Shown: in pieces, positions 1 to 64,000 of the stretch | Layout: every line of letters begins with the position of its first letter | Numbering within the stretch: position 1 is the stretch's first letter | NCBI RefSeq assembly: GCF_012489685.1 | Contig: NC_080043.1 | Location: 49,243,127 to 49,307,126, forward strand | Direction of reading: 5' to 3' | DNA: 64,000 nt | Source: Lotus japonicus | Taxonomy: Eukaryota > Streptophyta > Magnoliopsida > Fabales > Fabaceae | The notes under the pieces: model-generated | The model's input: only the letters and a program-made list of their open reading frames with translations | What the model was told of the DNA's origin: nothing | Database searches by the model: none | Position numbers and translations under genes: made by a program

Positions 1-285
1 GCGTTTCAGTTGCAGATAAAAACTTCCATAAATATCTTAGATCAAATCCCTTAAAACTGATTTGATCACACTTGATATATTCCTTGAACAGCGTACAAAA
101 GCTTCCAACAAAACCCTAACTTGATTACCATGTAATCAAAACAAAGCTTCACAGATAACTTAGCCAACTCATATAAGATCCACAGGGACACATGTCACAG
201 TCAAGGTGTTACAACATCGTGTCTGACATGTTTGCACACAACATATATTAGCTAAAATGTAGACAATCATAACAAAGGAACAACA
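1..285 (-). repeat. Start of the 3' LTR of element A (partial)
   Basis: On the minus strand this follows directly after a purine tract (AAAGGGGGGGAT) and begins TGTTGTTCC, as expected for an LTR after a polypurine tract. It holds no ORF of note. The LTR continues beyond the left edge, so its length and target duplication cannot be read. Confidence 0.55.
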
Positions 286-298
286 ATCCCCCCCTTTG
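286..298 (-). promoter_or_regulatory. Polypurine tract next to the 3' LTR of A
   Basis: On the minus strand the run AAAGGGGGGGA lies directly before the presumed LTR start. It is the likely plus-strand primer for reverse transcription. A second tract lies about 360 nt upstream at 651-659. Confidence 0.6.
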
Positions 299-650
299 TC
301 AAATTTTAGCTAATACAATCCACTACCATAAAGCTCTTCAGAAAAACTTGCAGCTTGAAATATCATATCAGAGCAAATAGAATTTATCAAGGTAGCTCAC
401 ACAAACGAACACGTTTAACATAGCTATTGTCAACAACTATGTACAGAACCAATCTCTCAACCATACTGCAGATACCCATCCAAATGCAGTAACAACCGGA
501 TCAGAGTTCAGCACAACATATCACACACTTAACACATCATAAGCAGCAAGATGCTGCTCGAAAACAATCACAACTAACCAGCTAACCTCTTCGCAGTAGA
601 AAGATGCTACCAAAACCACAAACACAGCAGCAGAAACTAAACATACTATT

Positions 651-659
651 ACTCCCCCT
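651..659 (-). promoter_or_regulatory. Second, upstream polypurine tract of A
   Basis: The minus strand reads AAGGGGGAGTA. Its surroundings (GCCAAATT before it) match the tract after the extra ORF of element B at 8474-8486, so the two elements share this 3' UTR layout. The 286-784 stretch between tracts and ORF is otherwise non-coding. Confidence 0.55.
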
Positions 660-784
660 TATTAGCACAATTTGGCAAAGGTAGCTAGATGAAACCAGGA
701 AACATGTTGAGAGTAAATCCACAAATGCTTACCAGAGATGTCCATTGTAGGCAGTCAAAGTGCACATAACAGATAGTCATAGAG

Positions 785-2830
785 TTATGACAACCCAACA
801 TCAGCAAGAAAGTCCATGATATCCTTGCACTCCATAGCTTCTTGGCTACACTCTTTCTCACAGGAAATCCTTTCCTGACAAACATATTTCCACTTTTGAA
901 CACTTGCTTCAGGATGGAATGACACATTATCCAGAGGAGCAGGGAGAACATTCACGGGAGCTCTCTTGCCACTAACCTTTTCTCTAGCAGAGGACACAAT
1001 GTCATGCACATCTGGTTCAACATTCGTCTCTGAATCATTAACATAAACTTTCTTCCATTTCAGAGATCTTTTCTTGGTGTGTAGATTCTCCTTTCGTTCC
1101 TTCCTTTCCAGTACAACAACAACATCCTTGTTGGTCCTGGGAAAATGACTAGTAGCCTTCATAATCTTTTTCTTCTTTTTCTCTTCAAGCCCTCTTGGTT
1201 TCCACTCTTTCCTTACTTGAAGAATCTGTGAATTGATCCTTGGTTGATCATGTCCCTGAGGAAATCCATACAATCTGTAACAATAAGGCCTTATATGTCC
1301 ATATCTTCCACAATGATGACATCTCCAGCTTGAGTTCTTTGCCTTCTTGACTTGTGGGTAAGTATATGGTATTTGTGGGTACACATGTTCGACACCATGT
1401 TGAAACATCTGGTTTGACATCCGAAATTCAGTTTTCCTTTCTGCGGGAACAAACTTGTGAATGACTTCTTTGCTTTCTTCTGGTGCAGGTTCACTATCAT
1501 ATCCTAAACCCTTCATATCCTTAGCCATATTTCCTGTCTCTAGTATCTGATCCAACATATCAATGCCATTGTTTACCATACGTACAGATTTTATCATACC
1601 TTCAAGTCTTGACTTCTACACAATTACTTCCTCCTGAAGATTGTTATTGATATCCAGCAGATTATGTTTTTCATTTTCAAGACCTTTGACAGTTCTCTCC
1701 AGCTTCTTACCATAGTCACACGCTTCTTGCCAATTCTTGAATAACAGCTTGTATGTTTCAACGAGTTCTTCTTTTAAAATTTCTCCATCACTGGACTCAG
1801 TATCGGAATTGTATTTCACAGTAAGTCCCAAGACTTGATTTCTAGTTTTATCTCCTTCAGAATCATCATCAGACCAAGTGACCATCATCCCCTTTCCTTG
1901 TTTCCTCAAAAACATTGGACATTCTGCTTTGATATGACCATACCCTTCACATTCAAGACACAGGACCCCCTTCCTTTGCTAGATTTCTCTTCATCCTTGC
2001 CTCTGCATTGAAAATCAAAGTTCCTGGTAATGTTGGGCGACTTGTCCTGAACATTTGTCCTTGACATTTCAACAAATCTCTTCAAAACTTTGTTAAAATT
2101 TCTACCAAGAACTGCTATAGCTTCTGAAATACTTTCACCAGTATTCTTCTCCATCTGAACTTCATCTTCTTCAGCGTTGGACACAAATGCTATTCTTTTC
2201 TTCTTCTTATCAGATTTGTCATTGAGAGACGTCTCAAATTTTTGTAAAATCCAATGAGTTCATCAACCTTGATGTTGTTGATGTCTTGAGCTTCTTCAAT
2301 GGCAATAACTTTCATATCAACCTTGATGTTGTTGATGTGTTGAGGATTTTTCTTGCCAACTTTTCTTTAGACATTTGTTCTCCTAACGCAAAGGATGTGT
2401 TGGCTAGATCACGCAAGCATATATGAAAGTCAGAGATGGATTCATATACCTTCATTCTAAGATTTTCAAACTGGGTTGTGAGCAATTGAAGTCTTGACAT
2501 TCGAACTCTTGATGTGCCTTCATGAGCAGTCTTGGGAATCTCCCAAGCCTCCTTAGTCACAGTGCATGTGTTGATTAGCCTAAACATATTCCTGTGTACC
2601 CCATTAAAAATAACATTCAAGGCTTTGGAGTTTCCAAGAGCTTCTACATCTTCTTCTTTCGTCCACTCTTCTTCGGGCTTCAATTCTTCTGTTGATGTTC
2701 CTTCTTTAGATACTACCACTGGATGTTTCCAACCTTTGACAATTGCTTTCCATGTTTTGCTGTCCATAGATTTAAGAAAAGCAACCATACGAGCCTTCCA
2801 ATAATAATAGTTGGTACCATCCAATAAAGG
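785..2830 (-). pseudogene. gag fused to part of the extra ORF (element A)
   Basis: Gag begins near 2830 with a copia-type capsid start (LLDGTNYYYWKARM), continues in frame to about 2312, then is shifted and stopped several times. A first zinc-knuckle region lies near 1910-1970 (CEGYGHIKAEC-like, split between frames). A second, CHHCGRYGHIRPYC, lies near 1300. About 35 codons after the second knuckle the reading frame passes straight into a lysine-rich stretch and then the block VQKWKYVCQ, which in element B belongs to the extra ORF 3 kb downstream of gag. The ORF 785-1597 is therefore an in-frame gag-to-extra-ORF fusion created by loss of all of pol. The extra-ORF part ends early, in the block that in B reads VALIEKVGLM. 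Whether the fusion was ever translated is unknown. Confidence 0.7.
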
Positions 2831-3790
2831 TGACAAAAGAACCAGGCCTAATGTCAAGGACATGAAGTTCGACAACAAACTCAAGTTTTCTAATTCACAG
2901 AGGAGGACCGAGGAAGAAGAAAGATCTGGTCAGAGTAAAGGAGTGCAGTGTCATGAGTGTGAAGGTTATGGTCATATTAGATCTGAATGTGCTACCTATC
3001 TGAAAAAGCAGAAGAAAGGGATGATGGTCACTTGATCAGATGAAGACATTGAATATGGGGAGGAGATTTCTGCCAACAAGGTAAATGTCTTCTCTGGAAC
3101 AGTTTGTGATACAAATACAAGTGATGAAGATATTTCAGATGAGGAACTTGCTGAGACTTATAAGTTGTTGCATATCAAATGGGAGGAAGCCTGTAAACTT
3201 GTGAGAGAATAGGAAGGTGAGATAGAACAACTCTCCTCTCAGAATGAAAGATTGAAAGAGCTCAGTGCTAAGCTAAAAGAAGATTGTGATAAGTGGAAAT
3301 CGAAGCTTGAAAATTTTGACACAGTGGAAAAGGCAAAATTTATGTTAGTCAATACATAAATACAAGAGGAAGTAGCAACTCTGAAAAGTAAGCTTGAAGC
3401 CACTCACAAGTCACTTCGAATGTTGAGTAGTGGTTCTGACATGTTAGATGAGATTACAAGTAAGAAGGGAAGGAGCTTGAAGGGAATTGGATTTGACTAT
3501 GGAATTACAAACAAGAAAGATCAGAAGGGGTCAAAGAATTTTGTTGCTGCAGCAGAACAATCTAAATTCAAGAAACCTACTAATTATCAGATGTCAAGAC
3601 CGGTGCCTCGACATGTGAGTTCTCAAGTCAAGAGTATCAAAACAACACCTTGAAAGTGTCACTACTATGGAAGGAATGGACATATAAAACCCTACTGTTT
3701 CAAATTGTATGGCTACCCTCAAGCTTATGATAGGTTAAATAACTCAAAAGTCACACAGATGAAGAAGGAATGGAAGCCCAAGAGTGAAGT
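2831..3790 (+). pseudogene. Ty1/copia gag remnant (element B)
   Basis: The capsid half is missing. What remains has a zinc knuckle CHECEGYGHIRSEC near 2950, an acidic linker, a coiled-coil-like Glu/Lys stretch (about 3220-3420) and a second knuckle region YYGRNGHIKPYC near 3660. In-frame stops lie at about 3034 (TGA), 3209 (TAG), 3357 (TAA) and 3651 (TGA). Comparison with the homologous positions of element A suggests that the TGA codons at 3034 and 3651 replaced Trp. In the intact family gag forms the particle and the knuckles bind RNA. Confidence 0.8.
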
Positions 3791-6328
3791 TACTTCTCTG
3801 GTTGCCTACACATCTTTCAGAGCCTCTGCAAGAGAAGACTGGTATTTTGATAGTGGTTGCTCAAAGCATATGACAGGAAATAAAGGATATCTGAAGGATC
3901 TCAGAAGTCATTCTAGCAACTATGTCACATTTGGAGATGGAGCTAAAGGAAAAGTTAAGGGAGTAGGAAAACTGGTTAATGTTAGATCCCCAGATTTCAA
4001 TCATGTGCTTCTGGTTAATGGCCTAACTGCTAATCTAATTAGCATAAGCCAACTCTGTGATCAAGGGCTTGAAGTGAAGTTCAACAAAGCAGGTTGTATT
4101 GTAACTACAGAAGATGACAAAGTCTTTATGAGAAGAGTCAGATCGAAAGATAATTGCTATATGTGGACACCTCAAGAGATAGCTCAAGTCTCTAGATGCT
4201 TGTTAACAAAGGAAGATGAGTTAAATGTATGGCACCAAAAGCTAGGACATCTTTATTTGAAGAGTATGCAAAAGATAGTTGCTGAAGAAGCCATAAGAGA
4301 TTTGCCTAGGCTGATGATAAGAGAAGGAAAGCTGTGTGGAGAATGCAAGATTGGAAAACAAACCAAGGTATGTCATACAAAACTTCAGCATCAAACCACA
4401 ACAAAGGTACTAGAACTGCTGCACATGGACCTCATGGGACCAATGCAGGTTGAAAGCTTGGGAGGTAAAAGATATGTGTTTGTTTGTGTTGATGATTTTT
4501 CCAGGTACACTTGGATAGAGTTCTTGAGAGAAAAGTCAGAAACATTTGATATCTTCATGAACCTGTGTCTGAGGCTTCAGAATGAAGAGTTATGTGATTG
4601 TAAGGATCAGAAATGACCATGGAAGGGAGTTTGAGAATTCAAAATTCTCTGAGTTTTGTGAATCAGAAGGAATCAATCATGAATTTTCAGCACCTATCAC
4701 ACCAACAGAATGGAATTGTTGAGAGAAATAATAGAACACTTCAGGAGTCAGCCAGGGTCATGTTGCATGCCAAGAAGATTCCACATAAGTTCTGGGCTGA
4801 GGCTATGAATACTGCGTGCTACATCCACAACAGAGTCACCATTAGAGCTGGAACTTCCTCTACTCAGTATGAAATATGGAAAGGTAGGAAACCTACAGTA
4901 AAGCACTTTCACATATTTGGAAGCAAATGCTATATTCTCGCTGATCGTGAACCAAGAAGGAAGTTGGATCCAAAGAGTGATGAAGGGATATTCATGGGAT
5001 ACTCAACGAATAGCAAAGCCTACAGAGTATTTAATTCTTGCACAAAAACCATGATGGAGTCAGTAAATGTGAGTATTGAAGATAAGCCTAGTGCAAGAAA
5101 GGAATTCAATCTCAGTGAAGATGAAGATAGTGCAGATGTTCTAGCCGATGCTCCAGCAATCAACCTCGACAATGAGTTTGATACAAGTGCAGATGAACAA
5201 GAAGACAAGCTGCCTTCACATAATAAAGCCCCATCCACCAGGATTCATAAGATCCATCCTCAAGAAAATATGATTGGTGAACTTCAGGAGGGAGTGACAA
5301 CCAGGTCCAGAAGTCTTATTGCTCATGAATGCTACATCTCAAATATAGAACCTAGCAATGCAAGAAGAGCTTGATGAATACTGGATAAATGCAATGCAAG
5401 AAGAGCTAGATCAATTCACAAGGAATGAAGTTTGGAATCTGGTACCAAGACCTGAAGGAGTAAACATCATTGGCACAAAATGGATCTTCAGAAACAAGTT
5501 TGATGAAAATGGAATTGTCACTAGAAACAAAGCAAGACTGGTTGCTCAGGGGTATACATAGGTAAAGGGAATTGACTTTGATGGAACTTTTGCACCAGTA
5601 GCAAGACTAGAGTCTATAAGATTGTTGTTGGGAGTTACATGTCTTCTAAGGTTCAGACTCTACCAGATGGATGTGAAAAGTGCATTTCTGAATGGGTACT
5701 TGAATGAAGAAGTTTATGAAGAGCAACCTACAGGGTTCATAGATTCTCATCATCCAGATCATGTGTACAGACTAAGGAAAGCACTGTATGGATTGAAGCA
5801 AGCTCCCAGAGCTTGGTATGAGAGGCTTACTGAGTTTCTTGTCAGCAATGGCTACTGCAAGGGAGGAATTGACAAGACTTTATTTGTTAAGAATGACAAA
5901 GGGAAGCTCATGATAGCACAAATCTATGTAGATGATATAGTCTTTGGAGGAATGTCAAACACGATGGTGGAGCATTTCGTTCAACAAATGAAATCTGAGT
6001 TTGAGATGAGTTTAGTTGGTGAGTTGAGCTATTTCCTAGGGTTGCAAGTCAAGCAAATGGAGGACTCCATGTTTATCTCACAAAGCAAGTATACTAAGGG
6101 CTTAGTCAAGAAGTTTGGTTTGGAGAAGTCAGGTCACAAAAGAACTCCAACTGCAACTCATGTTAAATTAACCAAGGATGAGCAAGGAGAAGATGTTGAT
6201 CAAAGTCTCTACAGAAGCATGTTACAACTGAGAAGCAATTGGCTGACGTATTTACAAAGCCCCTTGATGCGAGTACTTTTGATGAATTAAGAGGAAATCT
6301 TGGGATTTGCCTCTTTGAGGGAGCATAG
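3791..6328 (+). pseudogene. Ty1/copia pol (protease, integrase, RT) with RNase H deleted
   Basis: Domains in order: aspartic protease (WYFDSGCSKHMTG near 3840); the integrase HHCC region (WHQKLGH to CGECKIGKQ, about 4230-4350); the catalytic core (LLHMDLMGPM near 4420, then QQNGIVERNNR near 4710); reverse transcriptase ([11 protein letters not shown] near 5670, YVDDIVFGG near 5925). A frameshift near 4610 splits the integrase core, another near 5360 separates integrase and RT, and a TAG at 5559 interrupts RT. At about 6225 the sequence jumps from the end of RT (LYRSM) to the last residues of pol (QLADVFTKPLD in another frame, stop at 6326), removing nearly all of RNase H. The element cannot encode an active polymerase. 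Confidence 0.88.
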
Positions 6329-6565
6329 CAATCAACGTTCCTAAAGGTGTTAACGACTAGTTTTACCTTTCTCATCATTAACTGCCGTTGTGACATCAGC
6401 AGAGAGAAGGTTGCTTCTTTGCCCAACTGTTATATAACCTCCTTCAAAGGGCAAATTGTCTCTACCCAACCGCTTGTACTCCTTATTTCTGCAAGTTTCA
6501 ACTTCTTTCATTCTCAATTACTCATCAATTTTCTGTGTTCAAAGTGTTGTTTCTCTCAAATCATC

Positions 6566-8412
6566 ATGTCTGAAGCATCAGGGAAGAAAGGTTATGTCAA
6601 GGCCAAGGTTGAAAGAACTCCACTTGGTGTGAAATGCATGGGCCTCAAGAGTGGTTCATCAGATTCAAAGAAGAGTTTGTGAAGAAGAAGACCAAGACCC
6701 CAGCAAGAAAGGTGTATCAGTCTCAGGCTCGTGATGAGACTCCCTCAAATGTTCCTGTTTTTGAGGATGTCACTGATGAAGAAGAGCTTTCTGCTGAAAA
6801 CTCTCCCATTGGTCTCGATCAAGATGCTGTGCCCGATGCTAGGGCTTCTATACCTGAAGATATCCCTGATCAAGAAACTTCTGGGAAGGAATCCACTGCT
6901 CATGAAGATTCAGGTGTACCCACTCAATCTCATGGGTCTTCTTCTCCTTCAAAAGAGGATGAATCGGTGCATGTGTCCACTGATGATTCTCAGTCCAAGG
7001 AATCAAGCCAGACTCCTGCTTCTGTTCAGAACATCTCTGATGATGTTCCTTCAACTGCTTCTTTGCCTGATAGTGTTGCTGCCAGGATCAAGAGAAAAAG
7101 AAGGGTTCCTGATGTTGAAGAATCTCCTGCTCCAAAGAAAAAGGCCAAGTCCACTCCAACAACTTCCAGGTCTAAGCAAAAAGTTGTGAAGGGAAAAGGT
7201 AAGCAACATGAAGTTAAATCCAAGAGTGTCAAGGAAAAGAAGGTTCTAGTTGCTGCTGAGGAATCTGGGTCAGATGTTGAAGCTGATGTCGAGGACATCT
7301 TGCCTTCTGAGAAGAAGAAGTATGCAGGAAAACACATTCCTCAGAATGTTCCTGCTGTACCCATTGATAATGTTTCCTTTCATGCTGAAGGTCATGTTCA
7401 AAAGTGGAAGTATGTGTGTCAACGCAGAATTGCCAAGGAAAGGGATGTTGGCTCTGATGTACTTGAGTGCAAGGAAGTGGTTGCACTTATTGAAAAGGTT
7501 GGATTGATGAAGACTATTCTCAAGGTGGGAAGGTGTTATGAGAGGCTTGTGAAGGAATTTCTGGTCAATCTGTCTGTGGAAGTGGGACTTCCTGAAAGTG
7601 TTGAGTTTTGAAAGGTGTTTGTGAGGGCTAAATGTGTTGAGTTCTCTCCTACTGTGATCAACAAAGCACTTGGTAGAAGTGTTGTTGATTTTGTTGATGA
7701 GGAATTGTCCTTGGATGTGGTTGCCGAGGAGATTACTGCTGGCCAAGTCAAGAAGTGGCCCATCAAGAAGTTGTTGTCTACTGGAAATCTGACTGTGAAG
7801 TATGCAATCCTTAAAAGGATTGGAGTTGTGAATTGAGTTCCTACCCAACATACTTCTGGAGTTTCTACTACTCTTGCCAAGTTGATCTACAAAATTGGCA
7901 CATCTACTGCATTTGATTTTGGCTCTTTTGTGTTTGAGCAGACATTGAGGCATGCTGACACTTGTGTTGTGAAGCTCCCAATCTCTTTTCCATCTCTTCT
8001 TACAGAGATCATTCTCCAACAGCATCCTCAGATCATCAGGGCTGATGAGGTTGCTATGCCCAAGGGTGTTCCAATTACCCTGGATCATCGTTTGTTCATG
8101 GAGCCACATGTCCCGGACATTGCTGTGCCATTTAGCAGGACTTATGTCCCTGCTTCTGTGAGTGACTCTGACACTAAGGCCATTATTGCTGAATTGATGG
8201 ATGTTTCTAAGGCTTTGCAGGAGACTATCAAGATCAGCACTGCTAGGAAGATAAAGGTTGATGCTTTGCTTCTCAAGCTTCAAGAGGAAGAAGGTCAAGA
8301 GGGTGAGCCAAGTGGTGCTGCTACTGCTCCTCATGATGCAGGCACTGAAGAAGAGGGAGAATCCGAAGAAAGTATAGAAGAAACTGAAGGAGACTCCAGT
8401 TCTGAAGATTAG
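6566..8412 (+). pseudogene. Extra 3' ORF ('env-like', ORF3) of element B, broken
   Basis: This lies where Sireviruses such as soybean SIRE1 carry an 'envelope-like' ORF. The likely start is the ATG at 6566, with a frameshift near 6640. From there one frame runs to 8412, broken by TGA at 7609 and 7834. The first 200 codons are rich in Ser, Pro, Glu and Lys with two basic clusters of nuclear-localisation type (RIKRKRR, PKKKAK). A conserved globular block follows (from VQKWKYVCQ through YERLVKEFLVNL to SLLTEIILQQHP), then an acidic C-terminus. I see no convincing membrane span, so the envelope label is doubtful. It resembles the domain databases call 'putative plant transposon protein'. Its function is unknown. 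Confidence 0.72.
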
Positions 8413-8675
8413 TTTGTGTTTCTCGTTCTTTTCTTTTGGCTGTAGTTTGTGCACCCTTTGCCAAATTTGTGTTAAAAAGGGGGAGTAGTTCTGTGTAGCT
8501 GTGAAAACTATGTCTTTTGTTTCTTGATAGCTTTGGTCTGTAATAATTTGAAGACAAGTTCAAGACAGAGGCAAGTAATTAACTGATTGTTTAGCTACTG
8601 TGTGTTCCTTGATGCATTTGGTAATGGTAATGGTAATGGTTAGTTTGCACTTGTTGGGTTTGTTTCTGCTGCCGT
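8413..8675 (+). other. 3' UTR of element B with a polypurine tract
   Basis: AAAAAGGGGGAGTAG at 8474-8488 corresponds to the tract of element A at 651-659. A triplet-like repeat TGGTAATGG follows near 8620. The LTR of B should lie further on but is missing, because chromovirus N1 begins at 8676. Confidence 0.6.
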
Positions 8676-11412
8676 TGTAAGGCCCTAGACCTTATTTTTG
8701 TAATACTTTGATGATGGATTGAATAAAATGGGACTTTGATTAAGTTTGAGTTTTGACAGGTTTTAGCTGTCACCTTGTGTGAATTTTTAGAGGGTCTTAA
8801 CGACTTCATTTGGGAAAACTTCCTTCATGAGAGTTGTAGCCCTTTAAGTTAAGAAAATTCTCGAAGTAGACTCAGGTAATTCCCACCTCTGTAGCTCGGG
8901 ATATCCTCGTTTTAGTGACGGTGGTTCTGGCAGTACAGTACCAGCGAATTAATTGATTTATTTTCTTTTAAATCCGAGTTTGATTATGAAATTACTTAAG
9001 TGGGCTTAGGTTTTTAATTAGATTCAGGCGTGATTAAGTGCTTAAGTGATGGGTCAAGTTTACTATGGGTTTGGGCCAAGAGAAAAGCAAACCCTAGCCC
9101 AAATTAGTATTGGCCGTGGGTGATAGGGGAGTAAAGGGAGGAGAAAACCCTTTGTTTTCTTTTGCAATCAGAAATAGAAGTGCACCCCTACTCCATATTT
9201 CACGTAACAGAAGAGAGGGAAAGGAGAGAACTCGAGAGAGAGGAAGAGGATGCCGCCCCTAGCCGCCACCACCGCCAGCCGCACGCACGCACGCGGGAGA
9301 GGAGGAGATCGCGAGTGGGAGAGAGAGAGACCGAGAGCTAGGAGAGGAGAAAGGAGTCTTGGACAGCAAGGAACCATCTTCATTCTCTTCTATTTTCAAG
9401 CTTTAAGACCAAGGTAAGGGCTGGTCTAGGTTGGGTAGGTTCTTTAGGGATTATGCCATGAATTGCCATGAGAAATAACTTGAATTTTGATTTGTTTTGC
9501 ATGAGTTCTTGTACACGCATTCTTGCTGGATTTTTCTCTTTGAATTACTATGAATATGAATCTTCAATCCCTGTTAATGATCGGAACCTATGATGTTATC
9601 CAAGTTGCCATGGTGTTTGTTATGTTTCGAGTTGATTTGCATTTGTCATAACTTGTTCTTTGCTAAGTGTTTGAATCTGAAATTTTGGATGATTATTTGG
9701 GTTGTTGGGGCTGTACCAAGGCTGCCATGACCAAGAGGGAAGGAAGAAAAATTGTTTTGGAAACCCTAGGGCCTTTGGAGGGCTCGGCCGAACCCAATTT
9801 GTGGGGGTTTGGTGGATTTTTCCTTCCGTCTTGGTGATGCAAGTCGTGTGGTACCTTGCCGATGAATTTGCCATGATGTGTTATGCATGAGTGAATGAAT
9901 ATGCATTTTCTTATGCGAAGTATATTGAATTTTCAGTTAATGTGTAAAAGGGTCGCTCACCTAGCCGTAATCCCCTTTGTAACTAGTTAATGTTGTATTG
10001 CGAATGTTGTTGTATAAAGAGAATGATAAGACTTAGGGTTTTGACATTAGAGCCATAAAAACCAAGAGATTTAATGTGATTTAACTCGCTTGCAAGTGAA
10101 CCTTAATTAAACGGACATAGGTCAGGTAGACTATGGTCCATGAGAACGATGGGCTTGCACGCGAGGGTGATTTGGTGGATGGACTGGTTAGGTCTCCACG
10201 TGATAACCATGATTTAGTCATGGGATAGGGATTGATTGTGTGGGTCTCCCTGAGTGATTTGTGGATGGACCGGGTAGGTCTCCACGTGACTTGGGTTGAC
10301 TGTGTGGGTTCCCTTGTGATTGTTCATCTGCGGATGATCGAGATTGGCCAAGGTGTTTTGGTGGGTTGTGCGAAGTGAGGAATCCGTTAGCCTATCTGAC
10401 TAACCCATGATGAAAATAAGAGACAATAATCCTTATAAATGTTGATTATTTATTATTATTATATGCTTTTGCTGTTTGACCTGACCCTGCTTGTTTGTTA
10501 CATGTTTTATTTTGGGGGGGGGGGGTAGATGATGACCACCACGACAGTGGAAGCTATCATGATCTAGGAGATGGTGCTGAGTGAGCCTGAGGATGACCGG
10601 CTTTGGGAGACCGACGGTGCCAGATTCCGGAGAGTCTACGCCGGCGATGCGGAGCTCATAGGAAGGGACATACATGGGAGAGTCGTAGAGAGAAAGACTC
10701 TTGGAGATGGGGCAGTCATGTTGCCTCACCCTCCTGCTAGATTTGATCAGACTACCGTGGAGAAGCCGCTCGAGTACTGGGAGGACGAGGAGGAAGAAGA
10801 TCCTTCGGAAGACACTACACGTGAGTCACCGTTGATAGAGGAGAAGAATACAGTGGAGTTTTCACGACCGGAGCCAAAGGAAGCTAGCCCAGTTGATGAC
10901 TATGGAGATATGCCCGCATTGGAGCCTGTTCCAGATGCGAGTGAAGAACGTCCGCCTAAGAAGAGGCAGTGTGGATGGCTCTCTGGATCTGAGGGGGAAC
11001 CAGCATATCCATGCAAGAGTCGAGTTACCGAGACTTCGGAGGTCATCTACATTTCTAGCGATGATGAGGAGTAGAGTCGAGATTTTCACATGTGGGAGTG
11101 TCCTATGAGAGCTATATCGGATTTTACTTTTATTTTTCTCTATTATTGGAACCTTATTTATTTCCGTTTGAGCACTGATGTATTGGGATTTGGAATTATG
11201 TTTTGGGATTATTTTCCCTTATTTTAATTAATGGTTATTTTTATTCAGAAATGCTCGTTCAGTTATTCCGCAAATTTGGTAGTAAGTTTCGAGAGTTTAA
11301 AGTTAATGAACCTTTATCAGTAATTATAGATTAATTAATTGGTCGACGAAAATTCTTTGTGAAAATACACGTGTTTGGTTACTGTTGACACTCGAGAAAT
11401 CGGGGCGTTACA
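8676..11412 (+). repeat. 5' LTR of N1 (2737 bp), containing an ORF
   Basis: It starts TGTAAGGCCC and ends CGGGGCGTTACA, directly before the primer site. The ends match the giant LTRs further right (TGTAAGRCCC... and ...CGGGGTGTTACA). A GA-rich stretch (9190-9360) and CCAAG/GTAAGG near 9410-9417 look like a short first exon and its donor. A purine/G-run ending GTAG directly before ATGATGACC (near 10531) looks like the acceptor. I could not find the 78-nt middle exon seen in the other LTRs. Apart from the ORF at 10571-11074 it is non-coding. Confidence 0.85.
10571..11074 (+). CDS. LTR-encoded ORF of N1 (acidic, SIM-like tail), 167 aa
   Basis: An open frame inside the 5' LTR, near its 3' end. 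The same frame extends upstream to an ATG near 10531 but a TAG at 10565 interrupts it, so the first usable Met is at 10571 and the N-terminus may be shortened. The middle (VYAGDAELIGRDIHGRVVER) lines up loosely with the corresponding part of the ORFs in LTRs E and G (IYSGRIMEDRVDR in G). It continues with an acidic stretch (YWEDEEEEDPSED), a basic patch (PPKKRQCG) and the C-terminus EVIYISSDDEE. The last motif has the layout of a SUMO-interacting motif: hydrophobic core, then Ser and acidic residues. There is no known function. Its place in the LTR puts it in the leader of the genomic RNA, ahead of gag. Confidence 0.6.
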   Translation: MVLSEPEDDRLWETDGARFRRVYAGDAELIGRDIHGRVVERKTLGDGAVMLPHPPARFDQTTVEKPLEYWEDEEEEDPSEDTTRESPLIEEKNTVEFSRPEPKEASPVDDYGDMPALEPVPDASEERPPKKRQCGWLSGSEGEPAYPCKSRVTETSEVIYISSDDEE

Positions 11413-11415
11413 TGG

Positions 11416-11428
11416 TGGTATCAGAGCT
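11416..11428 (+). promoter_or_regulatory. Primer-binding site (tRNA-Met type) of N1
   Basis: TGGTATCAGAGCT lies three bases after the LTR end (…TTACA, TGG). This is the usual complement to initiator tRNA-Met in plant LTR retrotransposons and fixes the 3' edge of the LTR. Confidence 0.85.
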
Positions 11429-11692
11429 CCGGTTGAGAAACCAGAGCACGAAGGGTTTTGGGCTTACGAGTTTCCGAACTCGTTGTGTTTTGTTTTGATA
11501 AAGTTGATTACGAAGCTTCGTGGTGATATTTGGGTAGACTTGTGTGCTAAGATGTTTGCTTGGTTGTGATTGTCTGAATAGTATCATTGCTGTGATACTT
11601 GAGATAGATTATTTATTGTATACTTAGATATTTCTTTTAATTGAGGGCACTGACATTGGGTTGTGGTTCTATTTCTAAGCAGGATTTTCATC

Positions 11693-13303
11693 ATGCCTCC
11701 AAGACAGGACCCAACCAATGCTCAGCTTGCTCAAGCAATGGCAGAGCTGGCTCAGGTGATGACCCAGCAGGCTGCCACTGCTGCTGCCCAAGCTGCAGCA
11801 CAGCTTCAGCGGGAAGCTAAAGAGAACACCAGAAGAGCCGAAGAGGATGCCAGAAGGGCACAGAGGGCTGAGAGGGAGCTGGCATAGGACCAGATCCGTA
11901 TGAGGACTGACTTCAACCGCCATGGACCACCCAAGTTCCAAGGCGAAGTTGAACCCGAGAAAGCTGATCTGTGGATTCAGGAGATGGAGAAAATCTTTGA
12001 GGCTCTCCACACACCTGATGCTGAGAAGGTGAACTTGGCGACCTTCATGCTGAAGGGCGACGCTGAGTATTGGTGTTGGAGTGCTAGACAGTTGATGACT
12101 GCTAACCATGTGGCTCACTTGGGAGTCTTTCAAAAGGGCTTTCATGGAGAAGTACTTCCTAGAGACTGCCAGGGAAGACATGGAGAATCAATTCCTCAAC
12201 CTGAGACAGGGGTTGATGACTGTAGGGGAGTATGCTGCAGACTGGAGACCCTGTCAAAACACTTTCGCTTTTTCCAAGTGCAAGTGGATGAATCGTACCT
12301 ATGCAACCGATTCATGAGGGGCTTGAGGAATGACATTGAGGAGTCTGTGAGGCCATTAGGAATCAGAGTTTTCCAACAGTTGGTAGAGAAAGCTCGTGAG
12401 GTGGAGTCAATGAAGAATCGCCAGAGAGGAAAGTCTGATAACGGAGGACCGATTCGTTCTGGACAGAGGCAGACCGGAAGGTTTGAGGGAGAGAGACCAG
12501 CTGGTAGGTTTGACAAGGGCAAGGCACCGATGAGGAAGCCTTACCAATGTCCTGCTGATAAGGTACCGTCTGCTGGAAGGGGTGTAGCACCTGCTCCTAA
12601 AGATGATGTCATCTGTTTCAAGTGCAACCAGAAGGGGCACTATGCGAATGAGTGTGGTAAGGAGATTGTATGCTGGAAGTGTCAGAAACCAGGGCACATT
12701 GAGAGGGACTGCCCTAATGCTGCAAAGGCTGAGCCAGTGTTGAATACCGCTCGCGGAAGGCGACCTACTACTCCAGGTCGTGTGTTCGCAATGTTTGGCG
12801 AACAGGCTGCTGTGACTGACGATCTCATCCAAGGTACGTGTGTTATCGCTGGAACTTCTTTAATGGTCTTATTTGATTCGGGTGCTACACACTCATTCAT
12901 TGCTGAGGAGTGTGTGAAGCGATTAGGGTTGCTAACTGCTGATTTACCCTTCGATTTGGTGGTTACTACCCCTGCCGCCGATCGATTAGTTACGCGCACG
13001 GCATGCTTGCAATGTCCGTTGATCTACGAGGATCGGAAGTTCCTTGCGAACCTCATTTGTTTGGGGCTTAAAGAGCTCGATTTGATTCTGGGAATGGACT
13101 GGTTGGCACAGTATCACATTCTTTTGGAATGTGCTAATAAGACCGTAGTCTTCCCGGATTCTGGCGTTACGGATTACTTGAATTCGTACAACTTGGGAAA
13201 GGGTTCACCAGCATTCGTGAACTCTATCATAGCTGAGGCGAAGAACGACGGCGATGTGCGCAACATTCTGGTGGTGCAGGAATTTGTGGATGTGTTTCCA
13301 TAG
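11693..13303 (+). pseudogene. Ty3/gypsy gag-protease of N1
   Basis: The start MPPRQDPTNAQ at 11693 follows the usual gypsy gag opening. The frame is broken by TAG at 11885, by a pair of compensating frameshifts between about 12095 and 12240 (the proper capsid sequence SFKRAFMEKYF continues in another frame at 12108-12250), and by TAG at 13301 where the family has VFP-E-DVPG. Capsid motifs: PPKFQGEVEPEKADLWIQEM near 11930, and RLIVEK-type helices near 12370. Two zinc knuckles, CFKCNQKGHYANEC (about 12616) and CWKCQKPGHIERDC (about 12670). The protease active site LFDSGATHSFI lies near 12868. Gag packages the RNA and the protease matures the polyprotein; this copy is inactive. Confidence 0.88.
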
Positions 13304-15190
13304 GATGTGCCTGGAATACCGCCAGTAAGGGAGACAGAGTTCTCTATTGATATTCTGCCCGGTACGAGACCAATATCAATGGCGCCTTACCGGATGGCAC
13401 CAGCAGAGTTGACGGAATTAGCAAAGCAGTTGGATGATCTCTCTTCCAAGGGATTTATCCGACCAAGTGTGTCACCTTGGGGTGCACCAGTGTTGTTGGT
13501 GAAGAAGAAGGATGGAAGGTCCAGACTATGTGTGGACTACCGACAACTCAACAAAGTGACCATGAAGAATCGTTATCCGATGCCTCAGATAGATGATTTG
13601 ATGGATCAACTTCGGGGCGCTGTTGTTTCTCGAAGATAGATCTGAGGTCAGGATATCACCAGATCCGTGTCAAGGAGGCGGATATCTAGAAGACCGCATT
13701 CAGAACTCGATACGGGCATTATGAGTATCTCGTGATGCCGTTTGGGGTTACAAATGCACCCGCAGTGTTTATGGACTACATGAACAGAGTGTTCAGGACA
13801 TTTCTGGACAAGTTCGTGGTGGTGTTCATTGACGATATCCTGATTTACTCGAAGAGTAAAGAAGAACACGAAGAGCATTTGCGTCAAGTGCTAGGAGTAT
13901 TGCGGGAGAAGGAGCTATATGCTAATGGCTCGAAGTGTGAGTTCTGGATGGAAGAGGTTAAGTTCCTATGTCACGTCATATCAAGTCAGGGTGTGGCTGT
14001 TGACCCCAGCAAAATTAAATCGATCATGTCATGGGAACAACCTAAAACAGCAAGCGACATCAAAAGTTTTGTTGGACTTGTTGGCTACTACAGACGCTTT
14101 GTGAAGGACTATGCAAAATTGACTTCACCGTTGACTCAGTTGACAAAGAAGAATCAACCTTTTGCATGGACGGAGAAATGTGAAGAGAGTTTTCAGGAAA
14201 TGAAGAAGAGACTGACTAGCGCACCAATACTAGCCTTACCCAAGGAAGGAGAACCATACGACATTTACTGTGATGCTTCACATAATGGGTTGGGTTGTGT
14301 AATGTTGCAAGAGAAGAAAGTGATTGCTTATGCTTCGCGACAGTTGAAGATTCATGAGAAGAACTATCCTACGCATGATTTGGAGTTGGCTGTTGTAGTA
14401 TATGCTCTCAAGATTTGGAGGCATTACCTGTATGGCAGTACGTTCACGATCTACAATGATCACAAGAGTCTGAAGTACTTGTTTGATAAGAAGGATCTGA
14501 ACATGAGGCAGCGAAGGTGGATGGAATTCCTTCAGGACTACGAGTTTGCTCTACAGTATCATCCAGAGAAAACTAATGTTGTAGCTGACGCTCTTAGTCG
14601 AAAGGCTATACATGTGTCCTCATTGATGGTGAAGGAGTTAGAACTGCTGGAGGCATTCTGAGATTCGGAATGGTGACGGTGTCGAGTGGACTCTTGGACG
14701 AGATTAAATCGAGACAAGAGACCGACGAAGGACTGATTGAGTGGCGCAAACTTGTTACTCAAGGGAAGGCACCGTAATTCACGATCGGAAACGATGGTCT
14801 TTTGCGTTGCAAGGGACGAGTTTGTGTACCCAATGACGCAACTATGAGGCGTTTGATCTTGGATGAAGGCCACAAGAGTGTTGAGTATTCATCCGGGAAT
14901 GAAGAAAATGTATCAAGATTTGAAACTTCATTTCTGGCATGGCCTGGAATGAAGAAACAAGTAGCTGAGTACGTATCGACATGTTTGACATGTCAGAAGG
15001 CAAAGGTGGTACATCAGAAGCCAGCAGGGAAGCAACAATCGTTGGATGTTCCAGAGTGGAAGTGGGATAGCATTTCTATGGATTTTGTGACAGCTTTACC
15101 ACTAACACTAAGGAGATTTGATGCAATTTGGGTAGTGGTTGATCGTTTGACGAAGACTGCTCACTTCGTGCCGATCAATCTTAATGTTGG
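13304..15190 (+). pseudogene. Ty3/gypsy RT, RNase H and partial integrase of N1
   Basis: Reverse transcriptase begins at [16 protein letters not shown] (about 13350). A frameshift near 13628 and a TAG at 13687 break it. The catalytic motif [13 protein letters not shown] lies near 13825. RNase H ([13 protein letters not shown] near 14260, [16 protein letters not shown] near 14365) is intact. A short decayed linker follows, then the integrase zinc region (CLTCQKAKVVHQKP near 14980) and the first catalytic Asp region (WDSISMDFVTALP near 15065). The frame leaves the family sequence near 15180-15195 and the rest of integrase is missing. Confidence 0.88.
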
Positions 15191-15946
15191 TAAATCCGTA
15201 AGTGTACGAATCCACCCGGTTTTAAATATCGAACCACAGGGATTGTGAGTGACAAAATTCGGTTCAAGCATTGAGTTTGAAGGTTTGTTTTATTGAATCA
15301 AAGATATGTCGAAGTAGTAATAAGGAAAAAGGAAAAATAAAAAGACAATTAAGAAAATAACATGCTTTGGGTTCTTGCTCAACTAGTCAATTCAAGCACA
15401 TCATTCTAAGCACATGTTCTCATGAATCTCTCCTTGATGCTATAGCCTAGTTACTCACTTGTTGATTCCTCACATAAGCAACTCTCTCATACTAAAAGCT
15501 AAGCCCAATTCCTTGTGTACTTAGTCATTTATATGAGGTTTTAGATCATGCAAATTCAGGCCATCAAACCCCAACCCTTCCTCTATTCCTAGTAGCCAAG
15601 ATAGAAGGGGTAATCCCAAATCGGTTCCCTAATCTATAACAAATTTCCGTTCTGATTATAGAATAGCATAAAGCAAGCATGCATACAGGCTTGGATTGAA
15701 ATTTAGAAAATGGGTTTCAGGAAAAGAAGAAGAACATGTGGGAAAGAACTTAAGATTATAACCCAAATATGAAAAGTCTTATATGAAAATCAAAGCATAA
15801 GAAGAGAGATTAGCCAAGCATGGCAGCTAAGAACCTGAATTACAAGCTGGGAAGCCTTCTGTCACTCTCCTAGATGTTCCTCTCCTACTAAACTTATGTA
15901 AAAATGGAATGGGTATCAAAGATTACAAAAGAAAACCACTAAAAAC

Positions 15947-15956
15947 CTATTTATAG
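15947..15956 (-). promoter_or_regulatory. TATA box in the unidentified repeat
   Basis: The minus strand reads CTATAAATAGG. It lies about 30 nt downstream (in minus orientation) of the palindrome cluster at 15985-16071. Confidence 0.5.
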
Positions 15957-15984
15957 GAAAAAAGGGCGAGTTTACTGCCATCAG

Positions 15985-16071
15985 GGCGCTCAAGCGCCAG
16001 CATCAGATGCTGGCAGAAAACATCTACTATTTAGCTGGCGCTCAGGCGCCAGACAGGGGCGCCTGAGCGCC
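15985..16071. repeat. Cluster of GC-rich palindromes / inverted repeats
   Basis: Four arms stand close together: GGCGCTCAAGCGCC (15985-15998, palindrome with 6-bp arms); GCCAGCATC-A-GATGCTGGC (15996-16014, perfect 9-bp arms); and GGCGCTCAGGCGCC (16037-16050) facing its exact reverse complement GGCGCCTGAGCGCC (16058-16071) across a 7-nt loop. They stand out in an AT-rich surrounding and lie just upstream of a minus-strand TATA box. Confidence 0.9.
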
Positions 16072-16154
16072 CGTGCTCGCCCAAAAACCCCTTAAACTTC
16101 ATTTTAACTCCACTTTAATGCCTTCTTCATGACTCCAAGCCTCTTGTGAAGGTA

Positions 16155-17372
16155 TGAAAAACGGTAGAAAGGGGGGGTTTGAATAACGTTTTCAGTACAA
16201 AACTACCACCTTAAAGATTTTGACAAATCTTTCGAGAACTTAAGTGCTAAAGATAAGAGATAGAAAAGCACACAAGGATTTTATCCTGGTTCACTTGATA
16301 AATCACTCAAGCTACTCCAGTCCACCCGTTAAGGTGATTTCTTCCTTCTTAGAATGAAGGCAATCCACTAATCAGGTAAGAGTTACAACTGCACTTGAAA
16401 CCTACAAGTGACTAACAATTACACTGACTTAGCTCACACTAAGATTCACTCTCTTAGTCTTCTCTAGGATCCGATCAACCTTGATCTCCTAAAGGAACTA
16501 AACAAACTGTTTATCAAAGAATTGTTTACAAGAGATTTGCTTCTAAAAAGCTAATAGTAAACACAATGAATTTCAGATGAAAGAAAGCTTAGAATATTTT
16601 GAATATGTCTTGCGCGTGTGTATTTTTTCTTCTTGGTTTCTTCTATTCTAGCCGCTTCTTTCAATCTTCAGCCTCTATATATACTCCAAGGATTAGGGTT
16701 GAGCGTTGCATGGGAAATGCTACCGTTGGAGGGCAGTTCTGGAAAATCCAGCTTCTGCTGTGGCTGAGAACGTTAGGTAGGTCGTCAGGAAGGTACACTT
16801 GCTTTTGTACTTGGATAGCGACTTGACCTTTAAACCTAGGAGACTTCTGATCAGGGGAATACTTCATATTGGAACTTGTGAAGCCGGTTGATCAGAGTCA
16901 GAGGGAAAGCACAGATCCTCTGACCATTGTATCTTCTGATTCTGAACTCAGAGGGAATAACATGGCCTTCAGAGTTTCTTGCTTCTGGACTTCAGAGTTT
17001 CCACTATTCAGCTTCTGGATCTTCAGAGTCTTCTACACCATCAGAACATCTGAACCTTCAGTGTTTCTTGGTTATCAGAACTTCTGGATCTTCAGAGCTT
17101 CTAGCGACTGAGTCCACATCAGAGTTTGTATAGCTTCAGAACTTCTGAAGCTTTTCCACTGTTCATACTGAACATGGTGAATGCGAAAGCGTTGCTTGGG
17201 TTACCCTTTATACACAGTGCTTCTGATTTGTGTGAGATTGAGTTGAGGTCAGAGCCTGTAAATAGCACACTCAGAAAAACACGTTAGAGTACCACAATTG
17301 TTCATATCAAAAGGTTAACTTGTAATCATCAAAACATAGAGTTGTACTACTAGATCAAAACTTGATCTTACA
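16155..17372 (-). repeat. 3' LTR of Sirevirus C (1218 bp)
   Basis: On the minus strand it starts TGTAAGATCAAG right after the purine tract and ends ...ACCGTTTTTCA, preceded by the CCCCCCCTTCTACC run typical of Sirevirus LTR ends. A TATA box (TATATATAGAGG on the minus strand) lies at 16667-16678. The region 16900-17160 is dense with imperfect palindromes built on TTCAGAA-n-TTCTGAA. There is no credible ORF. Confidence 0.8.
16667..16678 (-). promoter_or_regulatory. TATA box of the Sirevirus C LTR
   Basis: The minus strand reads AGTATATATAGAGG. It lies about 700 nt into the LTR, a usual place for the U3/R border. Confidence 0.5.
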
Positions 17373-18060
17373 ATCTCCCCCTTTTTGATGATGACAAAAC
17401 AAAGATTTTTGATGAACAATTCTTAAACATTAAACTGAATTCACTCAGAGTTTAGAGATATAGAATAAGACTTATCCTGATGTGAATAGTTTATCTTGCT
17501 CATCCTGAATTCAAGTCACTGCTTGATTCTGAGCTTAGCTCCCCCTGAATCTAATACTTGATGAAAACGTTAGTAAAGTCTAGATTCTGAGCTAAAAAAA
17601 TATAAGAGTTCAGAGTGAAAAGCTTATGACATAGATGAAAAACGAATAATCAGAGCGCATAAGTGATCAGAGTCATGGACAAGGTATCAGAGTCTTGGGT
17701 ATCAGAGTCAACTTAGAATCACTTCAGAAGAAGTGAAATGTATTCCTTGTATTTGCCCAGTGACACATCTATGGTCATGAAGGTGGAACTCTTAAAATCT
17801 CCAAAAGAAAAATAAGTCACACTAACACATCTTACACATCAAAAACTGGGTTTACTCCCCCTTTTTGTCATAAGCAAAAAGCTCGGGGTGTGAAAAACTT
17901 AGCTTGAAGTACAAGGTACTCCCCCTTAGAGAAGGTCTAAGTTTAAAAGAAAATGAAAACGATGTAAGAATCAGAGTTAGGCGAAAATAAATAGAAGAGT
18001 TAATGCAAGGGATGAACGTTTACCACCGGTCAAGTGAGTAAATAGAAGGGTCAGTTACCA
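17373..18060 (-). other. 3' UTR of Sirevirus C with repeated polypurine tracts
   Basis: Minus-strand AAAAAGGGGGAGAT directly before the LTR (17373-17387) is the primary tract. Further AGGGGGAG runs lie near 17542, 17856 and 17922. Several polypurine tracts upstream of the 3' LTR are a described Sirevirus trait. The stretch is otherwise non-coding and rich in TCAGAGT motifs. Confidence 0.65.
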
Positions 18061-18116
18061 AGAACTTAACCTCGAGAAACTGTAAGAGCATTAACTTTCA
18101 GAGAGAAAGTGAAGCC

Positions 18117-18124
18117 TATAAAAA
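18117..18124 (+). promoter_or_regulatory. TATA box of the small coiled-coil gene in C
   Basis: CCTATAAAAAGC lies 60 nt before the ATG at 18177, on the strand opposite to the retrotransposon. The second copy of the gene at 38119 has GTGTATAAATGG at the same distance. Confidence 0.6.
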
Positions 18125-18176
18125 GCGTTGGAGAGAAAGGTAAGCTTCACACCTCGAATAATTTTCAGTAAAAAAA

Positions 18177-18569
18177 ATGGCATCATACAACGTAGCACTA
18201 GAAGAGCTGAGGAAGAAGGCCTTTGAAGAGGACTTGTTCCTGAACATCAGGCATCCAGAGGGTGAAACTACCATCGCGGAGCTGACACGGACACTGCTGG
18301 AAGAGGACCTGCGTCCAGAGTTGGAGAGAGACCTGAAGGAATTTCTTGCCTTCGTGGAGGAGGTGCAAGAACTCAGCCGGCTTGAACTCAAGCTGCTGGA
18401 AGAAAAAAAAATCTTGGAAGAGAAGCTCAGGACTTCAGAAGAGATTCTGGAGAAGGATGAGCTAAAGGTCAGACTCAACAACATCCAGCATGTACTGGAG
18501 CGTCTGGAGAAGAATAGGTCAGAGCAGCGCCAGGAGTGCAGAAGAATGAGGAGGGATCCTCCATTCTAG
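18177..18569 (+). CDS. Small coiled-coil protein, 130 aa, antisense to element C
   Basis: An intact ORF between the end of the extra ORF (18754) and the purine tracts of element C, on the opposite strand. The start context AAAAAAATGGC and a TATA box 60 nt upstream favour this ATG. The N-terminal 40 residues hold ELRKKAFEEDL and NIRHPEG; residues about 45-125 are a highly charged Glu/Arg/Lys/Leu helix, very probably a coiled coil; the end is CRRMRRDPPF. There are no Cys or His clusters, signal peptide or membrane span. A broken homologue at 38119-38512 sits in an unrelated element and keeps the start, the TATA distance and the RKNPPF-type end. I do not recognise a function; a small structural or regulatory protein is a guess. 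Such additional ORFs are known in plant LTR retrotransposons, sense and antisense. Confidence 0.7.
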   Translation: MASYNVALEELRKKAFEEDLFLNIRHPEGETTIAELTRTLLEEDLRPELERDLKEFLAFVEEVQELSRLELKLLEEKKILEEKLRTSEEILEKDELKVRLNNIQHVLERLEKNRSEQRQECRRMRRDPPF

Positions 18570-18753
18570 ATTTATATGATGTAAACATAGAACAATTATG
18601 AATAAAACAAGTTTGGCAAACATATGTGACATAAGTATATAGTTATGCATATATAATCACAAACGAACAAAGGAGAATAAATAAATAAAAAAGAAACAGA
18701 GTTTAAATAAAACAACGTTAGATAAAAAGAAAGAAAAAGAAGAGATCCTAAAA

Positions 18754-21603
18754 CTAAGGTTTGTCAGTGCGGCGCAGAAGTTCCATCATCATTTGCTTCA
18801 TCTCAATCAGCATGGATTCATGAGTGTCAAGACGTTGTTCCATGATGTCGAGTCTGGATGAGCTTGTCTGAGTAGAGCTGGAAGGAACATTCTGAGCAGC
18901 TTGAGGTTCTGGAATGGAAGGAGAAGCAGCAGGAGTACACACAACTGGTGCAAGTCGCTCTGCCTCAGACTCAGCTTCAAGACGCTCTGCCTCAAGTCTG
19001 GCTTGTTCAGCCTGAGCTGCTGCTTGACGTGCAGCTTCTTCTGCTTGTTCTTTCTTTCTCTTGGCTTCTTCAATAGCTTCAAGCAGCTTATTTCTCTGTT
19101 CTAGTTCATGAAGAGCCACCCTTCTAGCAAACCTTTGCTTTGCAGCCTCAATCCTCTGACTTCCCTCTGCATGCAGGAGCTGCATCATAATTGGAAACTG
19201 AGCCACTAGCCAAGTGCTCAGATTGTTCCACTCATCAGCCACACTTTCAGCATTCTCACTGAGGTCAGTCTGACCGTGCACATTGCGGAGCCTCAAGGAG
19301 GCTTCATGATAGAAAATATTGATGCACTCAGAGAGAGATGTGGGTTGGAGGTGAGTATAGGGAATGATGGAGAGGTTGGTTTCAGGAGAGGCTGGGTGAT
19401 TGCTGCTATGAGCTTCAGAGGCACCTTGTGGAGAACCAATGTTAATCATGGGAGCATTGGGTTCAGAGGTTCCAAGGTGAGGGTCTGAAGTTTCAACCAG
19501 AGGGTGAGGTGATCTAACCGAGGATTGGTTAGACACTGATTGTTCGGGTTCAGGGTCTGGTTGAATTGGCTCTTGTTGGTCAGGGACAGGGTGAGCTTGT
19601 TGAACTAAGGGGTCTGCCTCTTGGATAGGATTGGCCAAGATAGGTTCATCTGGGTCAACTAGACGTTCAGGTCTAGGGCCAGGATATCTCCTAGGGCTTG
19701 GCCAGGTAAGGTAATACTCTTCCAAGGCAGACACCTTCTCTTTTCTAACCTCCATGAATTTTCTAATTGATTCAGAGGTATTGGAGGGAGGAGAGTCAAT
19801 AACATTGATTGGGAAGGATACAGGTGTGAAGGCTGTTGAAGAGTCTGTATCCGTGGTTCTGGCAGCAGGACGTGCTGATGCTCTGGGAGCAGAGTGATCA
19901 GACGTTCTGGGTTGTGGTTCTGTTTGGTTGGGCTCGGGTTGGTCATGGATGATGGGTTCAGAAGATAATGGGTCGTATGGAATGGTAATGAGAGAGGTTG
20001 GATCTTCTGACCTAGAGGTTGGGTTCTGAAGCAAATTCCAGAGAGGTGCTTCAGTAGGAGAAGGTTGAAAGAAGGAAGATCTTGGGGAATGTGGTGGAGT
20101 GGTGGTTTGTGCGGCTGGCTGGGATTCAGGAATAGGAGTGAGGGGATTTGAGGAGTGTTTGAGCAAGGCAGAAATAGGAAGTGCATCAAATAAATTCAAA
20201 TCATCATCAGAAGCAAGTGCAGGCTTACTTGAATGTGCTGATGATCGAGTCACTCTGGCAGGAGGTTCAGTCCTTCTGACCACTGCAGCAGCTGGTTCCA
20301 CCCGAGTAGGCTTCACCACGATTCTGACCTTCTTCTGCTTCTTCTTTGGAGGACCATCCTCACTATCACTATCATCACCATCATCAGGCTTGCTCTTCGT
20401 CTTCTTGACCAGAGGGACATCAGATTCCTCTGAGGATTCTTCCAGAACCATCTTCCTCTTGGTTTTCTTCTTGGGAGGAGAAGGAAACTCTGGAGCTGGT
20501 GGAAGTCTGCTGACGAAATCATCAAGGTCAATCTCGAATCCTTGAGCCCTGAGGTCTTCAACATAGCATCTGATGGCGTCAGGATGGTCTGCTTGAGTCC
20601 ACAGAGGGTAGTCATTCAGAGGCATTCTTCTTCCTCTGATCTCAGAAGATGTGTCTTCATGAGCATGAGCAATCTTCTTCTGGACCAAACCCATCTTCTT
20701 CAGAGAATTTGCAGTGAAGACATCACTGACAATGGTGCTCAAATCCTCTGTGCAACCAGCATTGATCAAATCTTGCACCAAGTTGCTTTCAATGAGAAAG
20801 TCTGAGAGCAGCCTCCCAAAAGGGATATATTTGATTGCAGACTTGATGGAGGCTGTGGTGCGAGACTTCCGGATGCATTCCTTCAAGTAGGAGAACAGGA
20901 AGTAGGGAAAGCAGATCTTCTCCTGATTTTGGATGAAGAACAACATCGCCTTCTGGTTGAAGTTGATGTAGTCTGGGGAACTGCCCTTCGGTCTCTGGTT
21001 TATGCAGTTGAGCAGGATCTTGTGCCAGATCCTTAGTTTGGGGTGAAGGTCCATCACCTTGTAACTCGTCTTGCCCGGATTGAAGGTGCTGTACAGAGCC
21101 TGGTTGACTATGTCCTTGGTGCTGGGTTTCAGCTTCGATTCCGTCAGTTGGAAACGATACCCATAAGCAGTATCTGCACCTAGCAGATTCACGAATGACT
21201 TCTCAGTGATAATGATCTTCCTGCCAAGAATGTGAGAGACCACCTGAGTGTCATCGCAGTCTGCGTGCTTCCAGAATTCCTTTACCAATTTCTCATACAC
21301 CGGTCCTCGAAGTCGGTTGAAATAATTTCCCCAACCTTGAGCTTGGACTTCAGGACGAAGATCAAACCCATTTGCAGCCAAGTTGTCGAGGTCGAATCTC
21401 CATTCTGCCAGGACTTGGAGTTCCTCAGGAGGAAATACGCAGTGAACGGCACAGCCCCGTTCTGCAATAGGAACAATCTGCTCTTGAGCTTGAACTTGTT
21501 CTTGTGCCGGGTTCTCAGAGCCCCTTTGACCCGTTGCCAAACCGACTACCATGTGAGGGAACTGAGGTGCATCTGCAGCAGATCTTCTGGTTTGTCTCAC
21601 CAT
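18754..21603 (-). CDS. Extra 3' ORF ('env-like', ORF3) of Sirevirus C, about 949 aa
   Basis: I chose the ATG at 21603 (AAAATGGTG context, protein start MVRQTRRSAAD). The frame is open up to an ATG at 21660, which would add 19 mostly hydrophobic residues. From the N-terminus: a short basic start; a globular conserved block of roughly 270 residues (from LQVLAEWRFDLDNLAANG through YEKLVKEFWKHAD and LLGADTAYGYRF); basic/acidic clusters (PPKKKTKRK, PPKKKQKK) that look like nuclear localisation signals; about 330 residues rich in Pro, Ser, Thr and Glu; an Ala/Glu/Arg coiled coil (LEAIEEAKRKKEQAEEAARQ); and a short C-terminal helix. I see no membrane span, so an envelope role is not supported by this copy. 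It lies 430 nt after pol, presumably on the same RNA. It is homologous in layout to the ORFs in elements B and D. Confidence 0.78.
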   Translation of the reverse strand: MVRQTRRSAADAPQFPHMVVGLATGQRGSENPAQEQVQAQEQIVPIAERGCAVHCVFPPEELQVLAEWRFDLDNLAANGFDLRPEVQAQGWGNYFNRLRGPVYEKLVKEFWKHADCDDTQVVSHILGRKIIITEKSFVNLLGADTAYGYRFQLTESKLKPSTKDIVNQALYSTFNPGKTSYKVMDLHPKLRIWHKILLNCINQRPKGSSPDYINFNQKAMLFFIQNQEKICFPYFLFSYLKECIRKSRTTASIKSAIKYIPFGRLLSDFLIESNLVQDLINAGCTEDLSTIVSDVFTANSLKKMGLVQKKIAHAHEDTSSEIRGRRMPLNDYPLWTQADHPDAIRCYVEDLRAQGFEIDLDDFVSRLPPAPEFPSPPKKKTKRKMVLEESSEESDVPLVKKTKSKPDDGDDSDSEDGPPKKKQKKVRIVVKPTRVEPAAAVVRRTEPPARVTRSSAHSSKPALASDDDLNLFDALPISALLKHSSNPLTPIPESQPAAQTTTPPHSPRSSFFQPSPTEAPLWNLLQNPTSRSEDPTSLITIPYDPLSSEPIIHDQPEPNQTEPQPRTSDHSAPRASARPAARTTDTDSSTAFTPVSFPINVIDSPPSNTSESIRKFMEVRKEKVSALEEYYLTWPSPRRYPGPRPERLVDPDEPILANPIQEADPLVQQAHPVPDQQEPIQPDPEPEQSVSNQSSVRSPHPLVETSDPHLGTSEPNAPMINIGSPQGASEAHSSNHPASPETNLSIIPYTHLQPTSLSECINIFYHEASLRLRNVHGQTDLSENAESVADEWNNLSTWLVAQFPIMMQLLHAEGSQRIEAAKQRFARRVALHELEQRNKLLEAIEEAKRKKEQAEEAARQAAAQAEQARLEAERLEAESEAERLAPVVCTPAASPSIPEPQAAQNVPSSSTQTSSSRLDIMEQRLDTHESMLIEMKQMMMELLRRTDKP

Positions 21604-22032
21604 TTTGAAGAGGTTGAAGGTTTGAGGTAGAAGATGAAGAGAGATCGAGAGAGAAATCAAGAAGGAGGCGGTTTTGAAAAGCAGAGAGTGCGAGAGTGAA
21701 AACCGGAAGTGAACGAGAACGTGTGTGTATAGTGGGTTTTATCAAATAACCGTTGTTGATTCAAAAAGCACTTTAAGATCAACGGTTGAAAATTAAAGAT
21801 AGATAGTAACAGTAAAATACACAATCACACACAGGAGATAAGCATATCTACACGCAATCATAACAGACTGTCACACGGGCACAAGGAACTATGCATCAGA
21901 AATTCTGACACACGTGTTGTTGTCTCAGCTTCAGAGTCAGTACCAGTGGGCACACACACTCTGATTGAGTTACCTTCTGGACTAGACATCTTCTGATCAA
22001 GAAGTATCATAGTCAGAGGTTCAGATCCATTT
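21604..22032 (-). other. Spacer between pol and the extra ORF of C
   Basis: About 430 nt without a convincing ORF. It is AT-rich, with TCAGAG-type motifs near the pol end. I see no clear promoter or splice acceptor, though a subgenomic or spliced mRNA would be needed to express the extra ORF. Confidence 0.5.
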
Positions 22033-25000
22033 TCACTCTGGACAAAAGTCCATGTTTAGATTTTTCAGAATAAAATTAAATCTATCCTCTGCTAAGGGCT
22101 TTGTAAAGATATCTGCCCATTGATGGTCAGTATCAACAAACTTCAGAAGAAGTACGCCCTTCTGTACATAATCTCTAATAAAGTGATACTTTACCTCAAT
22201 GTGCTTTGCCCTTGAATGCAAGATAGGATTCTTACTCAATGAGATTGCAGCAGTGTTATCACAATAGATTGGGATATTGCTCTCAAGGATCTGATAATCC
22301 TCCAGCTGATGTTTCATCCAGAGCATCTGAGTGCTGCATATTGCTGCTGAGATATATTCTGCCTCTGCAGTTGATAGTGCAATGGTTGATTGCCTCTTGC
22401 TTGCCCATGAGACTAGATTGCTTCCCAGAAATTGACAATTTCCAGAAGTACTTTTTCTCTCTGTTCTATCTCCAGCATAATCAGCATCACAATAACCTGA
22501 AAGCTTATACTCTGATGTTTTCTTATACATCAAGCCAAGGTTAGTGGTGCCTTTCAGATACCTTAGGATCCTCTTAACAGCAGTTAAGTGGGTTTCCCTT
22601 GGATCTGATTGGAAACGAGCACATAAGTGAACACTAAATAGTATGTCTGGCCTAGATGCAGTTAAGTATAGAAGTGAACCTATCATTCCACGATAGAGCT
22701 TCTGACATACTTTACCACTTTTATCTTCTTTCTCCAAAATGCATGTAGGATGCATTGGAGTCTTGGCCACTGTAGATTCCAGCATATTGAACTTCTTCAG
22801 AAGTTCTTTAGTGTACTTGCTCTGATGGATATATGTTCCTTCTGGTGTTTGATCAACTTGTATTCCCAGAAAGTACTTTAATTCTCCCATCATACTCATC
22901 TCAAATTCAGCCTGCATCATCTCAGAAAATTCTTTGCATAGAGATTGATTAGCAGAACCAAATATAATATCATCAACATAAATTTGCACAATTAAGATAT
23001 CATCTTTATAAGTCTTGCAAAAAAGAGTTGTATCTACTTTACCCCTTACAAACTCATTCTCCAGAAGGAATGAGCTAAGTCTCTCATACCATGCTCTGGG
23101 AGCTTGCTTCAGACCGTAGAGTGATTTCTTCAATTTGAACACATGGTCTGGTTTCTTTTCATCTTCAAAACCTGGGGGTTGATGAACATAGACTTCCTCT
23201 GAGATATAACCATTTAGGAAGGCACTCTTTACGTCCATCTGATGTAGAACTATGTTGTGATTTACTGAGAAGGAGATCAACAGTCTGATTGCCTCCAGTC
23301 TTGCTACCGGAGCAAATGTTTCAGTGTAGTCTATTCCTTCCTGCTGGCTGTAGCCTTGAGCAACTAGCCTTGCCTTGTTTCTGACTACATCTCCTTTCTC
23401 ATTTAGCTTGTTTCTGAATACCCATTTCGTTCCAATAACATGGACATTCTCAGGCTTCTTCACTAAGCTCCAAACATCGTTCTTGGAAAATTGATTCAAT
23501 TCTTCTTCCACGGCCAGAATCCAATCCTTGTCCTGAAGAGCTTCATCTATGGACTTGGGTTCAATTAAGGACACCAATCCTTTCAGACTCAGCAAGGTCT
23601 CTTCAGAGGGTCTGAAGGCAGATCTGGTTCTGACTGGTTCATCTTTGTGGCCCAGAATCAATTCCTTAGGGTGAGCTGCAGTGATTCTGCTCTTCTTCAG
23701 AGTTTGTGAGTTAGAGGGACCAGCTTCTTCCTCTGGTTCATCTTCCTCTGGCTCAACTTCCTCTGGAGCTTTGCCTTTGTCAGAAACATTAATGCTTAAA
23801 TCTGCAAACTTTTCAACTAGCTTTGACTGGTCAGAGTCAAGCTTATCATCAAATCTAACATGAATAGATTCTTCAATAGTCTTAGCATCAGTATTATAAA
23901 ATCTAAAACCTTTAGATCTATCAGAATAACCAAGTAATAGACACTTAGAAGACTTAGCATCAAATTTATGCAATCTATCCTTAGTATTGAGAACATAACA
24001 AACACAGCCAAAAGGATGAAAGTAAGAAATGTTGGGTTTTATGTTCTTCCACAATTCATAAGGAGTCTTATTCAGAATTGGTCTCACAGAGATTCTGTTC
24101 TGAATGTAACATGCTGTATTTACTGCCTCTGCCCAAAAGTGCTTAGCCATGCCAGTTTCTTGGAGCATGGTTCTAGCCATCTCCTGAAGAGTTCTGTTCT
24201 TCCTCTCAACAACACCATTTTGTTGAGGAGTTCTGGGACAAGAGAAATCATGTGCAATTCCATAGGAATCAAACAGACTCTCAAACTTGTCATTCTCAAA
24301 CTCTCCACCATGGTCACTTCTGACACGCACAATCCTACAAGCCTTCTCGTTTTGCACTTGAGCAATGAAGGTAGAGAACACAGCATGAGACTCATCCTTG
24401 CGGGTTAGAAACTTTACCCATGTCCAGCGGCTATAGTCATCAACGATAACCATCCCATATCTCTTGCCACCTATAGACTCAGTTTTCACTGGTCCAAAAA
24501 GGTCGATATGCAGAAGTTCTAACGGCCTTGAGGTTGAGACAACATTCTTTGCCTTGAAAGGGACTTTTGTGAATTTGCCTTTCTGACATGCTTCACAAAG
24601 AGCGTCTGAAGCGAACTTCAGATTGGGTAAGCCCCTGACAAGGTTTAGCTTGCTCAGCTGAGAAATCTTTCTCATACTGGCATGCCCTAACCGTCTATGC
24701 CATACCCACTGCTCTTCATTAACAGACAGAAGGCACTTCACATTCTGAGCTTCCAACTCAGATAATCTGATCTTATAAATGTTGTTCTTCCTCTTGCTGT
24801 TAAACAGAACAGAGCCATCGATCTGACTTACAGCCCGGCAGGACTTTTGATTGAATATAACATCATAACCCTTGTCAGCTAATTGACTTATAGACAATAA
24901 GTTATGTGTTAAGCCGTCTACCAATAAAACATTATCAATGCATGGACTACTATCTACACAAATAGTACCAGTACCAACAATTTTACCCTTTTCATTTCCT

Positions 25001-25137
25001 CCGAAGCCAACTTCGCCTCCAGGTTTAAGTTTCAGCTCTCGGAACATACGCTTTTCTCCCGTCATGTGACGCGAGCATCCACTGTCCAGATACCATGATT
25101 GGTGTTTCAGTGGAGCTATCAAGGATATCTGCAACAT
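22033..25137 (-). CDS. Ty1/copia pol of Sirevirus C, intact (1034 aa)
   Basis: All catalytic residues are visible. Protease DSG at residues 18-20, which is at the very start, so part of protease comes from the upstream overlapping frame or from frameshifted gag-pol. Integrase zinc finger H147/H152/C181/C184; catalytic triad D212, D275, E311, with exactly 35 residues between the last two. Reverse transcriptase with [11 protein letters not shown] at about 634-644 and YVDD at 720-723. RNase H with D884, E927 and D960. The end [10 protein letters not shown]...LNMDFCPE is usual for Sirevirus pol. The upstream gag frame overlaps this ORF by 113 nt in a different phase, so synthesis as gag-pol would need a frameshift. 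No damage is seen; this copy could supply enzymes to defective relatives. Confidence 0.92.
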
Positions 25138-26177
25138 AGATAATCTTGTCCTTAGGTACCCACTTTCTGGGTCCTCTTTTGTTAGTTACCCCAGAGGTTC
25201 TGATCACCTTGGGTGTCTCAACATAATATTTTAAAGGAATGTTTGCATGATATTTAGTCATAGAGAAAGATCCCTTTTTAAGAGGGTTTTTAGCAATTTT
25301 AGCAGGTACAGGATCAGGCAATATGGTACCAGAGGGAACAAAGCATTCATACAAGGATTTAGCTTTAGACACAGAAGGCTCATTTCTAATTGGTTTAGAA
25401 TAGCCAATGCCATGCATTCCATTTCTGCTTACGCCATAGATCATTGAAGCCATTAAGCTTCTATCCACGCTTTTAGCTAGGAATCTTTGAAAAGACTTTT
25501 CATACTTAGATTCATTTCTACAATCAGAGGCATCACAGGCAACAATTTCTTCTAACTTAGCAATCTGGTTCTTAAGCACAGAGTTAGAATTTACCAAAGC
25601 ATGATTTTCATTTTTCAAATCAGAAATAATTTTCTCATGTTCAGAAGGAGTCTTGGAGACAGCAGATAAGTTCTTTTTTCAACTTTTTATGCTTAGACAA
25701 TAAAGAGTTATACTTATCCATGATATCAGACAAAGCATGTTTCAGTTCAGAGGTAGAGAAAGAAGCAAATACCTCATTTTCATCGTCTGAGTTAGGATTT
25801 CCTTCTGATTCTGAGTCAGAGTCAACAGCTTCCTTTGACTCTGCTTCCTTGTCTTTGACAATTGCCATGAGTCCTTGGACTTCACCATCAGAGTCAACAT
25901 CCTCTGACTCTGATTCATCAAATGTCACCATCAGACTCTTCTTCGTCTTGAAGTGCTTCTTTGGCTTTCTTGTCTTTCTTCAACTTTGGACAATCACTTT
26001 TGTAGTGCCCAGATTCTTTGCACTCAAAAATGTGACTTCCTTGATTGAAGACTTCTTCTGGCCTGAGGACTCATACTTTCCTTTTGCCTTTTCCAGAGCC
26101 TTTGAACTTGCTCTGCCTGTGCTTCCAGATGCGGTTGAGTCTCTTGGAGATCAGAGTCAGCTCATCTTCATCAGAGT
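25025..26177 (-). pseudogene. gag of Sirevirus C, C-terminal half, frameshifted, cut by the gap
   Basis: Open segments are 25025-25618 and 25641-25931, joined by the same protein continuing in another frame: a run of six A (25674-25679 on the minus strand) carries one base too many. A second shift lies near 25960. A degenerate zinc knuckle (FECKESGHYKSDC, with the first Cys apparently lost) lies near 26010-26045. Next come an acidic linker (DESESEDVDSDGE), a coiled-coil part (LKKEL..., LKNQIAKLEE) and a conserved tail ([10 protein letters not shown]). The capsid half lies in or beyond the N gap. Homopolymer indels could be sequencing or assembly errors rather than real damage. Confidence 0.7.
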
Positions 26178-26277
26178 NNNNNNNNNNNNNNNNNNNNNNN
26201 NNNNNNNNNNNNNNNNNNNNNNNNNNNNNNNNNNNNNNNNNNNNNNNNNNNNNNNNNNNNNNNNNNNNNNNNNNNNN
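26178..26277. other. Assembly gap, exactly 100 N
   Basis: A run of 100 N is the usual placeholder for a gap of unknown size. Left of it is minus-strand Sirevirus gag, right of it plus-strand extra ORF of another Sirevirus. The two sides therefore face in a way that no single element explains. Confidence 0.98.
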
Positions 26278-28360
26278 AGAAGACAAGGAGATCCTATCAC
26301 TCTTGAGGAGTTTGTCAAAACACTTCCTGAAAGTCCTCCTAAGTTGGCAACAAGGAAATCAAGGAGGGCAAAAGCAGCAAGCCTTCAGATCCTAAGGGCA
26401 AAGGGATTCTGACAGAGGAACCTGCAAAGAAGAAAGCTGCATCCAAGACTGTGATCATCAGGGAACCCTCTCCTGGAAAAGACCTCCGAAGAAACCTCAG
26501 TTCAATCACGTCAAGTGTCTGATTCTGAAAGCTCAGAAGACTCATGGGAAGACTCCTCAAGTGAGGAGACTGAGATGATGATATTCCTCTGCCTAAGAGA
26601 CGAAAAGTTATTCCTGAGGAAAGAAGAAGATAAGCAGGATGACCATGAGATCATCCAGAATGTGCTTCAGGTTATAAGAGAAATCTTTAGAAGCTGAAGA
26701 ATCCACAGATTCTGATGAAGTACACTTGGTAAAGAGAAGAAAACTGCCTCTGAGGGGTCCACTTCAGCAGAAAGAGGTAGAAGCAGAGCAAGCATCTGAA
26801 CCTGCTTCAGAAGCACAACGGGAAAGAAGATCTAAAAGCACTTCTGATCCAGCAAGGGCTGCAAAACTTACCACAACCACATCCATCAGAAGCCCAAGTA
26901 AGGTAATTACTGAAAGCATTAACTCTGATTCTGCTTTAGTAGTTATTCCTGAACAACCCCTGCCTATATCTACCTCCATGCCTACCTCAAACCAAACAGC
27001 ACCCACTCAACCTGAGACTCAACCTGAAACACAAGCAGAAACACAAGCTGAAACACAAGCTGAACCTCAAGCTCCTAAATCAACCATCCAAACAGCTACC
27101 ACAGCCATCCCTTCCATTCCAATTTACACCTCTTCCACATCCATCCCAACTGAACCAGTACATCCTTTCAACTCCTTCATTCAAGGTATTGTTCAAAGTG
27201 AGGCTACCCTGAGAACCTTGGTTCAACAATTCACTCCCAAGCCTGCATCCACTTCACACACCTTCCTCATAACCCAGACTAGTGAGATCCCCGCTGAGAC
27301 AGAAAAGGAGGATGATGATGTTCAGATCCTTGTACCGCCTTTCAATGTGAAGCCTTTTCAACAAGTAGCTTCCAACTTTGAAGATCAGCTTCAAGAGGTT
27401 CCTGAGTCATCCTATGTGTCCCTGTCCAACTACTCTGCAGTCAACTCACAGGATCTGAGTTTCACTTCACCTGAGAAGACTGTTACCTCAAGGCAAAGGC
27501 CAGATACAATCTCTGAAGCTGAGCACATGGATGAATCAGATCACTCAAGCATAGAGAAGGACCATGAGATTGAGTCCACTCCTTCAGAACAACTCAAACC
27601 TGATAGCTCAAACGCTTCAAGCTCCAATGCTGTCAGAACTCCTCAGCCTGTTCTGACCTTGGCCACCTCCTTCCAACCTCAAAATCTTAATCAACTCATT
27701 CAGGGATTCTCTGAAGAGGCCACCAGAAGACTGAATTGGCTGTATCAGGTAACTGATAATCAGTTTGATGCCTCTCTTGTTGATGGCCTGTGGTCTGCCT
27801 TTGAAAGATGGTCGGAAGGCAGAGTTCATGAACTTCAGAAGCAACTTAGCAGGGAGAAACGACTCAGAGTTCATGATGCATCTGAGAGGGCCTATGAGCA
27901 AAGGCAGAGAGTACTGCACAGGGTTTGTGAACCCTTGAGAAGAGCTATGGCTGAAAGACCATGTGTTGTCTCTGAATGTACCCCAGAAGTTACTAGAATG
28001 CTTTCAGCAGAGGTTGAAGAAGAAAGCTCTGACGGTATAGTCATTCTGGAAGATGCAGATATGAATGAAGTTGAGCAGCAAGGGCCAATTCAAGTTGATA
28101 CTGCAATGTCTTCAGAGTCTGAAGTTGCTACTCATACACAAGCACCAGAAGTTCCTACTTCAGCTCCAGCTCCAGAAGTTGCCATTCTTGCTGCCCGGAT
28201 TGACAGGATTCAGGATGATCAGCAGAGGTTATTTCAGATGGTTGAGCAACAAGGACGTGTTCAGAATGAGCAAAGCAAGCAAATTCAAGAGTCCTCAAGC
28301 AAAATGGAAGCAATCATGAAGTACCTAATGGACAACCTTCCCTCCACTTCCAAGCCTTGA
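26278..28360 (+). pseudogene. Extra 3' ORF of element D (C-terminal 544 aa open)
   Basis: From 26278 to about 26725 the frame is broken by at least two shifts (ITLEEFVKTLPESPPK, then KKKAASKTVIIREP in another frame). From 26726 it is open to 28360. The open part has a basic start, a Pro/Ser/Thr/Gln-rich middle with a short tandem repeat (ETQPETQAETQAETQ near 27020-27065), a conserved block near 27700-27960 (GFSEEATRRLNWLYQVTDNQ), and a C-terminal helix (LAARIDRIQDDQQRLFQ) like the one ending the ORF of element C. No membrane span is seen. The N-terminal globular block lies in or beyond the gap. Confidence 0.68.
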
Positions 28361-28609
28361 ATCCCTCACTTCTATCATGCATGCATTTATTTGTTATGAC
28401 TGAATTTATTTCATGTTGACTGTGTTAACTTCTTATTCTCTGATTCAATGCACCGTCCATTTAGTAACTCACATGCTTTTATGGTTGATAAGTTTTATGC
28501 ATGTTTTTCTGTTACTTTTCTTCTTTGTATTCACTGCGTTCATCTTCTCCTTCACCATTCAATCCCATTCTCCTCCATTCATATCCATTCTTCTCTCTTC
28601 TACATCAAA

Positions 28610-28756
28610 ATGACTACTGTCGATTTGATTTATGGACTCAAGACTATGGTATTCGACCAAGTCTTTCCATGGAGTGTCAATCTATCTTCTTCTCAGATCT
28701 CTCACGCTCTTGAGAAGATTGAGACTCTTCTGAAATGCTGGCTCACTTCTCATTAG
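28610..28756 (+). CDS. Short ORF after the extra ORF of D, possibly a small-gene relic
   Basis: A 48-codon ORF (MTTVDLIYGLKTMVFDQVF...) in the position where element C has its small antisense gene, but on the same strand as the element. Downstream, in the same frame after the stop, NLQEVLNDLLRLTTRRKD continues a helical, charged pattern, so this may be a longer gene broken by a stop. Homology to the small coiled-coil gene is only suggestive. No TATA box is evident upstream. Confidence 0.3.
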   Translation: MTTVDLIYGLKTMVFDQVFPWSVNLSSSQISHALEKIETLLKCWLTSH

Positions 28757-29609
28757 ACTCACTGTCTTCAGAACCTTCAAGAAGTTCTGAATGACCTCCT
28801 CCGTCTGACCACTCGCCGGAAGGACGTTGAAGATCAGCTCCAGGGCATTTGTCCAGGAGAATGTTGCTTTGAAGGAAAAACTGGCTACTCAGTTAGCCTC
28901 AATTGATCAGGACATTCGTCCCCTCCACCTTCAACTTCTCTTCATGAAGAATTCACGAGCTTTCCTATTTATCTAGGATTAGTCTTCTTCATTCCTCTGT
29001 ACTTCTTCTCCGTTCAGTAATAATAACATTTCTCATTTGCCTCACTTTCTTATTATTGTTATTGTTGGTTTTGTTTTTCACTCTTTTTGATTATGACAAA
29101 AAGGGGGAGTACATAAAATGGTTTTTGATAAACTTTTATATCTATATTATATAAATCCAGTAGAGGAGAACAAGTGTCAAACACTTATAGCACATAGATA
29201 TTGTCAAGCGTCTCAAATAAGGAATACATTTTGTTCATATCCTGAACCAATCTTGCTTCTGACGCCTTATTCCAATTATACTTGGACAAGACTATGTTAT
29301 TGTGTGATATACGTTAAGTTATGAACCATCACTTCTGATGAGTATACATCTCTTCAAGCATAAAATCTGATCACATAACCAGACTCCGAATCTAGACTAT
29401 TCACCAATTCATTAAGTCATAGATTCAGGGGGAGTCAGGGGGAGACCCTAGCTCAGAATCAGGTATCATCCCAGATTCAGAAAGAGCAATGCAAACCGTT
29501 ACACAAGGATAAGTTTAATCTCTGATCTGTTCTTTCCTGTGTATTCAGTTTTTTGTGTAAAAATTGTTCATCAAAATACTTGTCTTGTCATCATCAAAAA
29601 TGGGGAGAT
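28757..29609 (+). other. 3' UTR of element D with several polypurine tracts
   Basis: Purine tracts lie at 29097-29110 (ACAAAAAGGGGGAGT), 29427-29444 (CAGGGGGAGTCAGGGGGAGA, a doubled tract) and 29596-29609 (AAAAATGGGGAGATTG, just before the LTR, with one T interrupting it). I see nothing coding. Confidence 0.6.
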
Positions 29610-29925
29610 TGTAAGATCAAGGTTTGATCAGTGGTTGCATCTCTATGTTTTGATGATTACAATTAAGGTTTGTGATGATGAACAATTGTGGTACCCTAAC
29701 GTTTGTCCTTTTAAGATGTGACAAACAGGTTCTGAATCTGACCCAAGCCTATTCGTTCGGAAGAAGAAGAACCAAGGGTTACTAAAAGGAGAGCTCCTTA
29801 ACCTACCATGTTCGTTCTTAACAGTGGCAAATACTTCAGAAGCTCTGAAGATGGAAGCTCTCAAGAAGCTCTGAAGAACTCAAGTCAGAAGTTCTGAAGA
29901 CCAGATGTTCCAGTGGAACGGTCCA
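29610..29925 (+). repeat. 5' portion of the 3' LTR of element D (truncated)
   Basis: It begins TGTAAGATCAAGG immediately after the purine tract. Near 29830-29910 it has TCAGAAGTTCTGA and similar imperfect palindromes like those of LTR C. It ends at about 29925, where chromovirus LTR sequence starts. Confidence 0.7.
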
Positions 29926-30326
29926 TTTTAGGTTTAGTTGCTACAAATGTCGTTAGGAACATCGCTATCAAATTTGTTTTACCAAGTTTTAACTTTGAGT
30001 TTTTGAGCTTTTATTTTGGACCAAAACGCCCCTGAATAGCTGTATTTTGACCCGGTTGTTCTAAAATTTTTCCGACAGTTTCTTTACCCTAGTTTTACCC
30101 TAAAACTACCTTGTAATTAAATTAGATCGAAGAAAAAGAGCCGGAGCCTTTTTCCTCTTGTGGCCGAGAGCATGTTTGTGTGGGGGGAGTTTTTCGTTTG
30201 CGAAAACTTGTCCTTTCGTACTCGATTGTTGTATTCTGAAGCTTCAATTCTTTGTCTATCGTTAATTAGCTGTGTTGTGATCGAGCTAATCGATTTTGTT
30301 TGGATTTCTGCTTTGTTTTCTCCGAG

Positions 30327-30404
30327 GTTCAGTTGAAGGAACTTTGGGTTTTTCAGAGCATTTGTGTGAAGAGAACCTAGACCAAGAGGCTGGAGCAATT
30401 CGAG
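30327..30404 (+). other. 78-nt exon-like block of LTR E
   Basis: Bounded by CTCCGAG on the left and GTTAGGGT on the right, exactly 78 nt. In the frame continuous with the downstream ATG it has one TAG; in the frame two bases later it is open. The same block, same length, occurs in LTRs G, H, I, K, L and M. Confidence 0.55.
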
Positions 30405-31573
30405 GTTAGGGTAACTTACCTATTAGCTAAGACTGCATGATAGGCGTCGATAAATTCGACTTATGCTTTACTTTGATATTGATTATGATGATGAATTAAT
30501 GTTATGATGTTTTCCATAACTTATGATATTGAGATGTTATTGAATTGTGCGTTTTGACGCGACTTCAGAGTGGAGAATCACTGAACTGGTTATTTTTGAT
30601 CTTTCGGGTTGGGGAAACAGCCCTAGGCAAGTACAAACAGGGGTTTGAGACTTAGCCGTTCGTTTGTATACTTAGACTTTCCCCGGGATTTACATTGGTG
30701 GGTTTTTGGAAAACTTAGAATGAATAGAATTTCGAAAACTAGAGACTTTAGAGAATTTAGTATTCAAGAACTAAACTCATAACTTGACTAATTCAATTCG
30801 AAACATTTTTATTAATGAATAAAACATAGGAAAACTAAAGGGGAAAATAATTGCGAAAGACGGGGAAAAGTCGACTTTTGTTGTGGGTTTTGGAGGATTG
30901 CTGGACACCAGGGGGGTGAGCCACGGTGACAAGGGGAAGTTACCGAGTACTTTAGTACTCTTGTTGTTGTAGTTGTGTTGTATTGACCGACACTAAACTC
31001 TTGGGTTTTGAGATTGGGTTTTGAGCTAAACACTTGCGTTGTGAGGACGAATCGATGTTTGGCTAACCATATTGCATCATGCATCATTCGAGGTTTGTAC
31101 GATCGAAAGATTGGGCCTCGGTGAAGAACGGGAAAGCTTCACGAAGGTTGGGGAATGCCTTCATCGAAGAACACCTGGGTGTATCTTCGGCATAGCGGGC
31201 AGAGTGGCACGACCTAGGGTGGTTGGGGCTGATCCGACTATGCATGGGTTTGTAAGTGACACCCGAGCGGAAATGGTTAAACACTAGGCCGGTGTTAGGA
31301 CTGACTCGATGGTGCCCATCCCAAATTGAATTATCCGGATCATATTGAATTGCATTTCACGCATACATTCACCCTGATTGGAATTGTATGTTGTTTGAAT
31401 TATTGAAGCATTGTTAGAGCCAATAACATGCTAGGATTATTAATATATATACATAAACATATATATCTATACCCCAATCACATGTTGAGTGTATAATTAC
31501 TTATTTCCGTGAGTTGACCCTAGCGCCTTGGCTTTGGTTACATGTTGTGTTTGGGCGGTCAGCCTGCTGCCAG

Positions 31574-32226
31574 ATGTCGATGGCGGAGTGGTTTTCGATG
31601 GTATCTCCCTCGGGGGGGATCAGGTTTGAGTTGGTGGACCGTCATGCCCCCACTTCTTGGGTGATCGATGCTGTGGATCATCGAGCGACGTACCGGGGAA
31701 GGGTCATGGAGGACCGGACAGACGGGCGTAGACGTTTGACGAGGGGAGTGCTACGACGCATGGAGCTGAGCTTTGACTTGCCGCCTTCAGTTCGCTGTGG
31801 ACTAGGTACTGGTCGAGGACCACCAACACCAACTCCGACTTCATCTTCTTCCGATGACGAGGACCCATCCGAGATCGAGGTTGATGTTGTTGCACCTGTT
31901 GCGCCACCTCCTGCTACTGTTATCGATCCTACCGACGTGGCGTCGTCCTCGAGGCTCGTGGAGTCGAAGAGGGAGTCTGTTGCTCCATCTGCCTCACGTC
32001 GTTTTCCTTTTACCGTGTGGAACCCCTGGTTCGGGTGGTGGAGGAGGATGTTCTTACTGGAGAGGTGGATGTTGAGACGGGCTTGACTAGGACGGTGCGC
32101 AAGACAGTTAGGAGGGAGGTCGTGGACTTGGACACCAAGATGATCATGGTGGATTCCGACACGGACTCCGACAGCAATGTGGACAGCTACTCGCCGAGCG
32201 ACGAGGGAGAGGAGAAGGAGCTATGA
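31574..32226 (+). pseudogene. LTR-encoded ORF of E (one frameshift)
   Basis: The ATG directly follows CTGCCAG, an acceptor-like site. The start MSMAEWFSMVSPSGGIRFEL matches the ORFs in G, H and M. Then come YRGRVMEDRTDG, a basic region with LPPSVRCGLG, and a Pro/Ser/Asp linker (SSSSDDEDPSEIE). A frameshift near 32020 moves the rest into the frame ending at 32226. That tail has two SIM-like cores, REVVDLD and KMIMVDSDTDSDS, and a very acidic end. It is the longest C-terminus seen in this family here. Function unknown; see the LTR G copy for the gene structure. Confidence 0.6.
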
Positions 32227-32695
32227 GCGGTACTAGGAGGGTAGGTTAGGCAGCGTCATATTTTGTGTAGAGCTCTGATTCGTCTTACTTTTGGGACAGG
32301 GTAGGTTCCCGATGCATGGCTTTTTGTGTGGTTCTCTTGATGAGGAATCACAGAGAGTCTGTCGGACTTTAGGGGTCTTTTGTTTAGGCCATTTTGGAGC
32401 CGACTTTCTCATTGGATGACTGTACGTAAAAATTTTACTTACATTACTGGTTCTGTACATATTTTCCTACGGGCACACTACTTTGGAGTCACTGCGAGTG
32501 CGCGTGACGTTGACGTGCAGCTGAGGCTGTACATGTATATATGTTTGTACATCGGTTAGTTTAGTTGCTGGTTTATGACTTTATTTTCTATCGCTTTAAT
32601 TTTAAGGAATCAAACGAAAAAAAAAAAATACCTGTTTTCCGCGTAAAGTTTATTTTTGAGTTACTAAAGTGACACCTGGAAATCAGGGTGTTACA

Positions 32696-33431
32696 ATGGG
32701 GATGTCCACAACGGCATTTGTAGCAACTAATCCTAAAGGCACTAAGTCGGATTGTGGCTTTCGTCGATAAAGTTTCAATATGTGCGCAAATGGGTTTTTA
32801 TACAGTTTTTCATATCTTTGACGACTCGATCAAAATCGGCGCACAACGGCGAGTGTTCTAGGTTGTTGGGTAAGTATAGTAGGGTAGTTCAAAAGAAAAA
32901 TCGGGAAAATCGGACAGTTTTACGAAAAGCTCGAAACTTTGAGCTCAGAAAGAGATAAAGAAACGCGATATAAAAGATGATCAGAGGTAAGAATCAAGTA
33001 GATTACCTCTGTGCCGTGAAATAGAGACAAAAAGCTCGAAGATCGGTCAAGAAACGACGAAGTTCTTCTCTCCTTTCTCCTCCAAACTCGCGGCCTCAAA
33101 GTGGGAATGTGGTAAGTTTTTGTGATTTTTTTACTATTTATAGGAGAGTAAAATCGCGGGAAAATGAATATTTCGCGATTCCGATTTTTGCAGCACGTTC
33201 ATCGGTGAATTCTAAGCGATATTCTGGCGAAAGAATTCCAGAACTCAAAACAAGTCTCTTGAATTTGAGAAAAACGATCCAAAAGCGGTGTAAGTTAATT
33301 TGCCCCGAAAAACTACTTTTTGCTGTGAAAGTCGGATGACAAAACTTCGTCCGGAAGAAAGTTTGAAAACGTCGAAAGAAATCTGACAACGCAGATGGAA
33401 ACTTCGTTAGAAGCTCCGAATAGAAAAAGTC
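32696..33431 (-). repeat. Fragment F of a giant LTR, inverted (U3, first exon, part of intron 1)
   Basis: On the minus strand it contains the TATA box (33135-33142), the GA-rich first exon, and a donor CAGAG/GTAATC near 33013. Its left end abuts the 3' end of LTR E. Its right end is fused head to head with LTR G near 33431, inside the U3 sequence TTCTATTCGGAGCTTC that both share. No ORF. Confidence 0.65.
33135..33142 (-). promoter_or_regulatory. TATA box of LTR fragment F
   Basis: The minus strand reads CTATAAATAGT. It lies about 320 bp from the TATA box of LTR G and fires in the other direction. Confidence 0.55.
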
Positions 33432-33455
33432 TTCATTTCCGCATTTTCCAAAACC

Positions 33456-33463
33456 TATAAATA
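33456..33463 (+). promoter_or_regulatory. TATA box of LTR G
   Basis: CCTATAAATAGC. Transcription would start near 33490, just before the AAACCCGCGAGC sequence conserved in all copies. The predicted first exon is then about 115 nt. Confidence 0.65.
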
Positions 33464-34264
33464 GCAAGAAAATGAAATTTTTTCAAAACCTTCACCCATT
33501 CAAACCCCAAACCCGCGAGCACCAAGGAGGAGGAGGAGGAAAAAGATTTTCGCCGTTTCTTGCCTGATCGCTGCACCGTTCGTTGCTATTCGAAGACATC
33601 GAGGTATAGATACTATCTCTCACTTTTGATCGTCAATTCTGTCGTCCTTCTCTATGTCTTTCTGTGCTCAAAGTTTTGAGCTTTTTGTAAAACTGTCCAA
33701 ATAACTCGATTTCTCTGTCTAAACTTATTCCCTGCATGCCCAAGAGCGTGTTTAGCGGATTACATTTTGCCGAATGTCGCCGAAATGCCGCCGAATTCCA
33801 ATTCTGCTTGAAAAACCCATTTTGAGGCAAAGTTTCGTTCTTTTGGTTTAAAACTCTCGACTTAGCTTAGCGCTAGTAGGATTAGTCGTCATAAACGTCG
33901 TTGGTGACGTCCCCATCCAATTTTTTTTTCGAAATTCCAATTTTGAAATTCTGAGCAGAAAATATTGACCAAAATACCCCTGCGACAGTTTTCGATCCGA
34001 AAATTTTTCCGAGCTTTGATTCGTCTTAGTTACGACTAATGATAACCTAGGAACCAAGTTTGATCAAAGAAAAATCGGCGCACACAATTATGATGTGTGG
34101 CCGAGAGCTCCTCCTTAGGGGGAGGAAAATTTTGTTTTCGAAAACTTGTCTTAACGCGTTAGATTATCGTACTTCGGAGTTTATAATGCTTCGTGTAACC
34201 CTAGTACTTATTGTTTGCTGAGTTTCTGACTCATTGTGATTGAATTCTGTGATTTTGCTCTAAG

Positions 34265-34342
34265 GTTCGTTTGAGGAATTCTGTGGAGCCGAGGAGGAAG
34301 ATTGTGAAGGAAAGTTTGAGGAACACCCTGGAGGACCTACAA
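34265..34342 (+). other. 78-nt exon-like block of LTR G
   Basis: The acceptor-like GATTTTGCTCTAAG precedes it and the donor-like CTACAA/GTGAGG follows. It is open in two frames. In one, ending ...RNTLEDLQ, a splice to 35829 would be in phase with the ATG of the LTR ORF. Confidence 0.6.
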
Positions 34343-35828
34343 GTGAGGGCTACTCACTGAATACTAGCTAATGCTTTAGGTGTCAATGAATTCGACTTGA
34401 TTTACTGTTTATGCACTTGATTGTGTTTGAATGGGAAAAATGTTTTCTAAGGCCACGGTTGACAATTGATAATCATTTATCGCTTGAATTGTTTTTGAGA
34501 TTGATTTACATGCTATGTGCTAAATGGTTAATCTAGGATGTGTTGATATTGATTCACATGCTATGTGCTAAATGGTTAATCTAGGATGTGTTGATATATG
34601 TGCCATGACTGTTGGATTGTGTTACTTTGATTATGAGATTACACATATATCTGTTGTACGTCAGAGAGGATAAACAGGCAGTTATGCCAGAGTTTATCAT
34701 GAGATTTTGGGAAAGTTTGACGGCACGAACAGAGGTTCGGGCCCTTATACACATTTTAATGGATCGAGACCTTCTCTGGGAATTAATTGGGATTATGGGA
34801 TCTTTTAAACTCATAAGATTAGAGACAAAACTAAATGGAAACTATTTTTACAAGGAAAATCCATAACACACTAAACAACCTCTGAACACTTTAAATAATA
34901 ATAACAATCTCAGATGAAAGCTTAGGGTTTGGATATTAGCTTTGGAAAATGAGAAGTGTCGCCGAATCCAAGATTTAGGAAAACTAATAAGTTTATGAGT
35001 ATTTTATAATCTTTTGCTCGATGAGCAGTTTTGTTGTTGGGCTATCTAAAAGATAAGCCGGGAAACGGATAGTTTCCGAGTATGTCGATACTCTTTGCTC
35101 GCTGAGCAGTTTTTGACCATCAGATGGAGATGGGTCGGATGATTCGAGAAATCATCATGAGATACTTTTCATAATTAATTGTCTTTTGTCGCAGAATCGA
35201 CATTTACCTTAGGGTATTCTTTTTACAGACAGTAAGTTAGCTAGAACACGTGACGACGTGACGAGTGAGGTCAGAGACGCTGTTTGGCTAATCACGTGCA
35301 TTCATTCACACATTTTGAGGTATTAACACGGCAGGAAGTCGGACCTCGGTGGATTCCAAAATGGTCATAAGACCCGGATTTCCACATAAGAACACAACGG
35401 CGATTCTTAGTAGCTGACGGAAATGGCAGACCTGCGGGTTCACTGCTGATCTGACTACAATTTTGTTTGGTATAAGAGACGCCCGAGCGGAAATGGTCCC
35501 ACCGTGGCTGGTGGTAGGGCTGACTTGATGGTGCCCATCCCTCCGGATTGCATCTTGTTCCTTAGCATTGCACTCATGCACCATGCATACTGACTTAGTT
35601 GCCGAGTGTGATTGTTACTTATTAATATTATTTGATACATGCTAATTGTTATTATTTGTTATTTATATTCATTGGGAATTATACAATTTATAATGCTGTC
35701 ACAAACTTCTAAGCCTATGTAGCTATTGTTTAAACTTTACCTATTGGATGTACTATTATGTAATTCTTTGAGTTGACCCTCGCGCGTGCTACCTGTGTAT
35801 GGGGGGCTATGTATGCCCTTTTTGTCAG

Positions 35829-36275
35829 ATGTCGATGGCAGATTGGTTCAAGATGGTCATCCCTTCGGGGGGGACTAGGTTCGAGATGTTGGATCAGGAC
35901 ACCCCGGGCTCATGGGTGGTCAACCCCGCCGGTCACCGAGCCATTTATTCGGGGCGAATAATGGAGGATCGCGTCGACAGGATGGGAAACTTGACGCACA
36001 GAGTTTTGAGACGCTACACCGTCAGCTTCAACCTACCACCAGGTGTGCACTGTGGACTTGGAGTCGTTGTACCACCACCACCGTCGCCTTCGGACGACGA
36101 GGACCCCTCGGAGGAAGTGCCTGTGGGAGGGACTTCTTCGGACTCTAGCTCACCTACTGTTGTCGTTGCTGCCGACCTTGGTTCAAGACCTGGACCCGTG
36201 AGATCCGCCCAGGAGCAGATTCCAGCAGCGAGAGGAGAGATGATCGGAGACATCGACCTAGTCGTCTTGGATTAA
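35829..36275 (+). CDS. LTR-encoded ORF of G, 148 aa
   Basis: The ATG lies directly after the acceptor-like TTTTTGTCAG. The protein starts MSMADWFKMVIPSGGTRFEM and continues with SWVVNPAGHRAIYSGRIMED, then VSFNLPPGVHCGLG, then a Pro/Asp/Ser-rich linker (PSPSDDEDPSEE), and ends GDIDLVVLD. A TAA at 36273 stops it exactly before an acidic tail (DSDDDHGDA, to 36305) that the copy in LTR H still has in frame, so this copy is truncated by one codon change. It has no catalytic signature, membrane span or Cys/His cluster. It should act as a small, mostly disordered adaptor; that is inference. Expression would use the LTR promoter and two introns. Confidence 0.62.
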   Translation: MSMADWFKMVIPSGGTRFEMLDQDTPGSWVVNPAGHRAIYSGRIMEDRVDRMGNLTHRVLRRYTVSFNLPPGVHCGLGVVVPPPPSPSDDEDPSEEVPVGGTSSDSSSPTVVVAADLGSRPGPVRSAQEQIPAARGEMIGDIDLVVLD

Positions 36276-37008
36276 GATTCAGACGACGACCACGGTGATG
36301 CATAGCTGGGAGTGTTGGGGTGTACTCCTCTAGTCAGGATTAGGGTAGGAGTAGCGTTGTGGCTCTGGTCTTCAGTTTCTCATTTTGGGGCAGGGTAGGT
36401 CCCCGACCTTTAGCTTTTTGTGTGGTTCTCTTTACGGGGATTTCAGAGAGTTGGTCGGACTAGGAGGTCTTCGGACTGTTTTTGGGCTGACCTACTTTCG
36501 TTGGAGGACTGTATTTCAGAATACTTGATCTTTTGTTTCAGTTTGTACATATTTGCCCACGGGCACTACTTTTCCGTCACTGGAGGTTACTCGTGACGTG
36601 ACATGCTACATATTGCGGGAACTGTAAATATATCTGTACATTAGTTGTTTTTATCTTTCGTCGATAAGTTTTATTTTGTCAAGTCTTTATTTACTTAGAA
36701 CAAATATCGAAAAAAAAAATATTCACGTTTTTCCGCTTTGTTTTCTTTTTGGTTACTAAAGTGACGCCACCGAAATCGGGGTGTTACACTTCACAGGTGG
36801 CTCCAGTTTTCTCGCCTCGCGCCCGGGGCGGTTCCTCCGACAAGCCTCCCTCCAGTGCGAAAGTTACCCTACCACCTCCTGGTCAAAACATGATGCCATC
36901 TGCTAGTGCTTCATCGCCCAGTCATAGCCTCGCCCCGCCCCGCCTCGGGGCTCTGCAAATCGAGAGCCTCCATATTCTCTGTCCCTGACGTCAGCGCAAA
37001 TTGCGAGG

Positions 37009-37677
37009 ATGGATGAAGTGGTCAAGCAGCAAGGCTTGGACAGGGTTTCCGAAGGCGCATTGGGGACGACGCTCCACACTTTTCATAATTATAAGCGGTC
37101 CGCCCAGGATGCCGAAGTGTTGCGATCAGAGGTGGCGCGCCTCCGCGCCCTCAACGCTGGATTTATTGAGGAGCGTAAGGCGCTCCTCGCCCAACTAAAT
37201 GCCAAGGAAACCTCATTTTCCAAAGAGTTGGCCGAACAAACTAGCCGTGCTGCGGTCAGCCTGGAATTCTGAGACAGGAGAATTTCTGATTTGGAGAAGG
37301 CCCTTGCGAAGCTTCAGCAGGAGGTTCAAGAGGAATCCGAAGCAAAAGTGGAGACTGAACTCGAACACCTTCGTGCTGAACTAGCGAAGTAGAATGAAGC
37401 TTTATCCACGATAAAGTCTCAAGCTCAACTTGACGCGAAGGCCTTAGAGGAAAGAATGAGGTCTGACGCCGCTGCTTTCGCCGTTTTTTAGCGCGGCCGT
37501 GGCTTTTTCCTCGCCAAAGCCCAAGTCCAGCTCCTCTATCCCCGGATCGATCTTCACCAAATGGGGGCATTCAAGAAGGTTACTTTCACTCGGTTGGTTG
37601 GTATCGACGATCCCCCAGGCTTTGTCGCCGAGCATTTCCTGAATGAAGAACATGTAGAGGGAAACGAAGAATGTTAG
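37009..37677 (+). pseudogene. Coiled-coil C-terminal part of a plant retroelement ORF
   Basis: One frame runs from MDEVVKQQGLDRVSEGAL to a TAG at 37675, with in-frame stops at 37270, 37390 and 37489. Most of it is heptad-like Leu/Glu/Lys/Arg helix (EVARLRALNAGFIEERKALL). The last 60 residues (VQLLYPRIDLHQMGAFKKV) form the short conserved tail found in gag-like or transposase-like ORFs of some plant Ty3/gypsy elements. Upstream (36800-37000) a Pro/Ser-rich stretch in other frames may belong to it. Confidence 0.55.
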
Positions 37678-38054
37678 CAGTTTTTATGTCGATCTTGTAA
37701 CCGCGGTCTATTTTCTTGTTTATCTTTTAATGCAAATTCCCGGTTCCGTTTGTGTTCTGTCTTGCTACTTTTTTTTTTTTTTTGCTTAAGCCTTCCTTCT
37801 CCGCCGACACCATTCTTGCCACGAGCTTTGGGCATTTGCACCGCAGAGTCCTAGGCCATGAACCATGCGAGTCGTCCTTCCTATAGAGTCCTAACCCTTG
37901 CACCTTAAACGCCTCTTCCCCAGATTCCAATGGAGGGTTACCATTGACCACCGGCCAGGAATACTTATGACTTTATTGCGAGTTGCATCATTTTCCAAGG
38001 AAAAAGTCCTCGAGAAACTGCTTTGGCAATATCTCCTGGAGACTGAACTTAGTG

Positions 38055-38061
38055 TATAAAT
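38055..38061 (+). promoter_or_regulatory. TATA box of the small coiled-coil gene, second copy
   Basis: GTGTATAAATGG, 64 nt before the ATG at 38119. Position and sequence parallel the TATA box at 18117. Confidence 0.6.
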
Positions 38062-38118
38062 GGCTTTTAACTCATAACAGTCTTCACATCTCATCAGTTT
38101 CCTAATTCAAACATCACA

Positions 38119-38512
38119 ATGGCATCCTTCGAAAGTTGTATTAGCGAGCTGAGGAAGAAAGCTTTTGATGAGGACCTTTATATCAACGTTAGGCATCCCG
38201 AAGATCCTAACGTCTACCAACTGACCAATCGGTTGCTGGGCATGAGTCTAAGCCCCGAGATGGACAACAAACTCAAAGGGTTCCTCGCATTTATTCCAGC
38301 GGGAACTAGACAATTATGCCGATATTCGAGCGGTGGAGGCTTCACTGAAGGTCGCGGTGGAGGCTTCACTGAAGGTCGCGGTGGAGAGTCCTGAGAGGCA
38401 GGAGGTTCGTCGGAGTTTGGTCCAGTTGGAGTACAAGCGGCACCGCCTAGAGCTTGAGAAAACAGAGTTTCGGCGTCAAAGTAGGATTATGAGAAAAAAT
38501 CCTCCGTTTTAA
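38119..38512 (+). pseudogene. Small coiled-coil gene, second copy, frameshifted
   Basis: It starts MASFESCISELRKKAFDEDL, against MASYNVALEELRKKAFEEDL in element C, and shares NVRHPED. After FLAFIPA the homologous sequence continues in another frame near 38300 (ELDNYADIRAVEASLKVAVE...), through a charged helix to RIMRKNPPF and a stop at 38510. A perfect 24-bp direct repeat (38333-38356 and 38357-38380) adds eight residues in that frame. Here the gene lies on the same strand as the neighbouring coiled-coil ORF, unlike in element C. Function unknown. Confidence 0.68.
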
Positions 38513-38639
38513 GATGTAATAAGAATGATATAAATAAAAGAGTTTTTTTTTTTTTTAAATGCGTCTAGATGTATGTTGATATGAAAGCGGAAGCAGGTAA
38601 GTAATGAACGGAGAAAATGAAAACAAGTGAATAGATAAA

Positions 38640-38946
38640 TGTAACACCCCGATTTCGGTGACGTCACTTTAGTAACCAAAAATAAACTTAATGCGGAAAA
38701 ACGTGAATATTTTTTTTGTCGAGAAATATAGACAAGACTGAAATAAATAAAACGCAAATGCGAGATAACAGAACTAATATACAATATATATTACAGCCCC
38801 CGCTGTAAGTAGCAACCTCGTCACGAGTAACCTCCAGTGACGGTAAGTAGAAAGTGTAACGCCCGTAGGCAATATATACAAACCAAATGAAAAGGTTGAG
38901 TGTCCGCAACACAAACCTTCAAAAACGAGGATAAGTCAGCCCAATC
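38640..38946 (-). repeat. LTR H, left part (3' end of the LTR)
   Basis: It begins TGTAACACCCCGATTTCGG, the family LTR end seen from the minus strand. At 38946 it is interrupted by LTR M. The five bases CAATC before M are repeated after M at 53401, where H resumes. H is therefore the oldest layer of the nest. Confidence 0.85.
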
Positions 38947-39376
38947 TGTAACACCCCGATTTCGGTGGCGTCACTTTAGTAACCAAAAATAAATACTTAA
39001 GCGGAAAAAACGTGAATTATTTTTTTTCGATAATGTAATTAAAGACAGAAAGAGATGAAACTCTAAAACGAAAGATACAGAACTAATATACAATATAATT
39101 ACAGCCCCCACTGTAAGTTGTAAACCACGTCACGAGTAAACCTCCAGTGACGGAAAGTAAAAGAGAGTAACGCCCGTAGGCAAAAGTACAAACCAAAAGA
39201 AAAGTCAAGTGTCCGCAACACTATCCCTCAAAATGAGAATGAGTTAGCCCAGATGGCCTAAAACAAGACCTCCTAGCCCAACCAACTCTCTGTGATCCCC
39301 GTAGAGGAACCACACAAAAAGCTATAGGCGGGAAACTACCCTGTCCCCAAAGAAACAATGACGGTCAGAGCTAATA
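38947..39376 (-). repeat. LTR M, left part
   Basis: Starts with the family end TGTAACACCCCG. It is interrupted at 39376 by the element K-L; the five bases TAATA before K recur at 50176, where M resumes. M has CAATC target duplications and no internal region, so it is a solo LTR. Confidence 0.88.
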
Positions 39377-39869
39377 TGTAACACCCCGATTTCGGTGGCG
39401 TCACTTTAGTAACCAAAATAAACTTAATGCGGAAAAACGTGAATATTTTTTTTTTTTAATAATAACTAAGACGAGACTAAATTAAATAAAACCCAAAAGC
39501 GAAATCTACAGAACTAATATACAATAAATATAACAGCCCCCGCTGTAAGTAGCTAGCCACGTCACGAGTAAACCTCCAGTGACGGGTAACAAGAAAAGTA
39601 GCGCCCGTAGGCAATATGTACAAACCAAATCTAAAGGTAAGTGTCCGCAACACCATCCCTCAAAAACTGAGAATAAGCTGGCCCATCGGCCTGAAGCAAG
39701 ACCTCCTAAGTCCAACCAACTCTCTGTGATTCCCGTAGAGAAACCACACAAAAAGTTATAGGCGGGAAACTACCCTGTCCCAAAAGAAACAAATGATGTT
39801 CAGAGCTAAGACTCTACTCCTACACTAATCCCATCTTGAGGAGCTCACACCGGCACTAAAACCTACATG

Positions 39870-40025
39870 CTAGCATGATCGTCGACCGAATTCGAAATCC
39901 AGAACGACCTAGTCTATGTACACCATCCGTCATCCTCTCGCTACCGCGACGCGCTCCTGTTCCAGCATCCCAACCTAGTTCCCCCCGAAGGGTGAACCAT
40001 CATGAACTAGCCCGCCAAAGACATC
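39870..40025 (-). pseudogene. LTR-encoded ORF of K, internally deleted
   Basis: The acceptor-like ATTGTCAG and the ATG (MSLAG) survive, but a TAG follows after five codons. The sequence jumps from the region of PSGG directly to the region of ERVAVARG, losing the middle third, and the acidic tail is degraded. LTRs L and J carry the same deletion, so it predates their spread. Confidence 0.7.
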
Positions 40026-40743
40026 TGACAATGGGCGTTTGTCCGCCAAAGCACACACAGAAGACGCGAGGGTCAACTCCAACGAATTATGTAAATAATA
40101 GCAAGGATAGATACAGATAATAGAGTAGCCACTTAGGCTTATAACTAGGGATAACATCCTAGGGTTGCATATTCCACAATGAATATAAACGACAGTAAAT
40201 CACAGTTAACATGCCTCAAGTAGAACTAACAAGTATCAAAACACACTCATCAACTAAGTCAGTATGCATGTTGCATGAAGTGATATGCAGGTTAACCCAG
40301 TCAACCAATATGCAATCCGGAAACGGATGGACATCAAACGGATCAATCCTAGCACCAGCAACGGTGGGACCATTTCTGCCCGCGTGCCTCTTACACCACA
40401 CAAAGGTAGTCAGATCAGCCGTAACCCGTAGGTCTGCCATTTCGGTCTGCTACAAGAGACGTCTACAGACGCTCTATCGCGGAAATCCGGGTCTTATGAC
40501 CATTTTGGAATCCACCGAGGTCCGGTATCACGCCGTGTATTAACCTCCTATGTGTGCATGAATGCAATGTGATTAACCAAACAACGTCTCCGACCTCACT
40601 CGACACGTCGCCACGTGTTCTAGGTAAATTAATGTCTCTAAAAGCTTACCCTAAGGTAAAATTCGATTCTGCGACAAAATACAATAATCATAAAATGAGT
40701 GCAACCACTCACGATAACTCTTCGAGTCATCAATGCTCTCACG

Positions 40744-40985
40744 AAGTCTCACGCTTCAGTGGAGTCTCACACATTCACAAAGTCTCACGCTTCAGTGAAG
40801 TTTTATGCTTTCACAAGGTCTCACGCCTCAGTGAATTTACACACTTGCACGAAGTCTCACGCTTCAGTGAAGTTTCATGCTCTCACAAGGTCTCACGCCT
40901 CAGTGGAGTTCCATGCTTTCCACAAGGTCTCACGCCTCAGTGGAGTATCCCGCATTCACAAGGTCTCACGCCTCAGTGAAGCTTC
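40744..40985. repeat. Minisatellite of about 36 bp, 7 units, in LTR K
   Basis: Units share GTCTCACGC-[CT]-TCAGTG. The same array has 7 units in LTR L and 4 in LTR J. Because the unit is about 36 bp it keeps long frames open on the plus strand, but these are by-products. It lies in the transcribed part of the LTR, inside the predicted second intron. Confidence 0.85.
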
Positions 40986-41691
40986 TCGGCTCATCCCATG
41001 GATGGCTAATCAAACTGCTCAACGAGCGAAGGAGTATCAACATACTCAGAACTTTCCAATCTCCTCAACACTTGGATCCGACGACACTTCTCGTTTTCCA
41101 AAAACTAAGATTTGCATCCAAAGCTCCCTTTCGAGTTTATTATCATTAATTGAAGATTTAAAGGTTGTTTAATGTCTTATGAGTTTTCTTTTCAAAATAA
41201 TATCATTTTAGTCTTATCGCAAAAGCTTATAAGTTCTCGGGATCTCCTAATCCCCAACTGACACCAGAGAATGCCTCGATCCATACAACACCACAACAAG
41301 GCCCGAATCTCATTCGTCCTTTCAAGCTTTCTCAAAACTCTCAAAATAAAATCGGCATGACCTGCCCGCTTTTCTCACCGTTCAGAAACTCAGATTCCAG
41401 TGCACAGCATATTTAAATCATCACAATCAACAACATGTCATATATCAATACATCTCATCATAAACACTTAGCACATAGCATATACAGCATGCACCACACA
41501 TCCTAGATTACCCACATAGCACATAGCATGTAAGTCAATCTCAAAAACATTCAGTAGATGAATCATCTACATTGTCAGCCGAAGCCTCAGAAAACATTTT
41601 CCAATCACACACAATTCCAGTGCATAAACAGTAAACAATGTCGAAACCTCGACCCTAAGCATTAACTAGAGATTCAGTGAGAAGCCCTCAC

Positions 41692-41769
41692 TTGAAGGTT
41701 CTCCAGGATTAACTTCCAACTCTTCCTCACGATCCAAGTGTTGTTCCTCAGGAAATTCCTCAAAAGTTC
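41692..41769 (-). other. 78-nt exon-like block of LTR K
   Basis: On the minus strand TTTTAAAG precedes it and CTTCAA/GTGAGGG follows. It is open in the two frames also open in LTRs G, H, I and M, despite many substitutions. Confidence 0.6.
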
Positions 41770-42584
41770 CTTTAAAACAAAATCACAGAAATACTATCAG
41801 AATCTATCGGAAACTAAGCTATTGATACTTACTAAGGTCACTCGAAGTAATCTATACCCTAAGGTACGATAAACTAGCGCGAAAGGACAAGTTTTCGGAA
41901 AAGGAAATTTTCCTCCTCCCCCCTAATAGGGCTCGGCCACTTTGTGCAATTATGGGGCTCGATTTTTCTTCGATCAAACTTGGTTCCTATGCTTTCATAA
42001 GCCGTAACTAAGGGTATTCTGAACTCGGAAAAATTATCGGATCAAAAACTGTCGCAGGGGTATTTTGGTCATGATTTTTAACTTAGGATTTTTCAAAACT
42101 GAAATCCCAAAAATAAAATTTTGCAGGGACGTCACCAACGACGTTTATGACAACTAATCCTACTAGCACTAAGCTAAGGCGATAGTTTTCAGCCTAAAGG
42201 TTGAAGCTTTTCTTCAAAAACTCCAAAAATGGGTATTTTAGGCTCAAATTGATTCCAGCGGAATTCCGGCGACATAACGGAAAATCTAACCTGGCAGAAG
42301 TGATCTTGGGTGCATAAGGAAGAGGTTTAGAATCAGAAATGAAAGATTCAGGATAGTTTTGCAAAAACCCATAAACTATCCGCTCAGAAAACTCTACAGA
42401 AAAGCTATGGAAAAAGCGATCAGAGGTAAGGATTAGCGACTATACCTCGAGGCCTTGAAGCAGCAACTGATTGATCGACGATCAAGCAAACGATGAAGAA
42501 AATCTTCTCCTCCTTCTTCCTCTTTGTAGCCGCGGGTTTGGGTGGGGAAATGGGTAGTTTTTTTGTTTTTTCTTCCTTTCTTTG

Positions 42585-42594
42585 CTATATATAG
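42585..42594 (-). promoter_or_regulatory. TATA box of LTR K
   Basis: The minus strand reads CTATATATAGC. The predicted start lies near 42560, with a roughly 115-nt first exon ending at the donor at 42445. Confidence 0.6.
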
Positions 42595-43300
42595 AAGGTG
42601 GAAATTCGCGGGAAAATGAAAGTTTCGCGAATCTGATTTTTCCGGCGTCATTCTCCATGAATTATTAGATATGTTTTGGCAAAAGAATTCCAAAACTATA
42701 AAGAGGTCTCCTTGTATTTTTGGCAACTAAAGCATAGTCGGTATAAAACTATTTTACCCGATAAGTTGCTTTTTGCATCGAATGTCGGAATAGAAAACTT
42801 CCTTCTGAAGAAAGATTGAAATCATCAAGAGAAATGGGTGTACGCGTGTAGAATCTTCATTTGAAGCTCCGAATAGAAAAAGTCTTCATTGTCGGTTGAT
42901 TCTAGGGTTTTGAAAAACCAGGGTTTCGTTTTCGGCAAACTTCCGATGATTGGAATCGGACGTTCGTAGATCCTAGAGTTTCGCCTCGAAACGATGGTGA
43001 TATATGGAAAAAGAGAAGTTCTAACATTTCTCTGAAGATTTTAGGAATTAACTGCCATCGTGCCTAAAAGTGAAAATTAGCTATATACTAGGGTTTCTGA
43101 CCTAGGTTTAAGCGTAAAACGTTCGTGTTATAACTTTTATCGATCATAATGCAATCCTTGAACTTTTCCTGAACTTTCTCCTTCATAAATATATTTCATT
43201 TAATGAACTTTTGTTCAGGTTTCCCTTCACATTACATCAACCCTAATCGTGAATAAGAAGTTTATTCACCTAGCATAAGCTTAAAAACTTGGGCCTTACA

Positions 43301-43320
43301 TTACTACCCTCCAAAAAGAA
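43301..43320 (-). promoter_or_regulatory. Polypurine tract of the gag-only element
   Basis: On the minus strand GGAGGGTAGTAA directly precedes the LTR start TGTAAGG. Just upstream lies TTTCGAGGACGAAACT, a sequence common at the 3' end of Del/Tekay-like internal regions. Confidence 0.65.
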
Positions 43321-44843
43321 AGTTTCGTCCTCGAAACTTAAGGTCCGGCAAAAGTTCTGAATATTGTTCCCTTGATCTTTTCCTCCAATTCCCTATAGCA
43401 CCGTCTGTGCCTTTTTTCCGAATAACTTCCACTAAAGCACTCTGCTTTCCCTTTGTTTTGTTTCACTCTTCTAGTCCCCATGTTGATCGACGGCGTCTCA
43501 AAAGACATATCATCTTCCCACTCTATGTTGTCCGGCTCGACCACTTGATAATCCCCTATACGGAACATTGCGTTGGAGTCTAATGGTCCATTAACGTCAC
43601 TTCCAAGTTCTTAACTATCGTCGCTCGCACCATGAAATCAATCTTCTACTTAGTCACCGTTCAAATTTAAAACTCGACTTGAGTCTTAATACCTCGTGCA
43701 TGACGAGACTCATCCTCTTAATCATCAATTCATTGACCACCCATAAGCTAATCATCTTCTTAATATCCAACAATCCATTATTGTCGTCTTCGTCCTCAAA
43801 ACATTCCTCACTCAAACCAATTTCGACTTATTGAAATCCTAAACACTTCGCATAAATCGAGATTTATCCTCTAGAAGATCAAATCATCACTATACCTCAA
43901 GGGACTTAACTAGTCATTTCGTCATCCGATCCTCCAACCTTCTGAGGTTTTAACTACTATCGTAACTGCTATTACCCTACATCCCTTACTCACACGTGAT
44001 TTTCGACTCCCCAAGTCAATCTTAATCATAGGATTCTTATTCAACTGAGCAAAATTCACTTGCTAACTCTATCATGCATCACCAAAATCCATAACAAAGC
44101 TCAATTCACTATTAGACTCTGAGTAGCTTGTCCAAATATGATAACTTCAAGTATTCATCTGAATACTAACACTTTCCTTCTTTTAACTTGATTACCATCT
44201 CGTCGATAAACTTCTTGATCTCCCAATCAAATTATGACAAACTTCAAGTCCTACACACTTATGACAAGAATTAATAGACTTAGAACCTAAACCTTTTCCA
44301 AGTTTGGATCTCTGATGCTCTGTAACTCTTCAACATTTCCTAAGAGGATATTCATCTCTTAAGACTACAACTCCTTCGCAATGAAAACAAATACTTAATG
44401 AGAACTTTTTTTCTCCCAAACTCAACTACTCTTCGATCATCTCAAGTTAATCTTACCAATCCTTTTATCAAAGTCCATATCCAGCTGTGATTCCGAATAT
44501 CACCCCCTCAATATTAAGTTGATCAGGCCTAACACATCGAAGGTGAAAATCTAGAAAAGCCTACTGGAACAGCCAATGAGTTCCTATCATCCAATAGTCA
44601 CAAATATCTTGATATTAAATCCTCAATGATTCCGCTACGGAACTACACGCCCTCAACATCATACGTATACTACCCACAAGGAATCTCCCTAAGATTCAAT
44701 CTTCAGCTTCTACTTCTTGTTAAACGCATCGATGCAAAACTACTTTCTAGGCTGAACGTGTTATTCTAAACCTCGTGTAACTTCTATAGCTAAAATACGA
44801 GCTACGGTCAAATAAGGTATTAATAGGCGTAATAACTATAAGG
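43321..44843 (-). other. Internal non-coding region of K-L where pol is missing
   Basis: About 1.5 kb, AT-rich, with no motif of protease, reverse transcriptase, RNase H or integrase in any frame I could read. A short ORF at 43338-43568 (minus; ...CYRELEEKIKGTIF) may be the relic of the very end of pol. The rest appears to be sequence that replaced or decayed from pol. Confidence 0.6.
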
Positions 44844-46036
44844 TCAAAGCTTAGACAGTGTAAGTAAGTCAGGTGTGTTTGCACACGCTACGAAAGTAAT
44901 GGAATATACTATACTGAAATGAGAAAGAATGGTTAGAAGGTTACCATCGTTCTTGCGCTCTCCTCTGACAAATCCCTCAGCTCTCTCACCGTCCATGGTG
45001 TAAACTCTTGCTTTGGCAGCAGAACGCTTCCCACGAGCAGTGTTCACAGTTGGTTCCGTCTTAGGTGCTCTGCACTGACCGGCAGTGTGCCCCATTTTGT
45101 TACAATTGAAGCACTTGGGCCTCTTGTTGGAACAAGCATTAGCATAATGCCCCAGTTCCCCACATCTGAAACAGGTCATCTCCTTCTTCAAAGTCTGATC
45201 TCCGGAACCTCCAGCAGTACCCGCCATGGGTCTGTAAGATCCTGAAGTAAATCCTCTTCCAGCAGGACGCTGATATGGCCCCCTGCTCTGAAATTTCTCT
45301 CTACTCTGAAAATTTTGAGAGCTCGACCTCATCGGCCCTCCAGTTCCAGCCCGGTTTAGCCTCCGGTTCTTCATCAGTTCCACCTCCGTGGCTTTCTCAA
45401 CCAAGGATTGGAATCGCATGATTCCCAGCGGCCTCACTGAGTCCTCAATATCCGGCCTCAGTCCATTGACAAAACGCTTGCACATATAGCGCTCGTTCAC
45501 GTGATCATGAAAGAATTGGAAATGCTTCGCCAAAGATTCCAGCTTCGAAGCAAATTCCGGTACTGACATACCTCCCTGACGGAGTGTCAGAAATTGTGAC
45601 TCCCGCTCATCCCGAGCACTTGTTGGAAAGTATTTCTCCAAGAATGCAGTTCGGAAGGAGTTCCAGTTGATCTCCTCATGGTTATCCTCCATAATCCCCC
45701 TGGCGCCCTTCCACCAGTACTCAGCATCACCGAGCAGTAGATAAGTCGCCATGCCCACTTTGGCACCCTCAACAGTCTGCAGCACGCCAAATATCTTCTC
45801 GACCCCTGAATCCAGAGATCTGCTTTATCCGGGTCAGTACCACCAGAGAACTTTGGTGGGTTTTGCCTCCTGAAATCATTGAGGCCTTTGTTCTGGTCCA
45901 GAGTTACTTCCCTCTGGCGCTGATGTTGTTCACGTGCCTCCTCAGCAGCACGCCTCATCGCACTATCATTTGCTTGTGCTGTCACGGCTTGGGCCATAGT
46001 GGCCATCATCTCAGCTAGCTGATTGGTATTCACCAT
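44844..46036 (-). pseudogene. gag of the gag-only element (one frameshift)
   Basis: It starts MVNTNQLAEMMATMAQ at 46036, with a Gln/Glu/Arg-rich N-terminus. A single-base shift near 45808 (within ADLWIQG) splits it; from 45785 the frame is open. The capsid region (LLLGDAEYWWKGAR, FLEKYFPTSARDERE) is followed by a basic linker and two zinc knuckles, CFRCGELGHYANAC and CFNCNKMGHTAGQC. After RVYTMDGERAEG, where protease should begin, the sequence departs and stops at 44844. The family gag assembles particles around RNA. With one frameshift this copy is probably dead, though a close relative could be intact. Confidence 0.82.
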
Positions 46037-46232
46037 GTTCTGTTAAGTTAAACAAACAGTTAGTACTCATCATAAGATAGCATCTAGTATAACTATACAA
46101 TATGATTAAGCAATAACTTCAATCAATTTTTAAGCGAAAAATCGCTTGCAGACAATCAATTTTCACTCTATGCAGAGTCACACAACCTAGCACAGAAGAC
46201 CTATTCCCCAACAACTCCCGAAAGACTCGACC

Positions 46233-46246
46233 GTGCTCTGATACCA
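46233..46246 (-). promoter_or_regulatory. Primer-binding site of the gag-only element
   Basis: The minus strand reads TGGTATCAGAGCAC, three bases inside the 5' LTR (L). It is complementary to the 3' end of initiator tRNA-Met and proves the minus orientation. Confidence 0.88.
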
Positions 46247-46249
46247 CAA

Positions 46250-49200
46250 TGTAACACCCCGATTTCGGTGGCGTCACTTTAGTAACCAAAATAAACTTAA
46301 TGCGGAAAAACGTGAATATATTTTTTTTTTTAATAATAACTAAGACGAGACTGAATTAAATAAAACCCAAAAGCGAAATCTACAGAACTAATATACAATA
46401 AATATAACAGCCCCCGCTGTAAGTAGCTAGCCACGTCACGAGTAAACCTCCAGTGACGGGTAACAAGAAAAGTAGCGCCCGTAGGCAATATGTACAAACC
46501 AAATCTAAAGGTAAGTGTCCGCAACACCATCCCTCAAAAACTGAGAATAAGCTGGCCCATCGGCCTGAAGCAAGACCTCCTAAGTCCAACCAACTCTCTG
46601 TGATTCCCGTAGAGAAACCACACAAAAAGTTATAGGCGGGAAACTACCCTGTCCCAAAAGAAACAAATGATGTTCAGAGCTAAGACTCTACTCCTACACT
46701 AATCCCATCTTGAGGAGCTCACACCAGCACTAAAACCTACATACTAGCATGATCGTCGACCGAATTCGAAATCCAGAACGACCTAGTCTATGTACACCAT
46801 CCGTCATCCTCTCGCTACCGCGACGCGCTCCTGTTCCAGCATCCCAACCTAGTTCCCCCCGAAGGGTGAACCATCATGAACTAGCCCGCCAAAGACATCT
46901 GACAATGGGCGTTTGTCCGCCAAAGCACACACAGAAGACGCGAGGGTCAACTCCAACGAATTATGTAAATAATAGCAAGGATAGATACAAATAATAGAGT
47001 AGCCACTTAGGCTTATAACTAGGGATAACATCCTAGGGTTGCATATTCCACAATGAATATAAACGACAGTAAATCACAGTTAACATGCCTCAAGTAGAAC
47101 TAACAAGTATCAAAACACACTCATCAACTAAGTCAGTATGCATGTTGCATGAAGTGATATGCAGGTCAACCCAGTAAACCAATATGCAATCCGGAAACGG
47201 ATGGACATCAAACGGATCAATCCTAGCACCAGCAACGGTGGGACCATTTCTGCCCGCGTGCCTCTTACACCACACAAAGGTAGTCAGATCAGCCGTAACC
47301 CGTAGGTCTGCCATTTCGGTCTGCTACAAGAGACGTCTACAGACGCTCTATCGCGGAAATCCGGGTCTTATGACCATTTTGGAATCCACCGAGGTCCGGT
47401 ATCACGCCGTGTATTAACCTCCTATGTGTGCATGAATGCAATGTGATTAACCGAACAACGTCTCCGACCTCACTCGACACGTCGCCACGTGTTCTAGGTA
47501 AATTAATGTCTCTAAAAGCTTACCCTAAGGTAAAAGTCGATTATGCGACAAAATACAATAATCATAAAATGAGTGCAACCACTCACGATAACTCTTCGAG
47601 TCATCAATGCTCTCACGAAGTCTCACGCTTCAGTGGAGTCTCACACATTCACAAAGTCTCACGCTTCAGTGAAGTTTTATGCTTTCACAAGGTCTCACGC
47701 CTCAGTGAATTTACACACTTGCACGAAGTCTCACGCTTCAGTGAAGTTTCATGCTCTCACAAGGTCTCACGCCTCAGTGGAGTTCCATGCTTTCCACAAG
47801 GTCTCACGCCTCAGTGGAGTATCCCGCATTCACAAGGTCTCACGCCTCAGTGAAGCTTCTCGGCTCATCCCATGGATGGCTAATCAAACTGCTCAACGAG
47901 CGAAGGAGTATCAACATACTCAGAACTTTCCAATCTCCTCAACACTTGGATCCGACGACACTTCTCGTTTTCCAAAAACTAAGATTTGCATCCGAAGCTC
48001 CCTTTCGAGTTTATTATCATTAATTGAAGATTTAAAGGTTGTTTAATGTCTTATGAGTTTTCTTTTCAAAATAATATCATTTTAGTCTTATCGCAAAAGC
48101 TTATAAGTTCTCGGGATCTCCTAATCCCCAACTGACACCAGAGAATGCCTCGATCCATACAACACCACAACAAGGCCCGAATCTCATTCGTCCTTTCAAG
48201 CTTTCTCAAAACTCTCAAAATAAAATCGGCATGACCTGCCCGCTTTTCTCACCGTTCAGAAACTCAGATTCCAGTGCACAGCATATTTAAATCATCACAA
48301 TCTACAACATGTCATATATCAATACATCTCATCATAAACACTTAGCACTTAGCATATACAGCATGCACCACACATCCTAGATTACCCACATAGCACATAG
48401 CATGTAAGTCAATCTCAAAAACATTCAGTAGATGAATCATCTACATTGTCAGCCGAAGCCTCAGAAAACATTTTCCAATCACACACAATTCCAGTGCATA
48501 AACAGTAAACAATGTCGAAACATCGACCCTAAGCATTAACTAGAGATTCAGTGAGAAGCCCTCACCTGAAGGTTCTCCAGGATTAACTTCCAACTCTTCC
48601 TCACGATCAAAGTGTTGTTCCTCAGGAAATTCCTCAAAAGTTCCTTTAAAACAAAATCACAGAAATACTATCAGAATCTATCGGAAACTAAGCTATCGAT
48701 ACTTACTAAGGTGACTCGAAGTAATCTATACCCTAAGGTACGATAAACTAGCGCGAAAGGACAAGTTTTCGGAAAAGGAAATTTTCCTCCTCCCCCCTAA
48801 TAGGGCTCGGCCACTTTGTGCAATTATGGGGCTCGATTTTTCTTCGATCAAACTTGGTTCCTATGCTTTCATAAGCCGTAACTAAGGGTATTCTGAACTC
48901 GGAAAAATTATCGGATCAAAAACTGTCGCAGGGGTATTTTGGTCATGATTTTTAACTTAGGATTTTTCAAAACTGAAATCCCAAAAATAAAATTTTGCAG
49001 GGACGTCACCAACGACGTTTATGACAACTAATCCTACTAGCACTAAGCTAAGGCGATAGTTTTCAGCCTAAAGGTTGAAGCTTTTCTTCAAAAACTCCAA
49101 AAATGGGTATTTTAGGCTCAAATTGATTCCAGCGGAATTCCGGCGACATAACGGAAAATCTAACCCGGCAGAAGTGATCTTGGGCGCATAAGGAAGAGGT

Positions 49201-50175
49201 TTAGAATCAGAAATGAAAGATTCAGGATAGTTTTGCAAAAACCCATAAACCATCCGCTCAGAAAACTCTACAGAAAAGCTATGGAAAAAGCGATCAGAGG
49301 TAAGGATTAGCGACTATACCTCGAGGCCTTGAAGCAGCAACTGATTGATCGACGATCAAGCAAACGATGAAGAAAATCTTCTCCTCCTTCTTCCTCTTTG
49401 TGGCCGCGGGTTTGGGTGGGGAAATGGGTAGTTTTTTTGGTTTTTTCTTCCTTTCTTTGCTATATATAGAAGGTGGAAATTCGCGGGAAAATGAAAGTTT
49501 CGCGAATCTGATTTTTCCGACGTCATTCTCCATGAATTATTAGATATGTTTTGGCAAAAGAATTCCAAAACTATAAAGAGGTCTCCTTGTATTTTTGGCA
49601 ACTAAAGCATAGTCTGTATAAAACTATTTTACCCGATAAGTTGCTTTTTGCATCGAATGTCGGAATAGAAAACTTCCTTCTGAAGAAAGATTGAAATCAT
49701 CAAGAGAAATGGGTGTACACGTGTAGAATCTTCATTTGAAGCTCCGAATAGAAAAAGTCTTCATTGTCGGTTGATTCTAGGGTTTTGAAAAACCAGGGTT
49801 TCGTTTTCGGCAAACTTCCGATGATTGGAATCGGACGTTCGTAGATCCTAGAGTTTCGCCTCGAAACGATGGTGATATATGGAAAAAGAGAAGTTCTAAC
49901 ATTTCTCTGAAGATTTTAGGAATTAACTGCCATCGTGCCTAAAAGTGAAAATTAGCTATATACTAGGGTTTCTGACCTAGGTTTAAGCGTAAAACGTTCG
50001 TGTTATAACTTTTATCGATCATAATGCAATCCTTGAACTTTTCCTGAACTTTCTCCTTCATAAATATATTTCATTTAATGAACTTTTGTTCAGGTTTCCC
50101 TTCACATTACATCAACCCTAATCGTGAATAAGAAGTTTATTCACCTAGCATAAGCTTAAAAACTTGGGCCTTACA
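46250..50175 (-). repeat. LTR L (5' LTR of the gag-only element), 3926 bp
   Basis: Nearly identical to LTR K throughout, including the ORF wreck (46743-46898), the 7-unit minisatellite (about 47617-47859), the 78-nt block (48566-48643) and the TATA box near 49460. As the 5' LTR it would drive the element. Confidence 0.92.
48566..48643 (-). other. 78-nt exon-like block of LTR L
   Basis: Same borders and length as in LTR K; the donor side reads CTTCAG/GTGAGGG on the minus strand, closer to consensus than in K. Confidence 0.58.
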
Positions 50176-50180
50176 TAATA

Positions 50181-50328
50181 CTCTACTCCTACACTAATCA
50201 CATCTCGAGTAAGTCGCTCGGTGGCCAGCGGGGTCGACCACCCATGAACCGTAGTCCTCCTGATCAAGCTTCTCCAACCTAGTTTCCCCCGAAGGGTGAA
50301 CCATCGTGAACCGGTCCGCCATGGACAT
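50181..50328 (-). pseudogene. LTR-encoded ORF of M, N-terminal relic
   Basis: The acceptor-like CTTTGTCAG, the ATG and a decayed MSMAD-type start are present, with the VVDPAGHRAT region readable in a second frame. The C-terminal half lies across the K-L insertion at 39376 or is deleted. Confidence 0.5.
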
Positions 50329-50999
50329 CTGACAAAGGCGTAGTCCGCCCAAACACACACAGAAGACGCGAGGGTCAACTCCAAAGAATTATATAATTAA
50401 TAAAACCAGATATATAGGATAATAGTTATTAGCCTTTCAGGCTTATAAGTTTAGGGATAACATCCTAGGGTTGCATGTATCACAATGAATATAAAAGATC
50501 GTAATAACAATTAGCATGCCTCAAATAGGATAAACAAGTACCAATCACACTCAGCAACTAAGTCAGAATGTATGTTGCATGAAATGCAATGCTGGTTGAC
50601 AAGATGCATCCCGGAAGAAGGATGGACACCAACGAGTCAGCCCTAACACCGGCCATAGTGGGACCATTCCGCTCGGGCGTCTCTTACACCACACAAAAGT
50701 AGTCAGATCAGCAGTGAACCCGTAGGTCTGCCATTCCGTCTGCTACTGAGGACCACCGTAGTGTCCTAAATATGGAAATCTGGGTCTTATGACCATTTTG
50801 TAATCCACCGAGGTCCGGTATCACGCCGTGTATTAACCTCAAAATGAGTGCATGAATGCATGTGATTAGCCAAACAACGTCTCCGACCTCACTCGACACG
50901 TCGCCACGTGTTCTAATTAACTTAATGTCTCTAAAAGAATACCCTAAGGTAAATGTCGATTCTGCGACAAAATGAATTAATCAAAAGAAGAAGAATGTA

Positions 51000-51240
51000 C
51001 TTTGGAACTCATGGTTCCCGGCTAAACTTTAGATAGCCAAACATTAAACTGCTCATCGAGCGAAAGAGTACGATTGTACTTGGAAACTTATAGTTTCCGG
51101 CTAAACTTTAGATAGCCAAACATTAAACTGCTCATCGAGCGAAAAGAGTACGATTGTACTTGGAAACTTATAGTTTCCGGCTAAACTTTAGATAGCCAAA
51201 CAATAACCTGCTCATCGAGCGAATGAGTATCAACATACTC
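51000..51240. repeat. Tandem array of about 80 bp, 3 units, in LTR M
   Basis: GCTAAACTTTAGATAGCC recurs at 51021, 51100 and 51180. Each unit also holds short hairpins: GGAAACT-TAT-AGTTTCC and GCTCATCGAGC. Single copies of similar hairpins lie at the same place in LTRs G and I. Confidence 0.85.
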
Positions 51241-51838
51241 GGAAACTTGTAAGTTTCCTCAAAACTTGGACTCGACGACACTTCTCATATTTTCAAAACT
51301 AATATACAGGCTCTAAGCTCTTATCTAAGGTTGTTATCATTGTTCAAGGGTTTTCGAGATTGATTAATGTCTTATGAATTTTCCTTGAGAAAATAGGTTT
51401 CTTTTAGTCTTATAACGTTTCCTACGAGTTTCAGGGATTCCATAATCCCAAATAATTTCTGAGAAGGTCTCGATCCATTAAAACATAACAAGGTCCGAAC
51501 TTCGTTCGTCCTTTCAAACTCTCTCAAAATCTCATAAAAATTCGGCATGACCTGCCCGCAATCCTCACTCCTCAGAATCACAGTTATCAGTGGAATAACA
51601 TAAATCAGCTTAATCAATAAACATAAACAGCATATTCCAACACATCCTAGATTAATCATTTAGCACATAACATGTGAATCATTTAGCACGCAATATCATG
51701 GCATCAGGTACTCAACAAGATCGGCCGAAGCCTCAGAAAACATTTCAGGCATTTAGCAGTTAAGTGCATAACACATAAATCAAGTCGAATTCGTCGACAC
51801 CTAAGGCATTATCTAGTAATTCAGAGAGTAGCCCTCAC

Positions 51839-51916
51839 CTGTAGCTCCTCCAGCGTTTTCCTCACAAGCTCCTTCACGTTCCTCGCCTTGATCTCCAGGA
51901 ACCTCCTGAACAGAAC
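51839..51916 (-). other. 78-nt exon-like block of LTR M
   Basis: On the minus strand it follows TTGCTTAAG and ends CTACAG/GTGAGGG, a near-perfect donor. In the ATG-compatible frame it reads to ...RKTLEELQ. Confidence 0.62.
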
Positions 51917-53580
51917 CTTAAGCAAAAATCACGGAAATTAACACGATGAATCAAAAACTCAGGAAACGATAAGTCCTAGGGTGACACGGTACATTACAAA
52001 CTCCGCGGTACGACAATCTAACGCGTTAAGACAAGTTTTCGAAAAAGTCGGATTTCCTCCCCCCCTTGATATAGCTCTCGGCCACTTTCCTTAATTGGGA
52101 GGGTCGATTTTTCTTCGATCAAACTTGGTTCCTAGGTTACAATACGCCGTAACTAAGGCGAATCTAAACTCGGAAAAATTTTCGGATCGAAAACTGATAT
52201 AGGGGTAGTTTGGTCATTATTTTCAGCTCAGAATTTCAAAATTGGATTTTTGAAAAACAAATTGGATGGGGACGTCAACAACGACGTTTATGACGACTAA
52301 TCCTATTAGCACTAAGCCAATTCGATGGTTTTCAGCTAAAAGGTTGCGACTTTGCCTAAAAATGGGTATTTGATGCAAAAATTGATCCCGGCGGCATTTC
52401 GTCGACATCTGACAAAATCTAATCTGCAGAACACGCTCAGGAGCATGCAGGGAATAAGTTTAGACATTGAAATCAGCTTATTTGAACAGTTTTACAAAAA
52501 GCTCAAAACTTTGAGCACAGAAAGACATAGAAGAAGTCGACAGATCTGACGATCAGAAGAGAGATATAGTTTACCTACCTCAAGGTCTTCGATAGCAATG
52601 ATCGGTGAAGCAAACGGGCAAGAATCGGCAAAATCAGGATCCTCTCTTTCTCTCTTGGAGCTCGCGGCCTCTTGGGAAGAAATGGGTAAGTTTTTGCAAA
52701 ATATCTCATTTTTCTAGCTATTTATAGGTTTTGGAAACTGCGGAAAAATGATTTTTTCGCGATTCCGACTTTTCCTGCGCGTTCCTCTGCGAATTCTAAG
52801 ATAGGTTCTGGCGACAGAATTCCAGAACTCAAAGCAGGATTCTTGGAATTAAACCAAACGATCCAAAGTCGGTGTGAGTCGGTGTAAGTCGGTTTATCCC
52901 GAAAAACTACTTTTTGCAGTGATCGTCGGAAGAGAAAACTTCCTTCTGAAGAAAGATTAGAAATAACGAGAGAAGTAGGGGAACGCGGGTGGAATCTTCA
53001 TTTGAAGCTCCGAATAGAAAAAGTCTTCATCGTCTGTCGATCTTAGGTTTCTCGAACTATCAGGGATTCCGTTTCGGCAATCTTCCGAGAATTGGAATTT
53101 GACGTTCGTACATTCCAGGGTCTCGCATCGAAATAATTGTTTATAGACGAAAAAGAGAAGTTCTAACATTTCTCTGAAGATTTTTGGAATTAGTTTCCAC
53201 CGTGTCCCAATGTGTAAATTCACTATTAACTAAAACCTTTGACCTAGGATTAGGCGTATGTTAGTCGTGCTATAACTCTTATCGGTTTTTCGATAAACTT
53301 CTTGGACTTTTCCTGAACCTTATCCTTAACAAATTTATTTTAATCAAATAAACCCTTATATTTTATTCACTTATCCAAAGCCTGAAACTTGGGCCTTACA
53401 CAATCGGCCTAAAAGAAGACCTCCTAAGTCCAACCAACTCTCTGTGATTCCCGTAAGGAAACCACACAAAAAGCTATAGGTGGGAAACTACCCTGTCCCC
53501 AAGGAAACAAATGACAGTCAGAGCTAAGACTCTACTCCTACACTAATCCTATCTCGAGGAGCTCACACCAGCACTAAAAC

Positions 53581-54057
53581 CTACGTGCTAGCATGATCGT
53601 CGTCTGAATCAGAATCCAGAACGACCAAGTCTATGTACACAACCCGTCCTCCTCTCGCAACCGCGATGCGCTCCGGTGCTGGTCTCTCGGGCTTAGGGCC
53701 CGAACCATGATCATCTATAACAGCAACGGTGGGTGAACTGGACTCTGAAAAATGCACTCCCACAGGCTGCTCCTCTGAGGGGTCCTCATCATCCGAAGAC
53801 GACGGTGGCGGTGGTGGTCCTCCTGCTCCTGGTCCGCAATGCACACCGGGTGGCAAGTTGAAACTGACAGTTCATCTCCGCAGCACTCCTGACGTCAAGT
53901 ATCCTACCCTATCTACATGGTCCTCCATGATCCGCCCCGAGTACGTCGCTCGATGGCTCGCGGGGTCAACCACCCACGAACCGGGTCATCCTGGTCTATC
54001 ATCGTATCTAATCCCCCCCGAAGGGTTGACCATTGTGAACCAGTCCGCTATGGACAT
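53581..54057 (-). pseudogene. LTR-encoded ORF of H, intact C-terminus
   Basis: The ATG at 54057 follows CTTTGTCAG (minus strand) and gives MSIADWFTMVNPSGG. A frameshift and a stop break the middle (about 53860-54010). From MPPGVHCGPG at 53856 the frame is open to 53581: a Pro/Ser/Asp-rich linker (SSSDDEDPSEEQ), then ERIAVARGG, then VVYIDLVVLDSDSDDDH. This shows the family C-terminus uninterrupted: a Val/Ile/Leu core directly followed by Ser and Asp. Confidence 0.65.
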
Positions 54058-55513
54058 CTGACAAAGGCGTTGTCCGCCAAAACACACACAGAAGACGCGA
54101 GGGTCAACTCCAAAGAATTATGTAATTATTAAACCCAATAGGTACAGATAAGAGAATAGCCACTTAGGCTTATAACTAGAGATAGCATCCTAGGGTTGCA
54201 TATTCCATAACGAACATAAATGACAGTAATAACAATTAACATGTTCCAAATAGGATTAACAAGTAACAATCACACTCAGTAACTAAGTTAGTATGCATGT
54301 TGCATGATATACAGATGTCGGTTAACCTAGTTAACCAATATGCATTCCGGAAAGGATGGACATCAACGGATCAGCCCTAGCACCAGCCACGGTGGGACCA
54401 TTTCGGCCCGCGTGCCTCTTATACCTGAAGGCCTGCCATTTCGGTCTGCTACTAAGAGTCTCCTAGCAGCGCTCTTACGCGGAAATCCGGGTCTTATGAC
54501 CATTTTGGAATCTGCCGTGGTCCGGCATCTCACCGTGTTTAAACCACTTAATGAGTGCATGCAATGCAGTGATTAGCCAAACAACGTCTCCGACCTCACT
54601 CGACACGTCGCCACGTGTTCTAGCTAAATTAATGTCTCTAAAAGCTTACCCTAAGGTAAAGTCGATTCTGCGACAAAAGACACTTCTTTACAACGACATA
54701 GTAACTCATGATGATCTCCAAATCATCCGACTCATCTCAATCCGATGGTCAAAACTGCTCAATGAGCAAAGAGTATCAACATACACGGAAACTATCAGTT
54801 CCCGGCTTATCCCTCGGATAGCCCAACAACACAACTGCTCTCAGAGCACAAGAGTACCATCATACTCAAAACTTATCAATATTCTCAACACTTGGATCCG
54901 ACGACACTTCTCGTTTTCCAAAACATAGGTTTGAATCCTAAGCTTCCTTTCAAGTTTGTTATCATTATTCGAAGATTTAGAGGTTGTTTAATGTCTTATG
55001 GGTTTTCTTTGCAAAATAATATCCTTTTAGTCTTATCGCAAATCTTATAAGTTCTCGGGATCTCCTAATCCCAACTGACTCCAAAGAATGTCTCGATCCA
55101 TGAAAAACCCTAACAAGGCCCGAATCTCATTCGTCCTATCAAACTTTCTCCAAAATCTCAAAATAAAATCGGCATGACCTGCCCGCTATTCTCACTACTC
55201 AGAATCACAAATATCAGTGAAAAGACATAATTAAATCAGCACAATCAACCAACATGTCATATATCAACACATCCAAGAATAATCACGTAGCACTTAGCAT
55301 ATAAGGCATGCATCACACATCCTAGATTACCCACTTAGCACGTACCATGTAAATCAATCTAAAAAACATTCAGTAGATGAATCATCTACATTGTCAGCCG
55401 AAGCCTCAGAAAACATTTTTTCCAATCAAACACAAACAAGTGCATAAACAGTAAATCAATGTCGAAAGCATCGACCCTAAGCATTAACTAAAGATTCAGT
55501 GAGTAGCCCTCAC

Positions 55514-55591
55514 CTGTAGATTCTCCAGGGTTGTCCTCGAACTCTTCTTCACAAGCGAAGCCTTGTTCCTCGGGAAACTCTTCAAATGAAC
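55514..55591 (-). other. 78-nt exon-like block of LTR H
   Basis: The acceptor side is ACTTTAAAG, the donor side CTACAG/GTGAGGG on the minus strand. Open in two frames. Confidence 0.62.
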
Positions 55592-55606
55592 CTTTAAAGT
55601 AATACC

Positions 55607-58600
55607 TGTAAGACCCAAGTTTTTAAGCTTAGAATAAGTGGAAGAGATTTCCATTTACGATTAGGCTTGACGTATCGTGAAGGAAAAACCTGAACAAGAG
55701 TTTATCGAATGGAATAAATTTATGAAGGAGGAAGTTCAGGAAAAGTCTAAGGATTGTACCAAAGTCGATTTAAGTTATAGCACGACTAATATTCGCTTTA
55801 AAACCTAGGACAAGAACCTTAGGAAATAAGACTATGTTCCACCCTAGGAACACTGTAGGAATTTCTTCCAAAAATCTTCAGAGAAATGTTAGAACTTCTT
55901 TTTTTCCATATATCACAATCATTTCGAGGCGAAACCCTAGAATCTACGAACGTCCGATTCCAATCATCGGAAGTTTGCCGAAACTGAAACCCTGGTATTT
56001 CAAAACCCTAGAATCAACCGACGATGAAGACTTTTTCTATTCGGAGCTTCAAATGAAGATTCCACACGCGTACACCCATTTCTCTTGATGATTTCAATCT
56101 TTCTTCAGAAGGAAGTTTTCTATTCCGACATTCGATGCAAAAAGTAACTTATCGGGTAAAATAGTTTTACACCGACTTTGCATTAGTCGCCTAAAATACA
56201 AGGAGACCTCATTTTAGTTTTGGAATTCTTTCGCCAAAACCTATCTTAGAATTCACGGAGAATGAAGCCGGAAAAATCAGAATCGCGAAACTCTCATTTT
56301 CCCGCGTTTTTCCATCCTCTATATAGCAAGCCTCGAAAACCAAAAATCATACCGATATTTCTTTGAAGAATTAGAAGATTCAGCGGGGAGAATATCGTGT
56401 CTAGAATACATTGGAATCAGTAGGAAGAATCGGAAATCACTCTCATATTTTTATCTTAACTCTATGAGCAAAATCCTCCGATATCTGAACAAATCTGTAC
56501 CGGTTTACAAAATATCTTCTCAAAATATCTGTTCATACTTATCCAATCTTGATAAATATCTATTCATACTTATCCAATCTTGATAAATATATATTCATAC
56601 TTATCCGATCTTTGATAAATATCTTCCATTTCATTCCCTATATATATATGTTGAAGCTTGAGACAAAACCTCACAAACACACACACACAACCCGCGGCCA
56701 AGAGGAGAGGAGGAGAAGATTTTCTTGATTTCTTGCTTGATCGTTGATCCGACAGTTGCTACTTCAAGGTGTCGATGTATAGTCGCTAATCCTTACCTCT
56801 GATCGTCTTTTCCATAGCTTTTCTCTATGTCTTTTCTGTGCTCTTAGTTTTGAGGTTTTTGCAAAACTATCTAGATAACTTCATCTTTTTTTCTAAACTT
56901 ATTCCTTGCGTGCCCCTGAGCATGTTTAGCGGGTTACATTTTGCTGATTCTCGCCGAATTGCTGCCGAGTTTCAATTCTGCTCATAATACCCATTTTTGG
57001 CTAAAGTTCCAACCTTTGGGCTTAAAACCCTCGACTGAGCTTAGCGTTAGTAAGATTAGTCGTTATAATCGTCGTTAGTATCAACCCCATCTAATTTGTT
57101 TTTCGAAACTCTGATTTTGAAATTCTGAGCTGAAAATAATGACCAAAATACCCCTGCGACAGTTTTCGATTCGATATTTTTTCTGAGAGTTTCCTTGGCC
57201 TAGATATCACCTAAGAATACCTAGGAATCGATTTAGATCGAAGAAAAAGTTCGGAAAACCCTACTTTACTTAGTGGCCGAAACCTATTGCTTAGGGTACC
57301 GTGTCCAAAAATAATTTTTGGGTCTCTATGACCTGAGCCATTGCGTAGCTCTTTCGATTGTCGAAATTTTGGCGCTGGTTTCGTGTCATTCCGAGTTCTG
57401 TAGCTCGAGTTATGCTCGTTTTAGCGAACGAGGTTCTGTCGTCTATCCATGCTTAAATATTGTACTCTGAAGCTTCTTAAGCTTTGTCTAAACGCTAGTT
57501 AGTATTGTATTGACCGAATTGACTTGTTTTAATTGACTTTCGCTTCGTTGCTCAAAGATTTGTTTGGAGGAACACTTGGAGCAGGAAAAGAGGATTGTGA
57601 AGGAGTCTTGCTTGAACACACTGGACGAGTTCGAGGTTAGGGCAACTTACTTGCTAGCTAATGCTTTGTAGGCGTCGATAAATTCGACTTGATTTATTGT
57701 TTATGCATATGAATTGTCTGGATTGAAAATGTTTTCTGAAGGCTTCGGCCGAGTGAACTGATTGAGACGTGTGTCTCCGTTTTCTGGGCTTCGGCCGACA
57801 TGGGAGATTAGGATTTATCGCATTGATATGTTGATAATTGACTCGCATGCTTAATTGTTAAATGGTTAACTATAGGCTATGTGATTATTTGTTCACATGA
57901 TATTTGGATTATATTGATTATAATGTGTCTTTCTATTACGCACTTGAATTGCTGACGATATTGAATATACCGTGCAATTGTGCGAATGAGTGAGGAACGT
58001 CAAGATAGTGGATAACGGGTAGTTATGCCAGACTCCTGACGAGTTTTTGGATAAAGTTTGATGGGACGGACCGAGGTTCGTACCCTATTATTGTTTTATG
58101 GATCGAGACCTTCTCAAAGGAAAATTGAGTTTGAAAATGATATTGGAAAAACCCCATTTGAAGTCACGTAAGAACTTGGGTTGTTCTGTCTAAGGCAAGA
58201 AGGGCTTTTAATGAGGCATTGTGCCCGGCCAGCTTACCTGGGAACTTCTCGGGCCATTACTTGGGTGATGATGGACCTTTTGTTTTGAGACCTTCTCCAG
58301 GGAATCATTGGAATTATGGGATCTTTGAAACTAATAAGATTAGAGACGAAACTTAAACAATTTCATAATGAACCTCCATAATGTATTAAACAACCTCAAA
58401 ACCCTTAATATAATGATAAAAGACTCAGACGAAAGTTTCGGGCTTGAACATTGAGTTTTGAAAATGAGAAGTGTCGTCGGATCCAGGTTTCTGGGGAAAC
58501 CATTGTGCGCTGGCACTTTGCTCGATGAGCAAGTTTTATTGGTTGGCCAATCCAAGGGATAAGCCGGGGAACTAGTCGGTTCTGAGTATGTTGATACTCT

Positions 58601-58689
58601 TTTGCTCGTTGAGCTGTTTGTTTGGCCATCGAGATGGTGAGCCATGGTAAGTTGAAAGGTCACTGAGTGCGAGATGCATTCTTTTGCTT
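55607..58689 (+). repeat. Giant chromovirus LTR I (5' two thirds)
   Basis: It starts TGTAAGACCCAAG at 55607, inserted in LTR H. It has a TATA box (CTATATAGC near 56321) and a second TATA-like run (TATATATATG near 56642), an (AC) run at 56676-56691, a first exon ending TTCAAG/GTGTCG near 56768, and the 78-nt block (57558-57635). It is cut at 58689 by LTR J before the ORF exon. Otherwise non-coding. Confidence 0.8.
57558..57635 (+). other. 78-nt exon-like block of LTR I
   Basis: GCTCAAAG precedes it and TTCGAG/GTTAGGG follows. It is open in the same two frames as most other copies. Confidence 0.58.
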
Positions 58690-60856
58690 GTAACACCCCG
58701 ATTTCGGTGGCGTCACTTTAGTAACCAAAATAAACTTAATGCGGAAAAACGTGAATATTTTTTTTTTCGATAATAACTAAGACAAGACTGAATTAAATAA
58801 AACCCAAAAGCGAAAAGTAATAGAGCTAATATACAATATATAAACAGCCCCCGCTGTAAGTAACAACCTCGTCACGAGTAACCTCCAGTGACGGAAAGAA
58901 AAGTGTAGCGCCCGAAGGAAAAATGTACAAACCAAATCTAAAGGTAAGTGTCCGCAACACTATCCCTCAAAACTGAGAATAAGCTGGCCCATCGGCCTGA
59001 AACAAGACCTCCTAAGTCCAAACAACTCTCTGTGATTCCCGTAAAGAACCACACAAAAAGCTATCGGTGGGAAACTACCCTGTCCCCAAAGAAAACAAAT
59101 GATGTTCAGAGCTAAGACTCTACTCCTACACTAATCTCATCTCAAGGAGCTCACACTAACACTCATTCCTACATGCTAGCGTGATCGTCGTCCGAATTTG
59201 AAATCCAGAACGACCTAGTCTATGTACACCATCCGTCCTCCTCTCGCTACCGCGATACGCTCCAGTTCCCGCATCTCAACCCTAGTTCCTCCCGAAGGAT
59301 GAACCATCATGAATCAGCCCGCCAAAGACATCTGACAAAGGGCGTTTGTTCGCCAAAGCACACACAGAAGACGCGAGGGTCAACTCCAAAGAATTATGTA
59401 AATAATAGCACCAATAAATATAAATAAGATAATAGCCACTTAGGCTTATAACTAGGGATAACATCCTAGGGTTGCATATTTCCACAAAGAATATAACGAC
59501 TGTAAATCACAGTTAACATGCATCAAGTAGAACTAACAAGTATCAAAACACACTCATCAACTATGTCAGTATGCATGTTGCATGAAATGATATGCAGGTT
59601 AACCCAGTCAACCAATATGCATTCCGGAACGGATGGACATCATCGGATCAGCCCTTCACCAGCCACGGTGGTGCCATTTCGGCCCGTGATGCCTCTTACT
59701 CCAACATCATCATGTAGTCAGATCAGCATAAAACCCGAAGGCCTGCCATTTCAGTCTGCTACTAAGAGTCACCTAGCAGCGCTCTTACGCGGAAATCCTG
59801 GTCTTATAACCAATTTTGGAATCCGCCGTGGTCCGGTATCTCGCCGTGTTTAAACCACTTAATGAGTGCATGCAATGCAGTGATTAGCCAAACAACGTCT
59901 CCGACCTCACTCGACACGTCGCCACGTGTTCTAGCTAAATTAATGTCTCTAAAAGCTTACCCTAAGGTAAAGTCGATTCTGCGACAAAATACAATAATCA
60001 TAAAATGAGTGCAACCACTCACGATGACTCTTCGGGTCATCAATGCTCTCACGAAGTCTCACGCTTCAGTGAAGTTTCATGCTCTCACAAGGTCTCACGC
60101 CTCAGTGGAGTTCCATGCTTTCCACAAGGTCTCACGCCTCAGTGGAGTATCCCGCATTCACAAGGTCTCACGCCTCAGTGAAGCTTCTCGGCTCATCCCT
60201 TGGATGGCTAACAAACTGCTCAACGAGCGAAGGAGTACCAACATACTCAGAACTTACCAAACTCCTCAACACTTGGATCCGACGACACTCCTCGCTTTTC
60301 CAAAACTATGATTTGACTTCCAATGCCTTCCTTCGAGGTTGTTATCATTACTTAAAGATTTTGAGGTTATTTAAGGTCTTATGAATTTTCTTTATAAAAT
60401 AGATTCCCTTTTGTCTTATCGCAAGTCTTATACATTTGCAGGATCTCCCAATCCCAAGTCGCTTCCAGAGGAGGTCTCGATCCACTAAACAAAATTAAGG
60501 CCCGAACCTCGTTCGTCCTATCAAACTTTCTCCAAACTCTCAAAATAAAATCGGCATGACCTGCCCGCTATTCTCACCATTCAGAATCTCAGATTCCAGT
60601 ACAGAGCATATTTAAATCATCACAATCAACAACATGTCATATATCAATAAATCGCATCATAAACACTTAGCACTTAGCATATAAAGCATGCACCACACAT
60701 CCTAGATTACCCACATAGCATGTAAGACAATCTCAAAAACATTCAGTAGATGAATCATCTACATTGTCAGCCGAAGCCTCAGAAAACATTTTCAATCACA
60801 CACAATCCAGTGCATAAACAGTAAACAATGTCGAAACATCGACCCTAAGCATTAAT
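58690..60856 (-). repeat. Giant LTR J, 3' half
   Basis: It begins (minus-strand end) TGTAACACCCCGATTTCGG. The ORF relic (59175-59331, minus) has the same internal deletion as K and L, and the minisatellite has 4 units (about 60052-60185). It breaks off at about 60856, some 30 nt before the 78-nt block, where pol sequence of another element starts. J belongs to the K-L subfamily. Confidence 0.82.
59175..59331 (-). pseudogene. LTR-encoded ORF of J, internally deleted
   Basis: The acceptor-like CCTTTGTCAG and the ATG (MSLAG) are kept; the middle is missing exactly as in LTRs K and L and the remainder is out of frame. Confidence 0.6.
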
Positions 60857-61063
60857 GATGAGGATCGGTCCAGCCCAGACAAAGACCCTTTGCAGGAAAT
60901 AGGAGGTCCAATGACAAGGTCCAAGACCAAAAGAATGAAGCAAGCTTTGCAAGGACTGATTTTGGAGCTCAAGGGAAAAGAATATCAGAATAAATTAGAA
61001 GCAACTCCAAAGTGGGTCAATTTCCTTGAACACAAGAATGATGATGACTTGGACCCAACTTGA
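60857..61063 (+). pseudogene. C-terminal end of a Ty3/gypsy (Reina-like) pol
   Basis: 69 codons in one open frame to a TGA at 61061. The motif GGPMTRSKTKRMKQAL is the usual tail of Reina-type and related gypsy polyproteins, after the chromodomain or integrase end. The upstream part is lost at the junction with LTR J. Downstream, 61064-61187 is a short 3' UTR with AGGGGTGAA near 61174. Confidence 0.7.
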
Positions 61064-61187
61064 AGGCATAATTTCCAAGAACCCAATCTGCATGTTCAAG
61101 ATGCACTCATGGACATTAATATTTAGTAAATAAGTCCATTTTAGTTATTTTCTTGAATTTTCGTATTTAATATAGGGGTGAATTTTC

Positions 61188-61639
61188 TGATGACATTTTG
61201 TATTCCCCCTAGTTGGTTTTTAATGTCTTTTATGAGCCTTTGACTCATCTTTAGGAACAGTGGGTTTTTACTCAAGTTTCCAATGCTAGTGGAGCTATAA
61301 ATCTCTAGTGGAGTCTATTAAATGTTAGTGGGAGCATTATTACTTATTGGAAAGAGTAGCATCCCACTTAGCCTATAAATAGGGACTCAATGTATGGAAC
61401 AAAGCAGTTTTTGAATCTGAATGATATTGAGTTTTCTCATATTGTGAGAGCTTCCCATTTGTTCTTGGGTTAAGAACTAAACTTGATAACTTTGGTTCTA
61501 CCGGCAGGTCGCGGTTAGGGTCAAGTTCCCTTTTTATCTTTGATAACTTTGGTTCTACCGGCAGGTCGCGGTTAGGGTCAAGTTCCTATCTTTTGTCCCC
61601 GGTTTTCAAGACGATCCTTTGTGTTCCCAAATCATATCA
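61188..61639 (+). repeat. LTR of a Reina-like element (about 452 bp)
   Basis: It begins TGATGACATTTTG and ends CATATCA just before the primer site. It has a TATA box (CCTATAAATAGGG near 61370) and a 57-bp direct duplication (61485-61541 and 61542-61598, with GGCAGGTCGCGGTTAGG in both). The exact left edge is uncertain by a few bases. Confidence 0.65.
61370..61382 (+). promoter_or_regulatory. TATA box of the Reina-like LTR
   Basis: CCTATAAATAGGGA, about 180 bp into the LTR. It places the transcription start near 61405. Confidence 0.65.
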
Positions 61640-61641
61640 TT

Positions 61642-61653
61642 TGGTACCAGAGC
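61642..61653 (+). promoter_or_regulatory. Primer-binding site of the Reina-like element
   Basis: TGGTACCAGAGC two bases after the LTR end. It differs in one base from the usual TGGTATCAGAGC. Confidence 0.7.
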
Positions 61654-62345
61654 TTAGGCTCTTGAAAACCAGGTTTCTTTTCTCCATTTTGTTTTTATTT
61701 TTCGTTTTTTTTTGTTGTTCTCATCCTATATAAAAAAAAAAAACAGCCTACTCATATTATCCTTTCCCTTGTCTTCTCATCATCTTTTTTTTGAAGTTTT
61801 CGTGTGTTCCTTCATTCTTTTTGTCTTTTGTGATTTGCATTCTGCTGGAAAAAAAAAAGTGCAAAAAAAAAAAGAAAAGAAAAGAAGTGTTCAGGTCCAA
61901 AAGCACAAAAAAAAAAGAAAAAAAGAAAGAAGTATTACAAAAAAAAAGGAAAAAAAAAAAGAGTTGTGACCTGAAGAATTTAAGTGTGTTTCTTTCCAGC
62001 AATCAAAAAAAAAAAAAAAAACCTCAGCCATTGTTCTCGTTTTCTATTTCGCTTAAAAAAAAATTAGTGTGTCCTTCCTAATCTCTCATTTCCTTAAATC
62101 GCTGAAGTTAGCATCTTCATACTCTAGCTGTTCCTTGTTGTGTAGAACCATCCTAAAGTTCTTAATTTAAGAGCTCATAAGGTGAAGCTGAGTGGTAAAA
62201 GGCAAGAGTTGTGAGATCATTAGAGGAAAAATAAAAAGCGAAAGATTGAGAGAAACACGAGTGATTGAAATATTTTGAGTGTAAACACGTGAGATTGTGT
62301 GAGTGAGAATTTTATTACTAACTGTGTTTTTGGCAGCACATAATC
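61654..62345 (+). other. Leader of the Reina-like element, A-rich
   Basis: Nearly 700 nt between primer site and gag. 61730-62070 is made of A-runs broken by short AAG and GTT-type interruptions; it opens spurious Lys-rich frames. No long-lived gene is visible. Confidence 0.6.
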
Positions 62346-64000
62346 ATGAGTGGAGACGAAGAAGGAGCATTTGATCTCAAGCTGTTTGTGAAAGCTGTTA
62401 CAGAACAATTCACAGCCTTAAATAGAAGGTTTGATGATTTAGCATCAAGGTCTAGGTCCCCTCCTAGGCGAAACAATGAAGAGGAAGAAGAGGAGGAGTA
62501 TTCAGATGGAAGATCTCATGAAAGAAGAAGAAGTGACAATAACTTGAATAGTATCAAAATGACCATCCCTACATTTCAAGGAAAGAATGATCCTGAACTG
62601 TACTTGGAGTGGGAGAGAAAGGTGGAGCATGTGTTTGATTGCCATCACTATTCAGAGGAGAAAAAGGTAAAATTGGCAGTTGTTGAATTTTCTGATTATG
62701 CTAGTATTTGGTGGGATCAATTTGTGATAAACAGGCGCAGAAATGGAGAGAGACCCATTCGCTCATGGGAAGAAATGAAGGCTGTCATGAGAAGAAGATT
62801 TGTCCCCAGCCATTACCATAGAGACTTGCACCGAAAATTGCAAAGTCTGACCCAAGGTTCTATGAGTGTGGAGGATTATTACAAGGAGATGGAGATAGCT
62901 ATGATGAGAGCCAATATAGAAGAAGACCGTGAAGCCACTATGGCAAGGTTTATTGGAGGTTTAAAGAAGGAGATTGCTGATGTGGTGGAATTACAATATT
63001 ATGTGGAGATGGAGGATTTGTTGCACAAAGCAGTTCAGGTGGAAAAGCAATTGAAGTCCAAAACCTCCTCCAAATTCTCATCATCCTCAAGCACTTCTTG
63101 GAAGTCAAATTGGAAGAATAATAAAGCCATTTCCCATCCTAAAGAAAATGTGAAGGCCAAGTCTACTATGGCATCCTCTAAAGGTAAATCTGAAACTAAT
63201 TCTTCTTCACGATCACGTGATATAAAATGTTTCAGATGCCAAGGAATTGGGCATATTGCTTCTGAGTGTCCAAACAAAAGAGCAATGATTTTGCTGGATA
63301 ATGGAGACATAGAGAGTGTGAGCTCAAGTGATGATGAAATGCCTCTGTTAGAAGATTGTAGTGATGTTGAAGTGGCTGAACCCGTGCATGGAAATTTGCT
63401 TGTTACTAGGCGTGCTCTTAGCATACAGCCTAAGGAAGATGAAGATGCGGAGCAACGTGATAAAATTTTCCATACTAGGTGCCTCATTAATGAAAAGGTA
63501 TGTAGCATGGTTATTGACAGTGGAAGTTGTACTAATGTTGCTAGCACCTTGATGGTCGAGAAACTGAACTTGCCAACCAAAAAGCATCCTAATCCATATA
63601 GACTTCAGTGGCTCAATGATTGTGGAGACATAAGGGTGACTAAGCAGGTTTTGGTATCATTTTCCATTGGAAAATACAAAGATGAGGTTCTTTGTGATGT
63701 TGTGCCTATGCATGTGGGCCACTTGCTTCTTGGGCGGCCATGGCAATCTGATAGAAATGTTGATCATAATGGGTACAAAAATACCTATACCTTTACCATG
63801 AACAATCGCACCATTGTGTTGACACCTCTCAAACCTGCTGAAGCATATGCTGATCAAATTAGAATCGCAAAAGAGTGTAAGTTGAGAGAAGAAAAAGTGA
63901 GCATTCAAGAAAAAGAGAGAAAAAGTAAGAAAAATGAAAATGAGAAAAAGAAAGAAAAAGAAAAAAATGAGTGCAGTGAAGAGAAAAATAAGAGAGTAAG
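62346..64000 (+). CDS. gag-protease of a Reina-like Ty3/gypsy element (open, runs off the window)
   Basis: An uninterrupted frame of over 550 codons from the ATG at 62346 (ATCATGAGTGG) to the window end. An acidic/basic N-terminus ([17 protein letters not shown]) is followed by the capsid domain ([20 protein letters not shown] near residue 80, then YASIWWDQF, then [18 protein letters not shown]), a Ser/Lys-rich linker, a zinc knuckle [14 protein letters not shown] at about residues 295-308, and the aspartic protease with [12 protein letters not shown] (D391). The end of the visible part is a Lys/Glu-rich linker. No stop or shift was found, so this copy may be recent and complete beyond the window. 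It is the only clearly open gag in the region. Confidence 0.88.

Follow-up and report, generated by a model that had tools for sequence, protein, structure and literature searches.

Each intact long terminal repeat (LTR) of a Tekay-like chromovirus of Lotus japonicus is probably an alternatively spliced transcription unit that lies behind its own promoter. This reading comes from comparing the LTR copies in a window of 64,000 nucleotides (contig NC_080043.1, positions 49,243,127 to 49,307,126) with copies across the 554-Mb genome. The elements consist of LTRs of about 4 kb plus gag-pol. Family A LTRs with both ends located are 3.8–4.1 kb long and begin TGTGAGAC. They contain an open reading frame (ORF) of 158 codons in intact members, ending DIDLVVLDSDSDDDHGDA, about 500 bp short of the LTR end; in family B the product is up to 222 residues long. 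Copy E, on which the positions in Table 1 are based, starts only 24 bp ahead of its TATA box, with an inverted LTR piece (32912–33437) in the place of U3. A first-pass annotation of this DNA had proposed that these LTRs have a three-exon gene built in, which would make every solo LTR a complete mini-gene. Its TATA and splice-site positions were all correct. Copy E, however, has damage at either end, lacking U3 and carrying a shortened ORF, and is therefore no complete mini-gene. The combination of acceptor and ORF start does recur on both strands, as had been noticed: CAG/ATG occurs seven times in the window (31574 and 35829 on the plus strand; 59331, 54057, 50328, 46898 and 40024 on the minus strand).

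Table 1. Positions of LTR copies and their parts in the window (a slash marks a splice boundary)
Feature	Position	Strand	Remarks
LTR copy E	33432..36788	+	No U3 beyond 24 bp before TATA; 3' end ...GGGGTGTTACA
TATA box of E	33456..33463	+	TATAAATA
Exon 1 of E	33486..33603	+	ATG-free GA-rich leader; start site about 30 nt past TATA is an assumption
Intron 1 of E	33604..34264	+	GT...AG, 661 nt; donor GAG/GTATAG; exactly missing in L073 (both LTRs) and L074
Exon 2 of E	34265..34342	+	78 nt; 5' end TAAG/GTTC, 3' end CAA/GTGAGG
Intron 2 of E	34343..35828	+	1486 nt, 44 ATGs; 3' end TTTTTGTCAG/ATG
LTR ORF of E	35829..36275	+	MSMADWF..., 148 codons, then premature stop
LTR ORF, B-type copy	31574..32086	+	Starts MSMAEWFSMVSPSGG...; preceded by CCAG/ATG
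5' LTR (P5) of gag-only element	46250..50174	-	TSD TATTA; ORF dead (MSLAG*)
3' LTR (P3) of the same element	39377..43300	-	
gag of the P5/P3 element	44844..46042	-	Two frames; ATG preceded by TACTAAC...TTAACAG/AACATG
PBS of the P5/P3 element	46235 (reverse complement)	-	Directly past the LTR
LTR copy D	50206..53357	-	4/4 splice sites retained; ORF start 50328, ORF truncated
Additional LTR copy	53403..55594	-	ORF start 54057; stops interrupt ORF
LTR copy	58689..60855	-	ORF start 59331; ORF broken
Family C LTR	8676..11412	+	Second gypsy element, PBS 11416; boundaries judged by eye
Family C LTR ORF	10571-11074	+	C-terminal end EVIYISSDDEE

Several features bear on the Tekay-like assignment. Pfam analysis of one element (L049) identified gag, zf-CCHC, protease, RT, integrase H2C2, rve and a Tf2-1-like SH3 domain; a chromodomain is absent from this list at E ≤ 0.1, and a chromodomain-like C-terminus was recognised by eye only. 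The 5' LTR ends in TGTTACA next to the primer-binding site (PBS) TGGTATCAGAGC, which we take to be of the tRNA-Met type, a Tekay/Del trait, and the target-site duplications (TSDs) are 5 bp, as expected for Tekay/Del. A sense ORF is present between promoter and gag, as for the Retrosat2-type 5' ORF0. The B-type loci examined at length were L071, whose first part is non-LTR, and L072. The LTR of the family C element has a strong donor, AAG/GTAAGG (GT at 9414), and its ORF gave zero matches at E ≤ 0.1 among 44 candidates.

The LTR ORF is under purifying selection. Pooled pN/pS (19 rows) is 0.333 in frame versus 0.99 and 1.21 in the other two frames; in 30 non-coding windows, which overlap one another, it ranges from 0.53 to 1.19 with a median of 0.86. 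Comparing Ka/Ks across genomic copies had been proposed as a check. It gives 0.332 for family A (13 rows) and 0.369 for family B (20 rows; 0.229 over the first 77 codons, 1.02 and 1.21 in shifted frames). These rows, like the 19 pooled ones, had been picked for open or near-open frames. Low ratios in two subfamilies, set against 1.0–1.2 in shifted frames, identify the ORF as coding. Matches in one subfamily number at least 150 (the best 150 of 6421 first-look candidates were scored); the B rows were drawn from the best 150 of 6421, and 118 of the 150 are stop-free over the matched stretch. Substitutions shared among copies concentrate on codon position 3 (36/34/72 in B, p=6e-5; 3/2/10 in A, p=0.02), whereas singletons are spread evenly (p=0.49 in B and 0.14 in A); in family A alone, the contrast between the two classes is not significant (p=0.28). 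The recently moved elements P5/P3, whose LTRs differ at 24 of 3923 aligned sites, and L073 have no working ORF, indicating that the ORF is not required in cis.

The predicted splice sites are conserved as well. We aligned 32 LTR rows, comprising E, 29 of 39 loci (10 partial or rearranged loci were omitted) and both LTRs of an element in the window. The first donor is present in all 31 rows that have sequence there, the first acceptor and the second donor in 32/32, and the second acceptor in 31/32. The TATA 8-mer is identical in 29 of the 31 rows with sequence; P5 and P3 carry TATATATA. The diverged copies D and P5 retain all four splice sites and B retains three, at segment identities to E of 0.67–0.82, 0.62–0.75 and 0.46–0.62, respectively. 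As a control, 49 of 126 GT and 53 of 114 AG dinucleotides between 33610 and 35800 of E are retained in both D and P5. When L012, D, P5 and B are scored with plant splice-site matrices, both donors rank 1–3 among 123–172 GTs; donor 2 of E ranks only 11 of 135. Acceptor 1 ranks 2–15 in E, L012, D and P5 and is unrecognisable in B. Acceptor 2 ranks 3–4 in A, 27 of 142 in D, 61 of 166 in P5 and 43 of 102 in B. Exons 1 and 2 are free of ATG in 26 of 31 rows, while intron 2 contains 28–47; under the exons' own composition, the probability of such absence is 0.14. Both exons diverge faster than the introns. We rejected them as coding exons because most rows are ATG-free, although exceptions exist, such as the source of P0001 with an ATG in exon 2. 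Thus, the conserved sites of the proposed three-exon gene stand, but its first two exons resemble an ATG-free leader.

Beyond the PBS, the gag ATG also follows a strong acceptor, so that one LTR leader may be spliced alternatively to gag or the LTR ORF, an option that the first-pass annotation had left aside. The gag acceptors score 6.2–7.2 and are not the top site everywhere, with LTR acceptors at 7.0 in E and L012 and 6.5 in D. We propose that transcription would start just past the TATA box, and that the leader formed by exons 1 and 2, mostly without ATG, would be joined to the LTR acceptor directly before the ATG of the accessory protein. In complete elements it could instead be joined to the acceptor past the PBS, just ahead of the gag ATG. 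RNA that is unspliced or spliced only at intron 1 would retain the PBS and act as the template for reverse transcription; with the intron-1-spliced form as template, LTRs without intron 1 would result.

Such LTRs exist. A pattern for the exon 1/exon 2 junction has four matches in the genome versus none for the reversed control. Element L073, whose TSD is 5 bp long (GTCAC), accounts for two: its LTRs differ at 5 of 3116 sites, and in both of them intron 1 is missing precisely between its predicted ends. The third, L074, has the same precise join and a different exon 1 sequence. The fourth, at C5:51559756 (L075), is false, being an ordinary unspliced LTR. The genome search with the A-type exon 2/exon 3 junction pattern found no copy without intron 2; both of its matches are, by eye, ordinary acceptor context. 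Among eight named NCBI gene models, P0001 and P0005 contain, as judged by eye, the exon 2/exon 3 join as predicted. P0006 seemingly includes exon 2 but reads it in a different frame, P0002 continues straight across the acceptor, and P0008, P0010, P0011 and P0012 start at the ORF ATG. The idea of a spliced gene inside the LTR ahead of gag is thus supported in part, by selection on the ORF, the conserved sites, loss of intron 1 and two of the gene models, but not by loss of intron 2.

Could the leader and donors serve gag only, jumping the long LTR and the PBS, while the LTR ORF is expressed unspliced from a promoter of its own in the adjacent AT-rich stretch upstream? The strength of the gag acceptors is compatible with this arrangement, as are TATA-like runs about 100–135 bp ahead of the ORF in two B-type loci and the weakness of acceptor 2 in B, D and P5. 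The upstream frame is also open, with an in-frame ATG in most of the 20 B rows and in E, where it lies at 35799, ten codons ahead of the ORF start. However, between 35693 and 35813 E carries five ATGs that are out of frame, CAG directly precedes the ATG at every ORF start in the window, and acceptor 2 is nearly invariant among the aligned rows. In P0001 and P0005, exon 2 precedes exon 3, and four NCBI B models begin at MSM despite the upstream in-frame ATG of most B copies. In B, variation in the 48 nt ahead of the ORF is not biased toward third positions, judged from only 10 variable columns. We regard this arrangement as unlikely.

Two further explanations are much less probable. NCBI lists copies of the LTR ORF as uncharacterised host genes, which would fit a captured or host-recruited gene riding in the LTR, with a few host copies selected and the remainder debris. 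Yet the selection signal resides in changes shared among many transposed copies while singletons look neutral, and the ORF is present in the LTRs of both A and B, subfamilies that are separated by a dN of 0.32 in the N-domain. A profile search with the LTR ORF gave 17 matches at E ≤ 1 among 7990 candidates scored, nine named, all from Lotus, and eight without organism, and thus no named relative outside Lotus. We consider a host origin very improbable. The LTRs without intron 1 might also be chance products, the GT and AG sites being unused: AGGT occurs at both ends of intron 1, which would allow deletion through microhomology. Against this, 4-bp repeats in the leader of E would permit 12,674 different deletions of more than 100 bp. 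Moreover, two LTRs that differ in exon 1 share the identical precise join (by one or two events), and the donors rank 1–3 in four copies from different subfamilies. Chance deletion is hardly credible.

On the reading that we favor, solo LTRs retain the promoter, the leader with its introns, the ORF and the LTR tail; many are thus structurally complete mini-genes that could supply protein in trans. Of the 17 copies that were delimited, ten are solo LTRs flanked by perfect TSDs. A full-length ORF (150–158 aa) is present in six of the ten and a broken one in four, so the earlier claim that every solo LTR is a complete mini-gene applies to some but not all of them.

The protein has an acidic tail and a small, probably beta-rich N-terminal domain. 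Modelling of P0003 yielded a weak structure (mean pLDDT 58.6, with blocks at 67–82 across the first 70 residues) and 0 Foldseek matches at E ≤ 0.001, and Pfam found no family at E ≤ 0.1 in six LTR-ORF proteins. A C-terminal motif resembling a SUMO-interacting motif, defined as a hydrophobic core that leads into an acidic/serine stretch, is present in 12 of 13 A proteins and in the single C protein; the strict pattern occurs in only 6 of 20 B proteins. In shuffled proteins the pattern appears in 122, 243 and 95 of 2000 (5–12%). The motif suggests a regulatory role, and our best guess is a nuclear regulator that would aid the element against host silencing. A more far-reaching version, which we offer only tentatively, is a self-contained gene whose leader chooses between the LTR regulator and gag. 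Recombination to solo LTRs would then spare the regulator and leave hundreds to thousands of promoter-driven copies of it, which could act in trans on behalf of autonomous as well as gag-only elements, for example through SUMO-dependent silencing.

Accessory genes encoded in retroviral LTRs and expressed from spliced RNA include MMTV sag and nef, which overlaps U3. The Lotus LTR likewise houses a protein-coding gene with proposed spliced expression. Unlike sag and nef, which lie in U3 upstream of the LTR's start site, the Lotus gene lies downstream of the TATA box; therefore a single LTR holds both promoter and gene. Splicing is also used in Ogre, where an intron lies between gag-prot and rt in the internal region (PMC6317226), and in Bagy2, for an env-like gene in the internal region (PMC7264820). 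Splicing would similarly serve gene expression here, but the gene is LTR-borne, a situation described neither in the available portion of the Ogre paper (PMC6317226) nor for Bagy2 (PMC7264820). The closest parallel is the additional 5' ORF (ORF0) of Tekay/Del elements, found in rice Retrosat2, RIRE3 and RIRE8 and in maize and sorghum relatives (Gao et al. 2012, PMC3485330); it was reported only from grasses and as absent in soybean (PMC3485330). A sunflower Tekay group 2 has a 5'aORF of 402 aa (PMC11728184). Like the Retrosat2 type, the Lotus element is a long-LTR, Tekay-like chromovirus with one sense ORF of unknown function before gag that evolves faster than gag-pol. Set against the ORFs of grasses and sunflower, the Lotus ORF belongs to a legume, sits within the LTR downstream of conserved splice sites, and measures 158–222 aa compared with 402 aa in sunflower. 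The available text of PMC3485330 places ORF0 upstream of ORF1 without stating whether it is inside the LTR, and the word intron is nowhere mentioned. As we read the sizes given there, ORF0 would lie in the internal region, a position that the Lotus ORF does not share.

Loss of an LTR intron provides a DNA record of past splicing that can be read without RNA in any genome. If our interpretation is true, some Tekay LTRs would be 3–4 kb long because they accommodate a gene as well as the splice signals by which gag mRNA is kept apart from template RNA. Solo LTRs are normally viewed as dead remains with only promoter activity; if a gene with introns persists in them, intact and under selection, regulation encoded by the element may outlive the element itself.

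The window consists of nested Ty3/gypsy elements with long LTRs. The two LTRs of the P5/P3 element have 24 differences in 3923 sites, and two relatives elsewhere in the genome, L048 and L049, encode gag, protease, RT and integrase; their chromodomain was recognised by eye, and Pfam lists none. The ORF within the LTRs falls into two subfamilies, A and B. In family A, LTRs whose two ends were both located measure 3.8–4.1 kb, run from TGTGAGAC to GGTGTTACA and carry the TATA box 650–710 bp inside. Copy E is damaged upstream: U3 is gone and an inverted LTR piece lies in its place. The same breakpoint and piece occur in L009, a 99% twin of E about 132 kb further along, which favours one duplicated locus over two separate insertions. 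In the LTR of the second gypsy element (C), an ATG directly follows a TAG acceptor-like site and is separated by a stop from the LTR ORF.

Features of the LTR copies and elements in the window
Feature	Position	Strand	Remarks
LTR copy E	33432–36788	+	
E, exon 1	33486–33603	+	
E, exon 2	34265–34342	+	
E, ATG of LTR ORF (exon 3)	35829	+	
E, in-frame upstream ATG	35799	+	just ahead of acceptor 2
E, G-run	35866–35895	+	ORF codons 13–15
Inverted LTR piece	32912–33437		common to E and L009
P5/P3 element, LTRs	46250–50174 and 39377–43300	−	TSD TATTA, PBS, gag-only interior
P5/P3 element, interior	43301–46249	−	truncated gag end
C element, LTR	8676–11412	+	own LTR ORF
C element, LTR ORF	10571–11074	+	
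C element, strong donor	9414	+	
C element, TAG acceptor-like site	10529	+	followed by ATG

The LTR ORF is a gene. The first-pass annotation had named Ka/Ks across copies as a check on it, and in rows whose choice favoured intact frames the true frame gives a pooled pN/pS of 0.333, against 0.99 and 1.21 for the other frames; 30 overlapping non-coding windows, used as a control, gave 0.53–1.19. Family B alone yields a dN/dS of 0.369 in frame (0.229 over the first 77 codons) and 1.02 and 1.21 in the shifted frames. Between A and B, dN of the N-domain is 0.317 and dS is saturated. Shared substitutions pile up at third positions (codon positions 1/2/3: 3/2/10 in A, 36/34/72 in B), whereas singletons do not (20/20/32 and 57/45/52), a contrast that is significant in B (p=0.011) but not in A alone (p=0.28). 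This pattern suggests selection while lineages were copying and drift after insertion. The intact A protein has 158 residues, and the ORF of E is shortened to 148 codons; B proteins have 212–222 residues in 15 of 20 rows and 192–194 in the other five. When 150 of 6421 candidates from the B search were scored (identities 78–100%), 118 had no stop by our own count. The G-run at codons 13–15 varies in length: among 32 aligned rows, 20 have seven G and nine others 4–12, and no run was found in three. Several frame breaks begin there. One NCBI gene model, P0006, seems to read another upstream frame.

Each site that the first-pass annotation named for its three-exon gene stands in E at the coordinate it gave, and the splice sites are conserved over 32 aligned rows, from which 10 of 39 loci were excluded as partial or rearranged: donor 1 in 31/31, acceptor 1 in 32/32, donor 2 in 32/32 and acceptor 2 in 31/32. 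The exceptions are L035, which lacks acceptor 2, and L038, which lacks the ATG. Among diverged copies, D and P5 retain all four sites and B three; for comparison, 49 of the 126 GTs and 53 of the 114 AGs of E persist in both D and P5. Ranked with plant splice-site matrices, both donors stand at 1–3 among 123–172 GTs in L012, D, P5 and B, and donor 2 of E is weaker (11 of 135). By the same matrices acceptor 1 ranks 2–15 in E, L012, D and P5, and acceptor 2 ranks 3–4 in A, 27 in D, 61 in P5 and 43 in B.

Are these introns removed? A whole-genome search for the exon 1–exon 2 junction with at most two mismatches gave four matches, and the reversed pattern gave none. Two of them form the LTR pair of one element, L073, which has the TSD GTCAC; each LTR is 3116 bp long, and they differ at 5 sites. 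Another match is L074, and the remaining one, L075, was false. In L073 and L074, exons 1 and 2 are contiguous, joined at the predicted boundaries. Reverse transcription of an RNA that had lost intron 1 by splicing and kept the PBS would leave both LTRs without the intron. The AGGT repeat at either end of intron 1 would allow a microhomology deletion instead, but E offered 12,674 deletions of this kind. A parallel search for the exon 2–exon 3 junction found ordinary acceptors and no copy lacking intron 2, so the evidence for splicing at acceptor 2 comes from gene models and conservation. The NCBI model P0001 starts with MEL, continues with KRKVVKESLRNTLEELQ and passes immediately into MSMADW, which corresponds to exon 2 joined to exon 3; P0005 has the same join, with an exon 2 resembling that of D. 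Both joins were matched by eye on the models, and the join is absent from the six other named NCBI models.

The leader formed by exons 1 and 2 is free of ATG in 26 of 31 rows, and intron 2 holds 28–47 ATGs; the chance of an ATG-free leader is 0.012 by LTR composition and 0.137 by the composition of the exons themselves. Within family A the leader exons diverge by 11–12% and the introns by 5–9%, a difference that hints at diversifying pressure on the leader or at its recombination. An inner promoter just upstream of the LTR ORF stays a real rival to splicing at acceptor 2, because in-frame ATGs precede this acceptor in E and in most B rows. The core of the proposed spliced gene, a selected ORF with intron signals inside the LTR, stands, and its mechanism is incomplete.

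Candidate acceptors also lie before gag. The stretch from PBS to gag contains GTACTAAC and ends TTAACAG/AACATG in L048, L049 and P5/P3; its end differs in L050, and in the C element it ends TTCTATTTCTAAGCAG/GATTTTCATCATG. By the splice-site matrices these acceptors score 6.2–7.2. The best LTR acceptors fall within this range in E (7.0), L012 (7.0) and D (6.5) and below it in P5 (4.2), B (4.4) and C (3.7). From these sequences we infer that the same leader may be spliced past the PBS to give gag mRNA, with unspliced RNA as template. In that case one leader would serve either of two alternative exons with the first ATG, the LTR ORF or gag, an arrangement that goes beyond the first-pass reading.

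Both ends were recognised in 17 of 22 copies examined; ten of these have identical 5-bp flanks and are solo LTRs, six have a PBS and one has neither. A full-length ORF of 150–158 residues is present in six of the ten solo LTRs. Solo LTRs that are complete mini-genes thus exist, but the suggestion that every one is such a gene does not hold. L073 (G000:C6:27109211-27118784) and P5/P3 are both gag-only elements whose truncated gag ends are alike, and they have the appearance of a recently mobile, non-autonomous group. Both moved recently with no recognisable working ORF. This is compatible with trans supply of the product, or with a dispensable one.

A survey by Steinbauerova and colleagues reportedly found extra ORFs of chromoviruses in grasses only. 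In a literature search that reached mainly open-access papers, we recognised no report of a plant LTR with a spliced ORF inside it. The nearest known cases are ORF0 of Retrosat2 and relatives (PMC3485330) and the 5'aORF of sunflower Tekay (PMC11728184). A review places additional ORFs in the internal region of elements (PMC7264820) and Retrosat-2 is assigned to Tekay/Del (PMC6317226). The LTR ORF is best seen as a new variant of the 5' additional ORFs of Tekay elements.

The protein has no Pfam match at E≤0.1 and no fold match at E≤0.001. In a profile search with 7990 candidates scored, no named relative was found outside Lotus; the nine named matches among 17 are all from Lotus japonicus. Over the first 70 residues, a weak predicted model suggests one helix together with four strands; disorder follows, with a short strand where the C-terminal motif lies. 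The motif reads IDLVVLDSDSDDD in A, IYISSDDEE in C and VVDLETELIVLDSDTD in P0016. It is similar to a SUMO-interacting motif (SIM), and the strict SIM pattern holds for 12 of 13 A proteins, the single C protein and 6 of the 20 in B. The LTR ORF of the C element terminates in another SIM-like motif. SUMO ligases participate in plant transposon silencing, and on this ground our best guess, held with low confidence, is that the LTR protein may have a counter-silencing or regulatory role.
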